Of a DNA stretch of 64,000 bases, positions 1 through 64,000 are shown one piece after another. This DNA is from Conexibacter sp. S30A1 (GTDB lineage Bacteria > Actinomycetota > Thermoleophilia > Solirubrobacterales > Solirubrobacteraceae). The position numbers and the translations under genes were made by a program. The stretch is taken from positions 3,224,001-3,288,000 of the forward strand of contig NZ_CP097127.1 in NCBI RefSeq assembly GCF_023330665.1, in the 5' to 3' direction. Position 1 is the first letter of the stretch, and every line of letters starts with the position of its first letter. The notes under the pieces were generated by a model that was not told the origin of the DNA, made no database searches, and saw nothing but the letters and a program-made list of their open reading frames with translations.

Positions 1-1
1 C

Positions 2-460
2 CCGCTTGACGAGCTCGTCCCCGGGCTGGCGGAGAGCTTCTACGAGCAGTTCAAGACGAGCCCTGTGTCGATGATCCCCTACCCGGACACAGCGCCGACG
101 CTGGCCGCCCTGCGCGAGGCCGGCATCAGCGTGGGCATCGTCTCAAACACCGGCTGGAACATCCGCGAGGGCTACGAGCGGGCGGGTCTTGACACCTACA
201 TCGACACATGGGTGCTCTCCTTCGAGCACGGGATCGCCAAGCCGGAGGCGGAGATCTTTGCGATCGCCTGTGCGCAGCTGGCGGTGGACCCCGCCCAGAC
301 GGTGATGGTCGGCAACAACGGCTACGCCGACAGCGGCGCGGTCGCCGCCGGCTGCACCAGCCTCGTGCTGCCCAAGGCCCGTCCCGGCCAGCGCCGCGGT
401 CTCGACGCGGTGCTGCGCCTGGTCGGCATCGAACAACCGTCGGCCGTCGGCGTGCTCTGA
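2..460 (+). CDS. HAD-superfamily hydrolase, 5'-truncated by window edge
   Basis: The reading frame is open from the first bases of the window, so the N-terminus, including the catalytic DxD motif, lies outside. What remains is the core of a haloacid-dehalogenase-type hydrolase: motif II (GIVSNTGWN), the motif III lysine (HGIAKPEAEIF) and a motif IV region (VMVGNNGYADSG). The usual motif IV acidic pair (GDS..ND) is altered to GNNGYAD, with one aspartate left. HAD enzymes of this subtype are mostly phosphatases; the substrate cannot be read from the sequence. It ends 31 bases before the transporter gene and may be in the same transcript. Confidence 0.8.
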   Translation, partial: PLDELVPGLAESFYEQFKTSPVSMIPYPDTAPTLAALREAGISVGIVSNTGWNIREGYERAGLDTYIDTWVLSFEHGIAKPEAEIFAIACAQLAVDPAQTVMVGNNGYADSGAVAAGCTSLVLPKARPGQRRGLDAVLRLVGIEQPSAVGVL

Positions 461-491
461 GCCCACGCCGCCAACCACAAAGGAGCAACAG

Positions 492-1493
492 ATGCTGCTA
501 ACCGCCGCCGCCACCCTGCATGGATGGCTGTACGGCACCTTCGACCCCCCCAACGCGATCAAGGCGCTGCTCTACGTCGCCACCTGGCTGGCGATGCTGG
601 CTGGGGTCATCTTCCTGTTCGTGATCGCGCCCCGGCGCAACCGCGCCAACCGCTGGAGCACCGAGGACGTGTTCGTGCTCGCCATCCTGGCGGTGCTGCT
701 GCTGGCCTGGGACACGTTTCTCAACGACCAGCTGTTCGGTCCGCTGGTCTCGAGCATCCCGGTGGCCGGCAACTTCCTCAACTGGATCCAGCTGCCGGAC
801 CTGCCCTACATGTTCATCGTGATGGTCGCGGTCGCGACGATCCGCAAACCGGGCACCGTCACCTCGCTGATCTTCGTAAAGCGTGTGCTCGGCGAGATCA
901 TGTTCTCAACCCACGGCCTCAACATCCCCAACTGGCCCGACGCGCTGGACGAGGGGATCCTCACCGACCTCTTCATCATGAGCCGGGGCGCCGGCCTGTT
1001 CTCGAGTCCGCGGGCGATGCTGATCGACGGCTTCATGATCGGTGTGCTGCGCGGCGGTCCCAACGTGCTGGTCGGCGACGCCGTGCTCGACCCGTTCCTG
1101 AACGGCCAGATCCACACCTGGGCGAGCTTCATCGGCACCAACATCGCCGGCTCGGGCGGCTTCTTCGGCAACGCGATCGGCAACGGCATCGAGGCCGCCG
1201 TCACGGCGCCGCTGGCGGTGTCGGTGGCGCGGGCGGTTGGCATGGCCGCCGGCACGACGATCGGTGGCGCCAGACCGGGTCAGCTTGTGCCGGACTCCGG
1301 CATCCCGGCGGTCGCGGGCTTCGGCGCCGTCGCGGCGGGCCCGGCGGTCGCCGGCGGGTTCGGCACCGCCCTGCGCTCGAGCAGCAGCTCAGCCAGTGAC
1401 GGCAGCTCGGGACGGGGTGGTCCGCGCGGGTCCGGCGGGTCGGCCGGCCCGTCCTCAGGCAGCGAGCCTGATCACGGAGGTGAGCGGCGATGA
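492..1493 (+). CDS. ECF-type transporter membrane (S-component-like) protein
   Basis: A 333-residue membrane protein with several hydrophobic helices between residues 20 and 260 and a hydrophilic Gly/Ser-rich tail of about 60 residues. ATG is preceded by AGGAG. It is the first gene of a block that continues with a small membrane protein, a double ATPase and a T component, the gene set of a vitamin/metal importer of the energy-coupling-factor type, so it is most likely the substrate-binding S component. It is longer than typical S components (about 200 residues) and I do not recognise a substrate family. The stop overlaps the next start (ATGA). Confidence 0.6.
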   Translation: MLLTAAATLHGWLYGTFDPPNAIKALLYVATWLAMLAGVIFLFVIAPRRNRANRWSTEDVFVLAILAVLLLAWDTFLNDQLFGPLVSSIPVAGNFLNWIQLPDLPYMFIVMVAVATIRKPGTVTSLIFVKRVLGEIMFSTHGLNIPNWPDALDEGILTDLFIMSRGAGLFSSPRAMLIDGFMIGVLRGGPNVLVGDAVLDPFLNGQIHTWASFIGTNIAGSGGFFGNAIGNGIEAAVTAPLAVSVARAVGMAAGTTIGGARPGQLVPDSGIPAVAGFGAVAAGPAVAGGFGTALRSSSSSASDGSSGRGGPRGSGGSAGPSSGSEPDHGGERR

Positions 1494-1771
1494 CGAACAC
1501 GCGGCCGCTGCGGCGGTTCCTGATCTTCGCCGCGGTGCTCGCCACGGCGGTGCTGGCCGACGGCATCATCCTGGCTGCCACAGGCGGTCTCAGCTCCGAT
1601 GCCACGCCGGTGTTCCCGGTGCTCGGCGGCTCGTTTGCAAAGACGCGCAACTCCGGGACGTCGCTGATCATCATCGGCGTGCTGTTTGAGCTGGTGGTCG
1701 TGGCGGCGTGGGTCGTGATGGGCCGCCGAGCGCGTCGCACCCAGGGCGACTCCGGCCGCGGACAGGCATGA
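1490..1771 (+). CDS. Small two-helix membrane protein in ECF transporter operon
   Basis: 93 residues with a transmembrane helix near residues 8-30 and a second near 58-78, ending in a basic tail (GRRARR). A good GGAGG site precedes the ATG. It overlaps the S-component stop by four bases and the ATPase start by four bases, so it is translated as part of the unit. Its size and position recall the accessory CbiN/NikN subunits of cobalt/nickel ECF transporters, but I see no sequence motif that proves this. Confidence 0.55.
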   Translation: MTNTRPLRRFLIFAAVLATAVLADGIILAATGGLSSDATPVFPVLGGSFAKTRNSGTSLIIIGVLFELVVVAAWVVMGRRARRTQGDSGRGQA

Positions 1772-3615
1772 GCCGGCGACGGCAGAGCGACGTGGCGCGC
1801 CCGGGCGCTGGCCCGGGCGCGCCGGCGCTGCACGGGCGCAAATCCGGACGGTTTGAGCTGCGTGCGGCGATCAGCTCGTTCCGCTATCACGAGCAGGGCC
1901 CTGCCGTACTGACGGGTGTCGAGCTCAGCTTCGGCCCGGGTGAGATGGTCGTGATCGCCGGGCCATCGGGCAGCGGCAAGTCCACGCTGGCGCTCGCGCT
2001 CGCCGGTCTGGTGCCCGGCAGGGTGGGTGGCTGCCTGGATGGCCAGGTGACGCTTCACAGCGGCACCGGCGTCGCGCTCGATTTGACGAGCCTGCCGCTG
2101 CACGAGGCCGCACAGCACGTTGGCATCACATTCCAAAACCCTGAGTACCAGCTGATCCAGTACCAGGTGGCGGCGGAGGTCGCCTTCGGGCCGGAGAACC
2201 TCGGGCTACCGCACGAGGAGGTGGTCGCGCGCGTCCATGGCGCGCTTGCGGCGGTGCGCGCGGATGACCTGGCGCAGGAGGCGATCAGCAGCCTGTCCGG
2301 CGGGCAGAAGCAGCGGGTCGCGATCGCGGCGGCGCTGGCGATGGCCCCACCGCTGCTCGTCCTGGATGAGCCGACCTCGGACCTCGATCCGGTCGGCACC
2401 CAGCAGGTGATGGAGATCCTGCACGAGCTGAGCCACACGCGGGGGCATGGGGTGGTGCTCGTCGAGCACAAGCTCGACGAGGTCGTCCGCTACGCCGACC
2501 GGGTGATCCTGGTCGACGGCGGCCGTGTGCTCATCGACGAGCATCCGCGCCGCGCCTTTCTGCCGACCGCCCGCTGGCACGCGGCGGGGGTACGGCCGCC
2601 CGAGCTGGTCACGCTCGCCGAGCTCGTGCCCGGGCCGTTCACGGCTGGGGCGCCGCTGAGCGTAGAGGCGGCCGCCGCGGCGCTGGCCGACGCGCGCCTC
2701 GTTCTCACCGATGCGCTTGGCGCTCAGGTCGAGACGGTGTCACCCGCGCCGGCTGCGCGCGCGACGCCGTCCGGCCCGCCCGCCTTTGAGGCCCACGGTC
2801 TGCGCGTCTCCTACAAGGGCAAGGTGGCGCTCGCCGACCTCAGCCTGCGCGTGGCGCAGGGTGAGTGGCTTGCGCTGATCGGCGCCAACGGCTCGGGCAA
2901 GACCACGCTCGGCGCCACCCTGATGGGCTTTCTCACGCCGGACGCGGGCAGGGCCAGTTGCTTCGGCGAGCCGGTCAGGTTCGGGCGGATCGCCAAGCAG
3001 GCCGACCGTGTCGGCTACCTGTTCCAGAACGTCGACGACATGCTGTTCGGCGCGAGTGTGGCGGCGGAGCTCGAGTTCACCGCCAGGCACGGTGTGCCGG
3101 CGGGCCATGATGCGCCCAGCGCGGCGGAGGTCGCGGCGCTGATCGGGCTCGCCGACCGGGGTGCCGCCCACCCCTACAACCTGAGCGGCGGCGAGCGCCA
3201 GCGGCTCGCGCTGGGCGCGCTGCTGACCCGCGCGCCGCGCGCGCTGATCCTCGACGAGCCGACCACGGGCCTTGACGAGCTGCACGCGGAGGCGCTCTTT
3301 GACCTGCTCGCGCGTGTGCGCACCGCGCTCGGCTCGCTCACCTGCGTGCTGATCACGCACGACATGCGGCTCGTGGCGCGCTTCGCCGACCGTGTGGTCG
3401 CCCTGCGCGCCGGCGAGATCGTGCTCGACACCACGCCGCGGCGGGCGTTCGCGCAGGCCGCGCTGCTTGAGAGCTGTGGCGTGCGACCGCCGGCGATCGC
3501 CGCGCTGCACGGTCGCCTTGACCCCGAAGCCGAGGAGGTCGCCGTGGGTGCCCACGAGCTCTCGAATCTGCTCGCAACGACCCGCGAAAGGACCATGCAT
3601 GCCGCACTTCGTTGA
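1768..3615 (+). CDS. ECF transporter fused double ATPase (EcfA-EcfA')
   Basis: 615 residues containing two complete ABC ATPase domains. Domain 1: Walker A GPSGSGKST near residue 65, signature LSGGQKQR near 178, Walker B LLVLDEPTSDLD near 197. Domain 2: Walker A GANGSGKTT near 372, LSGGERQR near 472, ALILDEPTTGLD near 493. It powers uptake through the T and S components, as in the fused YkoD/CbiO-type proteins. The ATG at 1768 overlaps the upstream stop (ATGA) and is preferred over an in-frame start further upstream inside the preceding gene. Confidence 0.9.
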   Translation: MSRRRQSDVARPGAGPGAPALHGRKSGRFELRAAISSFRYHEQGPAVLTGVELSFGPGEMVVIAGPSGSGKSTLALALAGLVPGRVGGCLDGQVTLHSGTGVALDLTSLPLHEAAQHVGITFQNPEYQLIQYQVAAEVAFGPENLGLPHEEVVARVHGALAAVRADDLAQEAISSLSGGQKQRVAIAAALAMAPPLLVLDEPTSDLDPVGTQQVMEILHELSHTRGHGVVLVEHKLDEVVRYADRVILVDGGRVLIDEHPRRAFLPTARWHAAGVRPPELVTLAELVPGPFTAGAPLSVEAAAAALADARLVLTDALGAQVETVSPAPAARATPSGPPAFEAHGLRVSYKGKVALADLSLRVAQGEWLALIGANGSGKTTLGATLMGFLTPDAGRASCFGEPVRFGRIAKQADRVGYLFQNVDDMLFGASVAAELEFTARHGVPAGHDAPSAAEVAALIGLADRGAAHPYNLSGGERQRLALGALLTRAPRALILDEPTTGLDELHAEALFDLLARVRTALGSLTCVLITHDMRLVARFADRVVALRAGEIVLDTTPRRAFAQAALLESCGVRPPAIAALHGRLDPEAEEVAVGAHELSNLLATTRERTMHAALR

Positions 3616-4567
3616 CCACCTGATGCTGCACACGCTGGTCGGCCGCACGGCTATCGCCTGGGCGATCAGCTTCCTGGTGCCGTTGATCGGCCCGGCCCTT
3701 TTCATCCGCTTCGTCGGCATCAGGGGCCTGCGCAACGTGCTGACCTACGAGCCATCGCACTCGGTCATCCACCGCCTGGACCCGCGCCTGAAGCTGCTCT
3801 ACCCGGCACTGATCGGGGTGCTCTCGGTGCTGCTCTCCTGGCGCTGGGTGTATGTGCTCTTCGGCCTGACGCTGATCCCCTGGGCACTCCTGCGTCCGTC
3901 GCTGGTGCGCGTGCGCATCCTCGCCGTGATCGTCGTCGCGCCGGCCCTGCTCTCGATCTGGTCCCAGGGCCTCTACTACACGACGCCCAAGGACCACCTG
4001 ATCTTCGCCTACCCGATCACGATGGCGTGGGCGGGGACGGCCGGGCTCTCCACCGCTGGGCTCGTCTACGGCGCACATGAGGCTGCGAGGGTGCTGGTCA
4101 CCGCCTCCGCCGCGCTGATCTTCGTGTTCACCACGCAACCCTCCGATGTGGTGTGGGCCACCACCCGGCTGCTCGTCGCGCAGCGGCTCGGGCTGGCGCT
4201 CTCGGTCGGCGTGCGCTTCCTCCCCAACCTCTTTGAGCGCCTGAACATGGTGATGCGCGCCGCCGAGGTGCGCGGCTACGACTTCTCGCGCCCGGAGCGC
4301 TGGTGGCGCCCGCGCGCGGCCGTCAACTACGCGAGGCGCATGCTGCAGGCGCTGCCGCTTTTGACCGTGCCGATCCTCGTCGGCTCGCTGCGCGGCTGTC
4401 GTCAGATGGCGCTGGTGGCCGACTCGCGCGCGCTCGGCGTGACCAGGCAGCGCACCACCTACCGAACGGTCGCGCTCGGCCTGGCCGACGGGATCGCCCT
4501 GGTCTGCGGGGTGCTGCTGATCGCCGGCACAGCGATGGTCATCGGCCTCGGCGGTGGGCGGTTCTGA
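3599..4567 (+). CDS. ECF transporter T component (EcfT/CbiQ family)
   Basis: 322-residue membrane protein with hydrophobic helices at about 15-40, 55-85, 90-125 and 285-310. The C-terminal half carries the two coupling-helix motifs typical of EcfT: AAEVRGYD and, more diverged, DSRALG. These helices dock on the ATPases and transmit ATP-driven movement to the S component. GAAAGG precedes the ATG, which lies inside the last codons of the ATPase gene (17-base overlap), indicating coupled translation. Confidence 0.85.
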   Translation: MPHFVDHLMLHTLVGRTAIAWAISFLVPLIGPALFIRFVGIRGLRNVLTYEPSHSVIHRLDPRLKLLYPALIGVLSVLLSWRWVYVLFGLTLIPWALLRPSLVRVRILAVIVVAPALLSIWSQGLYYTTPKDHLIFAYPITMAWAGTAGLSTAGLVYGAHEAARVLVTASAALIFVFTTQPSDVVWATTRLLVAQRLGLALSVGVRFLPNLFERLNMVMRAAEVRGYDFSRPERWWRPRAAVNYARRMLQALPLLTVPILVGSLRGCRQMALVADSRALGVTRQRTTYRTVALGLADGIALVCGVLLIAGTAMVIGLGGGRF

Positions 4568-5772
4568 GCGACCCGGACAGCGAGCTGGGCGCCGCGCTCA
4601 GCGGGCCACTGGGTGCGTGGGTACAGGAGGTCGGTGCCCACACCGAGGCCGATCCCGCGGCGCTGATGCTGAGCGCGCTCGTCGGCTTTGGTGTCGCGGC
4701 CGGGTCTGCGCGTTACATGATGGCCGGCAGCCGGCCCCAGAATGCGCGCCTGTTCGTGATGCTCGTCGCCGAGAGCCCCAAGTCAAACCGCGGCCTGTCG
4801 TGGACGCTGACACGCGATTTGCTGGAGGTGATCGACCCACACCTTGTGCATGCGCGGGTGCTGATGGGGCTCGGCACGGGCCGCCCGCTGCTCGAGGCGC
4901 TGACGCCGCGTCGCGGAGCGTTTGCGGATGAGCGCCTGCTGGTGTTCGAGCCGGGTGTGGCGCGCGCGCTCGCGCTCGCTTCGCGCCCGAGCTCCCCGCT
5001 CACCTGGCTGCTGCGCAACGCCTGGGACGGCTCGGCGATCGAGTTGCCGGGGCAGGCGCGGCGGCTGGTGGTAGAGCGCCACCACGTCGGCCTGATCGGC
5101 CACGCCACGATGGATCAGCTGCGCCCGCAGCTGACGATGACCGACGCCTCGGCGAGCTTCGTCAACCGCTTCGTCTACGCGGTCGTGCACCGGCAGCGCA
5201 GCGTCCCGGATGAGGGCAACGTTCCGCCCGAGCTGCATCTGCGATACGGCCGAGTGCTCGCGCGGGCGGCCGTCGCCGCCCGCGCGAGCGGGCAGCTGCA
5301 GCGCACGCCGACCGCCGAGCGCCTGTGGCGCGCCGCCTACGAGGAGCTGGCCGAGGATGACCCCGACGGGCTGCTCGGCATCGCCCTGGCCCGCAGTGCC
5401 CGGCACGTGCTGCGCATGTCGCTGATCTATGCGCTCGCCGACGGCGCCGCCCAGGTGGGGCCCAGGCACATCGAGTCGGCGCTTGCGCTGTGGCGCTACA
5501 CGCGCGCCTGCGCGGTGCGGATCTTCGGCGACCAACCCGGTGACGGGGTCAGCCGGCGGCTGTTGGCGGGTCTGCGGGCGGCAGGCCCGGCGGGGCTTAC
5601 GCTGACCGAGCAGGCGGCGCTCTTTGGCCGCAACGTGCCGGCGGCGCGGATCGAGGAGGCGCGCCACAGGCTCGAGCGCGTCGGCCTGGTCGCCACCTGC
5701 GCCGAGCGCCGGGCGACGGCGGGGCGGTTCGCGCGGGTCACGCGCCTGGCGCAGGATGAGTCGCCAGCCTGA
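4564..5772 (+). CDS. DUF3987-type primase/helicase-like protein, probable CTG start
   Basis: About 400 residues resembling DUF3987 (YfjI-like) proteins: HTEADPAALMLSALVGFG, then VAESPKSNRGLSW, which sits where the family has a P-loop-like VGATSKARKGTSW. DUF3987 proteins are usually plasmid- or prophage-associated and are thought to act in replication. Here the gene directly follows an ECF transporter. There is no ATG/GTG/TTG in frame before the conserved block until ATG 4666, which is inside it. The frame does contain a CTG whose CTGA overlaps the EcfT stop exactly as ATGA/GTGA junctions do elsewhere in this window. The start is therefore uncertain; the C-terminal part looks like a winged-helix region. 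Confidence 0.65.
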   Translation: MSDPDSELGAALSGPLGAWVQEVGAHTEADPAALMLSALVGFGVAAGSARYMMAGSRPQNARLFVMLVAESPKSNRGLSWTLTRDLLEVIDPHLVHARVLMGLGTGRPLLEALTPRRGAFADERLLVFEPGVARALALASRPSSPLTWLLRNAWDGSAIELPGQARRLVVERHHVGLIGHATMDQLRPQLTMTDASASFVNRFVYAVVHRQRSVPDEGNVPPELHLRYGRVLARAAVAARASGQLQRTPTAERLWRAAYEELAEDDPDGLLGIALARSARHVLRMSLIYALADGAAQVGPRHIESALALWRYTRACAVRIFGDQPGDGVSRRLLAGLRAAGPAGLTLTEQAALFGRNVPAARIEEARHRLERVGLVATCAERRATAGRFARVTRLAQDESPA

Positions 5773-5921
5773 CCGCCTCAGGCCAACCGCGCCCCCGATG
5801 AACAGCCTTTCGCCCCCAAATCTCCTCGGTTCGGGGAGCTTTGTGCATCTGGGGCGACTGGAGTGCGCGAAATGCACAAAGCTCAGGTTTGGACGCTGAT
5901 TTGGGGGCCAGAGGTGGTTGA
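5770..5921 (+). repeat. Dispersed palindromic repeat element, copy A
   Basis: An imperfect palindrome between convergent genes. Outer end TGACCGCC at 5770-5777 faces GGTGGTTGA at 5913-5921; an inner pair CCCCCAAATCTCC/GATTTGGGGG follows; the core is a perfect 11-bp pair AGCTTTGTGCA...TGCACAAAGCT around a 25-base loop. Copy B at 63180-63300, read on the opposite strand, shares ends, inner blocks, core and part of the loop (TGGGGCGA). Copy A carries about 30 extra bases in its left arm. It starts on the stop codon of the DUF3987 gene. It could be a MITE/REP-like element and may work as a bidirectional terminator here. Confidence 0.8.
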
Positions 5922-6045
5922 CGTAAGCCGCCTCGCAGGGCCCGACGAGATCGTCTGGCAGCTCGCACAGAGGATCCGCTGAAACCTCAGCGGTCCGCCG
6001 CCGGACGCGGCGTGCCGGTTGCGGGTGGCGTCCCGATGCGGGGTC

Positions 6046-7224
6046 TCAGTGCTCGTGACGGTGCGGCCCGCCGGCGGGGCTGGGCGTGGCGATGATGCCG
6101 GGCTGCGCGCAGGTGGCAAGCGCGTAGGGCAGGTCCGCCTCGGCGATCCCCCTGATCGACGGGTGGCTCATGTCGATGCGCAGCTCCCGGCCTGGTGCCG
6201 CGCCCAACCCGAGGCTGGCGGCGCCGTTTGCCGCAAGCTCGCCCCACAGATCGCCGCTGGCTGCCAGCAGCCCGTTGCGTGAGACGCTCAGGCGCCGTGC
6301 GAGGGTCTCGAGCTCGCGGGTTTCCTCGAACGGGTCGATGCGGACGTTTGAGTCCGAGCCGATCGCGATCCGCACGCCGGCGTCGCGGTAGCGGATCGCG
6401 GGGAAGAAGCCGTCGCCGAGGTTGGCCTCGGTGGTGGGGCAGGCGGCAACGATCGTACGGGAGCGGGCGAGGCGATTCACGTCAGCGTCGCTGACGTGAA
6501 TCGCGTGCACGACCGTGGTGCGCGGTCCCAGGAAGCCGCTGCGCTCCAGCAGCTCGATCGGCGTGCAGCCGTGCTCGGCGCGGCACTCCGCAAGCTCGCG
6601 TGGCTGCTCCTGCGCGTGGACGTGCGCCACCAGGCTGTGGGCTTGCGCGTACTGAGCGATCGGCGCAAGCCAGCTGGCCGGCACGGCCCTGACCGAGTGG
6701 GCGGCGATCCCGACTTGCACCCCCGCCTGCGAGTCGGCCCAGGCGCGCAGCTGATCCACACGCTCAAGGAACACCTCCACGTCGGGGTCGCAGAAGCGCA
6801 GCTGTCCCGGGCCGGGCGCCAGGTCGGCGCCGTCGCTGAAGCCGCCGCGGTGGTAGGCGGCGGGCAGCAGCACGATCTGGAGCCCTGCCTCCAGTGCCGC
6901 CTGCGCGAGTGCCTTGGCCATCGCGTTGGGGTCCTCATACGGGCGCCCGTCGGGCTGGTGGTGGACGTAGTGAAACTCGCCGACGGTGCCGTAGCCGGCG
7001 GCCGCCATCTCGGTGTAGGTGGCCAGCGCGACCGTGTGCATCTGTTCGGGGTCAAGCGCCGCCACCGCCGCAAACATCGCCTGGCGCCAGCTCCAGAAGT
7101 CATCGCTCGCGCTGCGGGCGCTGATCCGCTCGGCGGCGCCGCGCATGTCGCGCTGGAAGGCGTGCGAGTGGACGTTTGCCATCGCCGGGATCAGCGGACC
7201 CGACAGGTGAGCTGAATCGCTCAC
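6046..7224 (-). CDS. hutF: Formimidoylglutamate deiminase
   Basis: 392-residue amidohydrolase-fold enzyme converting N-formimino-L-glutamate to N-formyl-L-glutamate plus ammonia, the fourth step of the five-step histidine route. Metal/catalytic segments visible: MANVHSHAFQRDM, HVHAQEQPRELAEC, VVHAIHVSD, AIGSDSNVRIDPFEETREL. The GTG start overlaps the hutI stop (GTGA); an earlier in-frame start would lie deep in hutI. From this start only about 14 residues precede the HSH motif, so the N-terminal beta domain of roughly 45-60 residues usual in HutF is missing. The protein ends in a His-rich tail (PHRHEH). Confidence 0.88.
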   Translation of the reverse strand: MSDSAHLSGPLIPAMANVHSHAFQRDMRGAAERISARSASDDFWSWRQAMFAAVAALDPEQMHTVALATYTEMAAAGYGTVGEFHYVHHQPDGRPYEDPNAMAKALAQAALEAGLQIVLLPAAYHRGGFSDGADLAPGPGQLRFCDPDVEVFLERVDQLRAWADSQAGVQVGIAAHSVRAVPASWLAPIAQYAQAHSLVAHVHAQEQPRELAECRAEHGCTPIELLERSGFLGPRTTVVHAIHVSDADVNRLARSRTIVAACPTTEANLGDGFFPAIRYRDAGVRIAIGSDSNVRIDPFEETRELETLARRLSVSRNGLLAASGDLWGELAANGAASLGLGAAPGRELRIDMSHPSIRGIAEADLPYALATCAQPGIIATPSPAGGPHRHEH

Positions 7225-8471
7225 CGGCTCACCTGCGCAAAGCGCCAGCGATGATCCTCGCGCACCCAAACCGGCACACCGGCGATGATCACCGCCGCCA
7301 CCGGGTTGTGCCCCAGGCGGTAGGCGATGTGCTCGGCTGGTACGTCGAGCAGCAGGATGTCGGCGCGGCGCCCGACGCTGAGCGCGCCGAGCTCGTGCGA
7401 GCGTCCGAGCACCCAGGCGGCGTTGAGCGTCATCGCCAGCAGCGCCTCGCGGATCGACCAGCCGTAGCGGCGCACCGCCAGCCCCGCGACGAGCGGCAGC
7501 GAGACGACCGGTGAGGTGCCAGGGTTCAGGTCGGTGGCCAGTACGCAGACAGCGCCTGCGTCCGCCAGCTCACGCCCCGGGGCGGTGTGCTCGTTGCCAA
7601 GGAATTCGGCGCCGGGCAAAAGCACGGCGGCGCAGTCGGCGCCCACCAGTACCGGGATGTCCCGGGCCGGCATGTGCGAGAGGTGATCCACCGAGCGCGC
7701 CCCGGCCGCCAGGGCGACCGGCACAGAGCCCTGCGAGGAGAGCTGCTCGACGTGCGCGCGCAGCGTCATGCCGTGCTCGCGGGCCAGCTGACCCATCCGC
7801 GAGAGGTCGGCGTTTGAGAACGCGACCGACTCCACGAAGATGTCAAGCGCGCTGGCGGCGGTGTCCGACCGGACGCTTGCGAGCATCCCCTCCACCTCGT
7901 CCATCCAGCCAGCGGCCGTGTGGCCGTCCGGCACGGCGTGGGCGAGCAGCGCGGTGACGCTCACGTTCTGGGGCAGCGTCGCCGCAAGCTCGCCGGCCAG
8001 GCGCAGCGCCCGCAGCTCGCCCGCGACCGAGAGCCCGTAGCCGCTCTTGCACTCGAGTGTCGTGGTGCCGTGCGCGAGCGCCTCGGCCGCGAGCGCGCGG
8101 GCCTGGTCAAGCACCTGCGCGTCGCTTGAGCTCGCAAAGGCCCGCGCGCTTTCGCGGATCCCGCCGCCCGCGTGGGCGATCTGCTCGTAGGGGGTGCCAG
8201 CCACCTTCAGCGCGTACTCCTGCGCCCGCCAGCCGGCAAACGGCAGGTGCGTGTGGCAGTCGACGAACCCCGGTAAGAGCGACAGGCCGTCACAGGGCAC
8301 AGGCACGCAGCTCGCGTCGGCCTCAAAGCCCGCGATCAGCTCGCCGTCTGTCACGACCTCGCCGGGCTCCAGCGTCAGCTCCGTCGCCCTGCTCTGGGCC
8401 AGGCGCTCGAGGCGGTCGTCGGGGAGGCGCAGCACCTGCGCGGCGCCGGTGAGCGCGAGCGGCGCGCTCAC
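7221..8471 (-). CDS. hutI: Imidazolonepropionase
   Basis: 416 residues. Hydrolyses 4-imidazolone-5-propionate to N-formimino-L-glutamate, the third step of histidine degradation, in the cytoplasm. The metal-binding DCHTHLPFAGWR motif is near residue 78, with ECKSGYGL, LLAHAVPDG, and VLATDLNPGTSP near the C-terminal third, all characteristic of HutI. Its ATG overlaps the hutH stop by four bases (ATGA), and its stop overlaps hutF, so the three genes are translationally coupled. Confidence 0.93.
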   Translation of the reverse strand: MSAPLALTGAAQVLRLPDDRLERLAQSRATELTLEPGEVVTDGELIAGFEADASCVPVPCDGLSLLPGFVDCHTHLPFAGWRAQEYALKVAGTPYEQIAHAGGGIRESARAFASSSDAQVLDQARALAAEALAHGTTTLECKSGYGLSVAGELRALRLAGELAATLPQNVSVTALLAHAVPDGHTAAGWMDEVEGMLASVRSDTAASALDIFVESVAFSNADLSRMGQLAREHGMTLRAHVEQLSSQGSVPVALAAGARSVDHLSHMPARDIPVLVGADCAAVLLPGAEFLGNEHTAPGRELADAGAVCVLATDLNPGTSPVVSLPLVAGLAVRRYGWSIREALLAMTLNAAWVLGRSHELGALSVGRRADILLLDVPAEHIAYRLGHNPVAAVIIAGVPVWVREDHRWRFAQVSR

Positions 8472-10000
8472 GCGAGCGCCCCGATCTCCCCCTCAGCCGC
8501 CGCAAGGATCGCGCCGCTTGCGACCAGTCCGGCGACGCGCTCGAGCTCCGGCGCGGGGCTGCGGTCCGGGCCCGGTTGTGGGTCGATCAGCGCCGTCACC
8601 GCGGCGGTCGCCGGCGCCGGTGCGAGCGGCGCACGCAGCTCCAGTGCGCGCGCCGCGCAGAGCAGCTCGACCGCCAGGATGCGGGTGAGGTTGTGCAGCG
8701 TGCGGCGCAGCTTGTGCGCGGCGCTCCAGCCCATCGAGACGTGATCCTCCTGCATGCCGGAGGTGGGGATCGAGTCGACGCTCGCGGGTGCCGCGAGCCG
8801 CCGGTTCTCGGCCACCAGCGCCGCCGCGGTGTACTGGGCGATCATCAGCCCCGAGTCGACGCCGGGGCTCTCGCCCAGGAACGCCGGCAGGCCGATCGAG
8901 CGGGTGACGTCGAGCATCCGGTCGACGCGGCGCTCTGCGATCGCGCCGATCTCCGCGGCGGCGATCGCCATGAAGTCGGCCGCGAAGCCGAGCGGGATCC
9001 CGTGGAAGTTGCCGTTTGAGATCAGGCGCCCGTCGTCGAGCACGCTCGGGTTATCAACCGCCGAGCCAAGCTCGATTGCCACAACGCCGCGCGCGTAGGC
9101 GAGCACGTCGCGCGCGGCGCCGAGCACCTGCGGGGCGCAGCGCATCGAGTAGGCGTCCTGCACACGGTCATCGTTCTCGCGGTGCGAGGCGACGATCTCA
9201 GAGCCGGCCATCAGCGCCATCAGGTTGGCGGCGCTCGCCGCCTGGCCGGGGTGCGGGCGCAGCGCCTGCACCGCGGGGTCAAAGGCCGAGTCGGTGCCGA
9301 GCAGCGCCTCCACGCTCATCGCCGCCGCCACATCTGCGGTGGCGCACAGCCGCTCCAGATCGATGCACGCCAGGCACAGCATCCCGAGCATGCCGTCGGT
9401 GCCGTTGATCAGTGAAAGACCCTCCTTCGGACCGAGCGTGATCGGCTCAAGGCCCGCCTGGGCGAGCGCCTCGGCCGCCGGCACACGCCGGCCCTCGCGG
9501 TCTGTGACCTCGCCCTCACCCAGCAGCGCCAGCGAGAAGTGCGCAAGCGGCGCGAGGTCGCCGCTTGCGCCCAGCGAGCCGTGCTCGGGCACGATCGGCG
9601 TGATCCCGGCGTTCAAGAGCGCGAGCACCGCCGCGACGGTGTCCGGGTGAACGCCCGAGTGCCCCAGCGCGAGCGTCCGCGCGCGCAACAGCATCATCGC
9701 CCGCACCACCTCGCGCTCAACCGGCTCGCCCATGCCGGCGGCGTGGGAGCGCACCAGCGAGTGCTGCAGCTGCGTCCACTGCTCGCGCGGGATGCGGGTT
9801 GTTGAAAGCGCCCCAAACCCGGTCGAGACGCCGTAGACCGGGTTGCCGGACGCGGACAGGCTCTGAATCCGCTCATACGCGCCCCGGATCCGTGCCTGCG
9901 CGTCCGGGTGAAGCGCCGCGCGAGCCCCGCGACGCGCGACCAGCACGACATCCTCCGGCGTGAGCGCCGGACCGCCAACCAGAACCGTCTGCTCAGACAT
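8468..10000 (-). CDS. hutH: Histidine ammonia-lyase
   Basis: 510 residues. Removes ammonia from L-histidine to give urocanate, the first step of the pathway. The MIO cofactor is formed from the Ala-Ser-Gly triad in GSLGASGDLAPL near residue 145; YGVSTGFG near 54 and the NGNFHGIP stretch are also typical. The ATG at 10000 (MSEQTV) overlaps the upstream M20 gene by eight bases (ATGTCTGA) and is preferred to a start ten codons earlier. The next enzyme, urocanase (HutU), is not encoded anywhere in this window. Confidence 0.95.
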   Translation of the reverse strand: MSEQTVLVGGPALTPEDVVLVARRGARAALHPDAQARIRGAYERIQSLSASGNPVYGVSTGFGALSTTRIPREQWTQLQHSLVRSHAAGMGEPVEREVVRAMMLLRARTLALGHSGVHPDTVAAVLALLNAGITPIVPEHGSLGASGDLAPLAHFSLALLGEGEVTDREGRRVPAAEALAQAGLEPITLGPKEGLSLINGTDGMLGMLCLACIDLERLCATADVAAAMSVEALLGTDSAFDPAVQALRPHPGQAASAANLMALMAGSEIVASHRENDDRVQDAYSMRCAPQVLGAARDVLAYARGVVAIELGSAVDNPSVLDDGRLISNGNFHGIPLGFAADFMAIAAAEIGAIAERRVDRMLDVTRSIGLPAFLGESPGVDSGLMIAQYTAAALVAENRRLAAPASVDSIPTSGMQEDHVSMGWSAAHKLRRTLHNLTRILAVELLCAARALELRAPLAPAPATAAVTALIDPQPGPDRSPAPELERVAGLVASGAILAAAEGEIGALA

Positions 10001-11279
10001 CTGCAAGCGCTTCGCTCCTTTGGGTTGCAAGGCTTATCAGCACGTCGGTCAGCGCCGCGATGCCGGTCAGGCAATCATCTGCGCTCGCATGCTCCTGTGG
10101 CGAGTGGCCGGCGCCGCCGCTGCTGCGCACAAACAGCATCGCCGTCGGGATCGCCGTGGCCAGCGCCCCGGCGTCGTGGCCGGCGCCGGTGCTGATCGGC
10201 ACCGTCTGGATGCCCTCGCCTTGGAGCACCGACTCGATCCGGGCGCGCAGCGCCGGCGAGAACTCGACCGCCGCGGTGAACGACTCGCGCCGGTGCTCGA
10301 ACGCAACGCCGTCACGGTTGGCCTGCGCGCGTGTGGTTTCAAGTACCTGATCGAGCGTGGCCGACACCGCCTGCTCATCATGGGCGCGGATGTCAAGCCA
10401 GAAGCTCACCTGGCCGGCGACGGCGTTGGTCCCGTTGGGCGAGACCTCGACCTTGCCGACCGTCGCGAGCGCCCCGTGCGCCGTGCCCTCGCGGCGGGCA
10501 GCGAGGATCGCCGCCGCGAGTGCGAGCATCGGGTCACGCCTCACCTCAAGCGGCGTGGTGCCGGCGTGCGCGGCCTGGCCGTGCAGATCAACGCGCCAGC
10601 GGCCGTGCGGCATGATGCCGGTGCCGAGCGCGAGCGCGCAGCCCTCACGCTCGAGCAGCGCGTCCTGCTCGATGTGCAGCTCAACCAGTGCCCCCAGTTG
10701 CGCGAGGCGCTCAGGGTCCGGTCCGATCCCCTGCGGATCGACCCCCGCCGCCTCAAGCGCGTCGCGCAGGCTGACACCGGCCCGGTCACGACGCGTGAGC
10801 GCCGCCTCCACATCCAGGGCGCCACACAGCGCCCGGCTGCCGAACGTCGGCGTGTCAAAGCGCCCGCCCTCCTCATCGGCGAACGCCACCACCCCCAGCG
10901 GGACGGCGGCCAGCGGGCCGCCGTCCTCAGTGTCCACGCCAAGGCGCCGGGCGGCCACAGCCACCGCCACGAACCCGGCCACCACCCCGAGCGCGCCGTC
11001 GAAGCGCCCGCCCTCGCGCACGCTGTCCAGGTGGCTGCCGGTCACCAGCGCACCCGGGCCGCGTTCGCCGAGCCACGCCCACAGGTTGCCGTTGCGGTCA
11101 CGCTCCGGCGCGAGTCCCAGCGCGCGGGCGGTCTGCTCAAACCAGCGCTCAGCGGCTGTGGTCTCCTGTGTCCACGCCAGGCGCGTGGTGGCGCCGGTCT
11201 CGTCCAGCCCGATCGCGCTCAGCTGCGCAAACAGCCGCTCGAACAGCTCGCGGGCGTATGCGGGCTCGGAGGGATCCAT
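9993..11279 (-). CDS. M20-family amidohydrolase (allantoate amidohydrolase/carbamoylase-like), hut-linked
   Basis: 428 residues of the dinuclear-zinc M20 peptidase fold: GSHLDSVREGGRFDGALG (His, Asp ligands), AFADEEGGRF (Glu-Glu), ELHIEQ, the dimerisation-domain GQAAHAGTTP, and HSPQEHAS near the C-terminus. Relatives hydrolyse allantoate, ureidoglycine or N-carbamoyl amino acids. Actinobacterial hut loci such as that of Streptomyces carry a gene annotated this way alongside hutF and hutI. By inference it may hydrolyse N-formylglutamate in place of HutG, since no HutG is present. Its ATG shares a base with the regulator's stop (TGATG). Confidence 0.8.
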   Translation of the reverse strand: MDPSEPAYARELFERLFAQLSAIGLDETGATTRLAWTQETTAAERWFEQTARALGLAPERDRNGNLWAWLGERGPGALVTGSHLDSVREGGRFDGALGVVAGFVAVAVAARRLGVDTEDGGPLAAVPLGVVAFADEEGGRFDTPTFGSRALCGALDVEAALTRRDRAGVSLRDALEAAGVDPQGIGPDPERLAQLGALVELHIEQDALLEREGCALALGTGIMPHGRWRVDLHGQAAHAGTTPLEVRRDPMLALAAAILAARREGTAHGALATVGKVEVSPNGTNAVAGQVSFWLDIRAHDEQAVSATLDQVLETTRAQANRDGVAFEHRRESFTAAVEFSPALRARIESVLQGEGIQTVPISTGAGHDAGALATAIPTAMLFVRSSGGAGHSPQEHASADDCLTGIAALTDVLISLATQRSEALADV

Positions 11280-12145
11280 CAGTAGAGGAAGTAGTCGCGC
11301 TCGTCGGCCAGGGCGTCAAAGCGCTCCAGGCGCTCGCGCGTCCGCTCCGGCAGCGCGTCGGCGAGCGCCTCCAGGAGCACCGCCAAAAGCGCCAGCGGCG
11401 CCACCGCCGCGTCGAACACCAGCTCGGAGCTGACCGGCGCGGCCAGCGTCACGCTTGCATGCTGGGCGGGTGGTGCCAGTGACGAGTCGGTGAGCAGCAC
11501 CACCTCGAGCCCATGGTCGGCCGCCAGCTCGAGCACCTCGATCAGCTCGCGCGGGTGGCGCGGCATCGACACCGCAAAGATCGCGCTGGCGCCGCCCTCG
11601 GCGGCACGCGCGAGCGCGTCGAGCACCTCGGTGCGCGAGCCGGACAGCAGCCGCACGTCGGGGTGGATCTTGGCCGCGAAGAAGGCGAACTCGGCCGCCA
11701 ACGCGGCGGCGCTGCGGCTGCCGTGCACCGGCATCACCGGGCTGTGTGACAGTACCCCCGCGGCATGCTGCACGGCGCTCAGGTCGGCGAGCTGGTGCCG
11801 GAGCTCGAGCAGCGATGCGATCGCGTGGTCCACGGCGCGCTGCATCTTGTTCTGTGTGGCGGCGGGCGCCCCGCTGGGCGCCCGCTGCTCCAGGACGATT
11901 GCCTGGATCTCGCGCTGCAGCTCGGCAAAGCCGGCGTACCCGAGCGACGTGGCCATGCGCGTCACCGACGGCTGGCTGACACCGACCTGCTCGGCCAGCT
12001 CCACGCTCGAGCTGAACGCCGCCTGCGGTCCGCGCTCGATGATGTGCGCGGCGATCCGGCGCTGCACCGGGGTGAGTCGCGCGCGGTCGAACAGGTCGGC
12101 GAGTTGCCGCGGTGCCGCGATGCTGTTCGGCATTGATTCATACAC
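11279..12145 (-). CDS. MurR/RpiR-family transcriptional regulator
   Basis: 288 residues: an N-terminal RpiR helix-turn-helix (ELAEQVGVSQPSVTRMATSL near residues 48-67) and a C-terminal SIS domain (SRSAAALAAEFAFFA; ALARAAEGGASAIFAVSMP). SIS domains of this family bind phosphosugars or other small ligands. It is the first gene of the hut block with a GTG start and overlaps the M20 gene, so it probably controls histidine use and its own expression. RpiR control of hut is less usual than HutC (GntR) or HutP. A second ATG four codons in is an alternative start. Confidence 0.85.
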   Translation of the reverse strand: MYESMPNSIAAPRQLADLFDRARLTPVQRRIAAHIIERGPQAAFSSSVELAEQVGVSQPSVTRMATSLGYAGFAELQREIQAIVLEQRAPSGAPAATQNKMQRAVDHAIASLLELRHQLADLSAVQHAAGVLSHSPVMPVHGSRSAAALAAEFAFFAAKIHPDVRLLSGSRTEVLDALARAAEGGASAIFAVSMPRHPRELIEVLELAADHGLEVVLLTDSSLAPPAQHASVTLAAPVSSELVFDAAVAPLALLAVLLEALADALPERTRERLERFDALADERDYFLY

Positions 12146-12356
12146 GCTAGCTGAGATTGGTATGGCGCGCTACCTGAAGCGCCGCGCCGCAGCTCACTGG
12201 ACCCGCGATACCGGCCGATGCGCCGCAGCGGCGCGTGTGCAGTCGCCGTCTGAGCCGTGATGTATGAGATGCGCGCGCGCCTTCGGGCTGTCCGCGGCGG
12301 CTCGGTAGAGTCCAAACGAAGAGTCGGTGGCAGAAGACCAGAACGGGAGGCGGCAT

Positions 12357-13727
12357 ATGTCCCCACAGGCAGGTACCTACGCGCAGGGCTCGGCACTCCT
12401 GCACTTCACGCGCAACGGCAACTTCGGTCCCGGTGGCCAGGAGCTGATGGTGCTCGAGCGCGGCGAGGGGGCCTACGTCTTCGACACGCAGGGAAACCGC
12501 TACCTGGACGGGCTCTCAAGCCTCTTCTGCGCGCAGATCGGCTACTCGTTCGGCGAGGAGATGGGAGCGGTCGCGGCAGCGCAGCTGCAGCGGCTGGCCT
12601 TCAACACGATGTGGGGAACCGCCCACCCGTCGGCGCTCGAGCTGGCCGACCGGCTCGCCGCCCTGGCCCCCGACGGGATCGACCGCGTGTTCTTCACCTC
12701 GGGCGGCTCGGAGTCCGTTGAGGCCGCGTGGAAGATCGCGCGCCAGTACCACGTGGCAAACGGCGAGCCGCAGCGGCTCAAGGCGATCGCCCGCAACATC
12801 GCCTACCACGGTGTGACGCTCGGCGCGCTGGCGCTCACCGGTGTGCCCGCGTACAAGGAGCAGTTCGGCCCACCCGCGATCCACACTCGCCACGTCTCCA
12901 ACACCAACGCATTCCGCTCCGAGCTGTCGGGGGAGCAGCTGACCGCCAAGCTGCTTTCCGAGCTTGAGGACGCGATCATCGAGGAGGGGCCCGACACGGT
13001 CGCCGTGATCGTCGCCGAGCCGGTGCAGAACGCCGGCGGCTGCCTGGTGCCACCACCCGGATACTGGGAGGGGCTGCGCCGCATCGCAGACCGCTACGGG
13101 ATCCTGCTGCACGCCGACGAGGTGATCACCGGCTTTGGCCGTCTGGGGGAGTACTTTGGCGTCAGTCGCTACGGCGTGAGCCCGGATCTGATCACGGTCG
13201 CCAAGGGGCTCACCTCCGCCTACGCGCCGATGGGCGCCGTGCTGGTCGCCGAGCGGGTTGCCGCACCCCTGTATGAGGATCGGCGCACGCTGATGCACGG
13301 GGTCACCTTCGGCGGTCATCCGCTGAGCGCCGCGATCGCGCTCAAGAACCTTGAGATCTTCGAGCGCGAGCGCGTGCTCGAGAACGTGCGCGCGCGCGAG
13401 GCCGGCCTGCGGGCGCGGCTCGAGCAGCTTGCGCAGGAGCTTCAGATCATCGGTGACGTCCGCGGTGCCGGCTTCTTCTGGGCTGTGGAGCTGGTCAAGG
13501 ACGAGGACAACACCCGCTTTGACGCCGACGAGCGTGAACGCCTGCTGCGCGGCTACATGGTGCCGGCGCTGCAGCGGGCCGGGCTGATCGCCCGCGCCGA
13601 TGACCGCGGCGACTCGGTGCTTCAGATCGCGCCACCGCTCATCGCAGATGAAGACGTGCTCGACGAGATCGTCGAGAAGATGCGCGAGGTCCTCGTCGGA
13701 GCCCAGCACGAGCTCGCGCTCACATAG
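12357..13727 (+). CDS. Class III pyridoxal-phosphate aminotransferase
   Basis: 456 residues. GGGAGG sits seven bases before ATG 12357, which decides the start. Fold-type I class III motifs: FFTSGGSESVEAAWKIARQY (phosphate-binding), HADEVITGFGR (Asp holding the pyridine ring), and ITVAKGLTSAYAPMGA with the Schiff-base lysine. The closest annotation is the omega-amino acid or diamine:pyruvate aminotransferase group (beta-alanine, GABA, putrescine or similar donors); the exact donor cannot be fixed from sequence. It lies divergent to the hut regulator. Confidence 0.88.
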   Translation: MSPQAGTYAQGSALLHFTRNGNFGPGGQELMVLERGEGAYVFDTQGNRYLDGLSSLFCAQIGYSFGEEMGAVAAAQLQRLAFNTMWGTAHPSALELADRLAALAPDGIDRVFFTSGGSESVEAAWKIARQYHVANGEPQRLKAIARNIAYHGVTLGALALTGVPAYKEQFGPPAIHTRHVSNTNAFRSELSGEQLTAKLLSELEDAIIEEGPDTVAVIVAEPVQNAGGCLVPPPGYWEGLRRIADRYGILLHADEVITGFGRLGEYFGVSRYGVSPDLITVAKGLTSAYAPMGAVLVAERVAAPLYEDRRTLMHGVTFGGHPLSAAIALKNLEIFERERVLENVRAREAGLRARLEQLAQELQIIGDVRGAGFFWAVELVKDEDNTRFDADERERLLRGYMVPALQRAGLIARADDRGDSVLQIAPPLIADEDVLDEIVEKMREVLVGAQHELALT

Positions 13728-14331
13728 CCGCCAGCAACTGCTGGCGCACGCGCTCTGGCTGTCCTGGGCGTCGATCTGCTTCGGCCTGGCGGCGGGGTCG
13801 CTGTCGGTCGCCTCGGGGATCGCCGACCACAGCCTCGGCGTGCTGGCCGCTGGGCTCTCGGTGCTGGCCGACGTGATGAGCTCAATCGTCCTGGTGTGGC
13901 GTTTCTGGTCAGAACGCACAGCGCGCGGCCACGGCGAGCGCTTGGAGGCACTCGCCACCCGCGCCGTTGTCGGGTGTCTCGCGCTCATCGCGCTGGCGCT
14001 GGCCTACGAGTCGCTCAGCGCGCTGCTGTCTGGCAGCCACCCCGGGTCAAGTGTGCTGACGATCGTCGTCGCGGCGGTCTCGTTCGTGGTGCTGGCGCCG
14101 CTGGCGGCCCTCAAGCGCGTGACCGCAGCGCGGCTTGCAAGCCACGCTCTGCGCGGTGACAGCACGATCAGCGCGATCGGCTCCGGTACCGCGGTGCTCG
14201 CGCTGATCGGGCTGGCGCTGTTTCACCTGGTCGGCTGGTGGTGGGCTGACCGCGTGGTGGCGCTGGTGATCGCGGCGGTCGCCGCGCTCGAGGCGCGTAC
14301 GTTGCTCGTGGCCGAACGGGCATCCGACTGA
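13648..14331 (+). CDS. Cation-efflux (CDF)-like membrane protein, start uncertain
   Basis: A hydrophobic protein with about five to six helices (FGLAAGSLSVASG, VVGCLALIALALAY, VLTIVVAAVSFVVLAPL, LIGLALFHLVGWWWAD). It resembles the short actinobacterial cation transporter/CDF-like family, including the ADVMSSIVLVWRF segment and a later RGDSTISA segment where CDF metal ligands lie. No cytoplasmic C-terminal domain is present. ATG 13648 is the only canonical start near, and it overlaps the aminotransferase by 80 bases; a CTG near 13735 is another possibility. Transport role is inferred from the family. Confidence 0.6.
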   Translation: MKTCSTRSSRRCARSSSEPSTSSRSHSRQQLLAHALWLSWASICFGLAAGSLSVASGIADHSLGVLAAGLSVLADVMSSIVLVWRFWSERTARGHGERLEALATRAVVGCLALIALALAYESLSALLSGSHPGSSVLTIVVAAVSFVVLAPLAALKRVTAARLASHALRGDSTISAIGSGTAVLALIGLALFHLVGWWWADRVVALVIAAVAALEARTLLVAERASD

Positions 14332-14386
14332 GCGTCGGGGCCGATCTGCCAAAGTCTCTTGGCAAACGCCGGCCAGGAGGTACGTG

Positions 14387-15319
14387 ATGTCGCGAGCGGT
14401 CAGGTTTGAGCGCTACGGAGCGCCGGAGGTGCTCGCCGTGGTTGAGGTGCAGACACCCGTACCGGCCGCTGATCAGGTGCTGCTGCGCGTCCGCGCGGCG
14501 GGCCTCAACCCGTTCGAGAGCAAGCTCAGACGCGGCCTGTTCGACGGTCAGATCCCGGTGAGCTTCCCGGCGGCACAGGGGACCGATGTCGCCGGGGTCG
14601 TCGAGCGTGTCGGCGAAGCCGTGCAGACCATGGCCCCCGGTGACGAGGTGTTCGGCGCGAGTGCCGGCCGTGGCAGCCATGCCGAGCTGGTGCTCGCCAA
14701 CCCCAGCCAGCTGCTCGTGCGCCCGCCGCAGCTTGACTGGGCGGTGGCGGGCGGCTTGTGGACGGCTGCGAGCACGGCGGTGGCGACCGTCGAGGCCGTT
14801 GGCGTGCAGGCGCAGGACTGCGTGGTGGTGGCGGGCGCGGCGGGTGGCGTCGGCTGTCTTGCGGCGCAGCTGGCGGTCCACCACGGCGCGGCCGTGATCG
14901 GTGTGGCGAGCGAGAAGAACCATGCCTGGCTGCGCTCACGCTCGATCGTGCCGGTGGCCTATGGCGACGGCCTTGAGGAGCGCGTGCAGGCGGCCGCGGC
15001 GCGGGCCGGTGGGCGGCCGACGGCGCTGATCGACACGGTTGGCCACGGCTATGTGGAGCTGGCCCTGGAGCTCGGGATAGCGCCCGAGCGGATCGACACG
15101 ATCGCCGACTTTGATGCCGCCCGCGAGCACGGTGTCAAGGCCGACGGCCAGTCGGCGCTGGCGGACATTGTGGCCGCCGTCGGTCAGGTCGCGGCGCTGA
15201 TCGTCGCGGGCGCGGTCGAGCTGCCGGTCGCCGCGACGTTCACGCTCGAGCGTGTGCGCGAAGCGTATGAGCTGCTTGAGGCAAGCCATCCGGCCGGCAA
15301 GATCGTCCTGATGCCGTGA
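14387..15319 (+). CDS. NADPH:quinone oxidoreductase-like, zinc-free MDR family
   Basis: 310 residues. N-terminal GroES-like domain (LLRVRAAGLNPFESKLRRG, QGTDVAGVVERVG) and a Rossmann domain with the NADPH-binding VVAGAAGGVGCLAAQLAVH. The zinc ligands of alcohol dehydrogenases are absent, as in quinone reductase relatives. GGAGG lies six bases before the ATG; a GTG one codon upstream is also possible. It stands alone, following the CDF-like gene on the same strand by 55 bases. Confidence 0.88.
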   Translation: MSRAVRFERYGAPEVLAVVEVQTPVPAADQVLLRVRAAGLNPFESKLRRGLFDGQIPVSFPAAQGTDVAGVVERVGEAVQTMAPGDEVFGASAGRGSHAELVLANPSQLLVRPPQLDWAVAGGLWTAASTAVATVEAVGVQAQDCVVVAGAAGGVGCLAAQLAVHHGAAVIGVASEKNHAWLRSRSIVPVAYGDGLEERVQAAAARAGGRPTALIDTVGHGYVELALELGIAPERIDTIADFDAAREHGVKADGQSALADIVAAVGQVAALIVAGAVELPVAATFTLERVREAYELLEASHPAGKIVLMP

Positions 15320-15473
15320 GCGGTCCGTTGGTGTGCGGCCGCAGGCGCGCAACCTTCGTGCATGCGTCGGGTTTGTTGAGGTGCGGGTCGTGCCGTCCAG
15401 CCACGGGCGACCTGCACGTTTTGCTGCCGAATCCGTAAAGCCGGCTGCTAGAACTAGCGAACTCCCCAAGCCG

Positions 15474-16676
15474 ATGAGCCCGAGTCTGAATCGCACCCAG
15501 CGCCTGCTGGTCCTGGCCGCCGTGTTCGGCGCCCTGCTGGTGCTGCCCGCCGCGGCGGCAGCCGCCACGCACATCGTCAGGTGGAACCGCTCGGTACTGC
15601 TTGACAACCCCAACCGTGGCGGCGGTCTGGACGCGGTCAGCTGCGCCCCGACGGTGGCGAGCTCGCGCGCGCTGCTGTGCGTGGCCGGCGATGTCAGGGG
15701 CGACGTGCTGGTGTCAGCGCACCCGGCACGCAGCGCCGCGTTCTGGCAGCGGCAGGTGATCGACCCGCCGATCGCCATCACCGGTGTGAGCTGCCCGTCC
15801 ACGACGCTCTGTGTCGCGGTCGACGCCCACGGTCAGGTGATGCACACGCTCGATCCGCTCGGCGGGGCGAAGTACTGGACCCATCCGCGGCGGATCGACA
15901 AGGCGACCCAGACAGGTGGCGGCTTCGCCGGCATGGCGGCCATCTCGTGCCCGACCACGACGCTCTGCGTGGCCGTGGACAACTCGCCCAACGGACAGGT
16001 GGCGGTCACCACCGACCCCACAGGTCCAGCCAGCGCCTGGACCCTGACCCCGCTGGGCAGCGGCGTCACGCTCGATGCCGTCAACTGCGTCTCGGCGACG
16101 TTCTGCATGGTCGGCGGCACCGACGGCTACTACAGCACCGACCCGACCGGTGGGGCAAGCGCCTGGAAGGCGGTCACCTCGCTGAGCTCAAGCGACTCCG
16201 TGATCGCCTCGCTTGACTGCAACACGCTCAAGCTGTGCATCGGGGTCGGCTACGGAAACGCCGGCGCCGGGCTCGCGACCGCATCCTCGACGCCCACCGC
16301 CGCGACCTGGACCAATTCGGTCGTGGGCTCGGATCCGCCCGCGCTGGGCGCCGGGGTGCTCGACAGCGTCGCCTGTCCGCTGCGCAACTTCTGTGTGGCC
16401 GCCGACGCCGCCTCCAACGTCTACACGACCAACTTCCCGGTGCGCGGGCACTGGAGCGTTGCCCGCCCGCTCAAGCGGGCCTCGCAGGCGACACTCAGCC
16501 AGATCGCCTGCAACCGGACGATCTGCGTCGAGGTCGACAACCGCGGAACCGTCACCTATGGCCTGGTGAAAGCGGTCACGCCGAGCAAGACGACGCCCGC
16601 CCCGGGCACGACGACCGCCACCACGCCAACGACGACCTCCGCTACGGGAACGACCACCACCTCCGCTGCGGGCTGA
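15474..16676 (+). CDS. Secreted seven-repeat protein, predicted beta-propeller
   Basis: 400 residues. A signal peptide (RLLVLAAVFGALLVLPAAAAAA) follows the chosen ATG. The mature part contains seven repeats, each with a cysteine pair a few residues apart: VSCAPT...LLCVAG, VSCPSTTLCVAVD, ISCPTTTLCVAVD, VNCVSATFCMVGG, LDCNTLKLCIGVG, VACPLRNFCVAAD and IACNRTICVEVD. Seven such units suggest a seven-bladed propeller with one disulfide per blade. The C-terminus is a Thr/Pro/Ala-rich tail of about 35 residues. Such proteins are common in Thermoleophilia but have no known function; export is predicted from the signal sequence. Confidence 0.75.
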   Translation: MSPSLNRTQRLLVLAAVFGALLVLPAAAAAATHIVRWNRSVLLDNPNRGGGLDAVSCAPTVASSRALLCVAGDVRGDVLVSAHPARSAAFWQRQVIDPPIAITGVSCPSTTLCVAVDAHGQVMHTLDPLGGAKYWTHPRRIDKATQTGGGFAGMAAISCPTTTLCVAVDNSPNGQVAVTTDPTGPASAWTLTPLGSGVTLDAVNCVSATFCMVGGTDGYYSTDPTGGASAWKAVTSLSSSDSVIASLDCNTLKLCIGVGYGNAGAGLATASSTPTAATWTNSVVGSDPPALGAGVLDSVACPLRNFCVAADAASNVYTTNFPVRGHWSVARPLKRASQATLSQIACNRTICVEVDNRGTVTYGLVKAVTPSKTTPAPGTTTATTPTTTSATGTTTTSAAG

Positions 16677-16702
16677 GCCTCAGCGCTCGATAATCGTGGT
16701 CG

Positions 16703-18352
16703 ATGAGGTTGACCATGAAGATCGCGAGTGCTGAACGGCTTCTGGAGGGGACGTCTGCTGAGCGTCTGATCAACGAGGCCTGCTACCTGGGGTACTGCCT
16801 GCGCAGCGGCATGTTCGGAGTCGAGTCACCGGCCCGTGTGCTGGCGGTGGGTAACGCGCTCGCGGACTATGGGATGCTGGGCGGCGGGGTCGCGGTGGCC
16901 GCGATCCGGCACCCTGAGCGGACCGCGGTCATCGACGAGCTCGGCAGCCTGACCTACGGCGAGCTCGACGCCCGCGTCAACGCGCTCGCCAACGCCTGGC
17001 GCAGCGCCGGGCTGATGCCACGCGATGGTCTGGCGATCATGACGCGTAACCACCGCGGCTTTCTTGAAGCGCTCTTTGCGGGTGCGAAGTGCGGGGCCCG
17101 CGTGGTCCTGGTCAACACCGGGTTCTCGCCTCCGCAGCTCCGTGCGGTGCTGGACAGCGAGCGGGTGGATCTGCTCGTCCACGATGATGAGTTCGCGCCG
17201 CTCTGCGAGGGCTTGGAGCCGCGCCTCGGCTGCGTGCGCGCGTGGGTCGAGGACCCGGCTGCATCCGGGCCGACGATCGCGACGCTGGTCGCGTCGGCAT
17301 CGAGCGCGCCGCCGCCTAAGCCGGCCCGGTCGCCGCAGCTTGTGATCCTGACCAGCGGCACGACCGGAACCCCGAAGGGCGCCGGTCGCCACGTGCCCTT
17401 CTCGCTGGCGCCGGTCGGGGGCCCGCTCAGCAAGGTGCCCTTCCGCTCTGGTGACAGGACCCTGATCTCGGCGCCGCTGTTTCACGCGCTCGGCTTCACC
17501 CAGGGCCTTTTGCAGATCGGCCTCGGTGCAACACTCGTGCTGCAGCGGCGCTATATCCCCGGGCAGGCGCTCGCCGCACTGGCCTCAAGGCGCGTGAACA
17601 CCTGGATCACCGTGCCGGTGATGCTCCAGCGCCTGTTGGCCCTGGGCGAGGAGGTTGAGCGCCACGATCTCTCGGGGCTGCGGATCGTCTATCTGAGCGG
17701 CTCGCAGCTCGGGACCGCGCTGGCGCGCGAGGCGCTTGCTCGCCTCGGTCCGGTGCTCTACAACCTCTACGGCTCGACGGAGATCGCCTACGCGACCATC
17801 GCAAGCCCGGAGGATCTGGCGGCCGAGCCGGCGTGCGTCGGCCGGCCGGTGCGCGGCGCCCGCATCGCGATCCTCGACGGGGCCGGCCGGGAGCTGCCGG
17901 CCGGAGCGGTCGGGCGCGTCTTCGTGGGGCACATGATCCGCTTCGAGGGCTACACCGGTGGCGGCGACAAGGAGCGGATCCGCGGGATGGTCGCCTCCGG
18001 CGACGTCGGTCACTTCGACCAGTCCGGCCGGCTGTTCATCGACGGGCGCGACGACGAGATGATCGTCTCCGGTGGTGAGAACGTGTTTCCGGGCGAGGTG
18101 GAGGACCTGCTGCACGCCCACCCGGCGGTGCTCGAGGCGGCCGCAGTTGGCGTCGCCGACCCGAACTACGGCGAGCGCCTGAGCGTGTACCTGGTCTGCC
18201 GGCCCGGCGTCCAGCTCTCCGAGGAGGAGGTGAAACGCTACGTGCGCGAGAACCTAGCCAGATACAAGGTGCCACGGAGCGTCACATTCCTGGCCGAGTT
18301 GCCGCGCAACCCGACCGGGAAGGTGCTCAAACGGGAGCTGCTGGGTCGCTGA
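16703..18352 (+). CDS. Acyl-CoA synthetase / AMP-dependent ligase
   Basis: 549 residues of the adenylate-forming family: P-loop LTSGTTGTPKGAG near residue 216, YGSTEIAYA near 355, SGDVGHFD, GRDDEMIVSGGENVFPGE (hinge), and the C-terminal catalytic lysine in PTGKVLKREL. Overall similarity is to fatty-acid-CoA ligases of the FadD2/FadD12 type. It activates a carboxylic acid as acyl-AMP and passes it to CoA; chain length cannot be told. The DUF192 gene follows after one base. ATG 16715 (MKIASAE) is an alternative start four codons in. Confidence 0.85.
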   Translation: MRLTMKIASAERLLEGTSAERLINEACYLGYCLRSGMFGVESPARVLAVGNALADYGMLGGGVAVAAIRHPERTAVIDELGSLTYGELDARVNALANAWRSAGLMPRDGLAIMTRNHRGFLEALFAGAKCGARVVLVNTGFSPPQLRAVLDSERVDLLVHDDEFAPLCEGLEPRLGCVRAWVEDPAASGPTIATLVASASSAPPPKPARSPQLVILTSGTTGTPKGAGRHVPFSLAPVGGPLSKVPFRSGDRTLISAPLFHALGFTQGLLQIGLGATLVLQRRYIPGQALAALASRRVNTWITVPVMLQRLLALGEEVERHDLSGLRIVYLSGSQLGTALAREALARLGPVLYNLYGSTEIAYATIASPEDLAAEPACVGRPVRGARIAILDGAGRELPAGAVGRVFVGHMIRFEGYTGGGDKERIRGMVASGDVGHFDQSGRLFIDGRDDEMIVSGGENVFPGEVEDLLHAHPAVLEAAAVGVADPNYGERLSVYLVCRPGVQLSEEEVKRYVRENLARYKVPRSVTFLAELPRNPTGKVLKRELLGR

Positions 18353-18353
18353 G

Positions 18354-18740
18354 ATGGAGGTCACGATCGTCAATCGCAGTCGCGGAGAGACGGTCCTCTG
18401 CGCCCGCGCGCGAGTCGCCGAGAACCCGCTCACGCGGCTGCGTGGCCTGCTTGGACGCGCATCGCTGCCCGCCGGCGAGGGCATGCTGTTCCGTGGCGAG
18501 TCCTCGATTCACAGCGCCTTTATGCGCTTCCGCTTCGATGCTGTGTTTATGGATCGCGAGCTACGTGTCGTGGGATTGGCAGAGCGCATCCCACCATGGC
18601 GGGTGCGCGGCGCCCGTGGCGCCCGCAACGTGCTTGAGCTCGCGGCCGGAGAGATCGCGCGCAGTGGTGTGGCGATCGGCGACCAGCTGGCCGAAGTGGA
18701 GAGCGGCAGTGTCGACGCAAGCGAACAAAGCGGACGCTGA
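18354..18740 (+). CDS. DUF192-domain protein
   Basis: 128 residues matching DUF192: TRLRGLLGR, the segment IHSAFMRFRFDAVFMD (normally IHTFFMRFPIDVVFLD), and ARNVLELAAGEIARSGVAIGDQ. The fold is a small beta-rich domain often attached to or next to secreted/membrane proteins; its function is unknown. No signal peptide is seen. Its stop lies 32 bases inside the following NlpC/P60 gene, so the two are probably co-translated. Confidence 0.85.
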   Translation: MEVTIVNRSRGETVLCARARVAENPLTRLRGLLGRASLPAGEGMLFRGESSIHSAFMRFRFDAVFMDRELRVVGLAERIPPWRVRGARGARNVLELAAGEIARSGVAIGDQLAEVESGSVDASEQSGR

Positions 18741-20109
18741 GCGGCGGGTCCCGCCGCTCCAGCTCAGCCCGCACCATCGCCCGGTGCCGGCGACCGATGT
18801 GGCACGCCGCCAATCGCGGACGGCGCGCTGGATCGCCGCACCCGTGATCGCGCTGTTGCTGGCGGGCGTTGGAGCCGCGCTCGTGCTTTCAAACCGGGCG
18901 GGTTCCGGCCCGGCCGTGCAACCGGCATTGGCCGTCGTGGTGCGCGAGAACCTGCGCGCGGGTGTGCATGATCGCGGGTCGCGCGCCCATGCGGCCGCCG
19001 GCGTGGCCCACGCGAGCGTGCGCACGCCGCCTGCGGCCGGCGCCGTGGCAGCCTCGCCACACGTGCTCAGCGGGGCCGATCTCGTGAGCCTGGCCAGCGG
19101 CTCGACCAGCTATGACCCGGCACCTGCGCTGATGGGCGACTACCGTGCCGCGGCGGCTCGCTACCGCATCCCCTGGCGGCTGCTGGCCGCGGTTGAGTAC
19201 GTCACCGGGGGCTACGGTGACGTGCGCGCCGGGGTGGATACGCACGGCGAGCGGGCGCTCGCGGCGCAGCTACGAAGCTCGGGCGCGCTCGCGATCGACG
19301 GGGATGTGCTCGCGCAGGTCGCCAGACAGGCGACCGGCCCGAGCCCGGCGCTCCTGCGCGTGGCGCGCAGGTTGGCGGCGGCGGGCGCGCGCCAGCGCCC
19401 GGGTCCCGCTGTGGCCGCGGCGCTGGGCGGCGCCGGCGTCAGCCCGCAGGCCGTCCTGACGCTTGCGCAGGCGACCGACACGCACCTTGCCGCCACGGCC
19501 TCGCCGCGAGCGAGGATCAGGGCGATGCTCGACGAAGCCCACCTGCTCGACGGTCTCCCCTACGTCTGGGGTGGCGGACACACCAACCCCGCCTGGGTTG
19601 TCGGCTCAGGCTACGACTGCTCGGGGTTCGTGTCCGCCGTGCTGCACGCCGGCGGATACCTGGACTCGCCCGATACGACCCAGACGCTCCCCGGCTCGCC
19701 GGGCATCCTGGGCGGCCCTGGCAGGTACGTGACGATCTATGACCGCACGATCGCGACGCTGCGCGTGCGCGTCAAGAAGCGCGAGACCAGGACGGTGCGC
19801 CAGGTGGTGGCACCCAGCTCGTTTGGCGTGCATGTGACCCGCGGCCGGCGCGCGCGGGGGGCGGATGCGATCGCGATCACGCTGCCACGCTGGGTGGGGG
19901 CCTGGAAGACGGTGCGCGTGACGCGCCTGGTTCCCAGCGAGGACACCACCAACAACGACGAGCACGTGATCATCGACATCGACGGGCAGTGGTGGGAGAG
20001 CGGCGGATCCACCGCCGACGGCGGCGGTGCGATGGTGCACCGCATCCTCGACCCGAGCCCGTCCTACCTGAAGAGCTTCAACCGGATCCTGCACCCCAAG
20101 GGGCTCTAG
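18709..20109 (+). CDS. Membrane-anchored NlpC/P60-type peptidoglycan hydrolase
   Basis: 466 residues from GTG 18709 (GGAGAG upstream). Cytoplasmic N-terminus of about 40 residues, one transmembrane helix (WIAAPVIALLLAGVGAALVL), an extracellular linker, then a lytic-transglycosylase-like segment (YRIPWRLLAAVEYVTGG near 145) and a C-terminal NlpC/P60 domain with the nucleophile in YDCSGFVSAVLHAGG near residue 304. About 100 residues separate this from the likely catalytic histidine in EHVIIDIDGQWWESGG; this insert is rich in basic and beta-type residues and is unusual. Predicted to act on the cell wall outside the membrane. Confidence 0.75.
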   Translation: MSTQANKADAERRVPPLQLSPHHRPVPATDVARRQSRTARWIAAPVIALLLAGVGAALVLSNRAGSGPAVQPALAVVVRENLRAGVHDRGSRAHAAAGVAHASVRTPPAAGAVAASPHVLSGADLVSLASGSTSYDPAPALMGDYRAAAARYRIPWRLLAAVEYVTGGYGDVRAGVDTHGERALAAQLRSSGALAIDGDVLAQVARQATGPSPALLRVARRLAAAGARQRPGPAVAAALGGAGVSPQAVLTLAQATDTHLAATASPRARIRAMLDEAHLLDGLPYVWGGGHTNPAWVVGSGYDCSGFVSAVLHAGGYLDSPDTTQTLPGSPGILGGPGRYVTIYDRTIATLRVRVKKRETRTVRQVVAPSSFGVHVTRGRRARGADAIAITLPRWVGAWKTVRVTRLVPSEDTTNNDEHVIIDIDGQWWESGGSTADGGGAMVHRILDPSPSYLKSFNRILHPKGL

Positions 20110-20130
20110 CGAGCGTTAGCCTCAGGACCG

Positions 20131-21795
20131 GTGAGCGATCTGCAGCTGCATGCCGACGTGATCGTCGTCGGTGCCGGGCTGGCCGGGTTGGTCGCCACGG
20201 CCGAGCTGGCGGCCCAGCGCCGGCGGGTGCTGCTGCTTGACCAAGAGCCTGAGGCTTCGCTCGGTGGTCAGGCGTTCTGGTCGCTCGGCGGGTTGTTTCT
20301 GGTTGACTCACCCGAGCAGCGGCGGGCTCGCATCCACGACTCGTTTGAGCTCGCGTGGTCGGATTGGCTTGCGAGTGCGCGCTTTGACAGGCCCGAGGAT
20401 GAGCACCCGCGTCGCTTCGCCCGCGCCTACGTTGAGTTCGCCACCAGCGAGAAGCGCGATTGGCTGCGCTCGCTCGGCGTGCGCCTGCTGCCGAGCCCTG
20501 GCTGGGCTGAGCGCGGTGGCGGGCACGCTCTTGCCCCCGGCAACTCGGTGCCGCGGTTCCATCTGGTTTGGGGGACCGGGCCGGCGCTGGTCGAGCCGTT
20601 CGAGCGGCGCGTGCGGGAGGCGGCCGGGCGCGGGCTGGTGCAGCTTGCGTTTCGCCACCGGGTCGATGAGCTGGTCGTTGAGCGTGGCGGGGTGGTGGGT
20701 GTCGACGGGGCGCTGCTCGCGCGCTCGCTCGTCGGTCGGGGCCAGGCGAGCTCGCGCGAGCCGGTCGGCCGCTTCCAGGCGCGTGCCGGCGCGGTGCTGG
20801 TTGCAAGCGGCGGCATCGGCGGCAACCTCGAGCTGGTGCGCCGCTATTGGCCGGAGCGCCTGGGGTCGCCGCCGAGCGAGGTGCTCACCGGTGTCCCCGC
20901 GAGCACCGACGGGCGCATGCTCCAGGTGGCGGAGCGAGCCGGCGCGCACTGGATCGGGCGTGATCGCATGTGGCACTACACGGAGGGTGTGCGCAACTGG
21001 AACCCGGTGTGGGAAAACCACGGGATCAGGATCCTTCCGGGGCCCTCGGCGATGTGGTTTGACGCTGTCGGCCGCCGCCTTCCCGCGCCGCTCTTTCCCG
21101 GGTTTGACACGGTCTCGACGCTCGCGCATCTGCGCGCCAGCGGTCATGACCACAGCTGGCTCGTGCTGAACCGCAGGATCATCGCGCGGGAGTTCGCGCT
21201 CTCTGGCTCGGAGCAGAACCCCGACATCACCGGCAGGGATCTCGAGGCCACGCTGCGCTCACGGCTTTTGCCGGAGGTGCCCGGCCCGATCCAGGCCTTT
21301 CTTGACTACGGTGAGGACTTTGTGCTGGCCGGCAATCTGCGTGAGCTCGTGGACGGCATGAATTTGCTGACGGGCGAGCGGCTGATCGAGCACGACCTGA
21401 TCGAGCGTGAGATCGTCGCGCGTGACCGTGAGCTGGCCAACCCGTTCGGCAAGGACCTGCAGCTGATGGCGGTCCGCTCCGCCAGGCGTTACCTGCCCGA
21501 CCGTCTGAGCCGCGTCGTGGCGCCGCACCGGATCCTTGACCCGGCCGCGGGACCGCTGATCGCGGTCAGGCTGCACATCCTGACGCGCAAGACCCTGGGT
21601 GGGCTGGCCACCGACCTGGAGGCGCGCGCTCTCGGTGCCGACGGTGGGCCGATCGGTGGTCTCTGGGCGGCCGGTGAGGTCGCCGGCTTCGGTGGCGGCG
21701 GCATGCACGGCTACAGCGCACTGGAGGGCTCGTTCCTGGGGGGCTGCCTGTTCAGCGGCCTGCAGGCCGCCCGCAGCATCGCCGCGCGCCTTTGA
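20131..21795 (+). CDS. FAD-binding dehydrogenase (KstD/fumarate-reductase-like flavoprotein)
   Basis: 554 residues. N-terminal dinucleotide-binding motif [18 protein letters not shown], a second FAD contact [12 protein letters not shown], and the C-terminal [19 protein letters not shown] typical of the FAD_binding_2 family (fumarate reductase, 3-ketosteroid dehydrogenase and putative oxidoreductases). GTG start. The substrate is unknown. Its 3' end is followed within a few bases by icd on the same strand. Confidence 0.85.
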
Positions 21796-21803
21796 GGACT
21801 AAC

Positions 21804-23948
<2,145 letters not shown>

Positions 23949-23966
<18 letters not shown>

Positions 23967-24602
23967 GGCGCGCGGCTCGGCCGCGTCGGGCCGGATCAGG
24001 CGCCAGATCTGTTCCATCACTGCGCTGCGCGGCGGCAGGCGCTCCTCGCCACCGAGGTGCATCTGCCGCCGCACGACGCGGGCGAAGCTCGTGTCGATCA
24101 CCAACATGGCGACGACCCGTGGGTCGAAGCCTGCGCCGAGTCGGCCGGCCTGCTGCTGGGCTCGCAGGTAGGCGCTGATCGCCTCAACCCCCTTGTGCGG
24201 GCCAAGGTCCTTGGCCTCGATATAGCGGGCGACGGCCTCCTTGAGGTCGGGGTCTGACTGGGCCGCGTGCAGGATCGGGAGCACGTCGTCAAAGAACTGC
24301 TCGAGCCGGTCTGCCGCGCGCTCGAGCACGCTCATCGGCTCGCGCGCGTCGGACTCCTCCACGCCCACCAGAAACAGCGGTCTCATGCCGCACTCGAAGA
24401 TCGCCTCCAGCAAGCCGTTGCGGTCGTGGAAGTGGTAGTAGACGCTCGCGTCTGAGACGCCGGCGCGCGATGAGATCTCGCGGCTTGTCAGGTGTGCGAT
24501 CCCCTGTTCGCGCAGGACCGTGAGCGCGGCGTCGAGGATCGCCTCGCGGCCGCCGGTCGGTGGCCGGCCCCTGCGCCTGGGTTGTTCGTCCGTGTCGGTC
24601 AT
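23949..24602 (-). CDS. TetR-family transcriptional repressor
   Basis: 217 residues. A typical TetR N-terminal helix-turn-helix ([34 protein letters not shown]) follows a basic arm ([10 protein letters not shown]); the C-terminal helical domain would bind the inducer. It is divergent from the drug exporter at 24718, and two matching CTGAG-N6-CTCAG sites lie in the shared promoter region, so it most likely represses the exporter and itself. Confidence 0.92.
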
Positions 24603-24642
24603 CGCTCGCCGGACGGAGCCTAGCTGGTCGCCAGCACACTTT

Positions 24643-24658
24643 CTGAGCGGCAGCTCAG
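24643..24658. promoter_or_regulatory. Probable TetR operator 1
   Basis: Inverted repeat CTGAG-N6-CTCAG, preceded by TT, in the 115-base gap between the divergent TetR and exporter genes. The same arrangement recurs 31 bp further on, about three helical turns away. Confidence 0.65.
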
Positions 24659-24673
24659 CGTCCGAGTGATATT

Positions 24674-24689
24674 CTGAGCGCGAACTCAG
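24674..24689. promoter_or_regulatory. Probable TetR operator 2, overlapping a -10-like box
   Basis: Second CTGAG-N6-CTCAG inverted repeat, also preceded by TT. A TATTCT hexamer (24670-24675) that could serve as the exporter's -10 box overlaps its left edge, so a bound repressor would block the promoter. Confidence 0.65.
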
Positions 24690-24717
24690 TTAAATGACCT
24701 AGAACTGGAGCTCGCGG

Positions 24718-27719
<3,002 letters not shown>

Positions 27720-27735
27720 TTCCGCGCCCCCGCGC

Positions 27736-27778
27736 GCCCCCGCGCGCCCTGAAGCGCGCCTGCAGGGCACGCGGGGGC
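27736..27778 (+). terminator. GC-rich hairpin terminator after enolase
   Basis: A 16-bp stem (left arm 27736-27751, right arm 27763-27778) with one mismatch and an 11-base loop, 16 bases after the eno stop. No U-tract follows, as is common in high-GC actinobacteria. It separates eno from the next operon. Confidence 0.65.
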
Positions 27779-27794
27779 ACCTGTGATACGTTTG

Positions 27795-27925
27795 TCGCGT
27801 CAGATGGAGTCCTGACGCGAGTGCCGGGCGCCGACAGGCGCAGGACACCCCGAACCGCCCAGGCTTGGAACAAGGGTTGATGGCTCCTTTCGCAGTGATC
27901 CGCATGTCACTTGACGCGAAAGGAG
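27795..27925 (+). promoter_or_regulatory. Structured leader with SD-sequestering hairpin, candidate cis-regulatory RNA
   Basis: Four consecutive pairable elements precede the nine-gene operon: a perfect 9-bp stem TCGCGTCAG/CTGACGCGA (27795-27803 with 27812-27820); a hairpin GCGCC-GACA-GGCGC extended by GTGCC/GG(A)CAC; a CTTG-GAA-CAAG hairpin extended by AACC/GGTT; and a perfect 10-bp stem CTCCTTTCGC/GCGAAAGGAG (27884-27893 with 27916-27925). The last one hides the AAGGAG ribosome-binding site of the first gene. This layout suggests translational control by a riboswitch, thermosensor or protein. I match it to no known riboswitch class. Confidence 0.6.
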
Positions 27926-27937
27926 TAGGTAGCCGCG

Positions 27938-29569
27938 GTGCCGACGCTTCCCGACTGGGCGCTTCAGGTCCTCCAGGTGCTCGTCATCCTGGTGATGGCG
28001 CCGCTTGTCACGGGGATCATCGCCCGGGCTGAGGCGATCATCCAGCAGCGCCGCGGGCCGCGGATCCTGCAGCCCTACTACGACATCCTCAAGCTGCTGC
28101 AGAAGGAGACCGTGCTGCCGGAGCCGGCCGGGCCGGTGTTCCGCGCCGCCCCGTATGTGAGCTTTGCGGCGTATGCGACCGTGCCGCTGCTGATCCCGGT
28201 GCTCACGACCTTCCCGCTGCCGCTCGGTTACATGGCCGACTTCTTCGGCGTGGGCATGATCCTCGCGTTGGCCAGCTGGGTTGTTTCGATCGCCGCGGTG
28301 GACAGCGGCAGCCCCTACGCGCAGCTCGGCTCGAGCCGCCTGCGTTCCTTCGGCGCGTTCAACGAGCCGACCGTGATCTTCGTGACCTTCGTGCTGGCGC
28401 TCACGACGCACACCGACCTGCCCTACGCCTTCGGGGCGACGATCCGCTCGGCGACGGTCCAGGTCTTCAGGCCCAGTCACCTGCTGATGCTCGCGGCCTT
28501 CTTCATGCTGGTGCTGAACGAGACCGGGCGCATCCCGGTTGAGAACCACGGTGGCACGCTCGAGTTCGGCCAGATCGACGAGGGCCGGGTGGCAGAGCAC
28601 TCCGGGCCCGGGCTCGCATTCCTGCGCTGGGGCGCGAGCGTCAAGCAGCTTCTGCTGTTCACGATCCTGATGAACGTGCTGGTCGTCCCCTGGGGCATGG
28701 CCGCCACCGGCAACCTCGGCTCGGTGCTGATCGCGATCGGCCTGCTGTTCTGTAAGGCGCTCGCGGTCGGGGCGGTGGTGGTGGTGATCGAGTCGAGCTT
28801 CGCCAAGCTGCGGCTCTACAAGATCCCCGAGTTCACGGTCGCGAGCTTCCTGCTCGCGGTGCTGGCGGTCCTGGTCTTCCTCTTCGAGCCCGCCTACGGC
28901 GATCTGAAGCTGACCGTGTTCGGGGCGGGCGCGACGATCACCGCCGTGATCGTGCTGCTGCTCGAGTTCGGGCTGCTGCGCTCGCAGGATGTCTGGGAGC
29001 AGCTGCGGCTCTACGCGCTCGGCTCGGTGGTGGTCGCGGCGCTCGCTTTCATAACCGCCGCCACCGGGCACGGCGAGGGCTCGCTGTATGCGCTGGGCGC
29101 GGTCACGATCGGCCTGAAGGCGCTGCTCTTCCCGCTCGGGATCCGCTACATCCTGCGGCGTCTGGACGCCGAGCCGCGCGTGAGCTCCATGATCGGGGTG
29201 CCCTCAGCGATCCTGCTGGCGATCCTCCTGTGCTGCTTTGCGTTCATCGCGCTGGCGCCCGTGCATCTGGGGGCCGAGGCAGCGCTACCGCTATCGGCGC
29301 TGCCGATCGCGGTGGGCGGCGTGCTGGTGGCGTTTTTGTTGATGGTGCTGCGCCCGCATGCGCCCTCGCAACTGCTCGGCTTCCTCGCGCTCGAGAACGC
29401 CGCCACCGTTGCCAGCATCGTGATCGCGCCGGGGCTTCCGATCATCCTCGCGCTGCTCTTGCTCTTCGACGTGCTCGTCGGTGTGCTCGTGTTTGTGGTG
29501 CTGGTGCAGTACCTCGCCATCGAGCGCAGCGCGATCCGCACCGACGCCCTGGACAGGCTGACCGGATGA
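27938..29569 (+). CDS. HyfC-HyfE fusion, complex I-like membrane subunit of Ehr-type complex
   Basis: 543 residues joining two proteins that are separate in E. coli. Residues 1-315 match HyfC/HycD (NuoH-like): RRGPRILQPYYDILKLLQKE, and NETGRIPVENHGGTLEF where HycD has its conserved E-x-x-RIPVD loop. From about 320 it matches HyfE (NuoK-like): LGAVTIGLKALLFPLGIRYI and LLGFLALENAATVASIV. It is the first gene of the operon (GTG start, AAGGAG 12 bases upstream inside a stem-loop). HyfC/NuoH-type subunits couple redox or conformational change at the peripheral arm to ion pumping. Thirteen or more helices expected. Confidence 0.85.
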   Translation: MPTLPDWALQVLQVLVILVMAPLVTGIIARAEAIIQQRRGPRILQPYYDILKLLQKETVLPEPAGPVFRAAPYVSFAAYATVPLLIPVLTTFPLPLGYMADFFGVGMILALASWVVSIAAVDSGSPYAQLGSSRLRSFGAFNEPTVIFVTFVLALTTHTDLPYAFGATIRSATVQVFRPSHLLMLAAFFMLVLNETGRIPVENHGGTLEFGQIDEGRVAEHSGPGLAFLRWGASVKQLLLFTILMNVLVVPWGMAATGNLGSVLIAIGLLFCKALAVGAVVVVIESSFAKLRLYKIPEFTVASFLLAVLAVLVFLFEPAYGDLKLTVFGAGATITAVIVLLLEFGLLRSQDVWEQLRLYALGSVVVAALAFITAATGHGEGSLYALGAVTIGLKALLFPLGIRYILRRLDAEPRVSSMIGVPSAILLAILLCCFAFIALAPVHLGAEAALPLSALPIAVGGVLVAFLLMVLRPHAPSQLLGFLALENAATVASIVIAPGLPIILALLLLFDVLVGVLVFVVLVQYLAIERSAIRTDALDRLTG

Positions 29570-31092
29570 GCTGGGCGCTCTACACGATCCTCGCCGTGCC
29601 GCTCGCCGCGACCCTGGCGAGCCTGCTTCCCGACTGGCGCCTGGCTCGGGCGGTGACGGTGATCGCGGGCCTCTTCGCGCTCGGCGTCGCGATCGCGATC
29701 GCGATCAGGGTGAGCCACGGCCGCGTGTTTGACACCGCCGCCGGCTGGCTGCGGGTCGATTCGCTGGGCGCCGTGTTCCTGCTGGCCACCGCTTTCGTAT
29801 ATGCGATGGCGGCGGTGTTCTCGGTCGGCTACATCGGCGTGGAGCGCGCAGGCGCCGGCTTTGGCTGGTTTGCCAGACGCTACTTCTCGCTGCTGAACCT
29901 GTTCGGCGCGGTGATGCTGCTGGTGCCGCTGGCGTCTGACTTTGGCGTGCTGTGGGTGGCGGTCGAGCTGACCACGATCGTCTCCGCGCTGCTGGTCGCG
30001 ATCGACCGCACCGACGGGGCGCTCGAGGCCGCCTGGAAGTACGTGCTGATCGCCTCGAGCGGTCTGGGCATCGCGCTGCTGGCCGTGATCGTCATCTATG
30101 CGACCGGCACCCAGGCGCTCGGTAGCGCCTACATCCCGCGCTTCACCCGCCTGATCGCCCACGCACACACGCTGAGCCCCGACGCTGTGAAGCTCGCGTT
30201 CGTGCTGGCGGTCGTCGGCTTCGGCACCAAGGTCGGCTTCGTGCCGATGCACACCTGGCTGCCCGACGCGCACAGCGAGGCACCCGCGCCCGCCTCGGCG
30301 ATGCTGTCAGGCTCGCTGCTGGCGGCGGCGCTATACGCGATCCTGCGTTTCTTTCAGGTTGCCGTCGCCAACGGTGACCGCGCGTTCGCCCAACACGTGC
30401 TGATCGTCTTCGGCGCGATCTCGCTGATCGCAGCGAGCTTCTTCGTGCTGCGCCAGGGCAACTTCAAGCGGCTGCTCGCCTACTCATCGATCGAGCACAT
30501 GGGCATCATCGCGCTCGGGATCGGCTTCGGCGTGCCGCTCGCGGTCGCGGGCGCGCTATTGCACGTGATCACCCACGCCTCCACCAAGGCGCTCGCCTTC
30601 CTGGGCACCGGCTCGCTGCTGCGCGGCTACGGCACCAAGGAGGTTGAGCACGTGCGTGACGCGGGCCGGCGCATGCCGTGGACGGGGCCGATGTTCATGG
30701 CCGGGACGCTCGCGCTCTGCGGGCTGCCGCTCTCCGGCGTGTTTCGCAGCGAGTTTGAGATCGTCACAGGCGGGTTTCAGGCCGCCCAGTACGTCGGTGT
30801 CACGCTGCTGGTGGTGTTCGTGAACGTCGCCTTCTTCGGCGTGATCTGGCACAGCTCGAGCATGGTCATCGGCCGCGACCCGGCTGCGGCGTCCGCGCAG
30901 CCTGGCGGCGGGCCGGCGGGCGCTTTGCCCGTTGCGGGCGGCCCGCTGGCCGCCCGCGAACGCAGCGCGTGGATGGTCGCCGGCATGCTCGGCTGCCTGG
31001 TGGTGGTCGTCGGGCTCGGCGTGCACCTGCCCGGCGACCTGGTGGCGCTGCTCGATAGCGCCCGCCACCGACTGGAGGTACCGGGCGCATGA
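29566..31092 (+). CDS. HyfF-like antiporter subunit (NuoM/MrpD family)
   Basis: 508-residue integral membrane protein of the proton-translocating antiporter family shared by complex I, Mrp antiporters and group 4 hydrogenases. Ion-path residues are kept: glutamate in LWVAVELTTIVSALL, lysine in VGFGTKVGFVPMHTWLPDAH, and lysine in HASTKALAFLGTG, so it looks competent to move H+ or Na+. Starts with ATGA overlap on the HyfC-HyfE stop. The Ala/Gly/Pro-rich stretch near residue 450 looks like a flexible loop. Confidence 0.9.
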   Translation: MSWALYTILAVPLAATLASLLPDWRLARAVTVIAGLFALGVAIAIAIRVSHGRVFDTAAGWLRVDSLGAVFLLATAFVYAMAAVFSVGYIGVERAGAGFGWFARRYFSLLNLFGAVMLLVPLASDFGVLWVAVELTTIVSALLVAIDRTDGALEAAWKYVLIASSGLGIALLAVIVIYATGTQALGSAYIPRFTRLIAHAHTLSPDAVKLAFVLAVVGFGTKVGFVPMHTWLPDAHSEAPAPASAMLSGSLLAAALYAILRFFQVAVANGDRAFAQHVLIVFGAISLIAASFFVLRQGNFKRLLAYSSIEHMGIIALGIGFGVPLAVAGALLHVITHASTKALAFLGTGSLLRGYGTKEVEHVRDAGRRMPWTGPMFMAGTLALCGLPLSGVFRSEFEIVTGGFQAAQYVGVTLLVVFVNVAFFGVIWHSSSMVIGRDPAAASAQPGGGPAGALPVAGGPLAARERSAWMVAGMLGCLVVVVGLGVHLPGDLVALLDSARHRLEVPGA

Positions 31093-32573
31093 GTGCCACC
31101 GGCATCGAGCAGCTGCCCGAGTGGCTGCGCGCCGGGCTCGAGCCGGGCGGCGCAGGCGAGCACAGGCTGGCCGTGGACGCCGGCCAGTTCGCCGCTGCGG
31201 TGGACGAGCTGCGCGCCGCGCAGGCGCGCTTCATCACGCTGTTTACGGCGCAGACGCCACGGCCGGCGCTGAGCGCCGTCTTTGCGCTGCAAGGCGAGCT
31301 TCTGCTGTTGCAGGCGCCGCTTGAGGCCGGAGGCGTCCCGGGGCTCGGAGAGCTCGCCGACCGCTGGCCGGCGATCGCCTGGGCCGAGCGTGAGCTGCTC
31401 GAGCGCGAGCCGCACAGCGGCGGCGAGCATCCCCTGACAGGACAGCGCCTGACCGCGCCGGACCCCGACCTGATCGAGCACGAGGTGGCCGGCCTGGATG
31501 TCTTTGCGATCCCCTACGGCCCGGTCCGCTCGGGTGTCTTTGAGGCGATCCAGTTTTTGATCGAGACCGGCGGCGAGGACGTCATGCGCGTGCACACCCG
31601 CCCGTTCTTCAAGCACCGCGGCATGGAGGCGCGCTTCGCGGGCCTCGCCCCCGATGTGGGGGTGCACGTGGCCGAGCGGGTGGCGGGGATCGCAAGCGTC
31701 GCCTACGCGTGTGCGTTCTCCCATGCCGTCGAGCGCGCCCTGGGTGTCGAGCCGCCACGCCAGGCGCAGCGCTGGCGGGCGATCCACTGCGAGCTGGAGC
31801 GCATGGCCTGCCACCTGGACGTGATCGCCAAGGAGGCCGAGACCACTGCGCTGTATGTCGGCCAGGCACGCTTTCAGATCCTCAAGGAGAGCGTGCAGCG
31901 GCTGCGCGTGCGGCTGTCCGGCAGCCGCTTTGGCCGCGGTGTGGTCGTGCCCGGCGGGGTGCGCGGCGAAGCCGGGCTCAGCACGGGGGAGTTGATCAAC
32001 GCGATTGATGCGATCGAGCGCGAGCTTCAGCGCGACCGCCGGCTGTTTTTGAAGACCAGCTCGATGACCGACCGGCTGATCGGCACCGGTCGGCTGGAGC
32101 GCCGACTGGTCGAGCGCCACTGCGCCGTCGGTCCGCTGGCGCGCGGGTCCGGGCTCTCCACCGACGCCCGGCACGAGCGCCCCTACGACGACTACCGGCG
32201 GCTCGGTCTGCGGGTCGTGACGATGCGCGAGGGGGACGCGATGGCGCGCATCAACGTCCGCTTCGGCGAGCTGTTTGAGTCGCTGCGGCTGATCCGCCAA
32301 CTCGCCGGGCATCTCGGGCGGGGAGCGCGAGATCTCTCGGTGCCGCTGCCCAAGCGGGGCAGCGGCACCGCCTGCGGCTGGGCCGAGGCGCCACAGGGCG
32401 AGCTGCTCTTCTGGGTCGAGCTGCACGAGGGCCTCGTCCACCGTGTGCACATCGCCTCGCCGTCGCTGCGCAACTGGGCGCTCTTTGATCACGCCTTCCC
32501 CAGGGACGTGCTGACCGACTTCGTCTTTATCGAGCACAGCTTCGGGCTTACGCCGGCGGGGGCCGATCGCTGA
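31089..32573 (+). CDS. HyfG-like large subunit lacking all NiFe ligands (Ehr-type)
   Basis: 494 residues: a NuoC-like N-terminal region (about 1-125) fused to a NuoD/hydrogenase-large-subunit region. Family landmarks remain (FFKHRGMEARFAG near 174, CELERMACHLDVI, RASGxxxD-like ARGSGLSTDARHERPYDDY, GFAEAP-like GWAEAPQGELLFW). The NiFe site is gone: the N-terminal CGIC is A199-G-I-A202, and the C-terminal DPCYSC is replaced by TPAGA just before the stop. A lone Cys208 lies nearby. It cannot bind a standard NiFe centre, so it is not a hydrogenase catalytic subunit. No downstream maturation protease site is expected. Confidence 0.85.
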   Translation: MSATGIEQLPEWLRAGLEPGGAGEHRLAVDAGQFAAAVDELRAAQARFITLFTAQTPRPALSAVFALQGELLLLQAPLEAGGVPGLGELADRWPAIAWAERELLEREPHSGGEHPLTGQRLTAPDPDLIEHEVAGLDVFAIPYGPVRSGVFEAIQFLIETGGEDVMRVHTRPFFKHRGMEARFAGLAPDVGVHVAERVAGIASVAYACAFSHAVERALGVEPPRQAQRWRAIHCELERMACHLDVIAKEAETTALYVGQARFQILKESVQRLRVRLSGSRFGRGVVVPGGVRGEAGLSTGELINAIDAIERELQRDRRLFLKTSSMTDRLIGTGRLERRLVERHCAVGPLARGSGLSTDARHERPYDDYRRLGLRVVTMREGDAMARINVRFGELFESLRLIRQLAGHLGRGARDLSVPLPKRGSGTACGWAEAPQGELLFWVELHEGLVHRVHIASPSLRNWALFDHAFPRDVLTDFVFIEHSFGLTPAGADR

Positions 32574-33340
32574 TGCTCGAGTGGATCTATCGGGGCCTTG
32601 GCAAGCGCAGGATCACCACCCGGTATCCGCGGGTCCCCGAGCCCGCCCCCGAAGGCTTTCACGGCAGGATCGATGTTGTAAGCGGCGAGCCGGTCCCGCC
32701 CGCGCTCGCCGAGCTGTGCCCGACCGGCGCGATCGCCGTTGACAACGCCGGGAGCGTGTCGCTTGACCGTGGCCGCTGCATCCTCTGCGGCGAGTGCGTC
32801 CGCGCGCTGCCTCAAGTGTTCGCGTTCGCCTCCGTGTATGAGAGCGCCGCAGGCTCCCGGCAGGCGCTGCTCACCGGTCCCGGCGCTGACCAGGCCTCTG
32901 CCGAGCCGGGCCGCGGAGCGCTCGCAGACCAGGCCGCGATGCTGCGCCGCTCGATCCATGTGCGCCACATCGACTGCGGCTCCGACGGGGCCGAGGAGTG
33001 GGAGATCACCGCGCTGTGGAACCCCTACTACGACATCCAGCGCCTCGGCTTCTTTCTCACCAACTCCCCCAGACACGCCGACGTGCTGCTTGTGACCGGG
33101 CCGGTCACCGACCCGATGCGCGCGCCGCTAGAGCGCACCTGGGAGGTGATGCCGCAGCCCAAAGCACTGGTGGCGGTCGGCACCGACGCCTGTGGCGGCG
33201 GGCTACACGACTGGGGTGGGGTTGACCGGATCCTGCCGGTTGACGTGTACGTGCCGGGCTCCCCGCCCGCGCCGATCGCGATCATGCACGGCCTGCTGTT
33301 GGCGGCCGGGATCCTGACGGCGGGACAGGTGATGGCGTGA
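32573..33340 (+). CDS. Ferredoxin-HyfI fusion, small subunit lacking N2-type cluster ligands
   Basis: 255 residues. The N-terminal 80 form a reduced ferredoxin domain with C49 (LCPTGAI) and C69/C72/C75 (CILCGEC), enough for one [4Fe-4S] cluster. Residues 125-250 match HyfI/HycG/NuoB (NSPRHADVLLVTGPVT, LPVDVYVPGSPPAP). The four cysteines that bind the proximal/N2 cluster are replaced: CNGC becomes D138-G-A-E141, the third becomes D205 (with C207 two residues on) and PGCPP becomes PGS230PP. Electron transfer to the large subunit by the usual route is therefore not possible. ATG shares a base with the upstream stop. Confidence 0.85.
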   Translation: MLEWIYRGLGKRRITTRYPRVPEPAPEGFHGRIDVVSGEPVPPALAELCPTGAIAVDNAGSVSLDRGRCILCGECVRALPQVFAFASVYESAAGSRQALLTGPGADQASAEPGRGALADQAAMLRRSIHVRHIDCGSDGAEEWEITALWNPYYDIQRLGFFLTNSPRHADVLLVTGPVTDPMRAPLERTWEVMPQPKALVAVGTDACGGGLHDWGGVDRILPVDVYVPGSPPAPIAIMHGLLLAAGILTAGQVMA

Positions 33341-35316
33341 GCGCGTTGTACCGGGTCGCGATGGGCACGCTCGCGCTGGCGGTGCTGCTGGCGTGGTTCG
33401 GTCCGCCTCGCTGGCGCGAGCGCCTCGGAGCACTGTCCTCCGCCGTCGGGTGCGTGCTGCTCGTGATCGTCGGCCTGGCGGCGGCGCTTGGTGGTGCGGC
33501 GCCGGTCGTTGACCTCGGCTCCTGGCTCGCCTTCGGGCACAGCGCCCTGCGCGCCGACGGCCTTTCAGGAATCTTCCTGGCGCTCACCGGGGTCACCGGC
33601 GCCGCGGTCTCGCTCGCCTACACGGAGCTGCCCGCCGGGCGCTGGCTGACCACGCTCGCCAGCGCGCTGGTGCTCTTCATCGCGGTCGCGATCGGCGCTG
33701 ACAACGGCTTTCTGTTCTTCCTGGCCTGGGAGGCGATCACACTCTGCGTGTACCTGATCGCAAGCGCCGGTGAGACCCGCGAGGACTTCATCGGTGGCTA
33801 CCTCACCGGCGGACTTGCGAAGCTCGGCGGCGCCGCGCTGCTCATCGCCTTCGCGCTGCTCTACGCGCACACGCACAGCTTCTCGATCGAGGTCTGGCGC
33901 CACGCCCACCTCTCGGCGGGAACGCGGGATGTGCTCTTTGCGCTGTTTCTGATCTGCTTTGCGACCAAGGTCGGGATGCTGCCGTTGCAGGGTGGGCTGC
34001 CCGCCGGCTACAGCGCCGCGCCGAGGCTCGGCGCCGCGTCGCTGTCGGTCGCGCTGTGCGCCGGCTTCTACGGCATCTGGCGCTTTGAGTTCGACGTGCT
34101 CGGCCCGTTGCCGACCGCCTGCGGCGACGCGCTTTTGATCCTGGGTGCGCTCACCGCGGTCAGCGGGATCGCCTACGCGCTGGCCCAGGATGACCTGCGT
34201 CGGTTCTTGGGCTACTCGACCGTCGAGCACGCGGGCATCGCGCTGATCGGCTTTGCGGTGGCGCTGCTCGGGCTGGCCGCCCACGACCGCACGCTGGCGG
34301 CCGCCGGCCTGTTGGCGAGCACGCTGCACGTCTGCGCGCACAACCTCGCCAAGACGCTGGCGCTGATCAGCATCGACCGTGTGGCCCTGGCGAGCGGTGA
34401 GCGCACTCTGGACCCGCTCGGCGGGCTGTCGCGCCGCATGCCGTTCAGCGCCGTGTCGCTGGGGCTGGCGACACTGACCCTGGCGGCGATCCCGCCGCTC
34501 GGCGGGTTCGTCAGTGAGTGGTTCACCTTCCAGGCGCTGCTGCAGGCCTTCCGGATGCCGACGTTGCTCTCCAGGCTGCTGTGTGCGCTCGCCGCCGCGA
34601 CGCTCGCGCTGACCGCCGGGCTCGGTCTGCTCGCCTTCGCGAAGTACTACAGCTTCATCTTCCTGGGGCGCGCGCGCGAACGGCTCTCGCACCTGCGCGA
34701 GCCCTCGCGCTGGCCGCTCGGCGCCGGCGCGCTCGCGGTCGTCGTCCTGTTCCTCGGCACCGTGGCGCCGTGGGAGATCCACGCGATCGGGTCGGGCCTG
34801 GCGCCCGAGCTTGGTTTCAACCTCGCGAGCACCACGATCAGCCACCCGCTGGTGCTGACCCCGGTGTTCAAAGGCTTTGCGGTGCTCGACCCGACCTGGC
34901 TCAGCCTGGTGCTGCCGCTCTACGCGGTGCTCGCGGCGCTGATCGCACTTGGCGGCGACCGTCGCCGGCGCGTGCGCCGCGCGCCGGTGTGGGTCACCGG
35001 CAGCGGCGCCCGGCTGCCCGCGGTTCAGTACCGGCCTTCGGCCTACTCAAACCCGATGCGCGTGATCCTGCGCGGCCCGCTCGGCTTCCACACCCGCGTG
35101 CGCACCGCGGGCGAGGATGAGGCGGTCGAGCCCTACGTGCGTGAGGCCCGCGTCGTGTTCGCGGTCGACCGCTTCCTCTACCGGCCCGCGACGAACCTGG
35201 CTCTGCGCGTGGCTGCGCGCGTGCGCGCCACCCAGTCCGGGCGTCTGTCCGCCTACCTTCTCTACATGCTCGTCGCGCTCTTGGCTGCCCTGTCCCTGAT
35301 CCCCATACTGCACTGA
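33337..35316 (+). CDS. HyfB-like antiporter subunit (NuoL family)
   Basis: 659-residue membrane protein of the NuoL/HyfB type. Glutamate in FLAWEAITLCVYLI and lysines in CFATKVGMLPLQGGLP and CAHNLAKTLALI are conserved, although the usual HxWLPxAH after the second is changed to QGGLPAGYS. The C-terminal 100 residues are hydrophilic and basic and end in one last helix, as in HyfB. GTG start overlaps the previous stop (GTGA). With HyfF and HyfE it would make up the ion-translocating membrane arm. Confidence 0.88.
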   Translation: MSALYRVAMGTLALAVLLAWFGPPRWRERLGALSSAVGCVLLVIVGLAAALGGAAPVVDLGSWLAFGHSALRADGLSGIFLALTGVTGAAVSLAYTELPAGRWLTTLASALVLFIAVAIGADNGFLFFLAWEAITLCVYLIASAGETREDFIGGYLTGGLAKLGGAALLIAFALLYAHTHSFSIEVWRHAHLSAGTRDVLFALFLICFATKVGMLPLQGGLPAGYSAAPRLGAASLSVALCAGFYGIWRFEFDVLGPLPTACGDALLILGALTAVSGIAYALAQDDLRRFLGYSTVEHAGIALIGFAVALLGLAAHDRTLAAAGLLASTLHVCAHNLAKTLALISIDRVALASGERTLDPLGGLSRRMPFSAVSLGLATLTLAAIPPLGGFVSEWFTFQALLQAFRMPTLLSRLLCALAAATLALTAGLGLLAFAKYYSFIFLGRARERLSHLREPSRWPLGAGALAVVVLFLGTVAPWEIHAIGSGLAPELGFNLASTTISHPLVLTPVFKGFAVLDPTWLSLVLPLYAVLAALIALGGDRRRRVRRAPVWVTGSGARLPAVQYRPSAYSNPMRVILRGPLGFHTRVRTAGEDEAVEPYVREARVVFAVDRFLYRPATNLALRVAARVRATQSGRLSAYLLYMLVALLAALSLIPILH

Positions 35317-35765
35317 TGTTTCAACGAATCCTGCTTGCCTGGGACGGCTCAGAGGTCGCGCTGCGCGCCTTTGACGCCGCCATCGATCTCACCCGCCGCT
35401 ACGACGCCGAGCTGGTCGCCGTCTCGGTCGCCTACTCGCCCGCGCACGCGGAGACCGCCGCCGATCGCGCGGAGACAGCGCAGGCCGCGCACCGCTACCT
35501 CACCGGGTCCTTTGAGGAGGTTGCCGACCGCGCGCACCGCGCCGGCGTGCAGGTCAGCCACCAGATCATCGAGGGCGATGATCCCGCACAGGCTCTGCTT
35601 GCGCACTGTCACACGCACGGCTTTGACCTGATCGTCGCCGGTCACCATCGCGCGGGCCGCGCGGGCCGGCTGCTGCTCAAGGGCGTGGTGCCCGCGCTGA
35701 TCGAGAACGGCGCGCCGGTCCTGGTGGTCGGTGACTACGAGTACGGCGGCTCACGGGGCGCATGA
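35316..35765 (+). CDS. Universal stress protein (UspA family)
   Basis: 149 residues with the UspA alpha/beta fold: FQRILLAWDGSEVALRAFDAA at the N-terminus and the nucleotide-binding-type GHHRAGRAGRLLLKGVV plus PVLVVG near the C-terminus (family consensus G-x2-G-x9-G(S/T)). It may bind ATP. Its ATG shares a base with the HyfB stop and its stop overlaps the first crcB, so it is embedded in the complex/fluoride-channel operon. Confidence 0.88.
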   Translation: MFQRILLAWDGSEVALRAFDAAIDLTRRYDAELVAVSVAYSPAHAETAADRAETAQAAHRYLTGSFEEVADRAHRAGVQVSHQIIEGDDPAQALLAHCHTHGFDLIVAGHHRAGRAGRLLLKGVVPALIENGAPVLVVGDYEYGGSRGA

Positions 35766-36157
35766 GCGGCCTGGACAGGCGGGAGCTTTCGGCGATCTTC
35801 GCCGGGGGCGCGATCGGCGCGCTCGTGCGCGTGTGGCTCAGCCAGCGCTTCACGCAGGGCGATACCTCCTGGCCGTGGACGATCTTTGCGATCAACGTCA
35901 GCGGCTCGTTCTTGCTCGCGTACCTGGCGACCCGCCTGCAGGAGCGTCTGCCGCAGTCCACATACCGCCGCCCGGCGCTCGGCACCGGCTTCTGTGGCGC
36001 CTACACCACGTTCTCAACCATGCAGGTGGAGATCGTCAAGATGGCCGTGGCGGGCGACTGGGGGCTGGCTTGTGGCTATGGGTTTGCAAGCCTCAGCGCG
36101 GGCCTTGTGGCTATCTGGCTGGCGTCTGCGATCGTCAGAAGGGCCAGGCTCGCATGA
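35762..36157 (+). CDS. crcB: Fluoride channel CrcB/Fluc, first copy
   Basis: 131 residues, four predicted helices. CrcB motifs: AGGAIGALVRVWLS, FAINVSGSFLLAYL (the conserved asparagine) and GFCGAYTTFSTMQVE. Fluc proteins are dimeric channels that let fluoride leave the cell. A second, divergent CrcB follows immediately with ATGA overlap, as in Gram-positive bacteria where two different subunits pair. Confidence 0.92.
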   Translation: MSGLDRRELSAIFAGGAIGALVRVWLSQRFTQGDTSWPWTIFAINVSGSFLLAYLATRLQERLPQSTYRRPALGTGFCGAYTTFSTMQVEIVKMAVAGDWGLACGYGFASLSAGLVAIWLASAIVRRARLA

Positions 36158-36519
36158 GCTGGTGGCTGTGGCTTGCGGTGGCGGCGATCGGCGGGGCAGG
36201 GGCGGTGGTCAGGTTCGTGACCGACGCGGTGATCTCCGGGCGCTTCGGGCGTGACTTTCCGCTGGGGACGCTCGCGATCAATTTGAGCGGCGCGCTCGTG
36301 CTCGGCTTCCTGTCGGGGGTGGGGGCGGTCGGCGAACTCGACCTGCTGGCGGGCACGGCGCTCATCGGCTCCTACACGACGTTCTCAACCTGGATGCTCG
36401 AGAGCTACCGGCTGGCCGAGGACGCGGAGCCATGGCCGGCCGTGGTCAACGCGGTGGCCAGTCTGCTGCTCGGGTTCGCCGCGGCGCTGCTCGGACGTGC
36501 GATCGGACGCTCGATATGA
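36154..36519 (+). CDS. crcB: Fluoride channel CrcB/Fluc, second copy
   Basis: 121 residues with four helices. AIGGAGAVVRFVTDAV, LAINLSGALVLGFLSG and LIGSYTTFSTWMLES carry the CrcB signature, including the Asn and the Phe/Thr-rich pore motif. It differs clearly from the first copy, consistent with a heterodimer partner rather than a recent duplicate. Start ATG 36154 overlaps the first crcB stop; its own stop overlaps the DUF190 gene (ATGA). Confidence 0.92.
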   Translation: MSWWLWLAVAAIGGAGAVVRFVTDAVISGRFGRDFPLGTLAINLSGALVLGFLSGVGAVGELDLLAGTALIGSYTTFSTWMLESYRLAEDAEPWPAVVNAVASLLLGFAAALLGRAIGRSI

Positions 36520-37601
36520 ACGAGGACTGCCTGAAGTTGACCACCTACTTCGGTGAGCGTGACCGCACCGAGGCGGGCCGGCTGCTCGCCGACGAGCTGA
36601 TGGACATCTACGGTGCCCACCGGCTGGCCGCAAGCGTCCTGCTGCGCGGCGCCGAGGGGTTCGGGCGTCTTCACCACCTGCACACCGACCGTCAGCTCAC
36701 CTCCTCGGAGGATCTGCCGGTCGTCTCGGTCGCCGTCGATGAGCGCGCGCGGATCGAGCAGGTGCTCGGAACGGTGCTCGCGGTCAAGCGCCGTGGGCTG
36801 GTCACGCTTGAGCGCGCGCGGCTCACTTCGGGTGAGATCGGCCGCGTTGAGCTGCCGGAGGAGCTCGGCGAGGCGACCAAGCTGACCGTGTATGTGGGCA
36901 GGGGGGAGCGGGTCGGTGGCGCCCCGGCGCATCTGGCGATCTGTGAGCTGCTGCAGCGCCGGGGAGTTGCGGGCGCAAGCGTGCTGCTCGGCGTCGACGG
37001 CACCCGCGGCGGTCTGCGCGCCCGCGCCAAGTTCTTTGCACGCAACGCCGATGTGCCGATGATGGTCATCGCGGTCGGTGCAGGCGAGCGCATCGCGGCC
37101 GTGCTGCCCGAGATCGGGGGCCTGCTCGAGCAGCCGCTTTTGACGCTCGAGCGCGTGCGCATCTGCAAACGCGACGGCGAGCTGCTCGCCACGCCGCGCG
37201 AGCTGCCCGGCGCAGACGAGCACGGCCTCGCGCTCTGGCAGAAGCTGATGATCTACAGCTCCCACAACGCCACCGGCGCACACGGACGTCCGCTTCACCT
37301 GGAGATCATTCACCGGCTGATGCACGACAGCGAGGCAGCCGGCGCGACCGTCCTGCGCGGCATCTGGGGCTTTCACGGCGAGCACGCCGCGCACGGTGAC
37401 CGCTTCTTTCAGGTCCGCCGTCACGTCCCGGTCACCACGATCGTGATCGACCGACCCGAGCGGATCGCCCGCTCCTTTCAGATCATCGACGAGATCACCT
37501 CGGAGCACGGCCTGGTCACCAGCGAGCTGGTCCCCGCTGCCCAGGCGATGAGCGAGCAGGAGACGCGCGGCGGATTACGGCTGGCGCGCCACCGGCTCTG
37601 A
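36516..37601 (+). CDS. Triple DUF190-domain protein, CrcB-associated
   Basis: 361 residues made of three DUF190 units, each about 110 residues and normally a stand-alone protein. Unit 1 from DCLKLTTYFGERDR (about 4-105), unit 2 from TKLTVYVGRGERVGG (about 120-225), unit 3 from QKLMIYSSHNATGAHG (about 240-345). Each contains the G(A/V)xGASVLLRG-like strand (GAHRLAASVLLRGAEG, GVAGASVLLGVDG, GATVLRGIWGFHG). DUF190 is structurally related to PII signalling proteins and often accompanies crcB; function is unknown. A regulator or sensor of the channels is a fair guess. Last gene of the nine-gene operon. Confidence 0.85.
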   Translation: MNEDCLKLTTYFGERDRTEAGRLLADELMDIYGAHRLAASVLLRGAEGFGRLHHLHTDRQLTSSEDLPVVSVAVDERARIEQVLGTVLAVKRRGLVTLERARLTSGEIGRVELPEELGEATKLTVYVGRGERVGGAPAHLAICELLQRRGVAGASVLLGVDGTRGGLRARAKFFARNADVPMMVIAVGAGERIAAVLPEIGGLLEQPLLTLERVRICKRDGELLATPRELPGADEHGLALWQKLMIYSSHNATGAHGRPLHLEIIHRLMHDSEAAGATVLRGIWGFHGEHAAHGDRFFQVRRHVPVTTIVIDRPERIARSFQIIDEITSEHGLVTSELVPAAQAMSEQETRGGLRLARHRL

Positions 37602-37610
37602 GGCGAGCGT

Positions 37611-37626
37611 GGCGGCGGCCGCCGCC
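37611..37626. terminator. Candidate hairpin between convergent DUF190 and usp genes
   Basis: A self-complementary 16-base run of GGC/GCC units, able to form a 6-bp stem with a four-base loop, nine bases after the DUF190 stop. A second short hairpin (GGCGCC-TTC-GGCGCT) follows near 37647. Either could end transcripts from both sides; there is no T-run. Confidence 0.35.
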
Positions 37627-37667
37627 CGCCCCGGACGCCGTCCTGGCGCCTTCGGCGCTCACGCCGA

Positions 37668-38150
37668 TCAGATGACCGTCACGCTCCACTCGCCGAGCTG
37701 CCGCAGGCGCGCGGCGGCGGATGCTCCACGACGCCACCCCAGGCCGTGGCGGGGCAGCACGATCAGGTCCGGGCGGACGCGCCCAGCGATCTGGGCGACG
37801 GCGCTCACGGCCGGTTCCTCAGCCACCTCGAAGCTGACGCGGGGACCGTCTCCGATCAGCGCCTGCGCCCGTGCCAGCCGTTCGGAGGCGATCTCGTCAA
37901 GGTGCTGATTCCACAGCGCCGCGCCCTGCCGGCAGTGCCCACAACCCACGTCGCCGCGCTCGCGGCGCACCAGCTCAACCACGGTCAGCTGCGTGTCCCG
38001 GGCGAGCGCGGCGTCCGCGGCCCAGCGCAGGGCAGCACGGCCGCCGCGCGAAAGGTCGCACACGGCGAGCACGCCCTTTTCGGTGTGCTCTGAGGAGCTG
38101 GCCGCGGCTCGTCCTTCAGTCTCCGGTGTGATCTGCATGCAGGGATACAT
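37668..38150 (-). CDS. Universal stress protein-like, diverged
   Basis: 160 residues with the UspA pattern: VLAVCDLSRGGRAALRWAADAA at the start of the fold and [22 protein letters not shown] near the C-terminus in place of the G-x2-G-x9-G(S/T) nucleotide loop. Cysteines in CDLS and GCGHCRQ are unusual for the family and a CxxC could be redox-active or bind metal. Start could be 38150 or the ATG four codons in (38138). It is convergent with the operon that contains another Usp gene. The 189 bases upstream hold nothing I can identify. Confidence 0.7.
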   Translation of the reverse strand: MYPCMQITPETEGRAAASSSEHTEKGVLAVCDLSRGGRAALRWAADAALARDTQLTVVELVRRERGDVGCGHCRQGAALWNQHLDEIASERLARAQALIGDGPRVSFEVAEEPAVSAVAQIAGRVRPDLIVLPRHGLGWRRGASAAARLRQLGEWSVTVI

Positions 38151-38339
38151 TGTGCTGCAGTTCGCAGGCCTGAAGGAAGTTCTGCCGCAGCTCGCTGCGC
38201 GTCGCGCTTGACGGCGGCAGCAGCGAGCCCGGCCAGCACCGTGACGCCCGCCTGCTCAAGCACGCGCAACCGGGCGTATGCCGAGCATCTCGGCGTGACC
38301 TGCATCGGAGTGGGGGCTGGGCAGCCGGTGTGCGCTCCG

Positions 38340-38525
38340 CTACCGCTGCGGGGTACCGAGCGACCGCGCGCCCGAGCCGGGGAGCCTGATCCGCTCGGCC
38401 AGCTTGTCGGCCGCGTCCTTGATCCTGCGCGACGCGTCGTTCAGGCGCTTGCCGCGGGCGGATGTGTCGCCTGGGGGCGGTTCCTGCACCTGGTCGTCAG
38501 CCTCATCGGCGCCATGTGTGGTCAT
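38340..38525 (-). CDS. Small charged hypothetical protein (61 aa)
   Basis: A perfect AGGAGG (38531-38536) lies five bases before an ATG that overlaps the debranching-enzyme stop (ATGA), strong support for translation. The product is hydrophilic: an acidic N-terminal half (GADEADDQVQEPP) and a basic, probably helical C-terminal half (KRLNDASRRIKDAADKLAER). No signal peptide, cysteine or known domain is seen. It is the last gene of the glycosyltransferase/debranching unit; function unknown. Confidence 0.65.
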   Translation of the reverse strand: MTTHGADEADDQVQEPPPGDTSARGKRLNDASRRIKDAADKLAERIRLPGSGARSLGTPQR

Positions 38526-40525
38526 GTGTTCCTCCTGTGGGTTTTGTTGTGAATGGTGATCTTTCCCATCGCGCCCGTCTGGTCGGTCTGGGCGTCGGTG
38601 TAGCCGGGCTCGAGCCCGAGCAGCGTGGTCAGCAAAAGCAGCGGGGTCCCCGCCGCCCACGCCTGCGGTCGCGACGCGGTCGGGAACCTGACGGGGACGG
38701 AGGCGAGCGCCAGCGGAAAGCCGGCGAAGACCTCGGGCAGCCGGTTCTCGAAGTAGGGCGCGGCGGCCAGCACCGTGGCTGCGATCGTGGCCGCGGCCTC
38801 CGTGTGGCCGTAGCGTGCAAGCCCCGCGGCGATCAGCGAGTTGTCATGTGGCCAGACGGTTCCGGTGTGGTAGCCGAGTGGGTTGTAACCGGCCTCACCC
38901 GAGCCCAGCGTGCGCACGCCCCAGCCCGAGTAGAGCTCTGAGTCAAGCAACCGCCCGGCCACGGCCGCCGCCTGGCCGGTGTCGAGGATTCCCGACCAGA
39001 GCAGGTGGCCGATGTTCGAGCTCAAGGAGTCCACCTGGCGCTTGTGGCCGTCGAGCGCGAGCGCGGGAAAGCCCCGCTCCGGCATCCAGAAGTCGTGTGC
39101 GAAGCGTGCCTGCAGCTCCTTTGACTGGCGCTCGAGGCGCTCGGCGAGCTGCGGGTCCTTCCAGACCTCGCGCGCGAGCCGGGCGCTGCGGCGCCGCGCG
39201 TCGTAGACGTAGCCCTGGATCTCGCAGGTGGCGATCGGCCCGGTGGCCATCGTGCCGTCCGCGAACTGGATCGAGTCCCAGCTGTCCTTCCAGCACTGGT
39301 TGACGAGACCCGTGGTGGGGTTGCGCGACGCGTACTCCACGTAGCCGTCGCCATCCAGATCGCCGCTGCGCTCGATCCACTCAAGCGCCCCAAGGGCGTT
39401 GGGCTCCAGCTCGCGCACCAGCGTGTCATCCCCGGTCCAGCGGTGGTACTCGTCCAGCAGCACCAGGAACAGCGGGGTGGCGTCGGCGCTCCCGAAGTAG
39501 GGGGAGTGTGGCCGCTCGCCGCGGGCGGTGAGCTCGCCGAAGCGGAGCTCGTGCAGGATCTTGCCGGGCTCCTGGTCGTGGAAGTCGTCGCGCACGGTCC
39601 CCTGGCGGGCGGCCAGCACACGCAGCGTCGTCGCGGCGAGCCCCGGCAGGTACGGCAGCGCCTGGAAGCTCGTGATCAGGCTGTCGCGCCCGAAGAGCGC
39701 CATGAACCACGGCAGCCCGGCGGCGGGCATCGTCGCCCCGGCGCCGATGTCGGGGTGCAGTCGCAGCGCCGCCAGGTCGGTGAGGCTCGCCCGGTACGTG
39801 CGGGCCAGCTCCGGGTCCTCGGCTTCCAGGGCCGGCACACCGGAGAGCCAGCTGTCAAGCTCGGCCGACTTGGTCTCAAGCAGGCGCGTGAGCGTCGCGC
39901 GCGGCCGGCGCCTTGGAAAGGTGGCTCCGGGCTGCGCGCCCGACGGTGAGACCGTGAAGCTCGTGGACCAGCGCTCACCCGGTTTCATCGTCAGATCGAA
40001 CGCGAAGCCCGTGCGGGTGATCGCCGCCGGGCGGGTGCTCGAGCTGACCGTCACCGAGCGGCTGAAGCCGTCGCGCTCATAGGCGAGGGTCAGCGCCGAG
40101 TCCGTGTGCGTGAAGTCGATCCCGCGGGTCGCGATCGCCCCGTCCTTGACCTCGAAGAGGTCGGCGAAGTCGGTGTCCACGGCGAGCGTGAGATGCAGAA
40201 CACTGGTCTGGTGGCGGTGGTTGGTCAGCACGATCTCCTCGATCCAAACGTGGTCGACGAGGCGGTGACGCACGAGCGAGCACGGCGCCTGCTGATCGGG
40301 TCGGACCCGCGGGGTCAGGAAGAACTGGGCGTCAAAGTGTGCGCTCTGATCGAGGCTCAACAGCTCAAGGGGGGTATCGCCCACGCTCAGCACCCAGCGC
40401 GAGATGAAGCGTGTGTCATCCGAGTAGAAGCCGTGCTCGGAGCCGTCGTCGGCACGCACGTCGCCGAGTCGGTCACCGATCACGAACGTGCTCCCGTCGA
40501 GCACGCTGAGCGGTTGATCAGACAC
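38522..40525 (-). CDS. Amylo-alpha-1,6-glucosidase / glycogen debranching-type enzyme
   Basis: 667 residues. N-terminal beta-rich GDE_N-type domain (SEHGFYSDDTRFISRWVL) and C-terminal (alpha/alpha)6 barrel with LPWFMALFGRDSLITSFQ, GDLDGDGYVEY and GTVWPHDNSLIAAGLARYG, as in actinobacterial amylo-1,6-glucosidases. It would trim alpha-1,6-linked or related glucans/glycosides in the cytoplasm. GTG 40525 is chosen because it overlaps the glycosyltransferase stop (GTGTCTGA). Operon: glycosyltransferase, this gene, small protein. Confidence 0.82.
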   Translation of the reverse strand: MSDQPLSVLDGSTFVIGDRLGDVRADDGSEHGFYSDDTRFISRWVLSVGDTPLELLSLDQSAHFDAQFFLTPRVRPDQQAPCSLVRHRLVDHVWIEEIVLTNHRHQTSVLHLTLAVDTDFADLFEVKDGAIATRGIDFTHTDSALTLAYERDGFSRSVTVSSSTRPAAITRTGFAFDLTMKPGERWSTSFTVSPSGAQPGATFPRRRPRATLTRLLETKSAELDSWLSGVPALEAEDPELARTYRASLTDLAALRLHPDIGAGATMPAAGLPWFMALFGRDSLITSFQALPYLPGLAATTLRVLAARQGTVRDDFHDQEPGKILHELRFGELTARGERPHSPYFGSADATPLFLVLLDEYHRWTGDDTLVRELEPNALGALEWIERSGDLDGDGYVEYASRNPTTGLVNQCWKDSWDSIQFADGTMATGPIATCEIQGYVYDARRRSARLAREVWKDPQLAERLERQSKELQARFAHDFWMPERGFPALALDGHKRQVDSLSSNIGHLLWSGILDTGQAAAVAGRLLDSELYSGWGVRTLGSGEAGYNPLGYHTGTVWPHDNSLIAAGLARYGHTEAAATIAATVLAAAPYFENRLPEVFAGFPLALASVPVRFPTASRPQAWAAGTPLLLLTTLLGLEPGYTDAQTDQTGAMGKITIHNKTHRRNT

Positions 40526-41720
40526 CTGCTGCTCCCGACGAGCCGCTGCGCAGCGCTGCGGTCCGGTAGGTGCGTTCGTAGGCCGCGGCCACCACAGCGA
40601 CGTCGCAGTTGCGACTGACCCAGGCTCGGCAATCCCGGCCGGCGATGCGCTCGAGCTTTCCAATCGCCTCGGCCATACCGCGCTCGTCGTCCACCAGGTA
40701 GCCCGTCAGTCCGTCCACGATGACGTCCGGCGCGGCGCCCTCACGGAAGGCGATCACCGGTGTCCCGCAGGCGAGCGCCTCGATCATGACCATGCCGAAC
40801 GGTTCGTCCCAGCGGATCGGCATCAGCAGCCCGCGCGCGTGGCCGAACAGCGATCGCTTGGCGGCGCCGGTGACCTCGCCGACGAACCGCACGCGCTTGC
40901 CGTCGATGTGGGGCGCGACCTCGCGCTCGAAGAAGGCCTGCTGTCCGGGTTGGATCACGCCTGCGAGGATCAGCGGCACGTCCACCGCACGCGCCGCCGC
41001 AATGGCTCGCTGTGGACCCTTCTCGGGGGTCATCCGCCCGATCCACAGCACGTAGTCGCCCTTGCGCTCCTCAAGCGGCCAGATCGAGAGGTCGATCGGG
41101 TTGGGGATCGGCTCGATCGTGCCCAGGGTGGCCGGCGCGGAGACCAGCTGCGCGCGGCTGATCCCAACCAGGCCAGCCTTGTGGCCGTGACGTGCGTAGA
41201 AGGCGGCGGTATCCGCGGTGAACGGCCCGTGCAGCGTGTGCACGAGCGGCGTGGCGATGCGGTTTGCCATCGCCAGCCCGGTGAAGCCGCAGTGGTCGTG
41301 GATCACGTCAAAGCGCTCGGCGCCACTGGCGCTGCCGATCCTGTCAAACGCCTGGGCGACATGGTCGACCTCATAGAGTGAGCGCTCGATCTCATCGGGA
41401 TGGGAGCGCTTCAGGAGTGTCACCACGTGGGCGCTTGACACCGAGCCGGGGGCGCAGAACAGGGTCACGTCGTGACCGCCGCGGACGAGCTCCTCGGTGA
41501 GGGTGCTGACAACCGACTCGACGCCCCCGTACCCGGGGGCCGGCACCGAGATCCACGGCGGTGCGAGCATCGCGATGCGCAGTGGCGCTGCTGATGCGTG
41601 CGCTCGCGATGCGTCCGGCCGCGTGCGCGTGGGCGAGGGCTTGCGCATGTGCACGGAGCCGGTGTGGCCAGCCGACCGGCCGCCGGGTCTCACCGCGCGC
41701 ACCGCTCTGGCGGCATCCAT
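40518..41720 (-). CDS. GT4-family glycosyltransferase
   Basis: 400 residues. GT-B fold markers of family 4: the N-terminal glycine loop VPAPGYGGVESVVSTL, FDVIHDHCGFTG, IPNPIDLSIWP, WIGRMTPEKGP, and the donor-site EPFGMVMIEALACGTPVIA. A GGGAG site six bases before ATG 41720 supports this start, giving a basic N-terminal extension of about 45 residues. Pairing with a debranching enzyme suggests a role in an alpha-glucan or a glycosylated compatible solute; donor and acceptor are not known. Confidence 0.85.
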   Translation of the reverse strand: MDAARAVRAVRPGGRSAGHTGSVHMRKPSPTRTRPDASRAHASAAPLRIAMLAPPWISVPAPGYGGVESVVSTLTEELVRGGHDVTLFCAPGSVSSAHVVTLLKRSHPDEIERSLYEVDHVAQAFDRIGSASGAERFDVIHDHCGFTGLAMANRIATPLVHTLHGPFTADTAAFYARHGHKAGLVGISRAQLVSAPATLGTIEPIPNPIDLSIWPLEERKGDYVLWIGRMTPEKGPQRAIAAARAVDVPLILAGVIQPGQQAFFEREVAPHIDGKRVRFVGEVTGAAKRSLFGHARGLLMPIRWDEPFGMVMIEALACGTPVIAFREGAAPDVIVDGLTGYLVDDERGMAEAIGKLERIAGRDCRAWVSRNCDVAVVAAAYERTYRTAALRSGSSGAAGV

Positions 41721-41930
41721 TCAAGCTCCCGTCTGCCTCTCAGGCAGGTCGCTCGCGAGGTAGAGAGGTCGAAAGGACCAGGAGAGCGCTGGACTTCACT
41801 TCTCTGGCGACGCGAAGAACCACGTTGAGCATACCAGTCGTATCCATAAATCCGACCGCTGTGGTCGGGATAGAAGCGTGCGCCATCCCCGCGCTGCGCG
41901 CGTCTGCGATCCGGCGGGCTGCTGCTAAGA

Positions 41931-41946
41931 TGCTTGCTGGCAAGCA
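41931..41946. promoter_or_regulatory. Probable MarR operator
   Basis: Perfect palindrome TGCTTGC-TG-GCAAGCA, 51 bases upstream of the marR start, of the size MarR dimers bind. The 276-base gap between the divergent glycosyltransferase and marR genes is otherwise plain. Confidence 0.6.
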
Positions 41947-41996
41947 AATAAATACCGGCGCTCGCGTAGTGGGAGCGATCGGGTTGAAGGGGCGGC

Positions 41997-42467
41997 ATGA
42001 CACGGATCGCGGAAGCAGAGCAGCAGGTGCAGGCCGATGTGGCCCAGCGCCTGCGCAGGGTGGTGGGCCACCTGACGCGGCTTCTGCGCCCGGTGGACGC
42101 GACCCTCGCCGCCGATCTCACGCCCACCCGCACGGCGGTCCTGCTCAACACGGTGCGCAACGGCCGGGCGCGGCTTGCCGACGTGGCTGAGCAGGAGGGC
42201 CTCAATCCGACGCTGCTCTCGCGCACGCTCGCGACCCTGGCGGAGGACGGCCTGGTCGAGCGCTTCCCCGATCCCGATGACCGGCGCGTCGCCTGGGTTG
42301 CGCCGACGCCCGCCGGCCGCCGCCTCGCCCAGCGCATCCGCGCGCAGCGCACGGCCGCCCTGCACGATGCGCTCGCCGGTCTGAGCGACGCTGAGCGCCA
42401 CCGGATCGAGGCCGCCCTGCCCGCGCTCGAGCGCCTCGTCGAGCACTTCACCCAGGAGTCCGCATGA
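41997..42467 (+). CDS. MarR-family transcriptional regulator
   Basis: 156 residues with a winged helix: LADVAEQEGLNPTLLSRTLA as recognition region and DPDDRRVAWVAPTPAGRRLA as wing. ATG overlaps nothing upstream; its stop overlaps the MFS gene (ATGA), the usual MarR-exporter pairing. It most likely represses both genes through the palindrome at 41931-41946 until a ligand binds. Confidence 0.92.
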   Translation: MTRIAEAEQQVQADVAQRLRRVVGHLTRLLRPVDATLAADLTPTRTAVLLNTVRNGRARLADVAEQEGLNPTLLSRTLATLAEDGLVERFPDPDDRRVAWVAPTPAGRRLAQRIRAQRTAALHDALAGLSDAERHRIEAALPALERLVEHFTQESA

Positions 42468-43711
42468 GCCCGCTGCGGCGCATCTCCACCAGGACCTTCT
42501 CGGCGCTCGAGGTCCCCAACTACCGCCTCTACGTCTACGGGCAGGGGATATCGCTGACCGGTACCTGGATGCAGATGGCGGCCCAGTCGTGGCTGGTGAT
42601 TCAGCTGACCCACTCGGCCACCATGCTCGGCATCATCGTCGCGTTGCAGACCCTGCCGGTGCTTTTGCTCGCGCCCTACGGCGGGCTGATCGCCGACCGC
42701 GTCGACAAGCGCAAGGCCACCATCGTCGCCCAGGCGCTGATGGGTCTCCAGGCGCTGACGCTCGGGATCCTCACGATCACCGGCAACGTGCACGTCTGGG
42801 AGATCGGCGTGCTGGCCGTGGTGCTCGGCATCAACAACGCCTTTGAGGGTCCCGCGCGCCAGTCCTTCATGCTCGAGCTCGTTGGTGGCGAGCACCTCCG
42901 TAACGCTGTCAGCCTCAACTCGACGATGGTCAACATGGCGCGTCTGGTCGGGCCGGCGATCGGCGGGCTGATGATCGCCGCCGTCGGCACCGGCTGGTGC
43001 TTCATCTTCAACGCCGTCAGCTTCATCGCCGTGATCAGCTCGCTGATGCGAATGGACAAGAGCCAGCTCGACCCGGTGCCCCCGACCCCGCGCACGAAGG
43101 GTCAGGTGCGCGAGGGGATCCGTTACGTCCGCGGCGTGCCGCGCCTGGTGATCCCGCTGATGATGATGGGGATCGTTGGCTGCTTCACCTACGAGTTTCA
43201 GGTCTCGCTGCCGTATCTGGCCCAGCACGGCCTGCACGCGGGCCCCGCGGCCTACGGCTTCATGACCGCCGCGATGGGCGCCGGCGCCGCGGTTTGGGGC
43301 CTCGTGGTGGCGACCAAGGGCAAGACCGGGATCCGCACGCTCGTGCTCTCCTGCATCGCCTTCGGCACGATGATGACCTTTGCCACGCTCGCACCGACGC
43401 TCGCCTTCGAACTCGTCGCGCTGGCCCTTGTCGGCGCCGCCAGCATCTCCTTCATGTCGCAGGCCAACGCCACGATTCAGCTCTCAGCCGCGCCCGAAAT
43501 GCGCGGCCGTGTGATGGCGCTCTGGTTCATCGCCCTGCAGGGCTCGACCCCGATCGGCGGACCGATCGTCGGCCTGGTGATGAGCCAGTACGGCGCCCGC
43601 GCCGGCCTCGCGCTCGGCGCGCTCACCTGCTTCATCGTCGCCGCCGGCGGCGCCATGGCGCTGCGCGTGGTGCGCGCCCGCCGCGCCGCCGAGCCACTCG
43701 TGGCCGCCTGA
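42464..43711 (+). CDS. MFS transporter (MFS_3, EntS-like exporter)
   Basis: 415 residues with 12 predicted helices. N-terminal FSALEVPNYRLYVYGQGISL and MAAQSWLVIQLT, then YGGLIADRVDKRKATIVAQ (motif A) and EGPARQSFMLELVG are typical of the enterobactin-exporter-like MFS group. Substrate unknown; coupled to marR, so likely an inducible efflux pump. Confidence 0.9.
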   Translation: MSPLRRISTRTFSALEVPNYRLYVYGQGISLTGTWMQMAAQSWLVIQLTHSATMLGIIVALQTLPVLLLAPYGGLIADRVDKRKATIVAQALMGLQALTLGILTITGNVHVWEIGVLAVVLGINNAFEGPARQSFMLELVGGEHLRNAVSLNSTMVNMARLVGPAIGGLMIAAVGTGWCFIFNAVSFIAVISSLMRMDKSQLDPVPPTPRTKGQVREGIRYVRGVPRLVIPLMMMGIVGCFTYEFQVSLPYLAQHGLHAGPAAYGFMTAAMGAGAAVWGLVVATKGKTGIRTLVLSCIAFGTMMTFATLAPTLAFELVALALVGAASISFMSQANATIQLSAAPEMRGRVMALWFIALQGSTPIGGPIVGLVMSQYGARAGLALGALTCFIVAAGGAMALRVVRARRAAEPLVAA

Positions 43712-43775
43712 CCCCCGGGGCGCCTCGCCGCTGCTTCGGCGCCTGGACCTGACGCCATCCCGCTACGCTCCCGCC

Positions 43776-44528
43776 GTGACCGAGCCCGAGCAGCCGCTAA
43801 CCGGAGGCAACGCCGGCGGCCGGGTCGTGCGGGTGGGCGACACGGTGCGCAAACCCTGGAGCGCCGCCACGCCGGCGGTGGTAGAGCTGATGGCCGCCGT
43901 GCGGGACGCCGGCGTCGACGTGCCCGCTTTTCTCGGGCGCGACGAGCGCGGCCGCCAGATGCTCGCCTACGTGCCCGGCACCCTCGCGCTGCACAGTGAC
44001 CCGCTGGCGCCCGCGGAGCTTGGCCGGGTCGGTGGGATCGTGCGTGCGATCCATGAGGCGTGCGCCGGGTTTGTCCCGCGCGCGGAGCCGCACTGGGCGG
44101 CGGCGATCCCCGCGCCCGGCGCCGAGCTCATCTGCCACGGCGACCTCGCACCCTGGAACCTGATCGTCGGTGAGCGCTGGGTCTTCATCGACTGGGACGG
44201 CGCCGGGCCGAGCACACGCCTGTGGGATCTCGCCTACGCGGCGCAGGCGTTCACGCTCAACGACCCGGCGGCGCCCACCGCAGACAGCGCCGCGTGTCTG
44301 GCGGCGTTCGTCACAGGCTACGGGGCCGACGCGAGCCTGCGAGCCGCGCTCCCGCGTGCGATGGCCGATCGCGCGGCCGCGATGCACGAGCTGCTGCGCT
44401 CATCGCACGCGACCGGCGTTGAGCCCTGGGCGAGCATGTACGCAAGCGGTCACGGCGACCACTGGGCGCGCGCCACGCGCTACGTAGCCGGGCACCAGGA
44501 GATCTGGGCTAGCGCGCTGTCGCGCTGA
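43776..44528 (+). CDS. Aminoglycoside phosphotransferase (APH)-family protein
   Basis: 250 residues of the APH/choline-kinase fold. Catalytic loop ICHGDLAPWNLIV (HxDxxxxN) near residue 118 and metal-binding FIDWDGAGPSTRLWDLAY near 136. The N-terminal ATP lobe is short (GGRVVRVGDTVRKPWS). The family phosphorylates small molecules; resistance activity is not implied. GTG start. Converges with the Tim44-like gene, overlapping it by 20 bases. Confidence 0.82.
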   Translation: MTEPEQPLTGGNAGGRVVRVGDTVRKPWSAATPAVVELMAAVRDAGVDVPAFLGRDERGRQMLAYVPGTLALHSDPLAPAELGRVGGIVRAIHEACAGFVPRAEPHWAAAIPAPGAELICHGDLAPWNLIVGERWVFIDWDGAGPSTRLWDLAYAAQAFTLNDPAAPTADSAACLAAFVTGYGADASLRAALPRAMADRAAAMHELLRSSHATGVEPWASMYASGHGDHWARATRYVAGHQEIWASALSR

Positions 44529-45930
44529 GCTCGGGCGTCTTGACCGCGACGATCCGCCACGGCTGCGCCTCGTCGCCTGACAGCGCGAGCGTCCAGCGCT
44601 CGGTGAAGCCGACCGGCCGCGTGGCGCTACCCGCGAGCACCTTGGCGGTGTCACGGTCCTCGATGTAGCGGCGCCCGCGCAGGTCCACATCGATGGTCAT
44701 CGTCGGCGGCTGCGCGGCGGGATCGAGCGCCACGATCCGGATGCGCGCGACCTGCGGCCCGCGTACGACCAGGCGCGTTGAGGCGCTCGGATCGCCGGGG
44801 TGCAGCAGCTCTCTGACCGCCTCTGCCGTCGCGAGCGCGCGCAGCTCCTGGTCTGAGCCGTCGACCGCCTGCGCCCAGGCGTCCACGGCGTGGCGTGCCG
44901 CGACCTCGAGCACGTCGGGCGCGAAGCGCCCGTCGGCCAGGCTCAGATCCATCGCCGCCGCGTGCGCGTCGCCGGTGAACTGCAGCGCCGCCAGCTCCGA
45001 CACCTTCACGCCGGCGGGTGCCGACTCGGCGACCGCGCCCTCGACCATGGCCTCGTCGCGCAGCTGTTGCTCGTCGGCCCAGTGGGTCTGCACGATCCGG
45101 TCCTTCAGCGCGTGCTCACCCTCGGCGCCGGACTCGATCGCGGCGAGCACCCAGTGTTCGCCGCGACGCTCGAGCGTCCAGTACTCGCGCATGCGCACCG
45201 ACTCGGTGACCGCACCGGCGCGTTTGATGTGCCGCCCGCCGCGGTCGGTGACGTAGTCGCGCAGCTTCGCTTCGATCCTGACCACCACCCGGTCCACGTC
45301 CTGCTCGCCGCGCTCGCGCCGCAACAGGCCGACGTACTGGACCTTCGGCTCGCCGACCGGCTCGACATGGTTGCGCCAGCCGCGACGCTCGAAGTCGTCA
45401 AGGCGCCGCTCCCACTCGACCAGCAGCCCGGGCGTGATCAGCCCGCGCAGGGCGATGCGGTCATCCTCGGACCAGGCCCGCTGGATGTCTGAAAACAGCG
45501 CCGCGGCGGCCTCGCGCACCGCCGTGGGTCCGAAGATCGGGTTCTCATCCTCAGCCTCCGCGGCCGCCAGCTCGACGCGGCGCTCACGCCGGCGGCTCTC
45601 ACGCCGGTGCGCGCGGCCCTGGCGCTGGCGCGCGGCCCAGAAGGTCACAAAGCTCGGCATGCCGCGCGTGTAGACCCACCAGATCGCGGCAGCCGCGGCG
45701 ATGAAGATCAGCGCGACGCCGTGGGTGGCGATCGCCAGGTCGATGATCACGCGGAAGATCAAAAAGACGACAAAGACGTTCGCCCCGCCACCGCCGCCGC
45801 CACCGCCGTCACCACCGCTGAAGCCGGCCGAGCCGCCGCCGGCCGACGCCAACGCCGCCGGTGCGAGCACCAGCGCCACGGTGGCCGCCAGCGCCAGCGC
45901 GAAGATGATCCTGCCGCGGGACGGTTTCAT
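44509..45930 (-). CDS. Tim44-like domain membrane protein
   Basis: 473 residues. N-terminal signal/anchor (IIFALALAATVALVLAPAAL), a Gly-rich linker, two transmembrane segments (about 50-90), a basic stretch (RRESRRRERR) and two Tim44/NTF2-like regions (IQRAWSEDDRIALRGLITPG; MREYWTLERRGEHWVLAAIE and a second at TERWTLALSGDEAQPWRIVA). Bacterial Tim44-like proteins are membrane-tethered; their role is unknown. No clear partner gene adjoins. Confidence 0.75.
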   Translation of the reverse strand: MKPSRGRIIFALALAATVALVLAPAALASAGGGSAGFSGGDGGGGGGGGANVFVVFLIFRVIIDLAIATHGVALIFIAAAAAIWWVYTRGMPSFVTFWAARQRQGRAHRRESRRRERRVELAAAEAEDENPIFGPTAVREAAAALFSDIQRAWSEDDRIALRGLITPGLLVEWERRLDDFERRGWRNHVEPVGEPKVQYVGLLRRERGEQDVDRVVVRIEAKLRDYVTDRGGRHIKRAGAVTESVRMREYWTLERRGEHWVLAAIESGAEGEHALKDRIVQTHWADEQQLRDEAMVEGAVAESAPAGVKVSELAALQFTGDAHAAAMDLSLADGRFAPDVLEVAARHAVDAWAQAVDGSDQELRALATAEAVRELLHPGDPSASTRLVVRGPQVARIRIVALDPAAQPPTMTIDVDLRGRRYIEDRDTAKVLAGSATRPVGFTERWTLALSGDEAQPWRIVAVKTPELSATAR

Positions 45931-45960
45931 CGGCGCGTGCGCCCCATCACAGGTCCGGCC

Positions 45961-46935
45961 TCAGCTCGCCGCGGCCGCGGCCAGCGGCCCAACGCCCGGT
46001 TGGCTCTGCGGGACGTGCTGGTCGGCGTGGTAGCTCGAGCGCACCAGCGGCCCGGCGGCGACATGCTCGAACCCGAGCCGGTAGGCCTCCGCCTCGAGCG
46101 CCGCGAATTCCTCCGGGTGCCAGTAGCGCACGATCGGCAGGTGGTTCTCGGTCGGTCGCAGGTACTGCCCGACGGTCAGCACCTGCACGTGGTTTGAACG
46201 CAGCGTGCCGATCGCGTCCACCATCTCCTCAAAGGACTCGCCGAGGCCGACCATCAGCCCGGACTTGGTGACGACCTCATCGCCGCCCAGCTCCTTGGCG
46301 TTGCGCAGAACCCGGTTTGAGCGCTCCCAGGTGGAGCCGCGGCGGGCGACCGTGTAGAGGCGGGGCACGACCTCGACGTTGTGGTTGAAGACGTCGGGGC
46401 GTTCGGCGACCACCTTCGCAAGCGGCATCTCCTGGCCGCGGAAGTCGGGCGTGAGGACCTCGATCTTGGTCTGCGGCGACTGGCGGCGGATCTGGCGGAT
46501 CACGCCGACGAAGGCGTGGGCGCCGTAGTCGTACATGTCGTCACGGTCGACGCTCGTGATCACGGCGTGGCGCAGGCCCATGCGCGCGATCGACCGCGCG
46601 ACCCTGGCCGGCTCGAGCGGATCGTCCCACGTCGGCTTGCCGCTGCGCACGTTGCAGAAGCCGCAGCGGCGGGTGCAGGTGTCGCCGAGGATCATGAAGG
46701 TGGCGGTGCCGCGTTGCCAGCACTCGCCGATGTTCGGGCAGGCGGCCTCCTGGCAGACGGTGTTGAGGTTCTCCGATTGGATCAGCGACTGCAGCTCTCG
46801 GTAGCGCGGTCCGCCGGGGGCGGGGACCTTGAACCAGGACGGCTTGCGGCCGCGGTGCGGCTGCACCTCGGGCCCGAGCACGGTCAGGACGTCTGCGATT
46901 CCACCGGGGTTGGAGCGTGCGCGGGTGGCGCTCAT
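45961..46935 (-). CDS. lipA: Lipoyl synthase
   Basis: 324 residues. Radical-SAM enzyme that inserts two sulfurs into octanoylated lipoyl domains. Both iron-sulfur motifs are present: CxxxxCxxxxxC in VCQEAACPNIGECW (auxiliary cluster) and the radical-SAM CTRRCGFC; the C-terminal RSSYHA motif supplies the conserved serine. Four bases separate it from lipB upstream, so both steps of lipoate assembly are co-expressed. Confidence 0.96.
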   Translation of the reverse strand: MSATRARSNPGGIADVLTVLGPEVQPHRGRKPSWFKVPAPGGPRYRELQSLIQSENLNTVCQEAACPNIGECWQRGTATFMILGDTCTRRCGFCNVRSGKPTWDDPLEPARVARSIARMGLRHAVITSVDRDDMYDYGAHAFVGVIRQIRRQSPQTKIEVLTPDFRGQEMPLAKVVAERPDVFNHNVEVVPRLYTVARRGSTWERSNRVLRNAKELGGDEVVTKSGLMVGLGESFEEMVDAIGTLRSNHVQVLTVGQYLRPTENHLPIVRYWHPEEFAALEAEAYRLGFEHVAAGPLVRSSYHADQHVPQSQPGVGPLAAAAAS

Positions 46936-46939
46936 ACAG

Positions 46940-47650
46940 CTACAAGCGTACCGCTGGTGCGCCGGTGGCCTGTTCGATCGCCGCGCGGGTCACCGGCAGC
47001 GCCTCGTGGCCGAGCGCGCCGGCGAGCGAAGCAGCGGCGAGCTCGCCGCAGTCGGTGACGCCGACGCGGCGGCCCTCGGACTCGATCGACGTCATCTGCA
47101 CGTCGGGCAGGCCGCAGGCGACGATCCAGCCGAAGGGCTCAAGCGCGCGGGCCTCGACGTTGAGCGCGAAGCCGTGGGTGGTGACGCCGTGGGAGACGTG
47201 CACGCCGATCGAGGCGATCTTGCGCTCATCGACCCAGACACCCGTGTAGTCGGGGCCCTCGTCATCACGGGCGCGGGCGCTTACGCCGAGCGCCGCGAGC
47301 GTGGCGATCAGGGCGCGCTCGAGCAGGCGCACGTAGGCGACCACGTCCTCCACCGCGACGATCGGGTAGCCGACGAGCTGGCCGGGGCCGTGGTAGGTGA
47401 CCTTGCCGCCGCGACGGGTCTCGATGATCTCGATGCCGCGGGCGGCGTAGAAGGCCTCGCCCATGCTGAGCTCGCCGGGCTGAGAGCGACGCCCGCGCGT
47501 GTAGACGGGCGGGTCGTGCTCGAGCAACAGCAGCGTGTCGGGGATCGCGCCCCGCTGGCGGGCCTCGCGCAGCCGCTCCTGGAGCGCGAGCGCGTCGCGG
47601 TAGCCGACCTGGCCCAGCTCACAGACCCACATTTCGGGCATGTCATTCAT
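46940..47650 (-). CDS. lipB: Octanoyl-[acyl-carrier-protein]:protein N-octanoyltransferase
   Basis: 236 residues. Transfers octanoate from acyl carrier protein to lipoyl domains of the 2-oxoacid dehydrogenases and the glycine cleavage system. Motifs: LLEHDPPVYTRGRRS, GGKVTYHGPGQLVGYPI (active-site Lys/His region), KIASIGVHVSHGVTTHGFALN and the ACGLPDVQMTSI segment with the catalytic cysteine. ATG 47650 (MNDMPEM) is preferred; the longer open frame upstream shows no LipB homology. Confidence 0.95.
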   Translation of the reverse strand: MNDMPEMWVCELGQVGYRDALALQERLREARQRGAIPDTLLLLEHDPPVYTRGRRSQPGELSMGEAFYAARGIEIIETRRGGKVTYHGPGQLVGYPIVAVEDVVAYVRLLERALIATLAALGVSARARDDEGPDYTGVWVDERKIASIGVHVSHGVTTHGFALNVEARALEPFGWIVACGLPDVQMTSIESEGRRVGVTDCGELAAASLAGALGHEALPVTRAAIEQATGAPAVRL

Positions 47651-47723
47651 CCTAGAGCGGGTGCGGGTGTTGCAAATACGGCGCGCGGTGGTCCGGGCCT
47701 CGGCGATTGCGTAGGATCGCCTG

Positions 47724-48308
47724 ATGAGCCTCACCCGCCTGCGCTGGCGCCTGCGCGGCGCCTGGCTGTGGCCGTCCTTTCTGGTCCTCAGCCTCGCTGA
47801 CGCGACGATCATCCATGCGCTGCCGCCCGCCGGCGACAGCGCGACCTGGGTGGGGGGTTGGCTGCTCGCGTCGGTGCTCAACCTGCTGGCGATCGTGCTG
47901 CTCGGACGCGCGGGTGGGCAGGTCGTGCGCCGCCTGCGGAGTGACATGCCGGCGGTGGTCGCGCGTAACTATGCGGGAGCGCTCCTGACGCTCGCGATCA
48001 CGCTGGCGTTCTTGGCCGCCGGTCTTGTGAATCAGGGCACGGTGCGGGCCGACCGCGCGGCACTCGCGGACGCAGCCGCCCGCGCGGAGGCCTACATCGG
48101 CGCGCACGCACCGGCGAGCTTTCAGGCGGACGTGCGAACGCTGGACACCTATGTGATGCAGGAGCCGCTCATCTACCGCTTCTGCGCGAGTGACGTGAGC
48201 GGCAGCCGCGACTATTGCGTCGTGGTCAACCGCTCGCAGCCGTTCGGCCGCAGCGTCCACTACGCGGGCGCCGAGCCCAACTGGCTGCTGGCCGAGGGCA
48301 GCAGTTAG
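47724..48308 (+). CDS. Hypothetical membrane protein
   Basis: 194 residues with three hydrophobic segments (about 15-33, 43-62, 85-105) and a C-terminal domain predicted outside, containing two cysteines (YRFCASD, DYCVVV) that could form a disulfide. No family recognised. It starts 73 bases from the divergent lipB gene and is followed by the helicase gene after 42 bases. Confidence 0.7.
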   Translation: MSLTRLRWRLRGAWLWPSFLVLSLADATIIHALPPAGDSATWVGGWLLASVLNLLAIVLLGRAGGQVVRRLRSDMPAVVARNYAGALLTLAITLAFLAAGLVNQGTVRADRAALADAAARAEAYIGAHAPASFQADVRTLDTYVMQEPLIYRFCASDVSGSRDYCVVVNRSQPFGRSVHYAGAEPNWLLAEGSS

Positions 48309-48350
48309 GCGCGCCGCACCTGTGACCGGGGCCGTCTATCGTGGGCTGCG

Positions 48351-49778
48351 ATGACGAGTTTTGCCGAACTGGGACTGTCGCAGCCGACGCTCGAGGCGTT
48401 GGCCGACGTCGGCTACCACGAACCCAGCCCGATCCAGGAGCAGGCGATCCCGCATCTGCTGCAGGGGCTGGACGTGATCGGCCAGGCGCAGACCGGCTCC
48501 GGCAAGACCGCCGCCTTCGGCCTGCCGCTGATCGATTACGTTGATCCCACCGAGCACGAGGTTCAGGCGCTCGTCCTGACCCCGACACGCGAGCTGTGCA
48601 TCCAGGTGACGCAGGCCCTGCGCTCCTACGGCGTGCGCAAGGGTGTGGATGTCGTCGCCGTGTTCGGCGGCGCCCCGATCCGCAGCCAGCAGGCGCAGCT
48701 GCGCGCCGGGGGGCATGTCGTGGTCGGCACGGTCGGTCGCGTCAAGGATCTGATCAGCCGCCATTCGCTGATGCTGCACTCCTGCCGCTTCGTGGTGCTC
48801 GACGAGGCTGACGAGATGCTCGACCTCGGTTTTCTCGAGGATGTCGAGCGCATCATGGCGCTGACTCCGTCGAGCCGTCAGACGGCGCTCTTCTCGGCCA
48901 CGATGCCGCCTGAGATCAGGCGGCTTGCCGACCAATACCTCTACAACCCGGTTGTGGTGCAGGTCAAGGCAGCGACGCTGACCGTCGACACGGTGGCGCA
49001 GTTTGGCCTGCAGGTCGCCTCCAAGGACAAGGTGGCGGCGCTGCTCGAGGTGCTGAGCGCCGAACGCCCGCGCCAGGCGATCGTCTTCTGCCGCACGAAG
49101 ATCCGCTGCGAGCAGCTGTACCGCACACTGCGTGACAACGGCATGAACGTCAAGGCGCTGCACGGCGACATGACGCAAGGGGCGCGCGACGGCGTGATGA
49201 TCGGCTTCAAAGAGGGCCGCACCCCGATCCTCGTGGCAACGGATGTCGCCGCGCGCGGGCTCGATATCTCGGCCGTCTCGCACGTCATCAACTTCGACAT
49301 GCCGAACTCGCCGGATATCTACGTGCACCGCATTGGCCGCACCGGCCGGGTCGGCCGCAGCGGCCGCGCGATCACCTTCTACGAGGCGCGTCAGCAACGC
49401 GACGTGGAGGCGATCGAAGCGCACTCGGGCGTCAGGCTGACTCCCTGGAGCAAGGACGCACAGGGCGACGCGGAGCCCGCCCGCCCGCGCCCCAAGCGCC
49501 ACTCAAAGCCCCATGACGCGGAGCGCGACGGCGGCGAGCCGCAGCTGCGCAAGCTGATCATCGCGGGAGGACGGGCCGAGGGTGTCGAGCCGCGCGATGT
49601 CGTCCGCGCGCTCACGGCCCCCACGCAGCTCGACGGCGAGGCGGTCCGCAACGTCGTCGTGCTCGAGCACTACGCGTTCGCCGAGATCCCAGCCCAGGAC
49701 GCCGACCACGTGCTTCAGGCAGCCAGCGGCGTCGAGCTTCACGGCCGGCCGCTGCGGCTCGAGCTGGTCCGCGCCTGA
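48351..49778 (+). CDS. DEAD-box ATP-dependent RNA helicase
   Basis: 475 residues. Q-motif FAELGLSQPTLEAL, motif I AQTGSGKTAAF, Ia PTRELCIQ, II VLDEADEML, III SAT, and VI HRIGRTGRVGR are all present. After a basic linker, the last 75 residues (QLRKLIIAGGRAEGVEPRDV ... VELHGRPLRLELVRA) form a DbpA-type RNA-binding domain. This points to a CsdA/DbpA-like role in ribosome assembly or RNA turnover. Confidence 0.93.
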   Translation: MTSFAELGLSQPTLEALADVGYHEPSPIQEQAIPHLLQGLDVIGQAQTGSGKTAAFGLPLIDYVDPTEHEVQALVLTPTRELCIQVTQALRSYGVRKGVDVVAVFGGAPIRSQQAQLRAGGHVVVGTVGRVKDLISRHSLMLHSCRFVVLDEADEMLDLGFLEDVERIMALTPSSRQTALFSATMPPEIRRLADQYLYNPVVVQVKAATLTVDTVAQFGLQVASKDKVAALLEVLSAERPRQAIVFCRTKIRCEQLYRTLRDNGMNVKALHGDMTQGARDGVMIGFKEGRTPILVATDVAARGLDISAVSHVINFDMPNSPDIYVHRIGRTGRVGRSGRAITFYEARQQRDVEAIEAHSGVRLTPWSKDAQGDAEPARPRPKRHSKPHDAERDGGEPQLRKLIIAGGRAEGVEPRDVVRALTAPTQLDGEAVRNVVVLEHYAFAEIPAQDADHVLQAASGVELHGRPLRLELVRA

Positions 49779-49836
49779 GCTTCACGCGCCGCCCGCGGCG
49801 GCGTTGGTATTGCGCGTCTGACACCGTGCGCGTTGG

Positions 49837-49865
49837 GCAGTTACAGGCCCGGTCTGTGCAGTTAC
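49837..49865 (+). promoter_or_regulatory. Direct repeat GCAGTTAC x2, possible regulator site
   Basis: Two identical GCAGTTAC octamers (49837-49844, 49858-49865) lie 21 bp apart, two helical turns, upstream of a TATAGG -10-like hexamer at 49899-49904 and the secreted-protein gene at 49989. The arrangement resembles an activator site, but no regulator can be named. Confidence 0.35.
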
Positions 49866-49988
49866 CCGTGCGACCTGTTCGGAATGGGCCGATCCGGGTA
49901 TAGGCAGGACAAAGCCAAGACCGCGACTCCGCACGCCCCGCCGTGTTGGATTCAGTGGAAGTAACTCAAAGACAACTGGAGGCGTTAT

Positions 49989-50801
49989 ATGCGCAAACCA
50001 AGCTCCCTGCTGCGCGGCCGAACGAGCCGGCTGCACCGGCCGTCCCCGGCGATGATGGTGGCACTGGCCGCCCTGTTCCTGTCACTCGGTGGTGCAAGCT
50101 ATGCGGCAGTGGTGCTGCCCGCGCACAGCGTCGGCTCAGCCCAGCTGAGGACGTTTGCCGTGACAAACCCGAAGCTCGCCAACGAGTCGGTTGGCTATCG
50201 CAAGATCATGCCGGGCGCGGTCGGCGTCGTACGCGTCGACAAGAACCAGGTGCAGCTGCGTGTCAATGGCACGTGCATGGCTGCCAACCAGGCGATGACC
50301 TCGGTCAACATCGAGGGTGGCGTGACCTGCGGGTCCACCTCGCCGAGCGAGTTTGACACCGGTGTGGCGACCGCCAAGCCGTTCACGACGACGGCGGCCA
50401 CGATCGCGAGCATGTCGCTGGCCGGAGGGACCGAGTACATGGTGCAGGCCGCCCCATACATCACGGTGACCGGCAACAACGACGTGGCGGCGCAGACCAT
50501 CAACGTGAGCTGCACGCTGGCCTCCGGCACCGCCACGACGGCGACCGAGACCCGCATGGTCAGCATCTACCTGCCGGTCGGCCAGGCGACGGCCTCCGCG
50601 TCGATCCCGCTGACGGTGATCCAGCCTGAGAGCCCGAACAGCAGCACCGCCTCGGTGACCTGCATGGACGCCACCACCGGTGGCATCACCGGCGCGGGCG
50701 TGCTCAACGCCTCGGCCACGGTCTACGCGACGACGCTGGCGCCGCCGACGACGGCGACAACGACGACGACGACCACGACGGCTGCTTCAGTCCGGCCGTA
50801 A
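49989..50801 (+). CDS. Secreted protein with Thermoleophilia-type N-terminus
   Basis: 270 residues. The N-terminus (RLHRPSPAMMVALAALFLSL, then GGASYAA) is a signal/anchor found on many Solirubrobacterales exported proteins. The mature part is beta-rich with three cysteines (NGTCMA, VTCGST, VSCTLA, VTCMDA region) and ends in a low-complexity Thr tail encoded by ACG/ACN repeats. TGGAGG precedes the ATG. Function unknown; a surface or structural role is possible. Confidence 0.75.
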   Translation: MRKPSSLLRGRTSRLHRPSPAMMVALAALFLSLGGASYAAVVLPAHSVGSAQLRTFAVTNPKLANESVGYRKIMPGAVGVVRVDKNQVQLRVNGTCMAANQAMTSVNIEGGVTCGSTSPSEFDTGVATAKPFTTTAATIASMSLAGGTEYMVQAAPYITVTGNNDVAAQTINVSCTLASGTATTATETRMVSIYLPVGQATASASIPLTVIQPESPNSSTASVTCMDATTGGITGAGVLNASATVYATTLAPPTTATTTTTTTTAASVRP

Positions 50802-50942
50802 CGTGGAGGGTTCCGCCGCGCCCGCATTGATGGGCGCGGCGGAACCGGTCGCACAGCGGCCCGTCGGTCCGACACCCGTGCTCTGAAGCCTCGGGTTTGG
50901 ATGGGCGGGCCGTTTTGTCTTCCGAACAGCTACGGTCAGAGC

Positions 50943-51401
50943 ATGAGCACAGCAAAGCTGCACACCAACCACGGCACGATCACGCTCGAGTTCTTCGACG
51001 CTGATGCCCCCGAGACCGTCGCGAACTTCCGCAAGCTCTCAACGGACGGCTTCTACGACGGCCTGAGCTTTCACCGCGTCATCCCGGACTTCATGATTCA
51101 GGGTGGCTGCCCGCTGGGCACCGGCACGGGCGGGCCCGGTTACACGTTCGCCGACGAGTTCAACGACCACAAGGTCGTGCGCGGGGCGATCGCCATGGCC
51201 AACGCGGGCCCGAACACCAACGGCTCGCAGTTCTTCATCGTGACGACCGCATCGGCCCCGTGGCTCGATGGCAAGCACACGGTGTTTGGGCAGGTGACCG
51301 AGGGCATGGATGCGGTGGACGCGATCGAGGGGCTGCCGACCGACGGCCGTGACCGGCCCAAGGAGCCCGCTGTGATCGAGTCGGTCGAGCTCGGCGACTG
51401 A
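50943..51401 (+). CDS. Cyclophilin-type peptidyl-prolyl cis-trans isomerase
   Basis: 152 residues, cytoplasmic (no signal). Cyclophilin core: [35 protein letters not shown] with the catalytic arginine, [19 protein letters not shown], and [12 protein letters not shown]. Catalyses proline isomerisation during folding. ATG 50943 gives the family's normal N-terminus. Followed after 15 bases by the aldehyde dehydrogenase. Confidence 0.95.
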
Positions 51402-51416
51402 CGGGCCGCTCGCGCA

Positions 51417-52922
51417 GTGGGCACGATCGCCGTCGCCAACCCGGCAACCGGCGCGACGCTCGCCGAGGTGCCGCTGATGGACGCCGCGCAGGTGGCGGAG
51501 CTTCACAGCCGTGCGCGCGCGGCCCAGCCCGCATGGCAGGAGCTGGGCTTCGCAGCCCGTGCGGCGGTCATGTGGCGGGCGCAGCGCTGGCTGCTTGAGA
51601 ACACGCAGCGGGTGATCGACACGGTCGTGGCCGAGACCGGCAAAACCTACGAGGACGCGCAGCTCACCGACTTCGGCTACAGCGTGCAGGCACTCGGCTT
51701 CTGGGCCGCTCACAGCGAGCGCTACCTGGCAGACGAGCGCTCCCACTACTGGGGCAACCCGGTCCTGGCGGGCAAGCGGCTCGTGCTGCGCCGTGTGCCG
51801 CTGGGTGTGGTGGGCGTGATTGGGCCCTGGAACTTCCCGCTTGTCAACGGCTTTGGCGACTGCATCCCGGCGCTGATGGCCGGCAACGCCGTGATCCTCA
51901 AGCCCAGCGAGGTGACGCCGCTATCAGCGCTGCTGATGGCGGAGATGCTGTCCGCCTGCGGCATGCCGGACGGCGTCTTCCAGGTCGCCACGGGCGACGC
52001 TCAGACGGGCGTGGCCCTGGTCGCGCGCGTTGATTGCGTGATGTTCACGGGGTCCACGCGCACCGGCCGGGCGGTGGCGGTCGCGGCCGCCGAGCGGCTC
52101 ATCCCCTGTCACCTCGAGCTCGGCGGCAACGACGCGATGATCGTCTGCGCCGACGCCGACATCGAGAAGGCGGCCAACGCCGCCGCCTACTACGCGATGA
52201 ACAATTCGGGGCAGGTGTGCATCTCGGTCGAGCGTGTCTACGTCGAGGCGCCGGTCTATGACGAGTTCGTACGCCGGGTAGTTGAGAAGGTCCGCGCCCT
52301 GCGCCAGGGCCCGCCCGCCGGCCCCGGCAGCGTCGAGCTCGGCGCGATCACCTTCCCGCCGCAGTTCGAGACGATCGACGCGCACGTGCGCGACGCGCTC
52401 GAGCGCGGTGCGCGGGCGCTCGTGGGCGGCCATGGCCGCGGCTCCGGGGACGGCCGCTTCTATGAGCCGACGGTGCTGGTCGACGTTGACCACACGATGC
52501 TGACGATGCGCGAGGAGACCTTCGGCCCGGTGCTGCCGATCATGCGCGTCGCCGATATCGACGAGGCGGTCAGGCTCGCCAACGACTCCGATTACGGCCT
52601 GCAGGCCAGCGTGTTCACGCGCGATGCGCCGCGCGGCGAGCGGCTCGCCCGCCGGCTTGAGGTCGGCGCGGTGTGTGTGAACGCGGCCCAGATAAACTAC
52701 TTCGCGCTGAACCTGCCGATGGGCGGCTGGAAGCGCTCGGGCCTGGGCACCCGCCACGGCGCCGAGGGCATCCGCAAGTACTGCCACACCCAGTCGATCC
52801 TGGTGAGCGGCTTCGGCCTGCGCCGGGAGCTCTTCATGTTCCCCTACAGCGCGCGCGTCACACGACTCCTGGCCCGGCTGCAGCGCACGGTTTACGGGCG
52901 GCGCGCCCGGCTGCGGGGCTGA
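51417..52922 (+). CDS. Aldehyde dehydrogenase (NAD(P)-dependent)
   Basis: 501 residues. ALDH motifs: GPWNFPLVNGFGDCIPALMA, CHLELGGNDAMIV with the general-base Glu, NNSGQVCISVERVYV with the catalytic cysteine, and EETFGPVLPIMRV. Closest in feel to succinate-semialdehyde/benzaldehyde dehydrogenases; substrate not certain. GTG start. The C-terminus carries about 40 extra residues (MFPYSARVTRLLARLQ...) beyond the usual end, which could be an amphipathic membrane-binding helix. Confidence 0.9.
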   Translation: MGTIAVANPATGATLAEVPLMDAAQVAELHSRARAAQPAWQELGFAARAAVMWRAQRWLLENTQRVIDTVVAETGKTYEDAQLTDFGYSVQALGFWAAHSERYLADERSHYWGNPVLAGKRLVLRRVPLGVVGVIGPWNFPLVNGFGDCIPALMAGNAVILKPSEVTPLSALLMAEMLSACGMPDGVFQVATGDAQTGVALVARVDCVMFTGSTRTGRAVAVAAAERLIPCHLELGGNDAMIVCADADIEKAANAAAYYAMNNSGQVCISVERVYVEAPVYDEFVRRVVEKVRALRQGPPAGPGSVELGAITFPPQFETIDAHVRDALERGARALVGGHGRGSGDGRFYEPTVLVDVDHTMLTMREETFGPVLPIMRVADIDEAVRLANDSDYGLQASVFTRDAPRGERLARRLEVGAVCVNAAQINYFALNLPMGGWKRSGLGTRHGAEGIRKYCHTQSILVSGFGLRRELFMFPYSARVTRLLARLQRTVYGRRARLRG

Positions 52923-52955
52923 GCCGGCACCCAGGTCCGCCAGCGGCCGGTGGCG

Positions 52956-53255
52956 TCAGAGCGCCGGGATCGGGCCGTGGGCGCCGACGATGCGGTCAAA
53001 GCGCCAGCCCCGCAGCTGCTCGCGACTGCCCGCGAGACCCACCACGACCGCGCCGGTGCGCTGCTCGATCGCGGCCAAGAGCCTGGCGAGCCGTTCGCTG
53101 AGTGCGCCCGACCGAGGGCTGCCGTCCGCTTGAGCTGTCTCGAGCGAGCCGTCCTCGACCAGCACGGTCACGCGATCCGGGTGGCGCAGGGCGATCTCGT
53201 CGATCAGCTGCTCGTCGGAGTCGGCCTGCTCGACGATGGCGAGAATGTCACTCAT
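52956..53255 (-). CDS. Hypothetical protein (99 aa)
   Basis: Small soluble protein beginning MSDILAIVEQADSDEQLIDE, with a strand-like HPDRVTVLVEDG and a later GAVVVGLAGSREQL. The ATG is preceded by GAGAG. It lies between two plus-strand genes in its own small interval, and no other frame there looks better. The alternating strand/helix pattern resembles a fragment of a Usp/Rossmann-type fold, but I do not recognise the family. Confidence 0.55.
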   Translation of the reverse strand: MSDILAIVEQADSDEQLIDEIALRHPDRVTVLVEDGSLETAQADGSPRSGALSERLARLLAAIEQRTGAVVVGLAGSREQLRGWRFDRIVGAHGPIPAL

Positions 53256-53341
53256 GTCTCTCAGCTTCGGTCGCGTCAGTTAAAGCCAGATCAAGGTTTG
53301 TTAGGAATCGCATCGCACCTTGCTCTATACCCTGATCAGCC

Positions 53342-54220
53342 GTGCCCGAACTGCCCGAGGTAGAAATCACCGCGAGGCTGATCGGCGCCACCCTGGCCGG
53401 AGCCGTGATCGAGTCGGCTACCGCCCCCGGGATCAACGCCGTGAAGAGCTTCGACCCGCCGCTCACCGTGCTCGCCGGCGCTGAGGTGCTGGCGATTCGC
53501 CGCCGCGGCAAGCTGTTTTTGATCGATCTGCACGCCGGCGGTCCTGCTGGACCGCCGGCTGACCTGACGCTGGTGGTGCACCTCATGTCGGCGGGGCGCC
53601 TGCAGCTCTTCGACCGCCCCGCCGCGCCCCGCGACCGCAGCTCCCGGGTGCTCTTGCGCCTGGCCGACGGGCGTGAGCTGCGCCTGCGCGAGTTCGGGAC
53701 AAGGCAGCAGGCCTGGGTCAAGCTGATCCGCAACAGCGAGCTCGGTCGCGATGAGACGCTTCAGGCGCTCGGCCCGGAGGCGTGGCCGGACACGCTCGAG
53801 CCGGAGGCGCTGCGCGCGGCGTTGCGGGAGCCGCGCCCGGTGCATGCGGCGCTGCGTGACCAGCACGTGATCGCCGGCATCGGCCGCTCGTGGGTTGACG
53901 AGATCCTGCACGCCGCGCGGCTCTCACCCTTCAAGCGCGGCAGCGATCTGACGCTCGAGGAGGCCGCGCTGCTGGCCGATGCGATCCATGAGTGCCTGGG
54001 CCGGGCGGTCGCCCACTACGAGCGGGAGCTCGCGCTGCCGCTGCCCGACAAGCTGCCGATGCCGCTGGCCGTGCACCGGCGCAACGGCGAGCCCTGCCCG
54101 CGCTGCGCGACGACGATCGAGGCCGTCTTCTACGAGGAGCACGTGATGTGTTACTGCCCGACCTGCCAGACCGGCGGCAGGGTGCTCAAGGACCGCAGGC
54201 TCAGCCGGCTTTTGAAGTAG
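53342..54220 (+). CDS. Formamidopyrimidine/endonuclease VIII-type DNA glycosylase
   Basis: 292 residues. Begins PELPEVEITARLI: the proline after Met is the catalytic nucleophile and Glu3 the acid. The beta-hairpin lysine is in RRRGKLFLI, the intercalation loop is near LVVHLMSAGRL, the helix-two-turn-helix is at HVIAGIGRSWVDEILHAA, and the zinc finger is C-x2-C (PCPRCATT) with YCPTCQTGGR. Removes oxidised bases such as 8-oxoguanine. The GTG start is fixed by the need for Pro2. Confidence 0.92.
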   Translation: MPELPEVEITARLIGATLAGAVIESATAPGINAVKSFDPPLTVLAGAEVLAIRRRGKLFLIDLHAGGPAGPPADLTLVVHLMSAGRLQLFDRPAAPRDRSSRVLLRLADGRELRLREFGTRQQAWVKLIRNSELGRDETLQALGPEAWPDTLEPEALRAALREPRPVHAALRDQHVIAGIGRSWVDEILHAARLSPFKRGSDLTLEEAALLADAIHECLGRAVAHYERELALPLPDKLPMPLAVHRRNGEPCPRCATTIEAVFYEEHVMCYCPTCQTGGRVLKDRRLSRLLK

Positions 54221-54274
54221 TCATGGCGTGCGCGACCCGTGGAGAGGACGTTCGACCCCAAACGTGATGCCCGA

Positions 54275-54610
54275 TCAACAGCCAAGCGCATAGCGGGCGG
54301 CGATGCACACCTGTGACATCGTGCTGTCACTGACCGAGCCGACGAACTCGCTGAGCGACGCCTGCGTCACGGTGTGAAGGCCGTCGCAGTTGACCACCGA
54401 CGGCTGGTCAAGGCCGATCGTGTCGTCCAGTGCGACCTCCGCTGCGAGCCCGCGGACGGACGTGGTGATCTCGGCAACGGTCACGAGCAGCCGGACATCC
54501 AGCACCGCGGTCCGGGTGAGCACGAGCACAGGACGCCGCTTGGCGCCGACCTCGGCGAGCCAGACCTCGCCGCGCTTCAGGGCGTGCCCCAGGATTCGGC
54601 TTGGACCCAA
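54275..54610 (-). CDS. MazF/PemK-like endoribonuclease toxin
   Basis: 111 residues with KRGEVWLAEVGAKRRPVLVLTR, the MazF N-terminal strand and RPVLVLS-type motif, followed by VTVAEITTSVRGLAAEVAL and VNCDGLHTV. MazF toxins cut mRNA. The frame offers a TTG at 54610, 34 bases inside the upstream antitoxin gene; no ATG/GTG lies closer to KRGEVW. Paired with the antitoxin just upstream. Confidence 0.8.
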   Translation of the reverse strand: MGPSRILGHALKRGEVWLAEVGAKRRPVLVLTRTAVLDVRLLVTVAEITTSVRGLAAEVALDDTIGLDQPSVVNCDGLHTVTQASLSEFVGSVSDSTMSQVCIAARYALGC

Positions 54611-54786
54611 CCGCTGTCGGGCCGTTCGGGTGCTCGCAGGTACGCGTCACGATCGGCTTGTGCCATCGCCGTCCGTACGGCGTCAGCCACTCCCTTGCGT
54701 GCTGCTGCTGAGATGTTGATGCCCAACCCCTGCGCCTGGAGGGCTAGCTCGCTGTCCAAGGTAAAGGTCGTCCGGGTCGGTGCCAT
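54577..54786 (-). CDS. MazE/CcdA-like antitoxin
   Basis: 69 residues, beginning APTRTTFTLDSELALQAQGL and continuing NISAAARKGVADAVR. The short N-terminal strand followed by helices is the ribbon-helix-helix layout of CcdA/VapB-type antitoxins. It precedes and overlaps the MazF-like toxin gene, the standard antitoxin-toxin order. It should bind and neutralise the toxin and repress their shared promoter. Confidence 0.75.
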   Translation of the reverse strand: MAPTRTTFTLDSELALQAQGLGINISAAARKGVADAVRTAMAQADRDAYLRAPERPDSGWVQAESWGTP

Positions 54787-54924
54787 ACCCTGATGCTAGC
54801 TACTTGTGTCGCGGTAGATGATGCCTGCCGGGAGCATCGTGGTTGGCGCTGCTGTGGGCCGGCGAGGCCGGAGCCGCTCCCGTGAACCGCACCGCTGCCT
54901 GCTGGCGTTGCCTGCCTCGCTGCT

Positions 54925-55791
54925 TCAGCCGAACCTGCCGGCGATGTAATCGGCCGTGCGCTGATCGCCGGGGCTCGTGAAGATCGTCTTGGTTGTGTCG
55001 TATTCGACGAGCACGCCGCTGCGCGAGCCGTTCTCCACGTTCAGGCTGAAGAAGGCGGTGCGGTCAGCCACGCGCGCCGCCTGCTGCATGTTGTGGGTGA
55101 CGATCACCTGCGTGTAGTCGCGCCTGAGCTCGTGCATCAGCTCCTCGACCGAGGCGGTGGCGATCGGGTCAAGCGCCGAGCACGGCTCGTCGAGCAGCAG
55201 GACGTCCGGCTCAATCGCCAGCGCGCGTGCGATGCACAGGCGCTGCTGCTGACCGCCAGAGAGTCCCAGAGCGCTCTGCTTGAGGCGATCCTTGACCTCG
55301 TCCCAGAGCGCGGCGCCGCGCAGCGCGTTCTCGACCCGCTCCTCGAGATCGGCGCGCAGGCCGAGTATGCGGGGCGCCCAGGCGATGTTCTCGTAGATCG
55401 ACTTCGGGAACGGGTTGGGGCGCTGGAACACCATGCCGATGCGCCGGCGCACCTCGACGGGGTCGATGTTGCGCTCGTAGATGCTGCGGTCGTGGTAGAG
55501 GACCTCGCCGGAGAGTCTGAAACCGGGGATCGCATCGTTCATGCGATTGAGGGTTCGCAGCATCGTGCTCTTGCCACAGCCCGACGGGCCGATGATCGCG
55601 GTGATCACGTTCTTGTGAATCCGCATGTTGATGCCGCCGACCGCGAGCGCCTGGCCGTAATGGACATCGACGCCGCGCAGCTCATAGACGACCTCGGTGC
55701 TGCCGGTGGCCACCGCGCTCTCGCCTGCGACCTCCACGTTCAGCAGCGAGCGCTCCTGTTCGGCGGTCTTCTCGGGGGGGCTGAGGCTCAT
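54925..55791 (-). CDS. pstB: Phosphate ABC transporter ATP-binding protein
   Basis: 288 residues. Walker [20 protein letters not shown], PstB-specific [19 protein letters not shown], signature [18 protein letters not shown], Walker [14 protein letters not shown] and H-loop [13 protein letters not shown]. Hydrolyses ATP for phosphate uptake. ATG 55791 has GGAGA upstream. It is the last gene of pstCAB; no phoU follows. Confidence 0.96.
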
Positions 55792-55822
55792 CTGCGCAGG
55801 TCTCCTTGTCGATTGGGTGCGA

Positions 55823-56725
55823 TCATCGGCCGGCCAGCTTCCGCCGCTGCCTTGCGAGCATCGCACGAGCGGAGAGGTTGCCCACCAGGATGAGCGCGAT
55901 CAGCACCAGCGCGGCACCCCACGCGCGGGCGTGATCGCTGGGGAATCCAGACTCCGAGTAGCGGTAGATGTCGATCGGGATGTTCGGGATCGCGGTCCCG
56001 AATATGTTCAGGGTGGTGGTGTTGCCAAAGACCGAGTCGCACAGAAGCAGCGGCGCGGTCTCGCCGAAGGCGCGGGCGATGGCCAGGATCGCGCCGGTGA
56101 GGATGCCGCCGAGCGCCGAGGGCAGAACGATGCCGAGGATCATGCGCCAGCGCCTGACGCCGAGGGCGTGCGCGGCGTTGCGCAGGTCGCCTGGAACCAA
56201 GAGCAGCATCTCCTGGGTCGTACGCGCCATGAGCGGCAGCATGATGATCGCCAGCGCGATCGACGCCGCAAAGCCGGTCTGGCTGTGGGAGACCACGAGC
56301 AGGCCGAAGATGAAGACGCCGATCACGATCGTCGGCGTGCCGTTGAGCAGGTCGAGCACGAGCCTGATGGGCGGCGCCGTGCGCGGCGTCGCAAACTCGG
56401 TGAGGTAGAGCGCGATCAGGATGCCCAGCGGCAGCGCCATCGCGGTGCCGACGGCGACGATCAGCGCGCTGCCCACGATCGCGTTGGCGATCCCGCCGCC
56501 CACGGCCCCGAGGCCCACCGCAGGGTTCTGCGTGAGAAACGGGATCGAGAGCGCGCTTGCGCCCTTGATGAGGACCGAGCCGACGACGATCGCGAGCACT
56601 GCAACCGCAAGGCCGGCGGCTGCGGTTGCGCTCAGGCGCATGAGCCTGTCGGTCAAGCGTCGGCGCCGCAGGTTGCGGTCCTCGGCGCCAAGCAGCGTTG
56701 TCGAAGAGCCGGTTGCCGTGCTCAC
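55823..56725 (-). CDS. pstA: Phosphate ABC transporter permease PstA
   Basis: 300 residues, six helices. Binding-protein-dependent permease features: [39 protein letters not shown] and the EAA-like loop [20 protein letters not shown], then [14 protein letters not shown]. Forms the membrane channel with PstC. The GTG start overlaps the pstC stop (GTGA). Confidence 0.95.
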
Positions 56726-57717
56726 AGCGCGAGCCCCCTGCGCTTCTGGAAGCGGCGGGTGATGAGCTGTGCGGCGAGGTTTGCGATCAGCTCCATCACC
56801 AGCAGCACAAGCGCGCAGTAAAAGAGCGACGCCGTCTGCAGCCGGCTGACGGTGCCGATGAACTGCTCGGCGATCCGGCTTGCGAGCGTGTCGCCGTTCT
56901 GAAAGAGGCTTGCGGTGATCGTCGAGCCGGTACCGATCACCTGGGTGACCGCGATCGCCTCGCCCAGTGCGCGGCTGAGGCCGAGGATCGTGGCGGCGCC
57001 GATGCCGGCGCGCGAGGAGTCGAGCACCACGCCGCGGATCATCTCCCAGCGCGTCATGCCCAGTGCAAGCGCGCCGTCCTTGAGATCCTGTGGCACGGTC
57101 AAAAACAGGTCGCGGCAGACGGCGGCGATGATCGGCAGGACCATGATCGCCAGCACGACACCTGCGGTGAAGACGCCCAGGCCGGTCGGGTTCGGCGCAC
57201 CGAAGATCGGGATCCAGCCCAGCGCCGCGTGCAGCGCCGGTTCGATCGTCGTGCGCAAAAAGGGTGCCAGGACGATGATCCCCCACAGGCCGAGAATCAC
57301 GCTTGGAACTGCCGCGAGCAGCTCGACCAGCGGGCCGATCACCGCACCCACGCGCCCGTGTGCGAGCACGGCCAGGTACACGGCGATCGCGACCCCCAGC
57401 GGCACCGCGATGACCAGTGCGATCACCGAGGTCACGACGGTTCCATAGATCAGCACGGCGGCGCCGTAGACGTTCGCGTTCACCGCGCCGGCTGAGAGCG
57501 TCGGGTTCCAGGTCGAGTGCCACAGGAAGCCCAGTCCGAACGCCGAGATCGAGAGGCTCGAGCCGTTCACCACCTGCTCGACCAGCAGCACCAGCACCGC
57601 GATCGTCGCGAGCGCTGCACCACTGGTGAGCACGGTCAGCAGCCGGTCGCCGAAGCGCCCGCCGGCCCGGCCGGTGGGTGAAAGTGAGGTGCTCGAGGCG
57701 GTGCCCTGGATGCTCAT
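56722..57717 (-). CDS. pstC: Phosphate ABC transporter permease PstC
   Basis: 331 residues, six helices: YGTVVTSVIALVIAVPLGVA, LLAAVPSVILGLWGIIVLAP, the loop ALGMTRWEMIRGVVLDSSRAG and LSRALGEAIAVTQVIG. First gene of the minus-strand pstCAB operon, divergent from pstS with a 159-base shared promoter region. Confidence 0.95.
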   Translation of the reverse strand: MSIQGTASSTSLSPTGRAGGRFGDRLLTVLTSGAALATIAVLVLLVEQVVNGSSLSISAFGLGFLWHSTWNPTLSAGAVNANVYGAAVLIYGTVVTSVIALVIAVPLGVAIAVYLAVLAHGRVGAVIGPLVELLAAVPSVILGLWGIIVLAPFLRTTIEPALHAALGWIPIFGAPNPTGLGVFTAGVVLAIMVLPIIAAVCRDLFLTVPQDLKDGALALGMTRWEMIRGVVLDSSRAGIGAATILGLSRALGEAIAVTQVIGTGSTITASLFQNGDTLASRIAEQFIGTVSRLQTASLFYCALVLLVMELIANLAAQLITRRFQKRRGLAL

Positions 57718-57742
57718 GCGGGCGGATCATAAACAGCCCTGT

Positions 57743-57777
57743 GTTCACATCTGGGGAGTGGGCCGTAAGCGTTCACA
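57743..57777. promoter_or_regulatory. Possible Pho-box half-sites between pstC and pstS
   Basis: GTTCACA occurs twice (57743-57749 and 57771-57777), 28 bp apart, in the divergent pst promoter region. Actinobacterial PhoP boxes are built from GTTCACC-type direct repeats at 11-bp spacing; the spacing here does not fit exactly, so this is only a candidate. Confidence 0.35.
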
Positions 57778-57876
57778 AGATAGAAACAGCATGCTCACCG
57801 GTTGGTCACGCGCAGCCTGGAGTTAGGCGCGACGCTGTGGCGCGTACCCGTATCAACCAGGAGGAAGCTCGTAACT

Positions 57877-59013
57877 ATGAGACGTCACTTGCTGAGCCTG
57901 ACGGTCGCCGCAGCGGCTGTGGGCTCGTTCGCGCTGGCCGGTAGTGCCAACGCCTTTGCCGGTTCGATCACCGGCGCCGGTTCCACGCTCGTCGCGCCGG
58001 CGGTCGAGAACATCTGGGCGCCAGACTTTCAGAAAGCGACGGGCAACACCGTCACCTACGGCGCCGTCGGCTCCGGCGCCGGGATCTCCCAGATCACGGC
58101 TAACACGGTCAATTTCGGCGCCTCCGACGGGCCGCTGACCTCGTCACAGTCCGCCGCCTGCTCGGGCTGCATCGAGATCCCGTGGGCGCTTGCCTCGACG
58201 GGCCTCTCCTACAACCTGCCCGGCGTCAAGACGCTGCAGCTCTCCGGGCCGGTGATCGCCGAGATCTTCCTCGGACGGATCACCAACTGGGACAGCCCGG
58301 CGATCAAGAAGCTCAACCCTGGCGAGAAGCTTCCCAACCTGAAGATCACGCCCGTGCACCGCAGCGACGGCTCGGGTGACACCTACGCCTTCACGCACTA
58401 CCTCTCCGATGTCAGCCAGGCGTGGGCGACCAATGTCGGTTACGCCACGTCGGTCAACTGGCCGACCGGCACCGGCGGCGACGGCAACAGCGGTGTGGCT
58501 GAGATCGTCAGCTCCACGGTGGGCGCGATCGGCAACAACTCGTGGTTCTACATCCACGACGACCACCTGCACGCGGTCGCTGTCGAGAACAACGCCGGCA
58601 GGTTCATCTACCCGTACGTGAAGAACGTGGCCGACGCGGCCAGCGCGATCCTCAAGAAGGTGCCTAACTTCCGCAACCTCAACCCGGGCACGGCCGACAC
58701 GATCGCCAACGCGCTGGCGGTGGTCGATTGCCCCTACACGGGCCCGAAGGCCCGGAAGGTCAAGCGCGGCAAGAAGATGGTGATGGTCACGCCGAAGCTC
58801 ACCGCCCTCCAGAAGGAGGAGGCCAATGCCTACCCGCTCTCGACCTTCACCTATGTGCTCGTCCGCCCGAACTCCGCGAACCTGCCGCTGGTGAAGCGGT
58901 TCATCAAGTTCGCGATCAGCGCCAAGGAGCAGGCGAAGGGTCCCTCGATCCAGTTTGCCCCGCTGCCAGCCGCGGTCGCGGCGGCCGACGCGAAGGTCGT
59001 GGGCTCTCTGTAG
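57877..59013 (+). CDS. pstS: Phosphate ABC transporter substrate-binding protein
   Basis: 378 residues. Signal peptide (LLSLTVAAAAVGSFALAGSA) followed by ITGAGSTLVAPAVENIWAPD; phosphate contacts typical of PstS: GAGSTL, FGASDGPLTSSQ and HRSDGSGDTYAFTHYL. No lipobox cysteine is seen at the cleavage site, unlike many Gram-positive PstS lipoproteins. AGGAGG lies 12 bases before the ATG. Divergent from pstCAB and closed by a strong terminator. Confidence 0.94.
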   Translation: MRRHLLSLTVAAAAVGSFALAGSANAFAGSITGAGSTLVAPAVENIWAPDFQKATGNTVTYGAVGSGAGISQITANTVNFGASDGPLTSSQSAACSGCIEIPWALASTGLSYNLPGVKTLQLSGPVIAEIFLGRITNWDSPAIKKLNPGEKLPNLKITPVHRSDGSGDTYAFTHYLSDVSQAWATNVGYATSVNWPTGTGGDGNSGVAEIVSSTVGAIGNNSWFYIHDDHLHAVAVENNAGRFIYPYVKNVADAASAILKKVPNFRNLNPGTADTIANALAVVDCPYTGPKARKVKRGKKMVMVTPKLTALQKEEANAYPLSTFTYVLVRPNSANLPLVKRFIKFAISAKEQAKGPSIQFAPLPAAVAAADAKVVGSL

Positions 59014-59064
59014 CTGCACTTCGGGACCGGCCCACAGGGCCGAGCCGTTAGCGGTTGTCCTTAT

Positions 59065-59099
59065 GAGGGGGGCGGCAGGCTTTGCCTGCCGCCCCCCTC
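59065..59099 (+). terminator. Perfect 16-bp hairpin terminator after pstS
   Basis: Left arm 59065-59080 and right arm 59084-59099 are perfectly complementary (GAGGGGGG... / ...CCCCCCTC) around a three-base TTT loop, 51 bases past the pstS stop. No long T-run follows. It isolates pstS from the next gene on the same strand. Confidence 0.8.
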
Positions 59100-59155
59100 G
59101 CCTTGACTGCTCGCTCGAGCGGCACGCTCTGCCCAGGCCGCTAGCTTGTGAGCGC

Positions 59156-60427
59156 GTGAGGCGACTTGCTCCAGCGCTCGCGGTGCGCGACTTCCGCATG
59201 TGGTTTGGCGCCAGCTTCGCGATGAGCGTGGCGCTGCAGATGCTCGAGGTGATCATCGGCTGGTCGGTCTACTCCCACCAGCACAGCGCGCTGGATCTGG
59301 GGTGGATCGGGCTGGCGGAGTTCATCCCGCTGTTCGTGCTGGCGCTGCCGGCCGGACACATCGCCGACCGCTTCCCGCGCCAGCGCGTGCTCGCCACCGC
59401 AACCTTCCTCGGCTCAGGCGTCGCGCTCGGCCTGGCCGCGATCACCGCTGCCGGCGTGCACGCGCCGACACCGTACTTTGCCCTGGCGCTCGGTGCTGGG
59501 GTGACGATGGCGATCGGCTCGCCCGCCTCACGCGCGATGCCGCCGGTGCTCGTCGGCCGCGATTTGATCCCCAACGCCATGGTGCTGCGCTCGTTCGCCG
59601 GGCAGGGGGCGGGGATCATCGGGCCGGCGGTCGGCGGGCTGGTCTACGCGCTCTCGCCCACCGCGGTCTACCTGCTGGCCGCAGTCGCGCTGCTCGTCAG
59701 CACCGCCCTGGCGCTGCTGATCGGCCCGGGTGTGGGGGCGCAGGCTGGCGTTGAGGCTCGCAGGCAGGCCGCGAGCCTGCGCTCGGTGCTCGAGGGGCTG
59801 CGCTTCCTGCGCCGCACGCCGATCGTGCTCGGCGCGATCCTGCTTGACCTCTTCGCGGTCCTGTTCGGTGGGGCGGTGGCGCTGCTGCCGATCTTTGCCG
59901 CCCACTACCTGCACGTGGGCGCGGTCGGCCTTGGTGCGCTGCGTGCGGCACCCGCGGTGGGCGCCATCTTTGGGGCGCTCTTCATGCTGCGCCGGCCGGT
60001 CTCAAGGCACGCGGGCCGTGTCCTGCTCGGTGTCGTTGCGGCCTTTGGCCTGTCCATCGTCGTCTTCGGCCTGTCGCGCAACTTCGAGCTGTCGCTAGCG
60101 GCGCTGGCGGCGAGCGGGTTCGTCGACATGTTCTCGATGAACATCCGCTCGACGACCTCGGCGCTTGCCACGCCGGATGCGCTGCGCGGCCGGGTCAATG
60201 CTGTCGAGCTCGTGTTCATCTCCGCCTCAAACCAGCTGGGCGCCTTCGAGTCCGGGCTGGCAGCCACCCTGTTTGGCACGATCACCGCCGTGGTCGGTGG
60301 TGGCCTCTTGACGGTCGCGATCGCGGCCGGCTGGGCCGGACTCTTCCCGCAGCTGGCAGGTGTGGACCGGATGACCGACCTGCAGCACGAGTCGGGCGCC
60401 CTGGCCCAGGCGCAAGCGGGTCCGTAG
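59156..60427 (+). CDS. MFS transporter (MFS_3/EntS-like)
   Basis: 423 residues with about 12 helices: RDFRMWFGASFAMSVALQML, LPAGHIADRFPRQRVLATA (motif A), GQGAGIIGPAVGGLVYALS. Same broad exporter group as the protein at 42464. GTG 59156 begins just before the conserved N-terminal RDFR segment. No regulator gene adjoins; substrate unknown. Confidence 0.85.
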   Translation: MRRLAPALAVRDFRMWFGASFAMSVALQMLEVIIGWSVYSHQHSALDLGWIGLAEFIPLFVLALPAGHIADRFPRQRVLATATFLGSGVALGLAAITAAGVHAPTPYFALALGAGVTMAIGSPASRAMPPVLVGRDLIPNAMVLRSFAGQGAGIIGPAVGGLVYALSPTAVYLLAAVALLVSTALALLIGPGVGAQAGVEARRQAASLRSVLEGLRFLRRTPIVLGAILLDLFAVLFGGAVALLPIFAAHYLHVGAVGLGALRAAPAVGAIFGALFMLRRPVSRHAGRVLLGVVAAFGLSIVVFGLSRNFELSLAALAASGFVDMFSMNIRSTTSALATPDALRGRVNAVELVFISASNQLGAFESGLAATLFGTITAVVGGGLLTVAIAAGWAGLFPQLAGVDRMTDLQHESGALAQAQAGP

Positions 60428-60461
60428 CGGGTGTGGTGCCAGCGGCAGCTACGATGCCCCC

Positions 60462-60923
60462 ATGGCCATCGAACCTGGAACCCCCGCCCCCGACTTCACG
60501 CTGCCTGACCAGCACGGCGAGCCTGTGACCCTCTCCGCGCTGCGCGGCAAGCCGGTCGTCCTCTACTTCTACCCCAAGGCCGATACCCCCGGATGCACGA
60601 CGCAGGCCTGCGGCGTGCGCGACCACCGCGCCGACTACGCGAAGCTGGGCGCGGTTGTACTCGGCGTCTCACCGGACCCCGTCAAGCCGATCGCCAAGTT
60701 CGCCGAAAAGTACGAGCTCGGCTTCACGCTGCTCTCCGACGAGGACCATGCGGTGGCCGAGTCCTACGGCGTCTGGGTGCAGAAGTCGATGTACGGCAAG
60801 ACCTACTTCGGCAACGAGCGCACGACCTTCGTGATCGACCCCGACGGCGTGGTCAAGGCGGTCTTCCGCAAGGTCAAGCCCGCCGAGCACGACGCGCAGG
60901 TGCTGGCGGCGCTGGCTGAGTAG
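60462..60923 (+). CDS. bcp: Thiol peroxidase, Bcp/PrxQ-type peroxiredoxin
   Basis: 153 residues. FTLPDQHGEPVTLSALRGK, then YFYPKADTPGCTTQACGVRD with peroxidatic Cys45 and resolving Cys50 five residues later, the PrxQ pattern. Reduces H2O2 and organic peroxides using thioredoxin. Its last 13 codons (EHDAQVLAALAE) are repeated 1.5 kb downstream at 62395-62436. Confidence 0.95.
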   Translation: MAIEPGTPAPDFTLPDQHGEPVTLSALRGKPVVLYFYPKADTPGCTTQACGVRDHRADYAKLGAVVLGVSPDPVKPIAKFAEKYELGFTLLSDEDHAVAESYGVWVQKSMYGKTYFGNERTTFVIDPDGVVKAVFRKVKPAEHDAQVLAALAE

Positions 60924-60970
60924 CGCTCGCCTGGGCGGATTGCTGCTGGGCGCAGTAATACGATGCGGGT

Positions 60971-61201
60971 ATGTCAAGCACCGCGCGCGATATCTGGAAA
61001 GAGATGACTTTAGCCGAGCGAGCGGAGATGGATGACCAGCTCCGCAACGCCGGGGGGAAGCTTGCCGCCGCTGATCTGCTCGCGGAGATCCGCTCCCGGC
61101 CCGGCCACAAGCCGTACACCGGGCCGCCAATCGCTGAGGCTGTACGCGCCCAACGTGCTGAGCGCGAAGAGCAGCTTGACGGGAACCTCCGTCACCGGTG
61201 A
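60971..61201 (+). CDS. VapB-like antitoxin
   Basis: 76 residues, helical and charged (IWKEMTLAERAEMDDQLRNA; EAVRAQRAEREEQLDGN). It overlaps the PIN-domain toxin start by four bases (GTGA), the classical VapBC arrangement. The DNA-binding class is not obvious, so the antitoxin call rests mainly on position and size. Confidence 0.65.
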   Translation: MSSTARDIWKEMTLAERAEMDDQLRNAGGKLAAADLLAEIRSRPGHKPYTGPPIAEAVRAQRAEREEQLDGNLRHR

Positions 61202-61866
61202 TCGTCATCGACGCGACGGCGCTTGTCGAGCTGTTGCTCGACAGGTCTGGTGGTGCTGCGTTCGTAGCCGAGGTCGTCGGCCGAGAGCCGATGCACGCCC
61301 CCGAGATGATCGACCTTGAGTGTCTGAATACGCTTCGTCGCCTAGTCCGTCGGAGCGAGATCACGGAGGCCGACGGCGACGCAGCGGCGCAGGAGTTGGA
61401 GGCCGCGCACATCGTGCGCTATCGCCACCGGATGCTTCGTCCGCGCGTCTGGGATCTGCGCCACAACCTCTCAAGCTATGACGCGAGCTACCTCGCGCTG
61501 GCCGAGGCCGTCAGAGGGTCGACGCTGCTGACCGGCGACAACGGGCTATACCAAGCTGCCGTCGGCGTCCTTGGCACGAGCCCGCGTTCTCCGTCTGCCC
61601 TGAGTCGCTGCACACTTAGACCAGGCCGTGGATCTTGGCGAATGGGTCCCAGGTCGCGTCTTTGTGAGTTTCAAGCTCGGCGCGGGTCGTGGCAGTCTCC
61701 GCCACGTCGTTGCCGAACAGGTTCGCCAGCAGCGCGGCGGCCATGTCCATCCCTGCCGCTATGCCCGATGATGTCCAACGGTCGCCGTCCTCGACCCATC
61801 GAGCCTCCGCAACCCACTCGACGTTCTCGCCATGCTGGCGCACCCACTCGAAAGCCGCCTTGTTAG
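61198..61866 (+). CDS. VapC PIN-domain toxin, probably frameshifted near its 3' end
   Basis: The first 120 or so residues form a PIN ribonuclease: IDATALVELLL (Asp), MIDLECLNTLRR (Glu), SSYDASYLALAEA (Asp) and LLTGDNGLY (Asp). After about residue 122 the frame runs 85 more residues of low-quality, Arg/Ser/Pro-rich sequence antisense to the convergent DJ-1 gene. A shift of one frame near 61570-61600 would read HEPAFSVCPESLHT and stop at 61619, a normal VapC length ending next to the DJ-1 stop. Either a real frameshift mutation or a sequence error is likely. Confidence 0.65.
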   Translation: MIVIDATALVELLLDRSGGAAFVAEVVGREPMHAPEMIDLECLNTLRRLVRRSEITEADGDAAAQELEAAHIVRYRHRMLRPRVWDLRHNLSSYDASYLALAEAVRGSTLLTGDNGLYQAAVGVLGTSPRSPSALSRCTLRPGRGSWRMGPRSRLCEFQARRGSWQSPPRRCRTGSPAARRPCPSLPLCPMMSNGRRPRPIEPPQPTRRSRHAGAPTRKPPC

Positions 61867-62236
61867 ATGTCGCCCGGTAGTCGTCGAGCAAGCCTGCCGC
61901 CGCCAGGAGCGCGGAACCCGTGCATACCGATGTCACCAACGACGCGGAGGCGGACCAGTCACGCAGCCAAGTTAGAAACGCGCTGTCACTGACGAGTGAT
62001 CGCGTGCCTTGTCCGCCGGGAACGAGCACGATGTCCGGGGTCGGGGCCCTCGCGTAGCGGATGGTCGCGACCGCCTCAACGCCCTGGCTGCTCGCAACCG
62101 GCCCCGCCTCGGGACCGATGAACTCGACTGCGAGGTGGTCGGGCACCAGGCCGAACAGCTCCACCGGCCCGAACACGTCCAGCAGCTCGAATCCCTCGAA
62201 GAGCACGACGGAAAGGCGACGCGGGTCGTTGGGCAC
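61616..62236 (-). CDS. DJ-1/PfpI-family protein (isonitrile hydratase-like)
   Basis: 206 residues with the DJ-1 flavodoxin-like fold: VVLFEGFELLDVFGPVELF, DIVLVPGGQGTRS, the nucleophile elbow SLVTSVCTGSALLAAAGLL with the conserved cysteine, and SNKAAFEWVRQHG. ThiJ/InhA-like members hydrate isonitriles or act as deglycases or transcription-factor domains; no HTH is attached here. It starts about 200 bases upstream of the second TA pair and converges with VapC. Confidence 0.85.
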   Translation of the reverse strand: MPNDPRRLSVVLFEGFELLDVFGPVELFGLVPDHLAVEFIGPEAGPVASSQGVEAVATIRYARAPTPDIVLVPGGQGTRSLVSDSAFLTWLRDWSASASLVTSVCTGSALLAAAGLLDDYRATSNKAAFEWVRQHGENVEWVAEARWVEDGDRWTSSGIAAGMDMAAALLANLFGNDVAETATTRAELETHKDATWDPFAKIHGLV

Positions 62237-62394
62237 CGGCGACGCTTACGAAAGCCCCACTACCGCGAGCACCCGCGCACCGCATATATGACTAATCCTG
62301 AGCCTGCTTTGCTCCCTTCTCTGGACTCGCGTAGGTTCCGTAGCGTCGCCGATGTCGTTGGCGGTGACGTCAGTCCGCGACAGTCTTTGACTAC

Positions 62395-62436
62395 TCCGAG
62401 CACGACGCGCAGGTGCTGGCCGTGCTGGCTGGCTGA
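62395..62436 (+). repeat. Relic copy of the bcp 3' end
   Basis: Encodes SEHDAQVLAVLAG-stop, nearly the same as the Bcp C-terminus. A 25-base block (62396-62420) is identical to 60883-60907 in bcp, and similarity continues to the stop. It has no start of its own. The rest of the 206-base interval before the second PIN gene shows nothing recognisable. Confidence 0.7.
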
Positions 62437-62442
62437 GCCTCG

Positions 62443-62862
62443 TCAGGCAGCCGGTACGGGCACGGGACGGAGGTCGAGTCCAGGAATGCCCTCGAAATCC
62501 TTGGAGTTGCCGGTGTAGAGCGGCAGACCGTTCGCGATGGCTGTCGCCGCGATGAGCGCATCGAAGGCCCGCGCTCGGCGCTTGCCGCCCTCGGCATGCA
62601 GGTGCGCGGCGATCGGCGCGAACATCTGCGCACAGGCGGCGTCGAACGGCAGCATCTCCACCTCGGCGGCCAGTTGAACGTGCTGCTGGCGCCTGGCGCG
62701 TTCGGCCGGATCGTCCACAAGCAGCGGCCCGAGTGAAAGCTCGGCGAGAGTGATTGCACTCAGGCAGACTTGGGCGGGCAGCGAGTCGCCGGGACTGGCC
62801 ACCCGCTCACTGTGGATGAACGTCGATGTGTCTAGCAACCCGCGCTCAGGATTGCTGGGCAC
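62443..62862 (-). CDS. VapC-type PIN-domain toxin
   Basis: 139 residues, complete PIN domain: RGLLDTSTFIHSE (Asp), AITLAELSLGPLL (Glu), ARAFDALIAATAIANGLPLY (Asp) and TGNSKDFEGI (Asp). Predicted Mg-dependent RNase that blocks growth when free. It overlaps the Phd-like antitoxin gene upstream by 17 bases. Confidence 0.88.
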   Translation of the reverse strand: MPSNPERGLLDTSTFIHSERVASPGDSLPAQVCLSAITLAELSLGPLLVDDPAERARRQQHVQLAAEVEMLPFDAACAQMFAPIAAHLHAEGGKRRARAFDALIAATAIANGLPLYTGNSKDFEGIPGLDLRPVPVPAA

Positions 62863-63115
62863 GCGCGTACGGGTCGTCGATGGTCTGGTCGATGACCGCG
62901 TCTATGTCGGCGCGCAGGCGGTCCGCATCCATCGCCGACAGCTTCCGCTTGCGCGCCAGGAGCTCGGCCGTGGTCAGATAGCGGCCTTTAATCGGGCGCA
63001 GCTCCGCGACCGGCGCGCCATGCGACGTGACGGTCAGCGTCTCGCCCTCCTGCACGCGTGCCAGGACCTCTCCGCCGTGGTTTCGAAGGTCTCTGACCGT
63101 GACATTCGCGCCCAT
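62846..63115 (-). CDS. Phd/YefM-type antitoxin
   Basis: 89 residues. ANVTVRDLRNHGGEVLARVQ and TLTVTSHGAPVAELRPI are classic Phd/YefM DNA-binding-domain features; the helical C-terminal half would mask the toxin. First gene of the pair with the PIN toxin. Palindromic element copy B lies 65 bases upstream. Confidence 0.9.
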   Translation of the reverse strand: MGANVTVRDLRNHGGEVLARVQEGETLTVTSHGAPVAELRPIKGRYLTTAELLARKRKLSAMDADRLRADIDAVIDQTIDDPYARAQQS

Positions 63116-63179
63116 GTATCACACGGTATCACCGTCCAGGGGCGAAGTCGATCGCTTCGTAGCCCTGGAGTGGCCCCTC

Positions 63180-63300
63180 TGACCGCCCCTCGGCCCCAAA
63201 TCTCCGCTCTGGCATGAGCTTTGTGCACGTGGTGCGCTGCCATCGCCCCAAGTGCACAAAGCTCGCTCGCGGCGGGAGGTTTGGGGGCTGGAGGCGGTCA
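63180..63300 (-). repeat. Dispersed palindromic repeat element, copy B (inverted relative to copy A)
   Basis: Ends are perfect inverted repeats TGACCGCC (63180-63187) and GGCGGTCA (63293-63300). Inside lie CCCCAAATCTCC/GGTTTGGGG-type arms and the perfect 11-bp core AGCTTTGTGCA...TGCACAAAGCT. On the minus strand it aligns with copy A from end to end apart from about 30 bases missing in one arm. It sits between the S9 peptidase stop and the Phd-like antitoxin start, both minus strand. Confidence 0.8.
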
Positions 63301-63346
63301 AGGAAGCCGCGATGCCCGCCGCCGAACGCGAGCCTTGCGCCGACCG

Positions 63347-64000
63347 TCAGGCGTTCGGCTTGCGGCGTTTGCGCGCTGGCCGCGTGGCCACGGCGGCGCG
63401 CCCAGTTTTGACGCCGCCGTGCTTGGCCAGGAACGCGAGTATCCGGTTGAGGCGGTCCTCGCTCTGCGACGGCGGCGCGCCAAAGTCGGCTATGGACATG
63501 TGCGACCCACCCGGGTAGCGCACGTACTCGACCTCCCTGTGGTGCCAGCGCAGGCCGGTATAGAGCGCGTCTGCCTGGTCGGGCGGGCAACGCAGGTCGC
63601 CCTCGAAGACGTACAGCAGCACGGGCGTGTTCACGTTGGGCACGTGTTTGAGCGGCGAGCGCTCCTGCAGCACACCGCTTGGATCCCAGGGGTCGCCACC
63701 AAGCTCCTCGGCCAGCCACGGGCCGGCATCGCTCGCGCCGAACTCGGCGACCAGATCGATCACGGGCGCGCCCACACAGGCCGCCCGGAACCGGTCCGTG
63801 TGGCCGATGATCCAGGCCGACATGTAGCCGCCGTAGGAGTAGCCGCCCACGAACTGGCGATCCTCGTCAGCCAGGCCGCGCCGGATCGCATCATCGGCAC
63901 ACGCGAGCAGGTCGTGGTAATCCTCGCCTCCCCAGTCCTCGTTGACCGCCATTGCGAACTGCTCGCCGTAGCCGATGCTGCCGCGCGGGTTCGGCAAAAC
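63347..64000 (-). CDS. S9 prolyl-oligopeptidase-family peptidase, N-terminus outside window
   Basis: The frame is open to the last base of the window, so only the C-terminal catalytic domain (about 217 residues) is seen. Catalytic triad: serine in VGGYSYGGYMSAWI, aspartate in YVFEGDLRCPPDQ, histidine in PGGSHMS. NPRGSIGYG and EDWGGEDYHDLLA are typical of acylaminoacyl-peptidase/DPP-like S9 enzymes. The C-terminus is a short basic tail (RPARKRRKPNA). The beta-propeller would lie upstream. Confidence 0.9.
   Translation of the reverse strand, partial: VLPNPRGSIGYGEQFAMAVNEDWGGEDYHDLLACADDAIRRGLADEDRQFVGGYSYGGYMSAWIIGHTDRFRAACVGAPVIDLVAEFGASDAGPWLAEELGGDPWDPSGVLQERSPLKHVPNVNTPVLLYVFEGDLRCPPDQADALYTGLRWHHREVEYVRYPGGSHMSIADFGAPPSQSEDRLNRILAFLAKHGGVKTGRAAVATRPARKRRKPNA

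Follow-up and report, generated by a model that had tools for sequence, protein, structure and literature searches.

A complex I-like operon without NiFe or proximal-cluster ligands lies behind a fluoride-riboswitch-type aptamer in Conexibacter sp. S30A1

Results

Operon structure and gene assignment

The main new result of this analysis is one of regulation: an operon encoding a complex I/hydrogenase-like complex stands behind a fluoride-type switch and continues into two fluoride-channel genes. The operon is located in a stretch of 64,000 nucleotides of the Conexibacter sp. S30A1 genome (contig NZ_CP097127.1, positions 3,224,001–3,288,000), here called the window, and its features are listed in Table 1. 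Judged by sequence, the product is a predicted membrane complex of the complex I/group 4 hydrogenase family: its NiFe ligands are missing, a conserved and mostly acidic set of residues stands in for the ligands of the proximal cluster, and both the ion path and the proton relay from pocket to membrane are kept. With the electron sites nearly all lost, the proton path kept and a fluoride-type switch in front, an ion machine for fluoride defence is more likely than a hydrogen enzyme.

Table 1. Features of the operon and its surroundings (window positions).
Feature	Position	Strand	Evidence
Enolase; upstream neighbour, not behind the aptamer	26457..27719	+	translation
Fluoride-riboswitch-type aptamer: variant P1 stem, CCGAACCGCCC, GGGTTGATGGCTCC	27791..27896	+	family model R1
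Expression platform, putative translational ON switch	27884..27925	+	sequence, fold, complementarity
HyfC-HyfE fusion (NuoH-like + HyfE-like)	27938..29569	+	PF00146 E=6.5e-30; NF008556 E=2.2e-8 over 346-543
HyfF, antiporter-like subunit	29566..31092	+	PF00361 E=2.3e-51
HyfG, large subunit without NiFe ligands	31089..32573	+	PF00346 E=1.6e-31
Ferredoxin-HyfI fusion	32573..33340	+	PF01058 E=2.1e-19
HyfB, antiporter-like subunit	33337..35316	+	PF00361 E=1.4e-36
Universal stress protein, its start overlapping the HyfB stop	35316..35765	+	PF00582 E=5.1e-21
CrcB/Fluc-type protein 1	35762..36157	+	PF02537 E=1.2e-25
CrcB/Fluc-type protein 2; probable start 36154, from overlap	36154..36519	+	PF02537 E=3.9e-22
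Triple DUF190 protein, 3 stretches; probable start 36516, from overlap	36516..37601	+	PF02641 E=1.8e-65

The initial annotation had described five genes (27938–35316) as a complex I/hydrogenase-like operon of the Ehr type, without NiFe or proximal-cluster ligands, and this observation is confirmed. The five genes overlap and are assigned by Pfam and NCBIfam, homologues of the group 4/complex I core stand in one operon, and both CxxC motifs for NiFe are missing. Ehr complexes are reportedly the energy-converting hydrogenase-related complexes of Marreiros in 2013. The functional unit is larger than had been given: it begins with the RNA switch and runs on through the genes for the universal stress protein, both CrcB proteins and DUF190. 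Pfam and NCBIfam identify no donor subunit or dehydrogenase among the operon genes, which also include no formate dehydrogenase subunit, no NADH module (NuoE, F, G) and none of the small Mrp subunits MrpB, C, E, F and G; NuoE, F and G sit in the genome's own separate Nuo operon.

A fluoride-riboswitch-type aptamer upstream of the operon

The aptamer was identified with a family model, R1, which was needed because Rfam detects no cis-RNA in the region or the genome: neither RF01734 nor any other known cis-RNA has a match at E<=1 in window positions 22000–42000, and none has a match in the genome. R1, built without the window, scores the window aptamer at 28.6 bits (E=5.1e-8), and this is the best R1 match in the genome (E=2.8e-6). 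The relatives in the model that it matches include members recognised by Rfam, and the aptamer upstream of the Actinocatenispora comari operon passes the Rfam cut-off (50.6 bits against 34). A second R1 match in the genome (C1:1889867–1889933, 22.3 bits) lies inside a long open frame and was taken as false. Like RF01734, the window RNA has the core GATG loop, AACCGCC and a GCTGATGG-type 3' end, with fluoride genes nearby; it differs in its variant P1, an inserted hairpin, U in place of C (GGTTGATGG) and a score under Rfam detection.

The 3' end of the aptamer, CTCCTTTCGC (27884–27893), is an exact 10-nt complement of GCGAAAGGAG (27916–27925), which contains the Shine-Dalgarno AAAGGAG ahead of the GTG at 27938; the minimum-energy fold contains this stem, hiding the ribosome-binding site. 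An anti-Shine-Dalgarno stem of at least 7 bp follows 58 of 64 aptamers, 57 of the stems overlapping a ribosome-site-like motif, compared with 22% when the downstream sequence is shuffled. Both the P1 stem and the pseudoknot between the loop and the 3' end show compensatory changes across 54 upstream aptamers. The pseudoknot pair between position 4 of the loop and position 13 of the tail is AT in 46, GC in 7 and GT in 1; the second pair of P1 is GC in 33, AT in 15, CG in 4, GT in 1 and TA in 1, a variety of pair types that is less biased than the P1 paired fractions, which are biased upward because the script took the best-pairing P1 candidate. These features mark the RNA as a predicted aptamer of the fluoride-riboswitch type, with a 3' strand that has the ribosome-binding site as a second possible pairing partner.

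Fluoride association across relatives

The aptamer lies directly upstream of 59 of the 62 complexes without ligand cysteines in the small subunit (counting those whose upstream sequence is 200 nt or longer), of all six CCPS complexes, and of none of 11 other Ehr-like complexes, in which the operons mostly start with a gene other than HyfC. R1 has no match anywhere on ten of these control loci (L043–045 and L050–056) and none near the eleventh (L005). The tally comprises 141 of 144 R1 matches plus the window, those with E>0.01 being left out (L094 3474, L095 1-30 and L125 6469). Fluoride riboswitches were found at E<=0.01 in 46 of the 50 genomes searched out of 80 carrier genomes, a search of carriers only, and in 35 they were above the Rfam cut-off. 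CrcB, DUF190 or enolase occurs near 24 of 62 D-type loci and near none of 28 control loci; enolase homologues are present in 9 of the 62 D-type loci that are at least 12 kb long, counting the window.

The 80 carrier loci are the best 80 of 91 obtained with the peptide patterns LTDF[AV]F[IM]E and F[THA][ILM]PYGP[VI]R; ligand and aptamer states played no part in this selection. The rows include near-identical loci (for example L040/L103, L041/L095 and L037/L074). Trees were built by quick search (LG+G4, SH-aLRT only) from concatenated subunits without the small subunit, because a tree of the small subunit alone had too few columns.

The small subunit carries acids at the former cluster site

HyfI residues D138, E141, D205 and S230 align with C48, C51, C115 and C145 of E. 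coli HycG. Because the ligand columns of the two subunits align with HycG and HycE, the cysteines are lost, as the initial annotation had read them, rather than displaced. Sequencing error is ruled out as an explanation: ligand cysteines are absent from 75 of 99 aligned small subunits, a sample picked by similarity to the window, and what stands in their place is conserved. In these 75 rows the first position is always D, the second is E or D in 72, the third D or E in 74, and the fourth S in 69. The acidic replacement is found on five separate branches of the tree.

Whether Ehr families normally keep the small-subunit cluster had been left as a question, and within our sample they do: 10 of the 11 other Ehr-like complexes retain all four cysteines. 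Cluster loss is therefore a special state among Ehr-like complexes, yet one that has arisen more than once. Fluoride control does not require it, since L046, L049, L158–163, L165 and L183–185, close relatives within the fluoride clade, still have the cluster. Chloroflexota complexes that lack a strong aptamer in their vicinity also show the acidic replacement, and the acidic site and the aptamer are thus separate traits.

The ferredoxin-type [4Fe-4S] motif is intact (C49, C69, C72, C75), as had been noted, and occurs in 73 of the 75 rows, the other two (L058 and L059) not covering that region. Around the pocket, R177 and H242 are invariant in the 62 rows of alignment A4. The AlphaFold2 model of HyfI has a pLDDT of 90.6, and its best Foldseek match, 7z0s_G, is also the closest solved relative by sequence (E=6.5e-35).

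The large subunit and the ion path

In HyfG, A199/A202 align with C241/C244 of E. coli HycE and T488/G491 with C531/C534, so that all four NiFe cysteines are missing; D-type rows have no Cys at these positions apart from a single one in L087. The canopy residues are also gone, a loss beyond what the initial annotation recorded: HycE R478 and D529 are Q436 and G486 in the window, and Q or H and G or S, respectively, in D-type rows. The pocket proton relay (HycE E193, H284, R395 and E437) is retained in all D-type rows with a letter there (78–79 rows). The pocket residues R147, S148, T476 and E482 are conserved, with the caveat that two of these motifs were search patterns; the conservation of Y143, R147, T476 and E482 is partly by selection, because the patterns picked the loci. 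R147 corresponds to H38 of the genome's own NuoD, and this Arg in place of His, the pocket signature of the fluoride clade, is likewise seen in 12 of the 16 cluster-keeping complexes of the fluoride clade. The AlphaFold2 model of HyfG has a pLDDT of 90.5, and the closest solved relative by sequence is 7z0s_E (E=7.9e-70).

The ion-path Glu and Lys residues of both antiporter subunits are intact, again as first described. HyfF retains E135, K223, K302, H312, K342 and E397, and HyfB retains E132, K211, K339 and E394. The TM5 Glu, TM7 Lys and TM12 Glu are kept in all D-type rows with a letter there, both in HyfF (65, 65 and 69 rows) and in HyfB (70 rows each).

Discussion

Comparison with known systems

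The closest solved relative of HyfG and HyfI is E. coli formate hydrogenlyase-1 (HycC, D, E, F, G; PDB 7z0s). The window complex differs from it in having no NiFe ligands, proximal-cluster ligands, canopy Arg/Asp or formate dehydrogenase gene in the operon, and in having two antiporter-like subunits and a fluoride-type riboswitch. A formate hydrogenlyase might nevertheless be suggested by the Hyc/Hyf subunit homology and by fluoride-riboswitch gene lists, which name 'formate hydrogen lyase' in the cited parts of Weinberg 2010 (PMC2864571) and of a 2024 review (PMC11139923), the latter explaining it as fermentation. This idea deserves practically no credence: the four cysteines of the NiFe site are gone, as are those of the proximal cluster, and HypD was not found in the genome (94% complete), in a search that finds HypD in 4 of 14 controls. 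A hydrogenase or formate hydrogenlyase is ruled out for the window complex by these missing ligands, and the product behind this switch is not the enzyme that the list entry names.

The cited passages on Ehr complexes (PMC6349859, PMC10284858, PMC10432482, PMC4378227, PMC6728331) describe group 4-like subunits without NiFe motifs and assign them no function. The window complex shares these characters, but also exchanges the proximal-cluster ligands for conserved acids and adds a fluoride-type aptamer. With respiratory complex I (NuoB/D/H/L/M/N) it has the core fold and ion path in common, differing in the missing N2 ligands, in the quinone-site residues, with R147 at the position of H38 in NuoD, and in an operon with no NADH module.

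Is the complex still redox active?

The initial annotation had suggested a conformational or non-redox role from the lack of a visible electron path. Such a path is indeed not visible, with the NiFe and the proximal-cluster ligands both absent; what had been overlooked was the setting of fluoride or HF stress and the conserved acidic replacement. Electrons could still enter the cluster of the ferredoxin domain, whose motif is so widely kept, and pass to a new centre, such as a metal held by the acidic quartet or a cofactor in the HyfG pocket. Carboxylates are able to bind iron, and many carriers are metagenome-assembled genomes with names that suggest mine or peat samples, which would suit such a centre. 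We consider this unlikely, because the operon has no donor subunit or dehydrogenase and the NiFe and canopy residues are lost, and because we know of no FeS site with four oxygen ligands. Furthermore, relay steps in formate hydrogenlyase are given as <14 Å in the cited section of PMC9474812, so that removal of the proximal station leaves a gap in the relay.

A proposed role in fluoride defence

We propose that the complex is a fluoride-induced translocator of protons or cations, driven by protonation or ion binding rather than by electrons, and give this a probability of about 0.5; the transport mechanism in particular is conjectural. Fluoride binding would free the ribosome-binding site, and the complex would then be expressed along with the stress protein, both fluoride channels and DUF190. 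HF leaking into the cell would bring in protons besides F-, and the channels would release F- at the expense of the membrane potential. The complex may then move protons, or protons against a cation, via HyfF, HyfB and HyfC, protecting pH and the proton-motive force. Because there is no electron path, coupling would come from protonation or cation binding, which may replace the redox change at D138/E141/D205/S230, the site of the former cluster.

The aptamer association (with the Rfam-recognised aptamer of A. comari and the riboswitches of the carrier genomes), the anti-Shine-Dalgarno stems, the CrcB, DUF190 and enolase neighbours, the acidic quartet, conserved and present on five branches, and the retained relay and ion path argue for such a translocator, as does the rank of Na+/H+ antiporters directly behind exporters among fluoride-riboswitch genes (PMC11139923). 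Several points argue against it: without redox chemistry an energy source must be named, and an antiporter only trades gradients; a non-redox complex has no known use for the retained ferredoxin [4Fe-4S] motif; and there are the fluoride-clade relatives that keep the cluster, the acidic but aptamer-poor Chloroflexota complexes, and the failure of Rfam to detect the window aptamer. Rather doubtful is the wider idea that a complex I-type machine runs here without electrons, protonation or ion binding (perhaps of a metal-fluoride) at a carboxylate site driving or gating translocation as a fluoride defence, with similar sites reached independently elsewhere.

Under fluoride stress the membrane part could instead act as a Mrp-like antiporter that trades H+ against Na+ or K+, the hydrogenase-like arm being a dead scaffold or a single-cluster redox sensor. 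HyfF and HyfB are both intact and share the Glu/Lys path with Mrp-type antiporters, and the listing cited from the 2024 review makes Na+/H+ antiporters common in fluoride regulons, next after the exporters (PMC11139923). Because R177 and H242 around the pocket are invariant, the acids may merely replace the charge of the cluster. We nevertheless hold this to be rather unlikely, since the invariant D138, the renewed D/E at positions 1 and 3 elsewhere, and the pocket residues (conserved with the caveat given above) look like more than filler. The operon also differs from Mrp systems in having HyfC, HyfG and HyfI and no small Mrp subunits.

Direct control by the aptamer and the R147 signature of the fluoride clade would also fit fluoride itself as ligand or substrate: as in enolase, the acidic site might hold an F--binding metal, Mg2+ or some other, and so gate the complex, or the complex might expel F- with H+. 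Enzymes, like the riboswitch, usually engage fluoride through Mg-F binding, according to the cited portion of PMC11139923. The same acids occur, however, in the Chloroflexota complexes that lack a strong aptamer, and CrcB channels already export F-, making this explanation improbable.

Implications

Ehr complexes are widespread without an assigned function, and there is now a condition under which they can be tested, namely fluoride or HF. For the fluoride field there is a new player, as the controlled genes encode an Ehr-like complex that is unable to make hydrogen; 'formate hydrogen lyase', among the commonest listed fluoride-riboswitch genes and read as a shift to fermentation, is here an Ehr-like complex. 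For complex I, these operons represent a natural experiment, in which the coupling machinery and proton relay were kept while the adjacent electron sites were turned into acids, several times. If ions can be shown to move without electrons, this would directly test where in the coupling redox chemistry is needed.

The operon and its lost metal sites

Pfam and NCBIfam matches confirmed the five genes where the initial annotation had placed them. The nearest solved structures by sequence for HyfG and HyfI are E. coli formate hydrogenlyase (FHL) and MBH, and the HyfI model (pLDDT 90.6) has HycG of 7z0s as its best structural match (E = 1.8e-14). As had been claimed, the NiFe cysteines C241, C244, C531 and C534 of E. 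coli HycE align to A199, A202, T488 and G491 of HyfG, and the proximal-cluster cysteines C48, C51, C115 and C145 of HycG to D138, E141, D205 and S230 of HyfI. Judged by these alignments the complex has lost both metal sites, and it is almost certainly not a hydrogenase. One ferredoxin motif, C49/C69/C72/C75 of HyfI, is intact, again in agreement with the initial annotation; its counterpart in complex I is cluster N6b, the neighbour of N2.

Features of the operon and its upstream region
Feature	Position	Strand	Evidence
Enolase	26457-27719		
Putative aptamer	27791-27896	+	R1 match, 28.6 bits, E = 5.1e-8
HyfC-HyfE	27938-29569	+	Pfam/NCBIfam, NuoH match
HyfF	29566-31092	+	Pfam/NCBIfam, antiporter subunit match
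HyfG	31089-32573	+	Pfam/NCBIfam, 49-kDa subunit match
Ferredoxin-HyfI	32573-33340	+	Pfam/NCBIfam, 20-kDa subunit match
HyfB	33337-35316	+	Pfam/NCBIfam, antiporter subunit match

The same genome has a second Ehr-like operon (L005, 4402-11267; C1:377000-396000), whose large subunit contains CxxC twice (RACAAC, ELCYAC) and whose small subunit has all four cysteines. Despite these, no HypD was found in this genome, nor in four related genomes with L005-like subunits (G338, G218, G347, G078).

Conservation among relatives

The comparison covered 396 genomes of the window's phylum, a scan of named genomes (80 loci, the best 80 of 91) and 251 genomes from the phylum to which the related locus L104 belongs. 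No ligand cysteine is present in 75 of the first 99 small subunits aligned (D-type). In these 75 the first ligand position is always D, the second is E or D in 72, the third D or E in 74 and the fourth S in 69; 73 have the whole ferredoxin motif, and the other two sequences do not reach that region. By record titles, carriers among the best 80 of 91 loci of the named-genome scan include Solirubrobacterales, other actinobacterial MAGs, Acidimicrobiaceae and one Chloroflexi MAG, with Aciditerrimonas ferrireducens, Leifsonia aquatica and Actinocatenispora comari as named carriers. On this sequence evidence, cysteine loss is a conserved state rather than an accident, and the acidic replacement is likewise conserved.

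At two loci (L078, 3998-18865; L136, 6479-21175) a D-type complex that has the ferredoxin motif adjoins a second complex, which has four cluster cysteines and a ruined ferredoxin motif; the paired complexes may complement each other.

Ion path and proton relay

The ion-path Glu and Lys residues were correctly described as intact in both antiporter subunits. Among D-type rows, the Glu of TM5, the Lys of TM7 and the Glu of TM12 are kept in 65, 65 and 69 rows of HyfF and in 70 rows each of HyfB; E209, E215 and E220 of HyfC are kept in 62/62. The proton relay of E. coli FHL, given in passages of PMC9474812 as HycE E193, H284, R395 and E437, is retained in all D-type rows that have a residue at these positions (78-79). 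The canopy residues are replaced, HycE R478 by Q (71) or H (7) and D529 by G (75) or S (1). With relay and ion path kept but canopy and ligands lost, the proton side is therefore retained and the electron side is not; in the window complex the ion path and relay are, as far as alignment can tell, intact. Passages of the same paper describe FHL electron relay steps as consistently <14 Å, and the proximal cluster belongs to that relay; once the cluster is gone, no route by which electrons could reach the HyfG pocket can be seen, as first suggested.

The pocket signature R147, S148, T476 and E482 of HyfG, two of whose motifs were search patterns of the named-genome scan, occurs in 12, 11, 12 and 12 of 16 cluster-keeping members of the window-related (fluoride) clade; these positions are H, A, P and N in 16/16 other Ehr-like complexes. 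At the position of window HyfB R288, 44/47 other complexes have lysine, and most D-type rows have S, N, R or G.

A putative fluoride aptamer upstream of the operon

Fluoride riboswitches were searched for because the flanks of relatives carry enolase, CrcB, DUF190 and USP genes. The Rfam model RF01734 scored above cut-off on 5 of 13 loci searched (L057, L064, L069, L072, L080) and matched at E ≤ 0.01 in 46 of 50 carrier genomes (above cut-off in 35). The genomes of L085, L098, L115 and L125 had no match, and neither the window nor its genome had one in the Rfam search. We then used a family model (R1) built from 23 aptamers of relatives, the window left out. Its match before HyfC is the best of the whole genome, the next in the window having E = 0.18. 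R1 gave 144 matches at E ≤ 0.1 over 100 loci, and placed an aptamer upstream in L085, L098 and L115.

Counting aptamers on the same strand and ≤450 nt before HyfC, and requiring ≥200 nt of room for D-type complexes, 59/62 of the latter have one, 57 at 16-54 nt and two at 100 and 110. Of the three that do not, L069 and L071 have an aptamer farther away, about 0.8-0.9 kb upstream, and L125 shows a weak match (E = 0.027). Complexes with CCPS at the four ligand positions have it in 6/6 cases, at 336-346 nt. L046 and the second complex of L136 also have one; L049, both CCCN complexes (0/2) and the 11 other Ehr-like complexes (0/11) do not. Rfam's own model gives the upstream aptamer of L116 (A. comari) a score of 50.6 bits. 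In Chloroflexota, aptamers adjoin the HyfC frame of cluster-keeping L158, L159, L160, L165 and L183-185 (positions compared by eye), and acidic groups within L164-L182 have none except a weak match on L177 (E = 0.0015). On sequence grounds, an aptamer of the fluoride class precedes the window operon.

Beyond HyfB the operon continues to 37601 with genes for USP, for two CrcB proteins and for a triple DUF190 protein, joined by 4-base or 1-base overlaps. In loci at least 12 kb long, the window counted as D-type, CrcB, DUF190 or enolase occurs in 24/62 D-type, 5/17 cluster-keeping fluoride-clade and 0/28 other Ehr-like loci, and USP in 37/62, 3/17 and 1/28. CrcB is absent from the available flank of most D-type loci; the aptamer therefore precedes the complex and not merely the channels. 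R1 finds no aptamer ahead of the window's enolase, which lies directly upstream; L057 has one also ahead of the enolase position (3661-3741). One contig of the same genome as L057 (G396, C255) has at least seven fluoride-riboswitch matches, perhaps a large fluoride regulon.

Over 10 nt the 3' strand of the aptamer, CTCCTTTCGC, is the complement of GCGAAAGGAG; the latter holds the ribosome-binding site, which lies 12 nt upstream of the GTG start, and the predicted fold contains this stem. With G-U pairs allowed, 58/64 upstream aptamers are followed by a stem of ≥7 bp, and 57 of these stems coincide with a motif resembling a ribosome site; when the downstream sequence is shuffled, the corresponding figure is 22%. 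Some loci (L046, L037) have terminator-like platforms instead. By analogy with the riboswitch class, fluoride binding would release the ribosome-binding site and increase translation of the operon.

Evolution of the acidic site

In a tree built from HyfC, F, G and B without the small subunit (94 complexes, 1851 columns), all D[E/D]DS-type complexes form a single group of 70 rows (SH-aLRT 100), adjoined by CCPS (Rubrobacteraceae and their relatives) and DVAT (L104). With Chloroflexota added (79 rows, 1801 columns), acidic replacement is spread over five distinct branches, of which one is the window clade and the others are L050 (TCDD); L175-177 with L179-182 (D[A/T/V]DN); L172 with L174 (DADD); and L164, L168, L169 and L171 (DCED, DCES, DTED). 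Separation of the last two depends on one cysteine-keeping row, L173 (SH-aLRT 94-96, quick tree). At least six label changes are needed, CCPS counted as its own label, a count that does not distinguish gain from loss. Cys to Asp takes two base changes, so single mutations would more easily yield something other than the recurrent D at positions 1 and 3. Six Chloroflexota loci (L164, L168, L169, L171, L172, L174) show the reverse combination, a large subunit with both CxxC and a small subunit acidic at the cluster cysteines.

Discussion

Passages of PMC6349859, PMC10284858, PMC10432482, PMC4378227 and PMC6728331 describe Ehr as group 4-like, lacking NiFe ligands and of unknown function. In the open literature we found no paper linking fluoride riboswitches to hydrogenase-like or complex I-like proteins, nor one on Ehr without the small-subunit cluster; subscription papers (Marreiros 2013, Baker 2012, others) may mention parts. 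The operon is very probably under fluoride control and would be induced by fluoride. The reading as a whole, in which the induced complex would transport ions without electrons and the acidic site would have a role in the complex, we put at about 50%. The fluoride switch is common to cluster-keeping relatives, and acidic replacement occurs elsewhere without it; therefore fluoride control probably arose first in the fluoride clade and cluster loss followed, which suggests that electron transfer was dispensable for the fluoride role.
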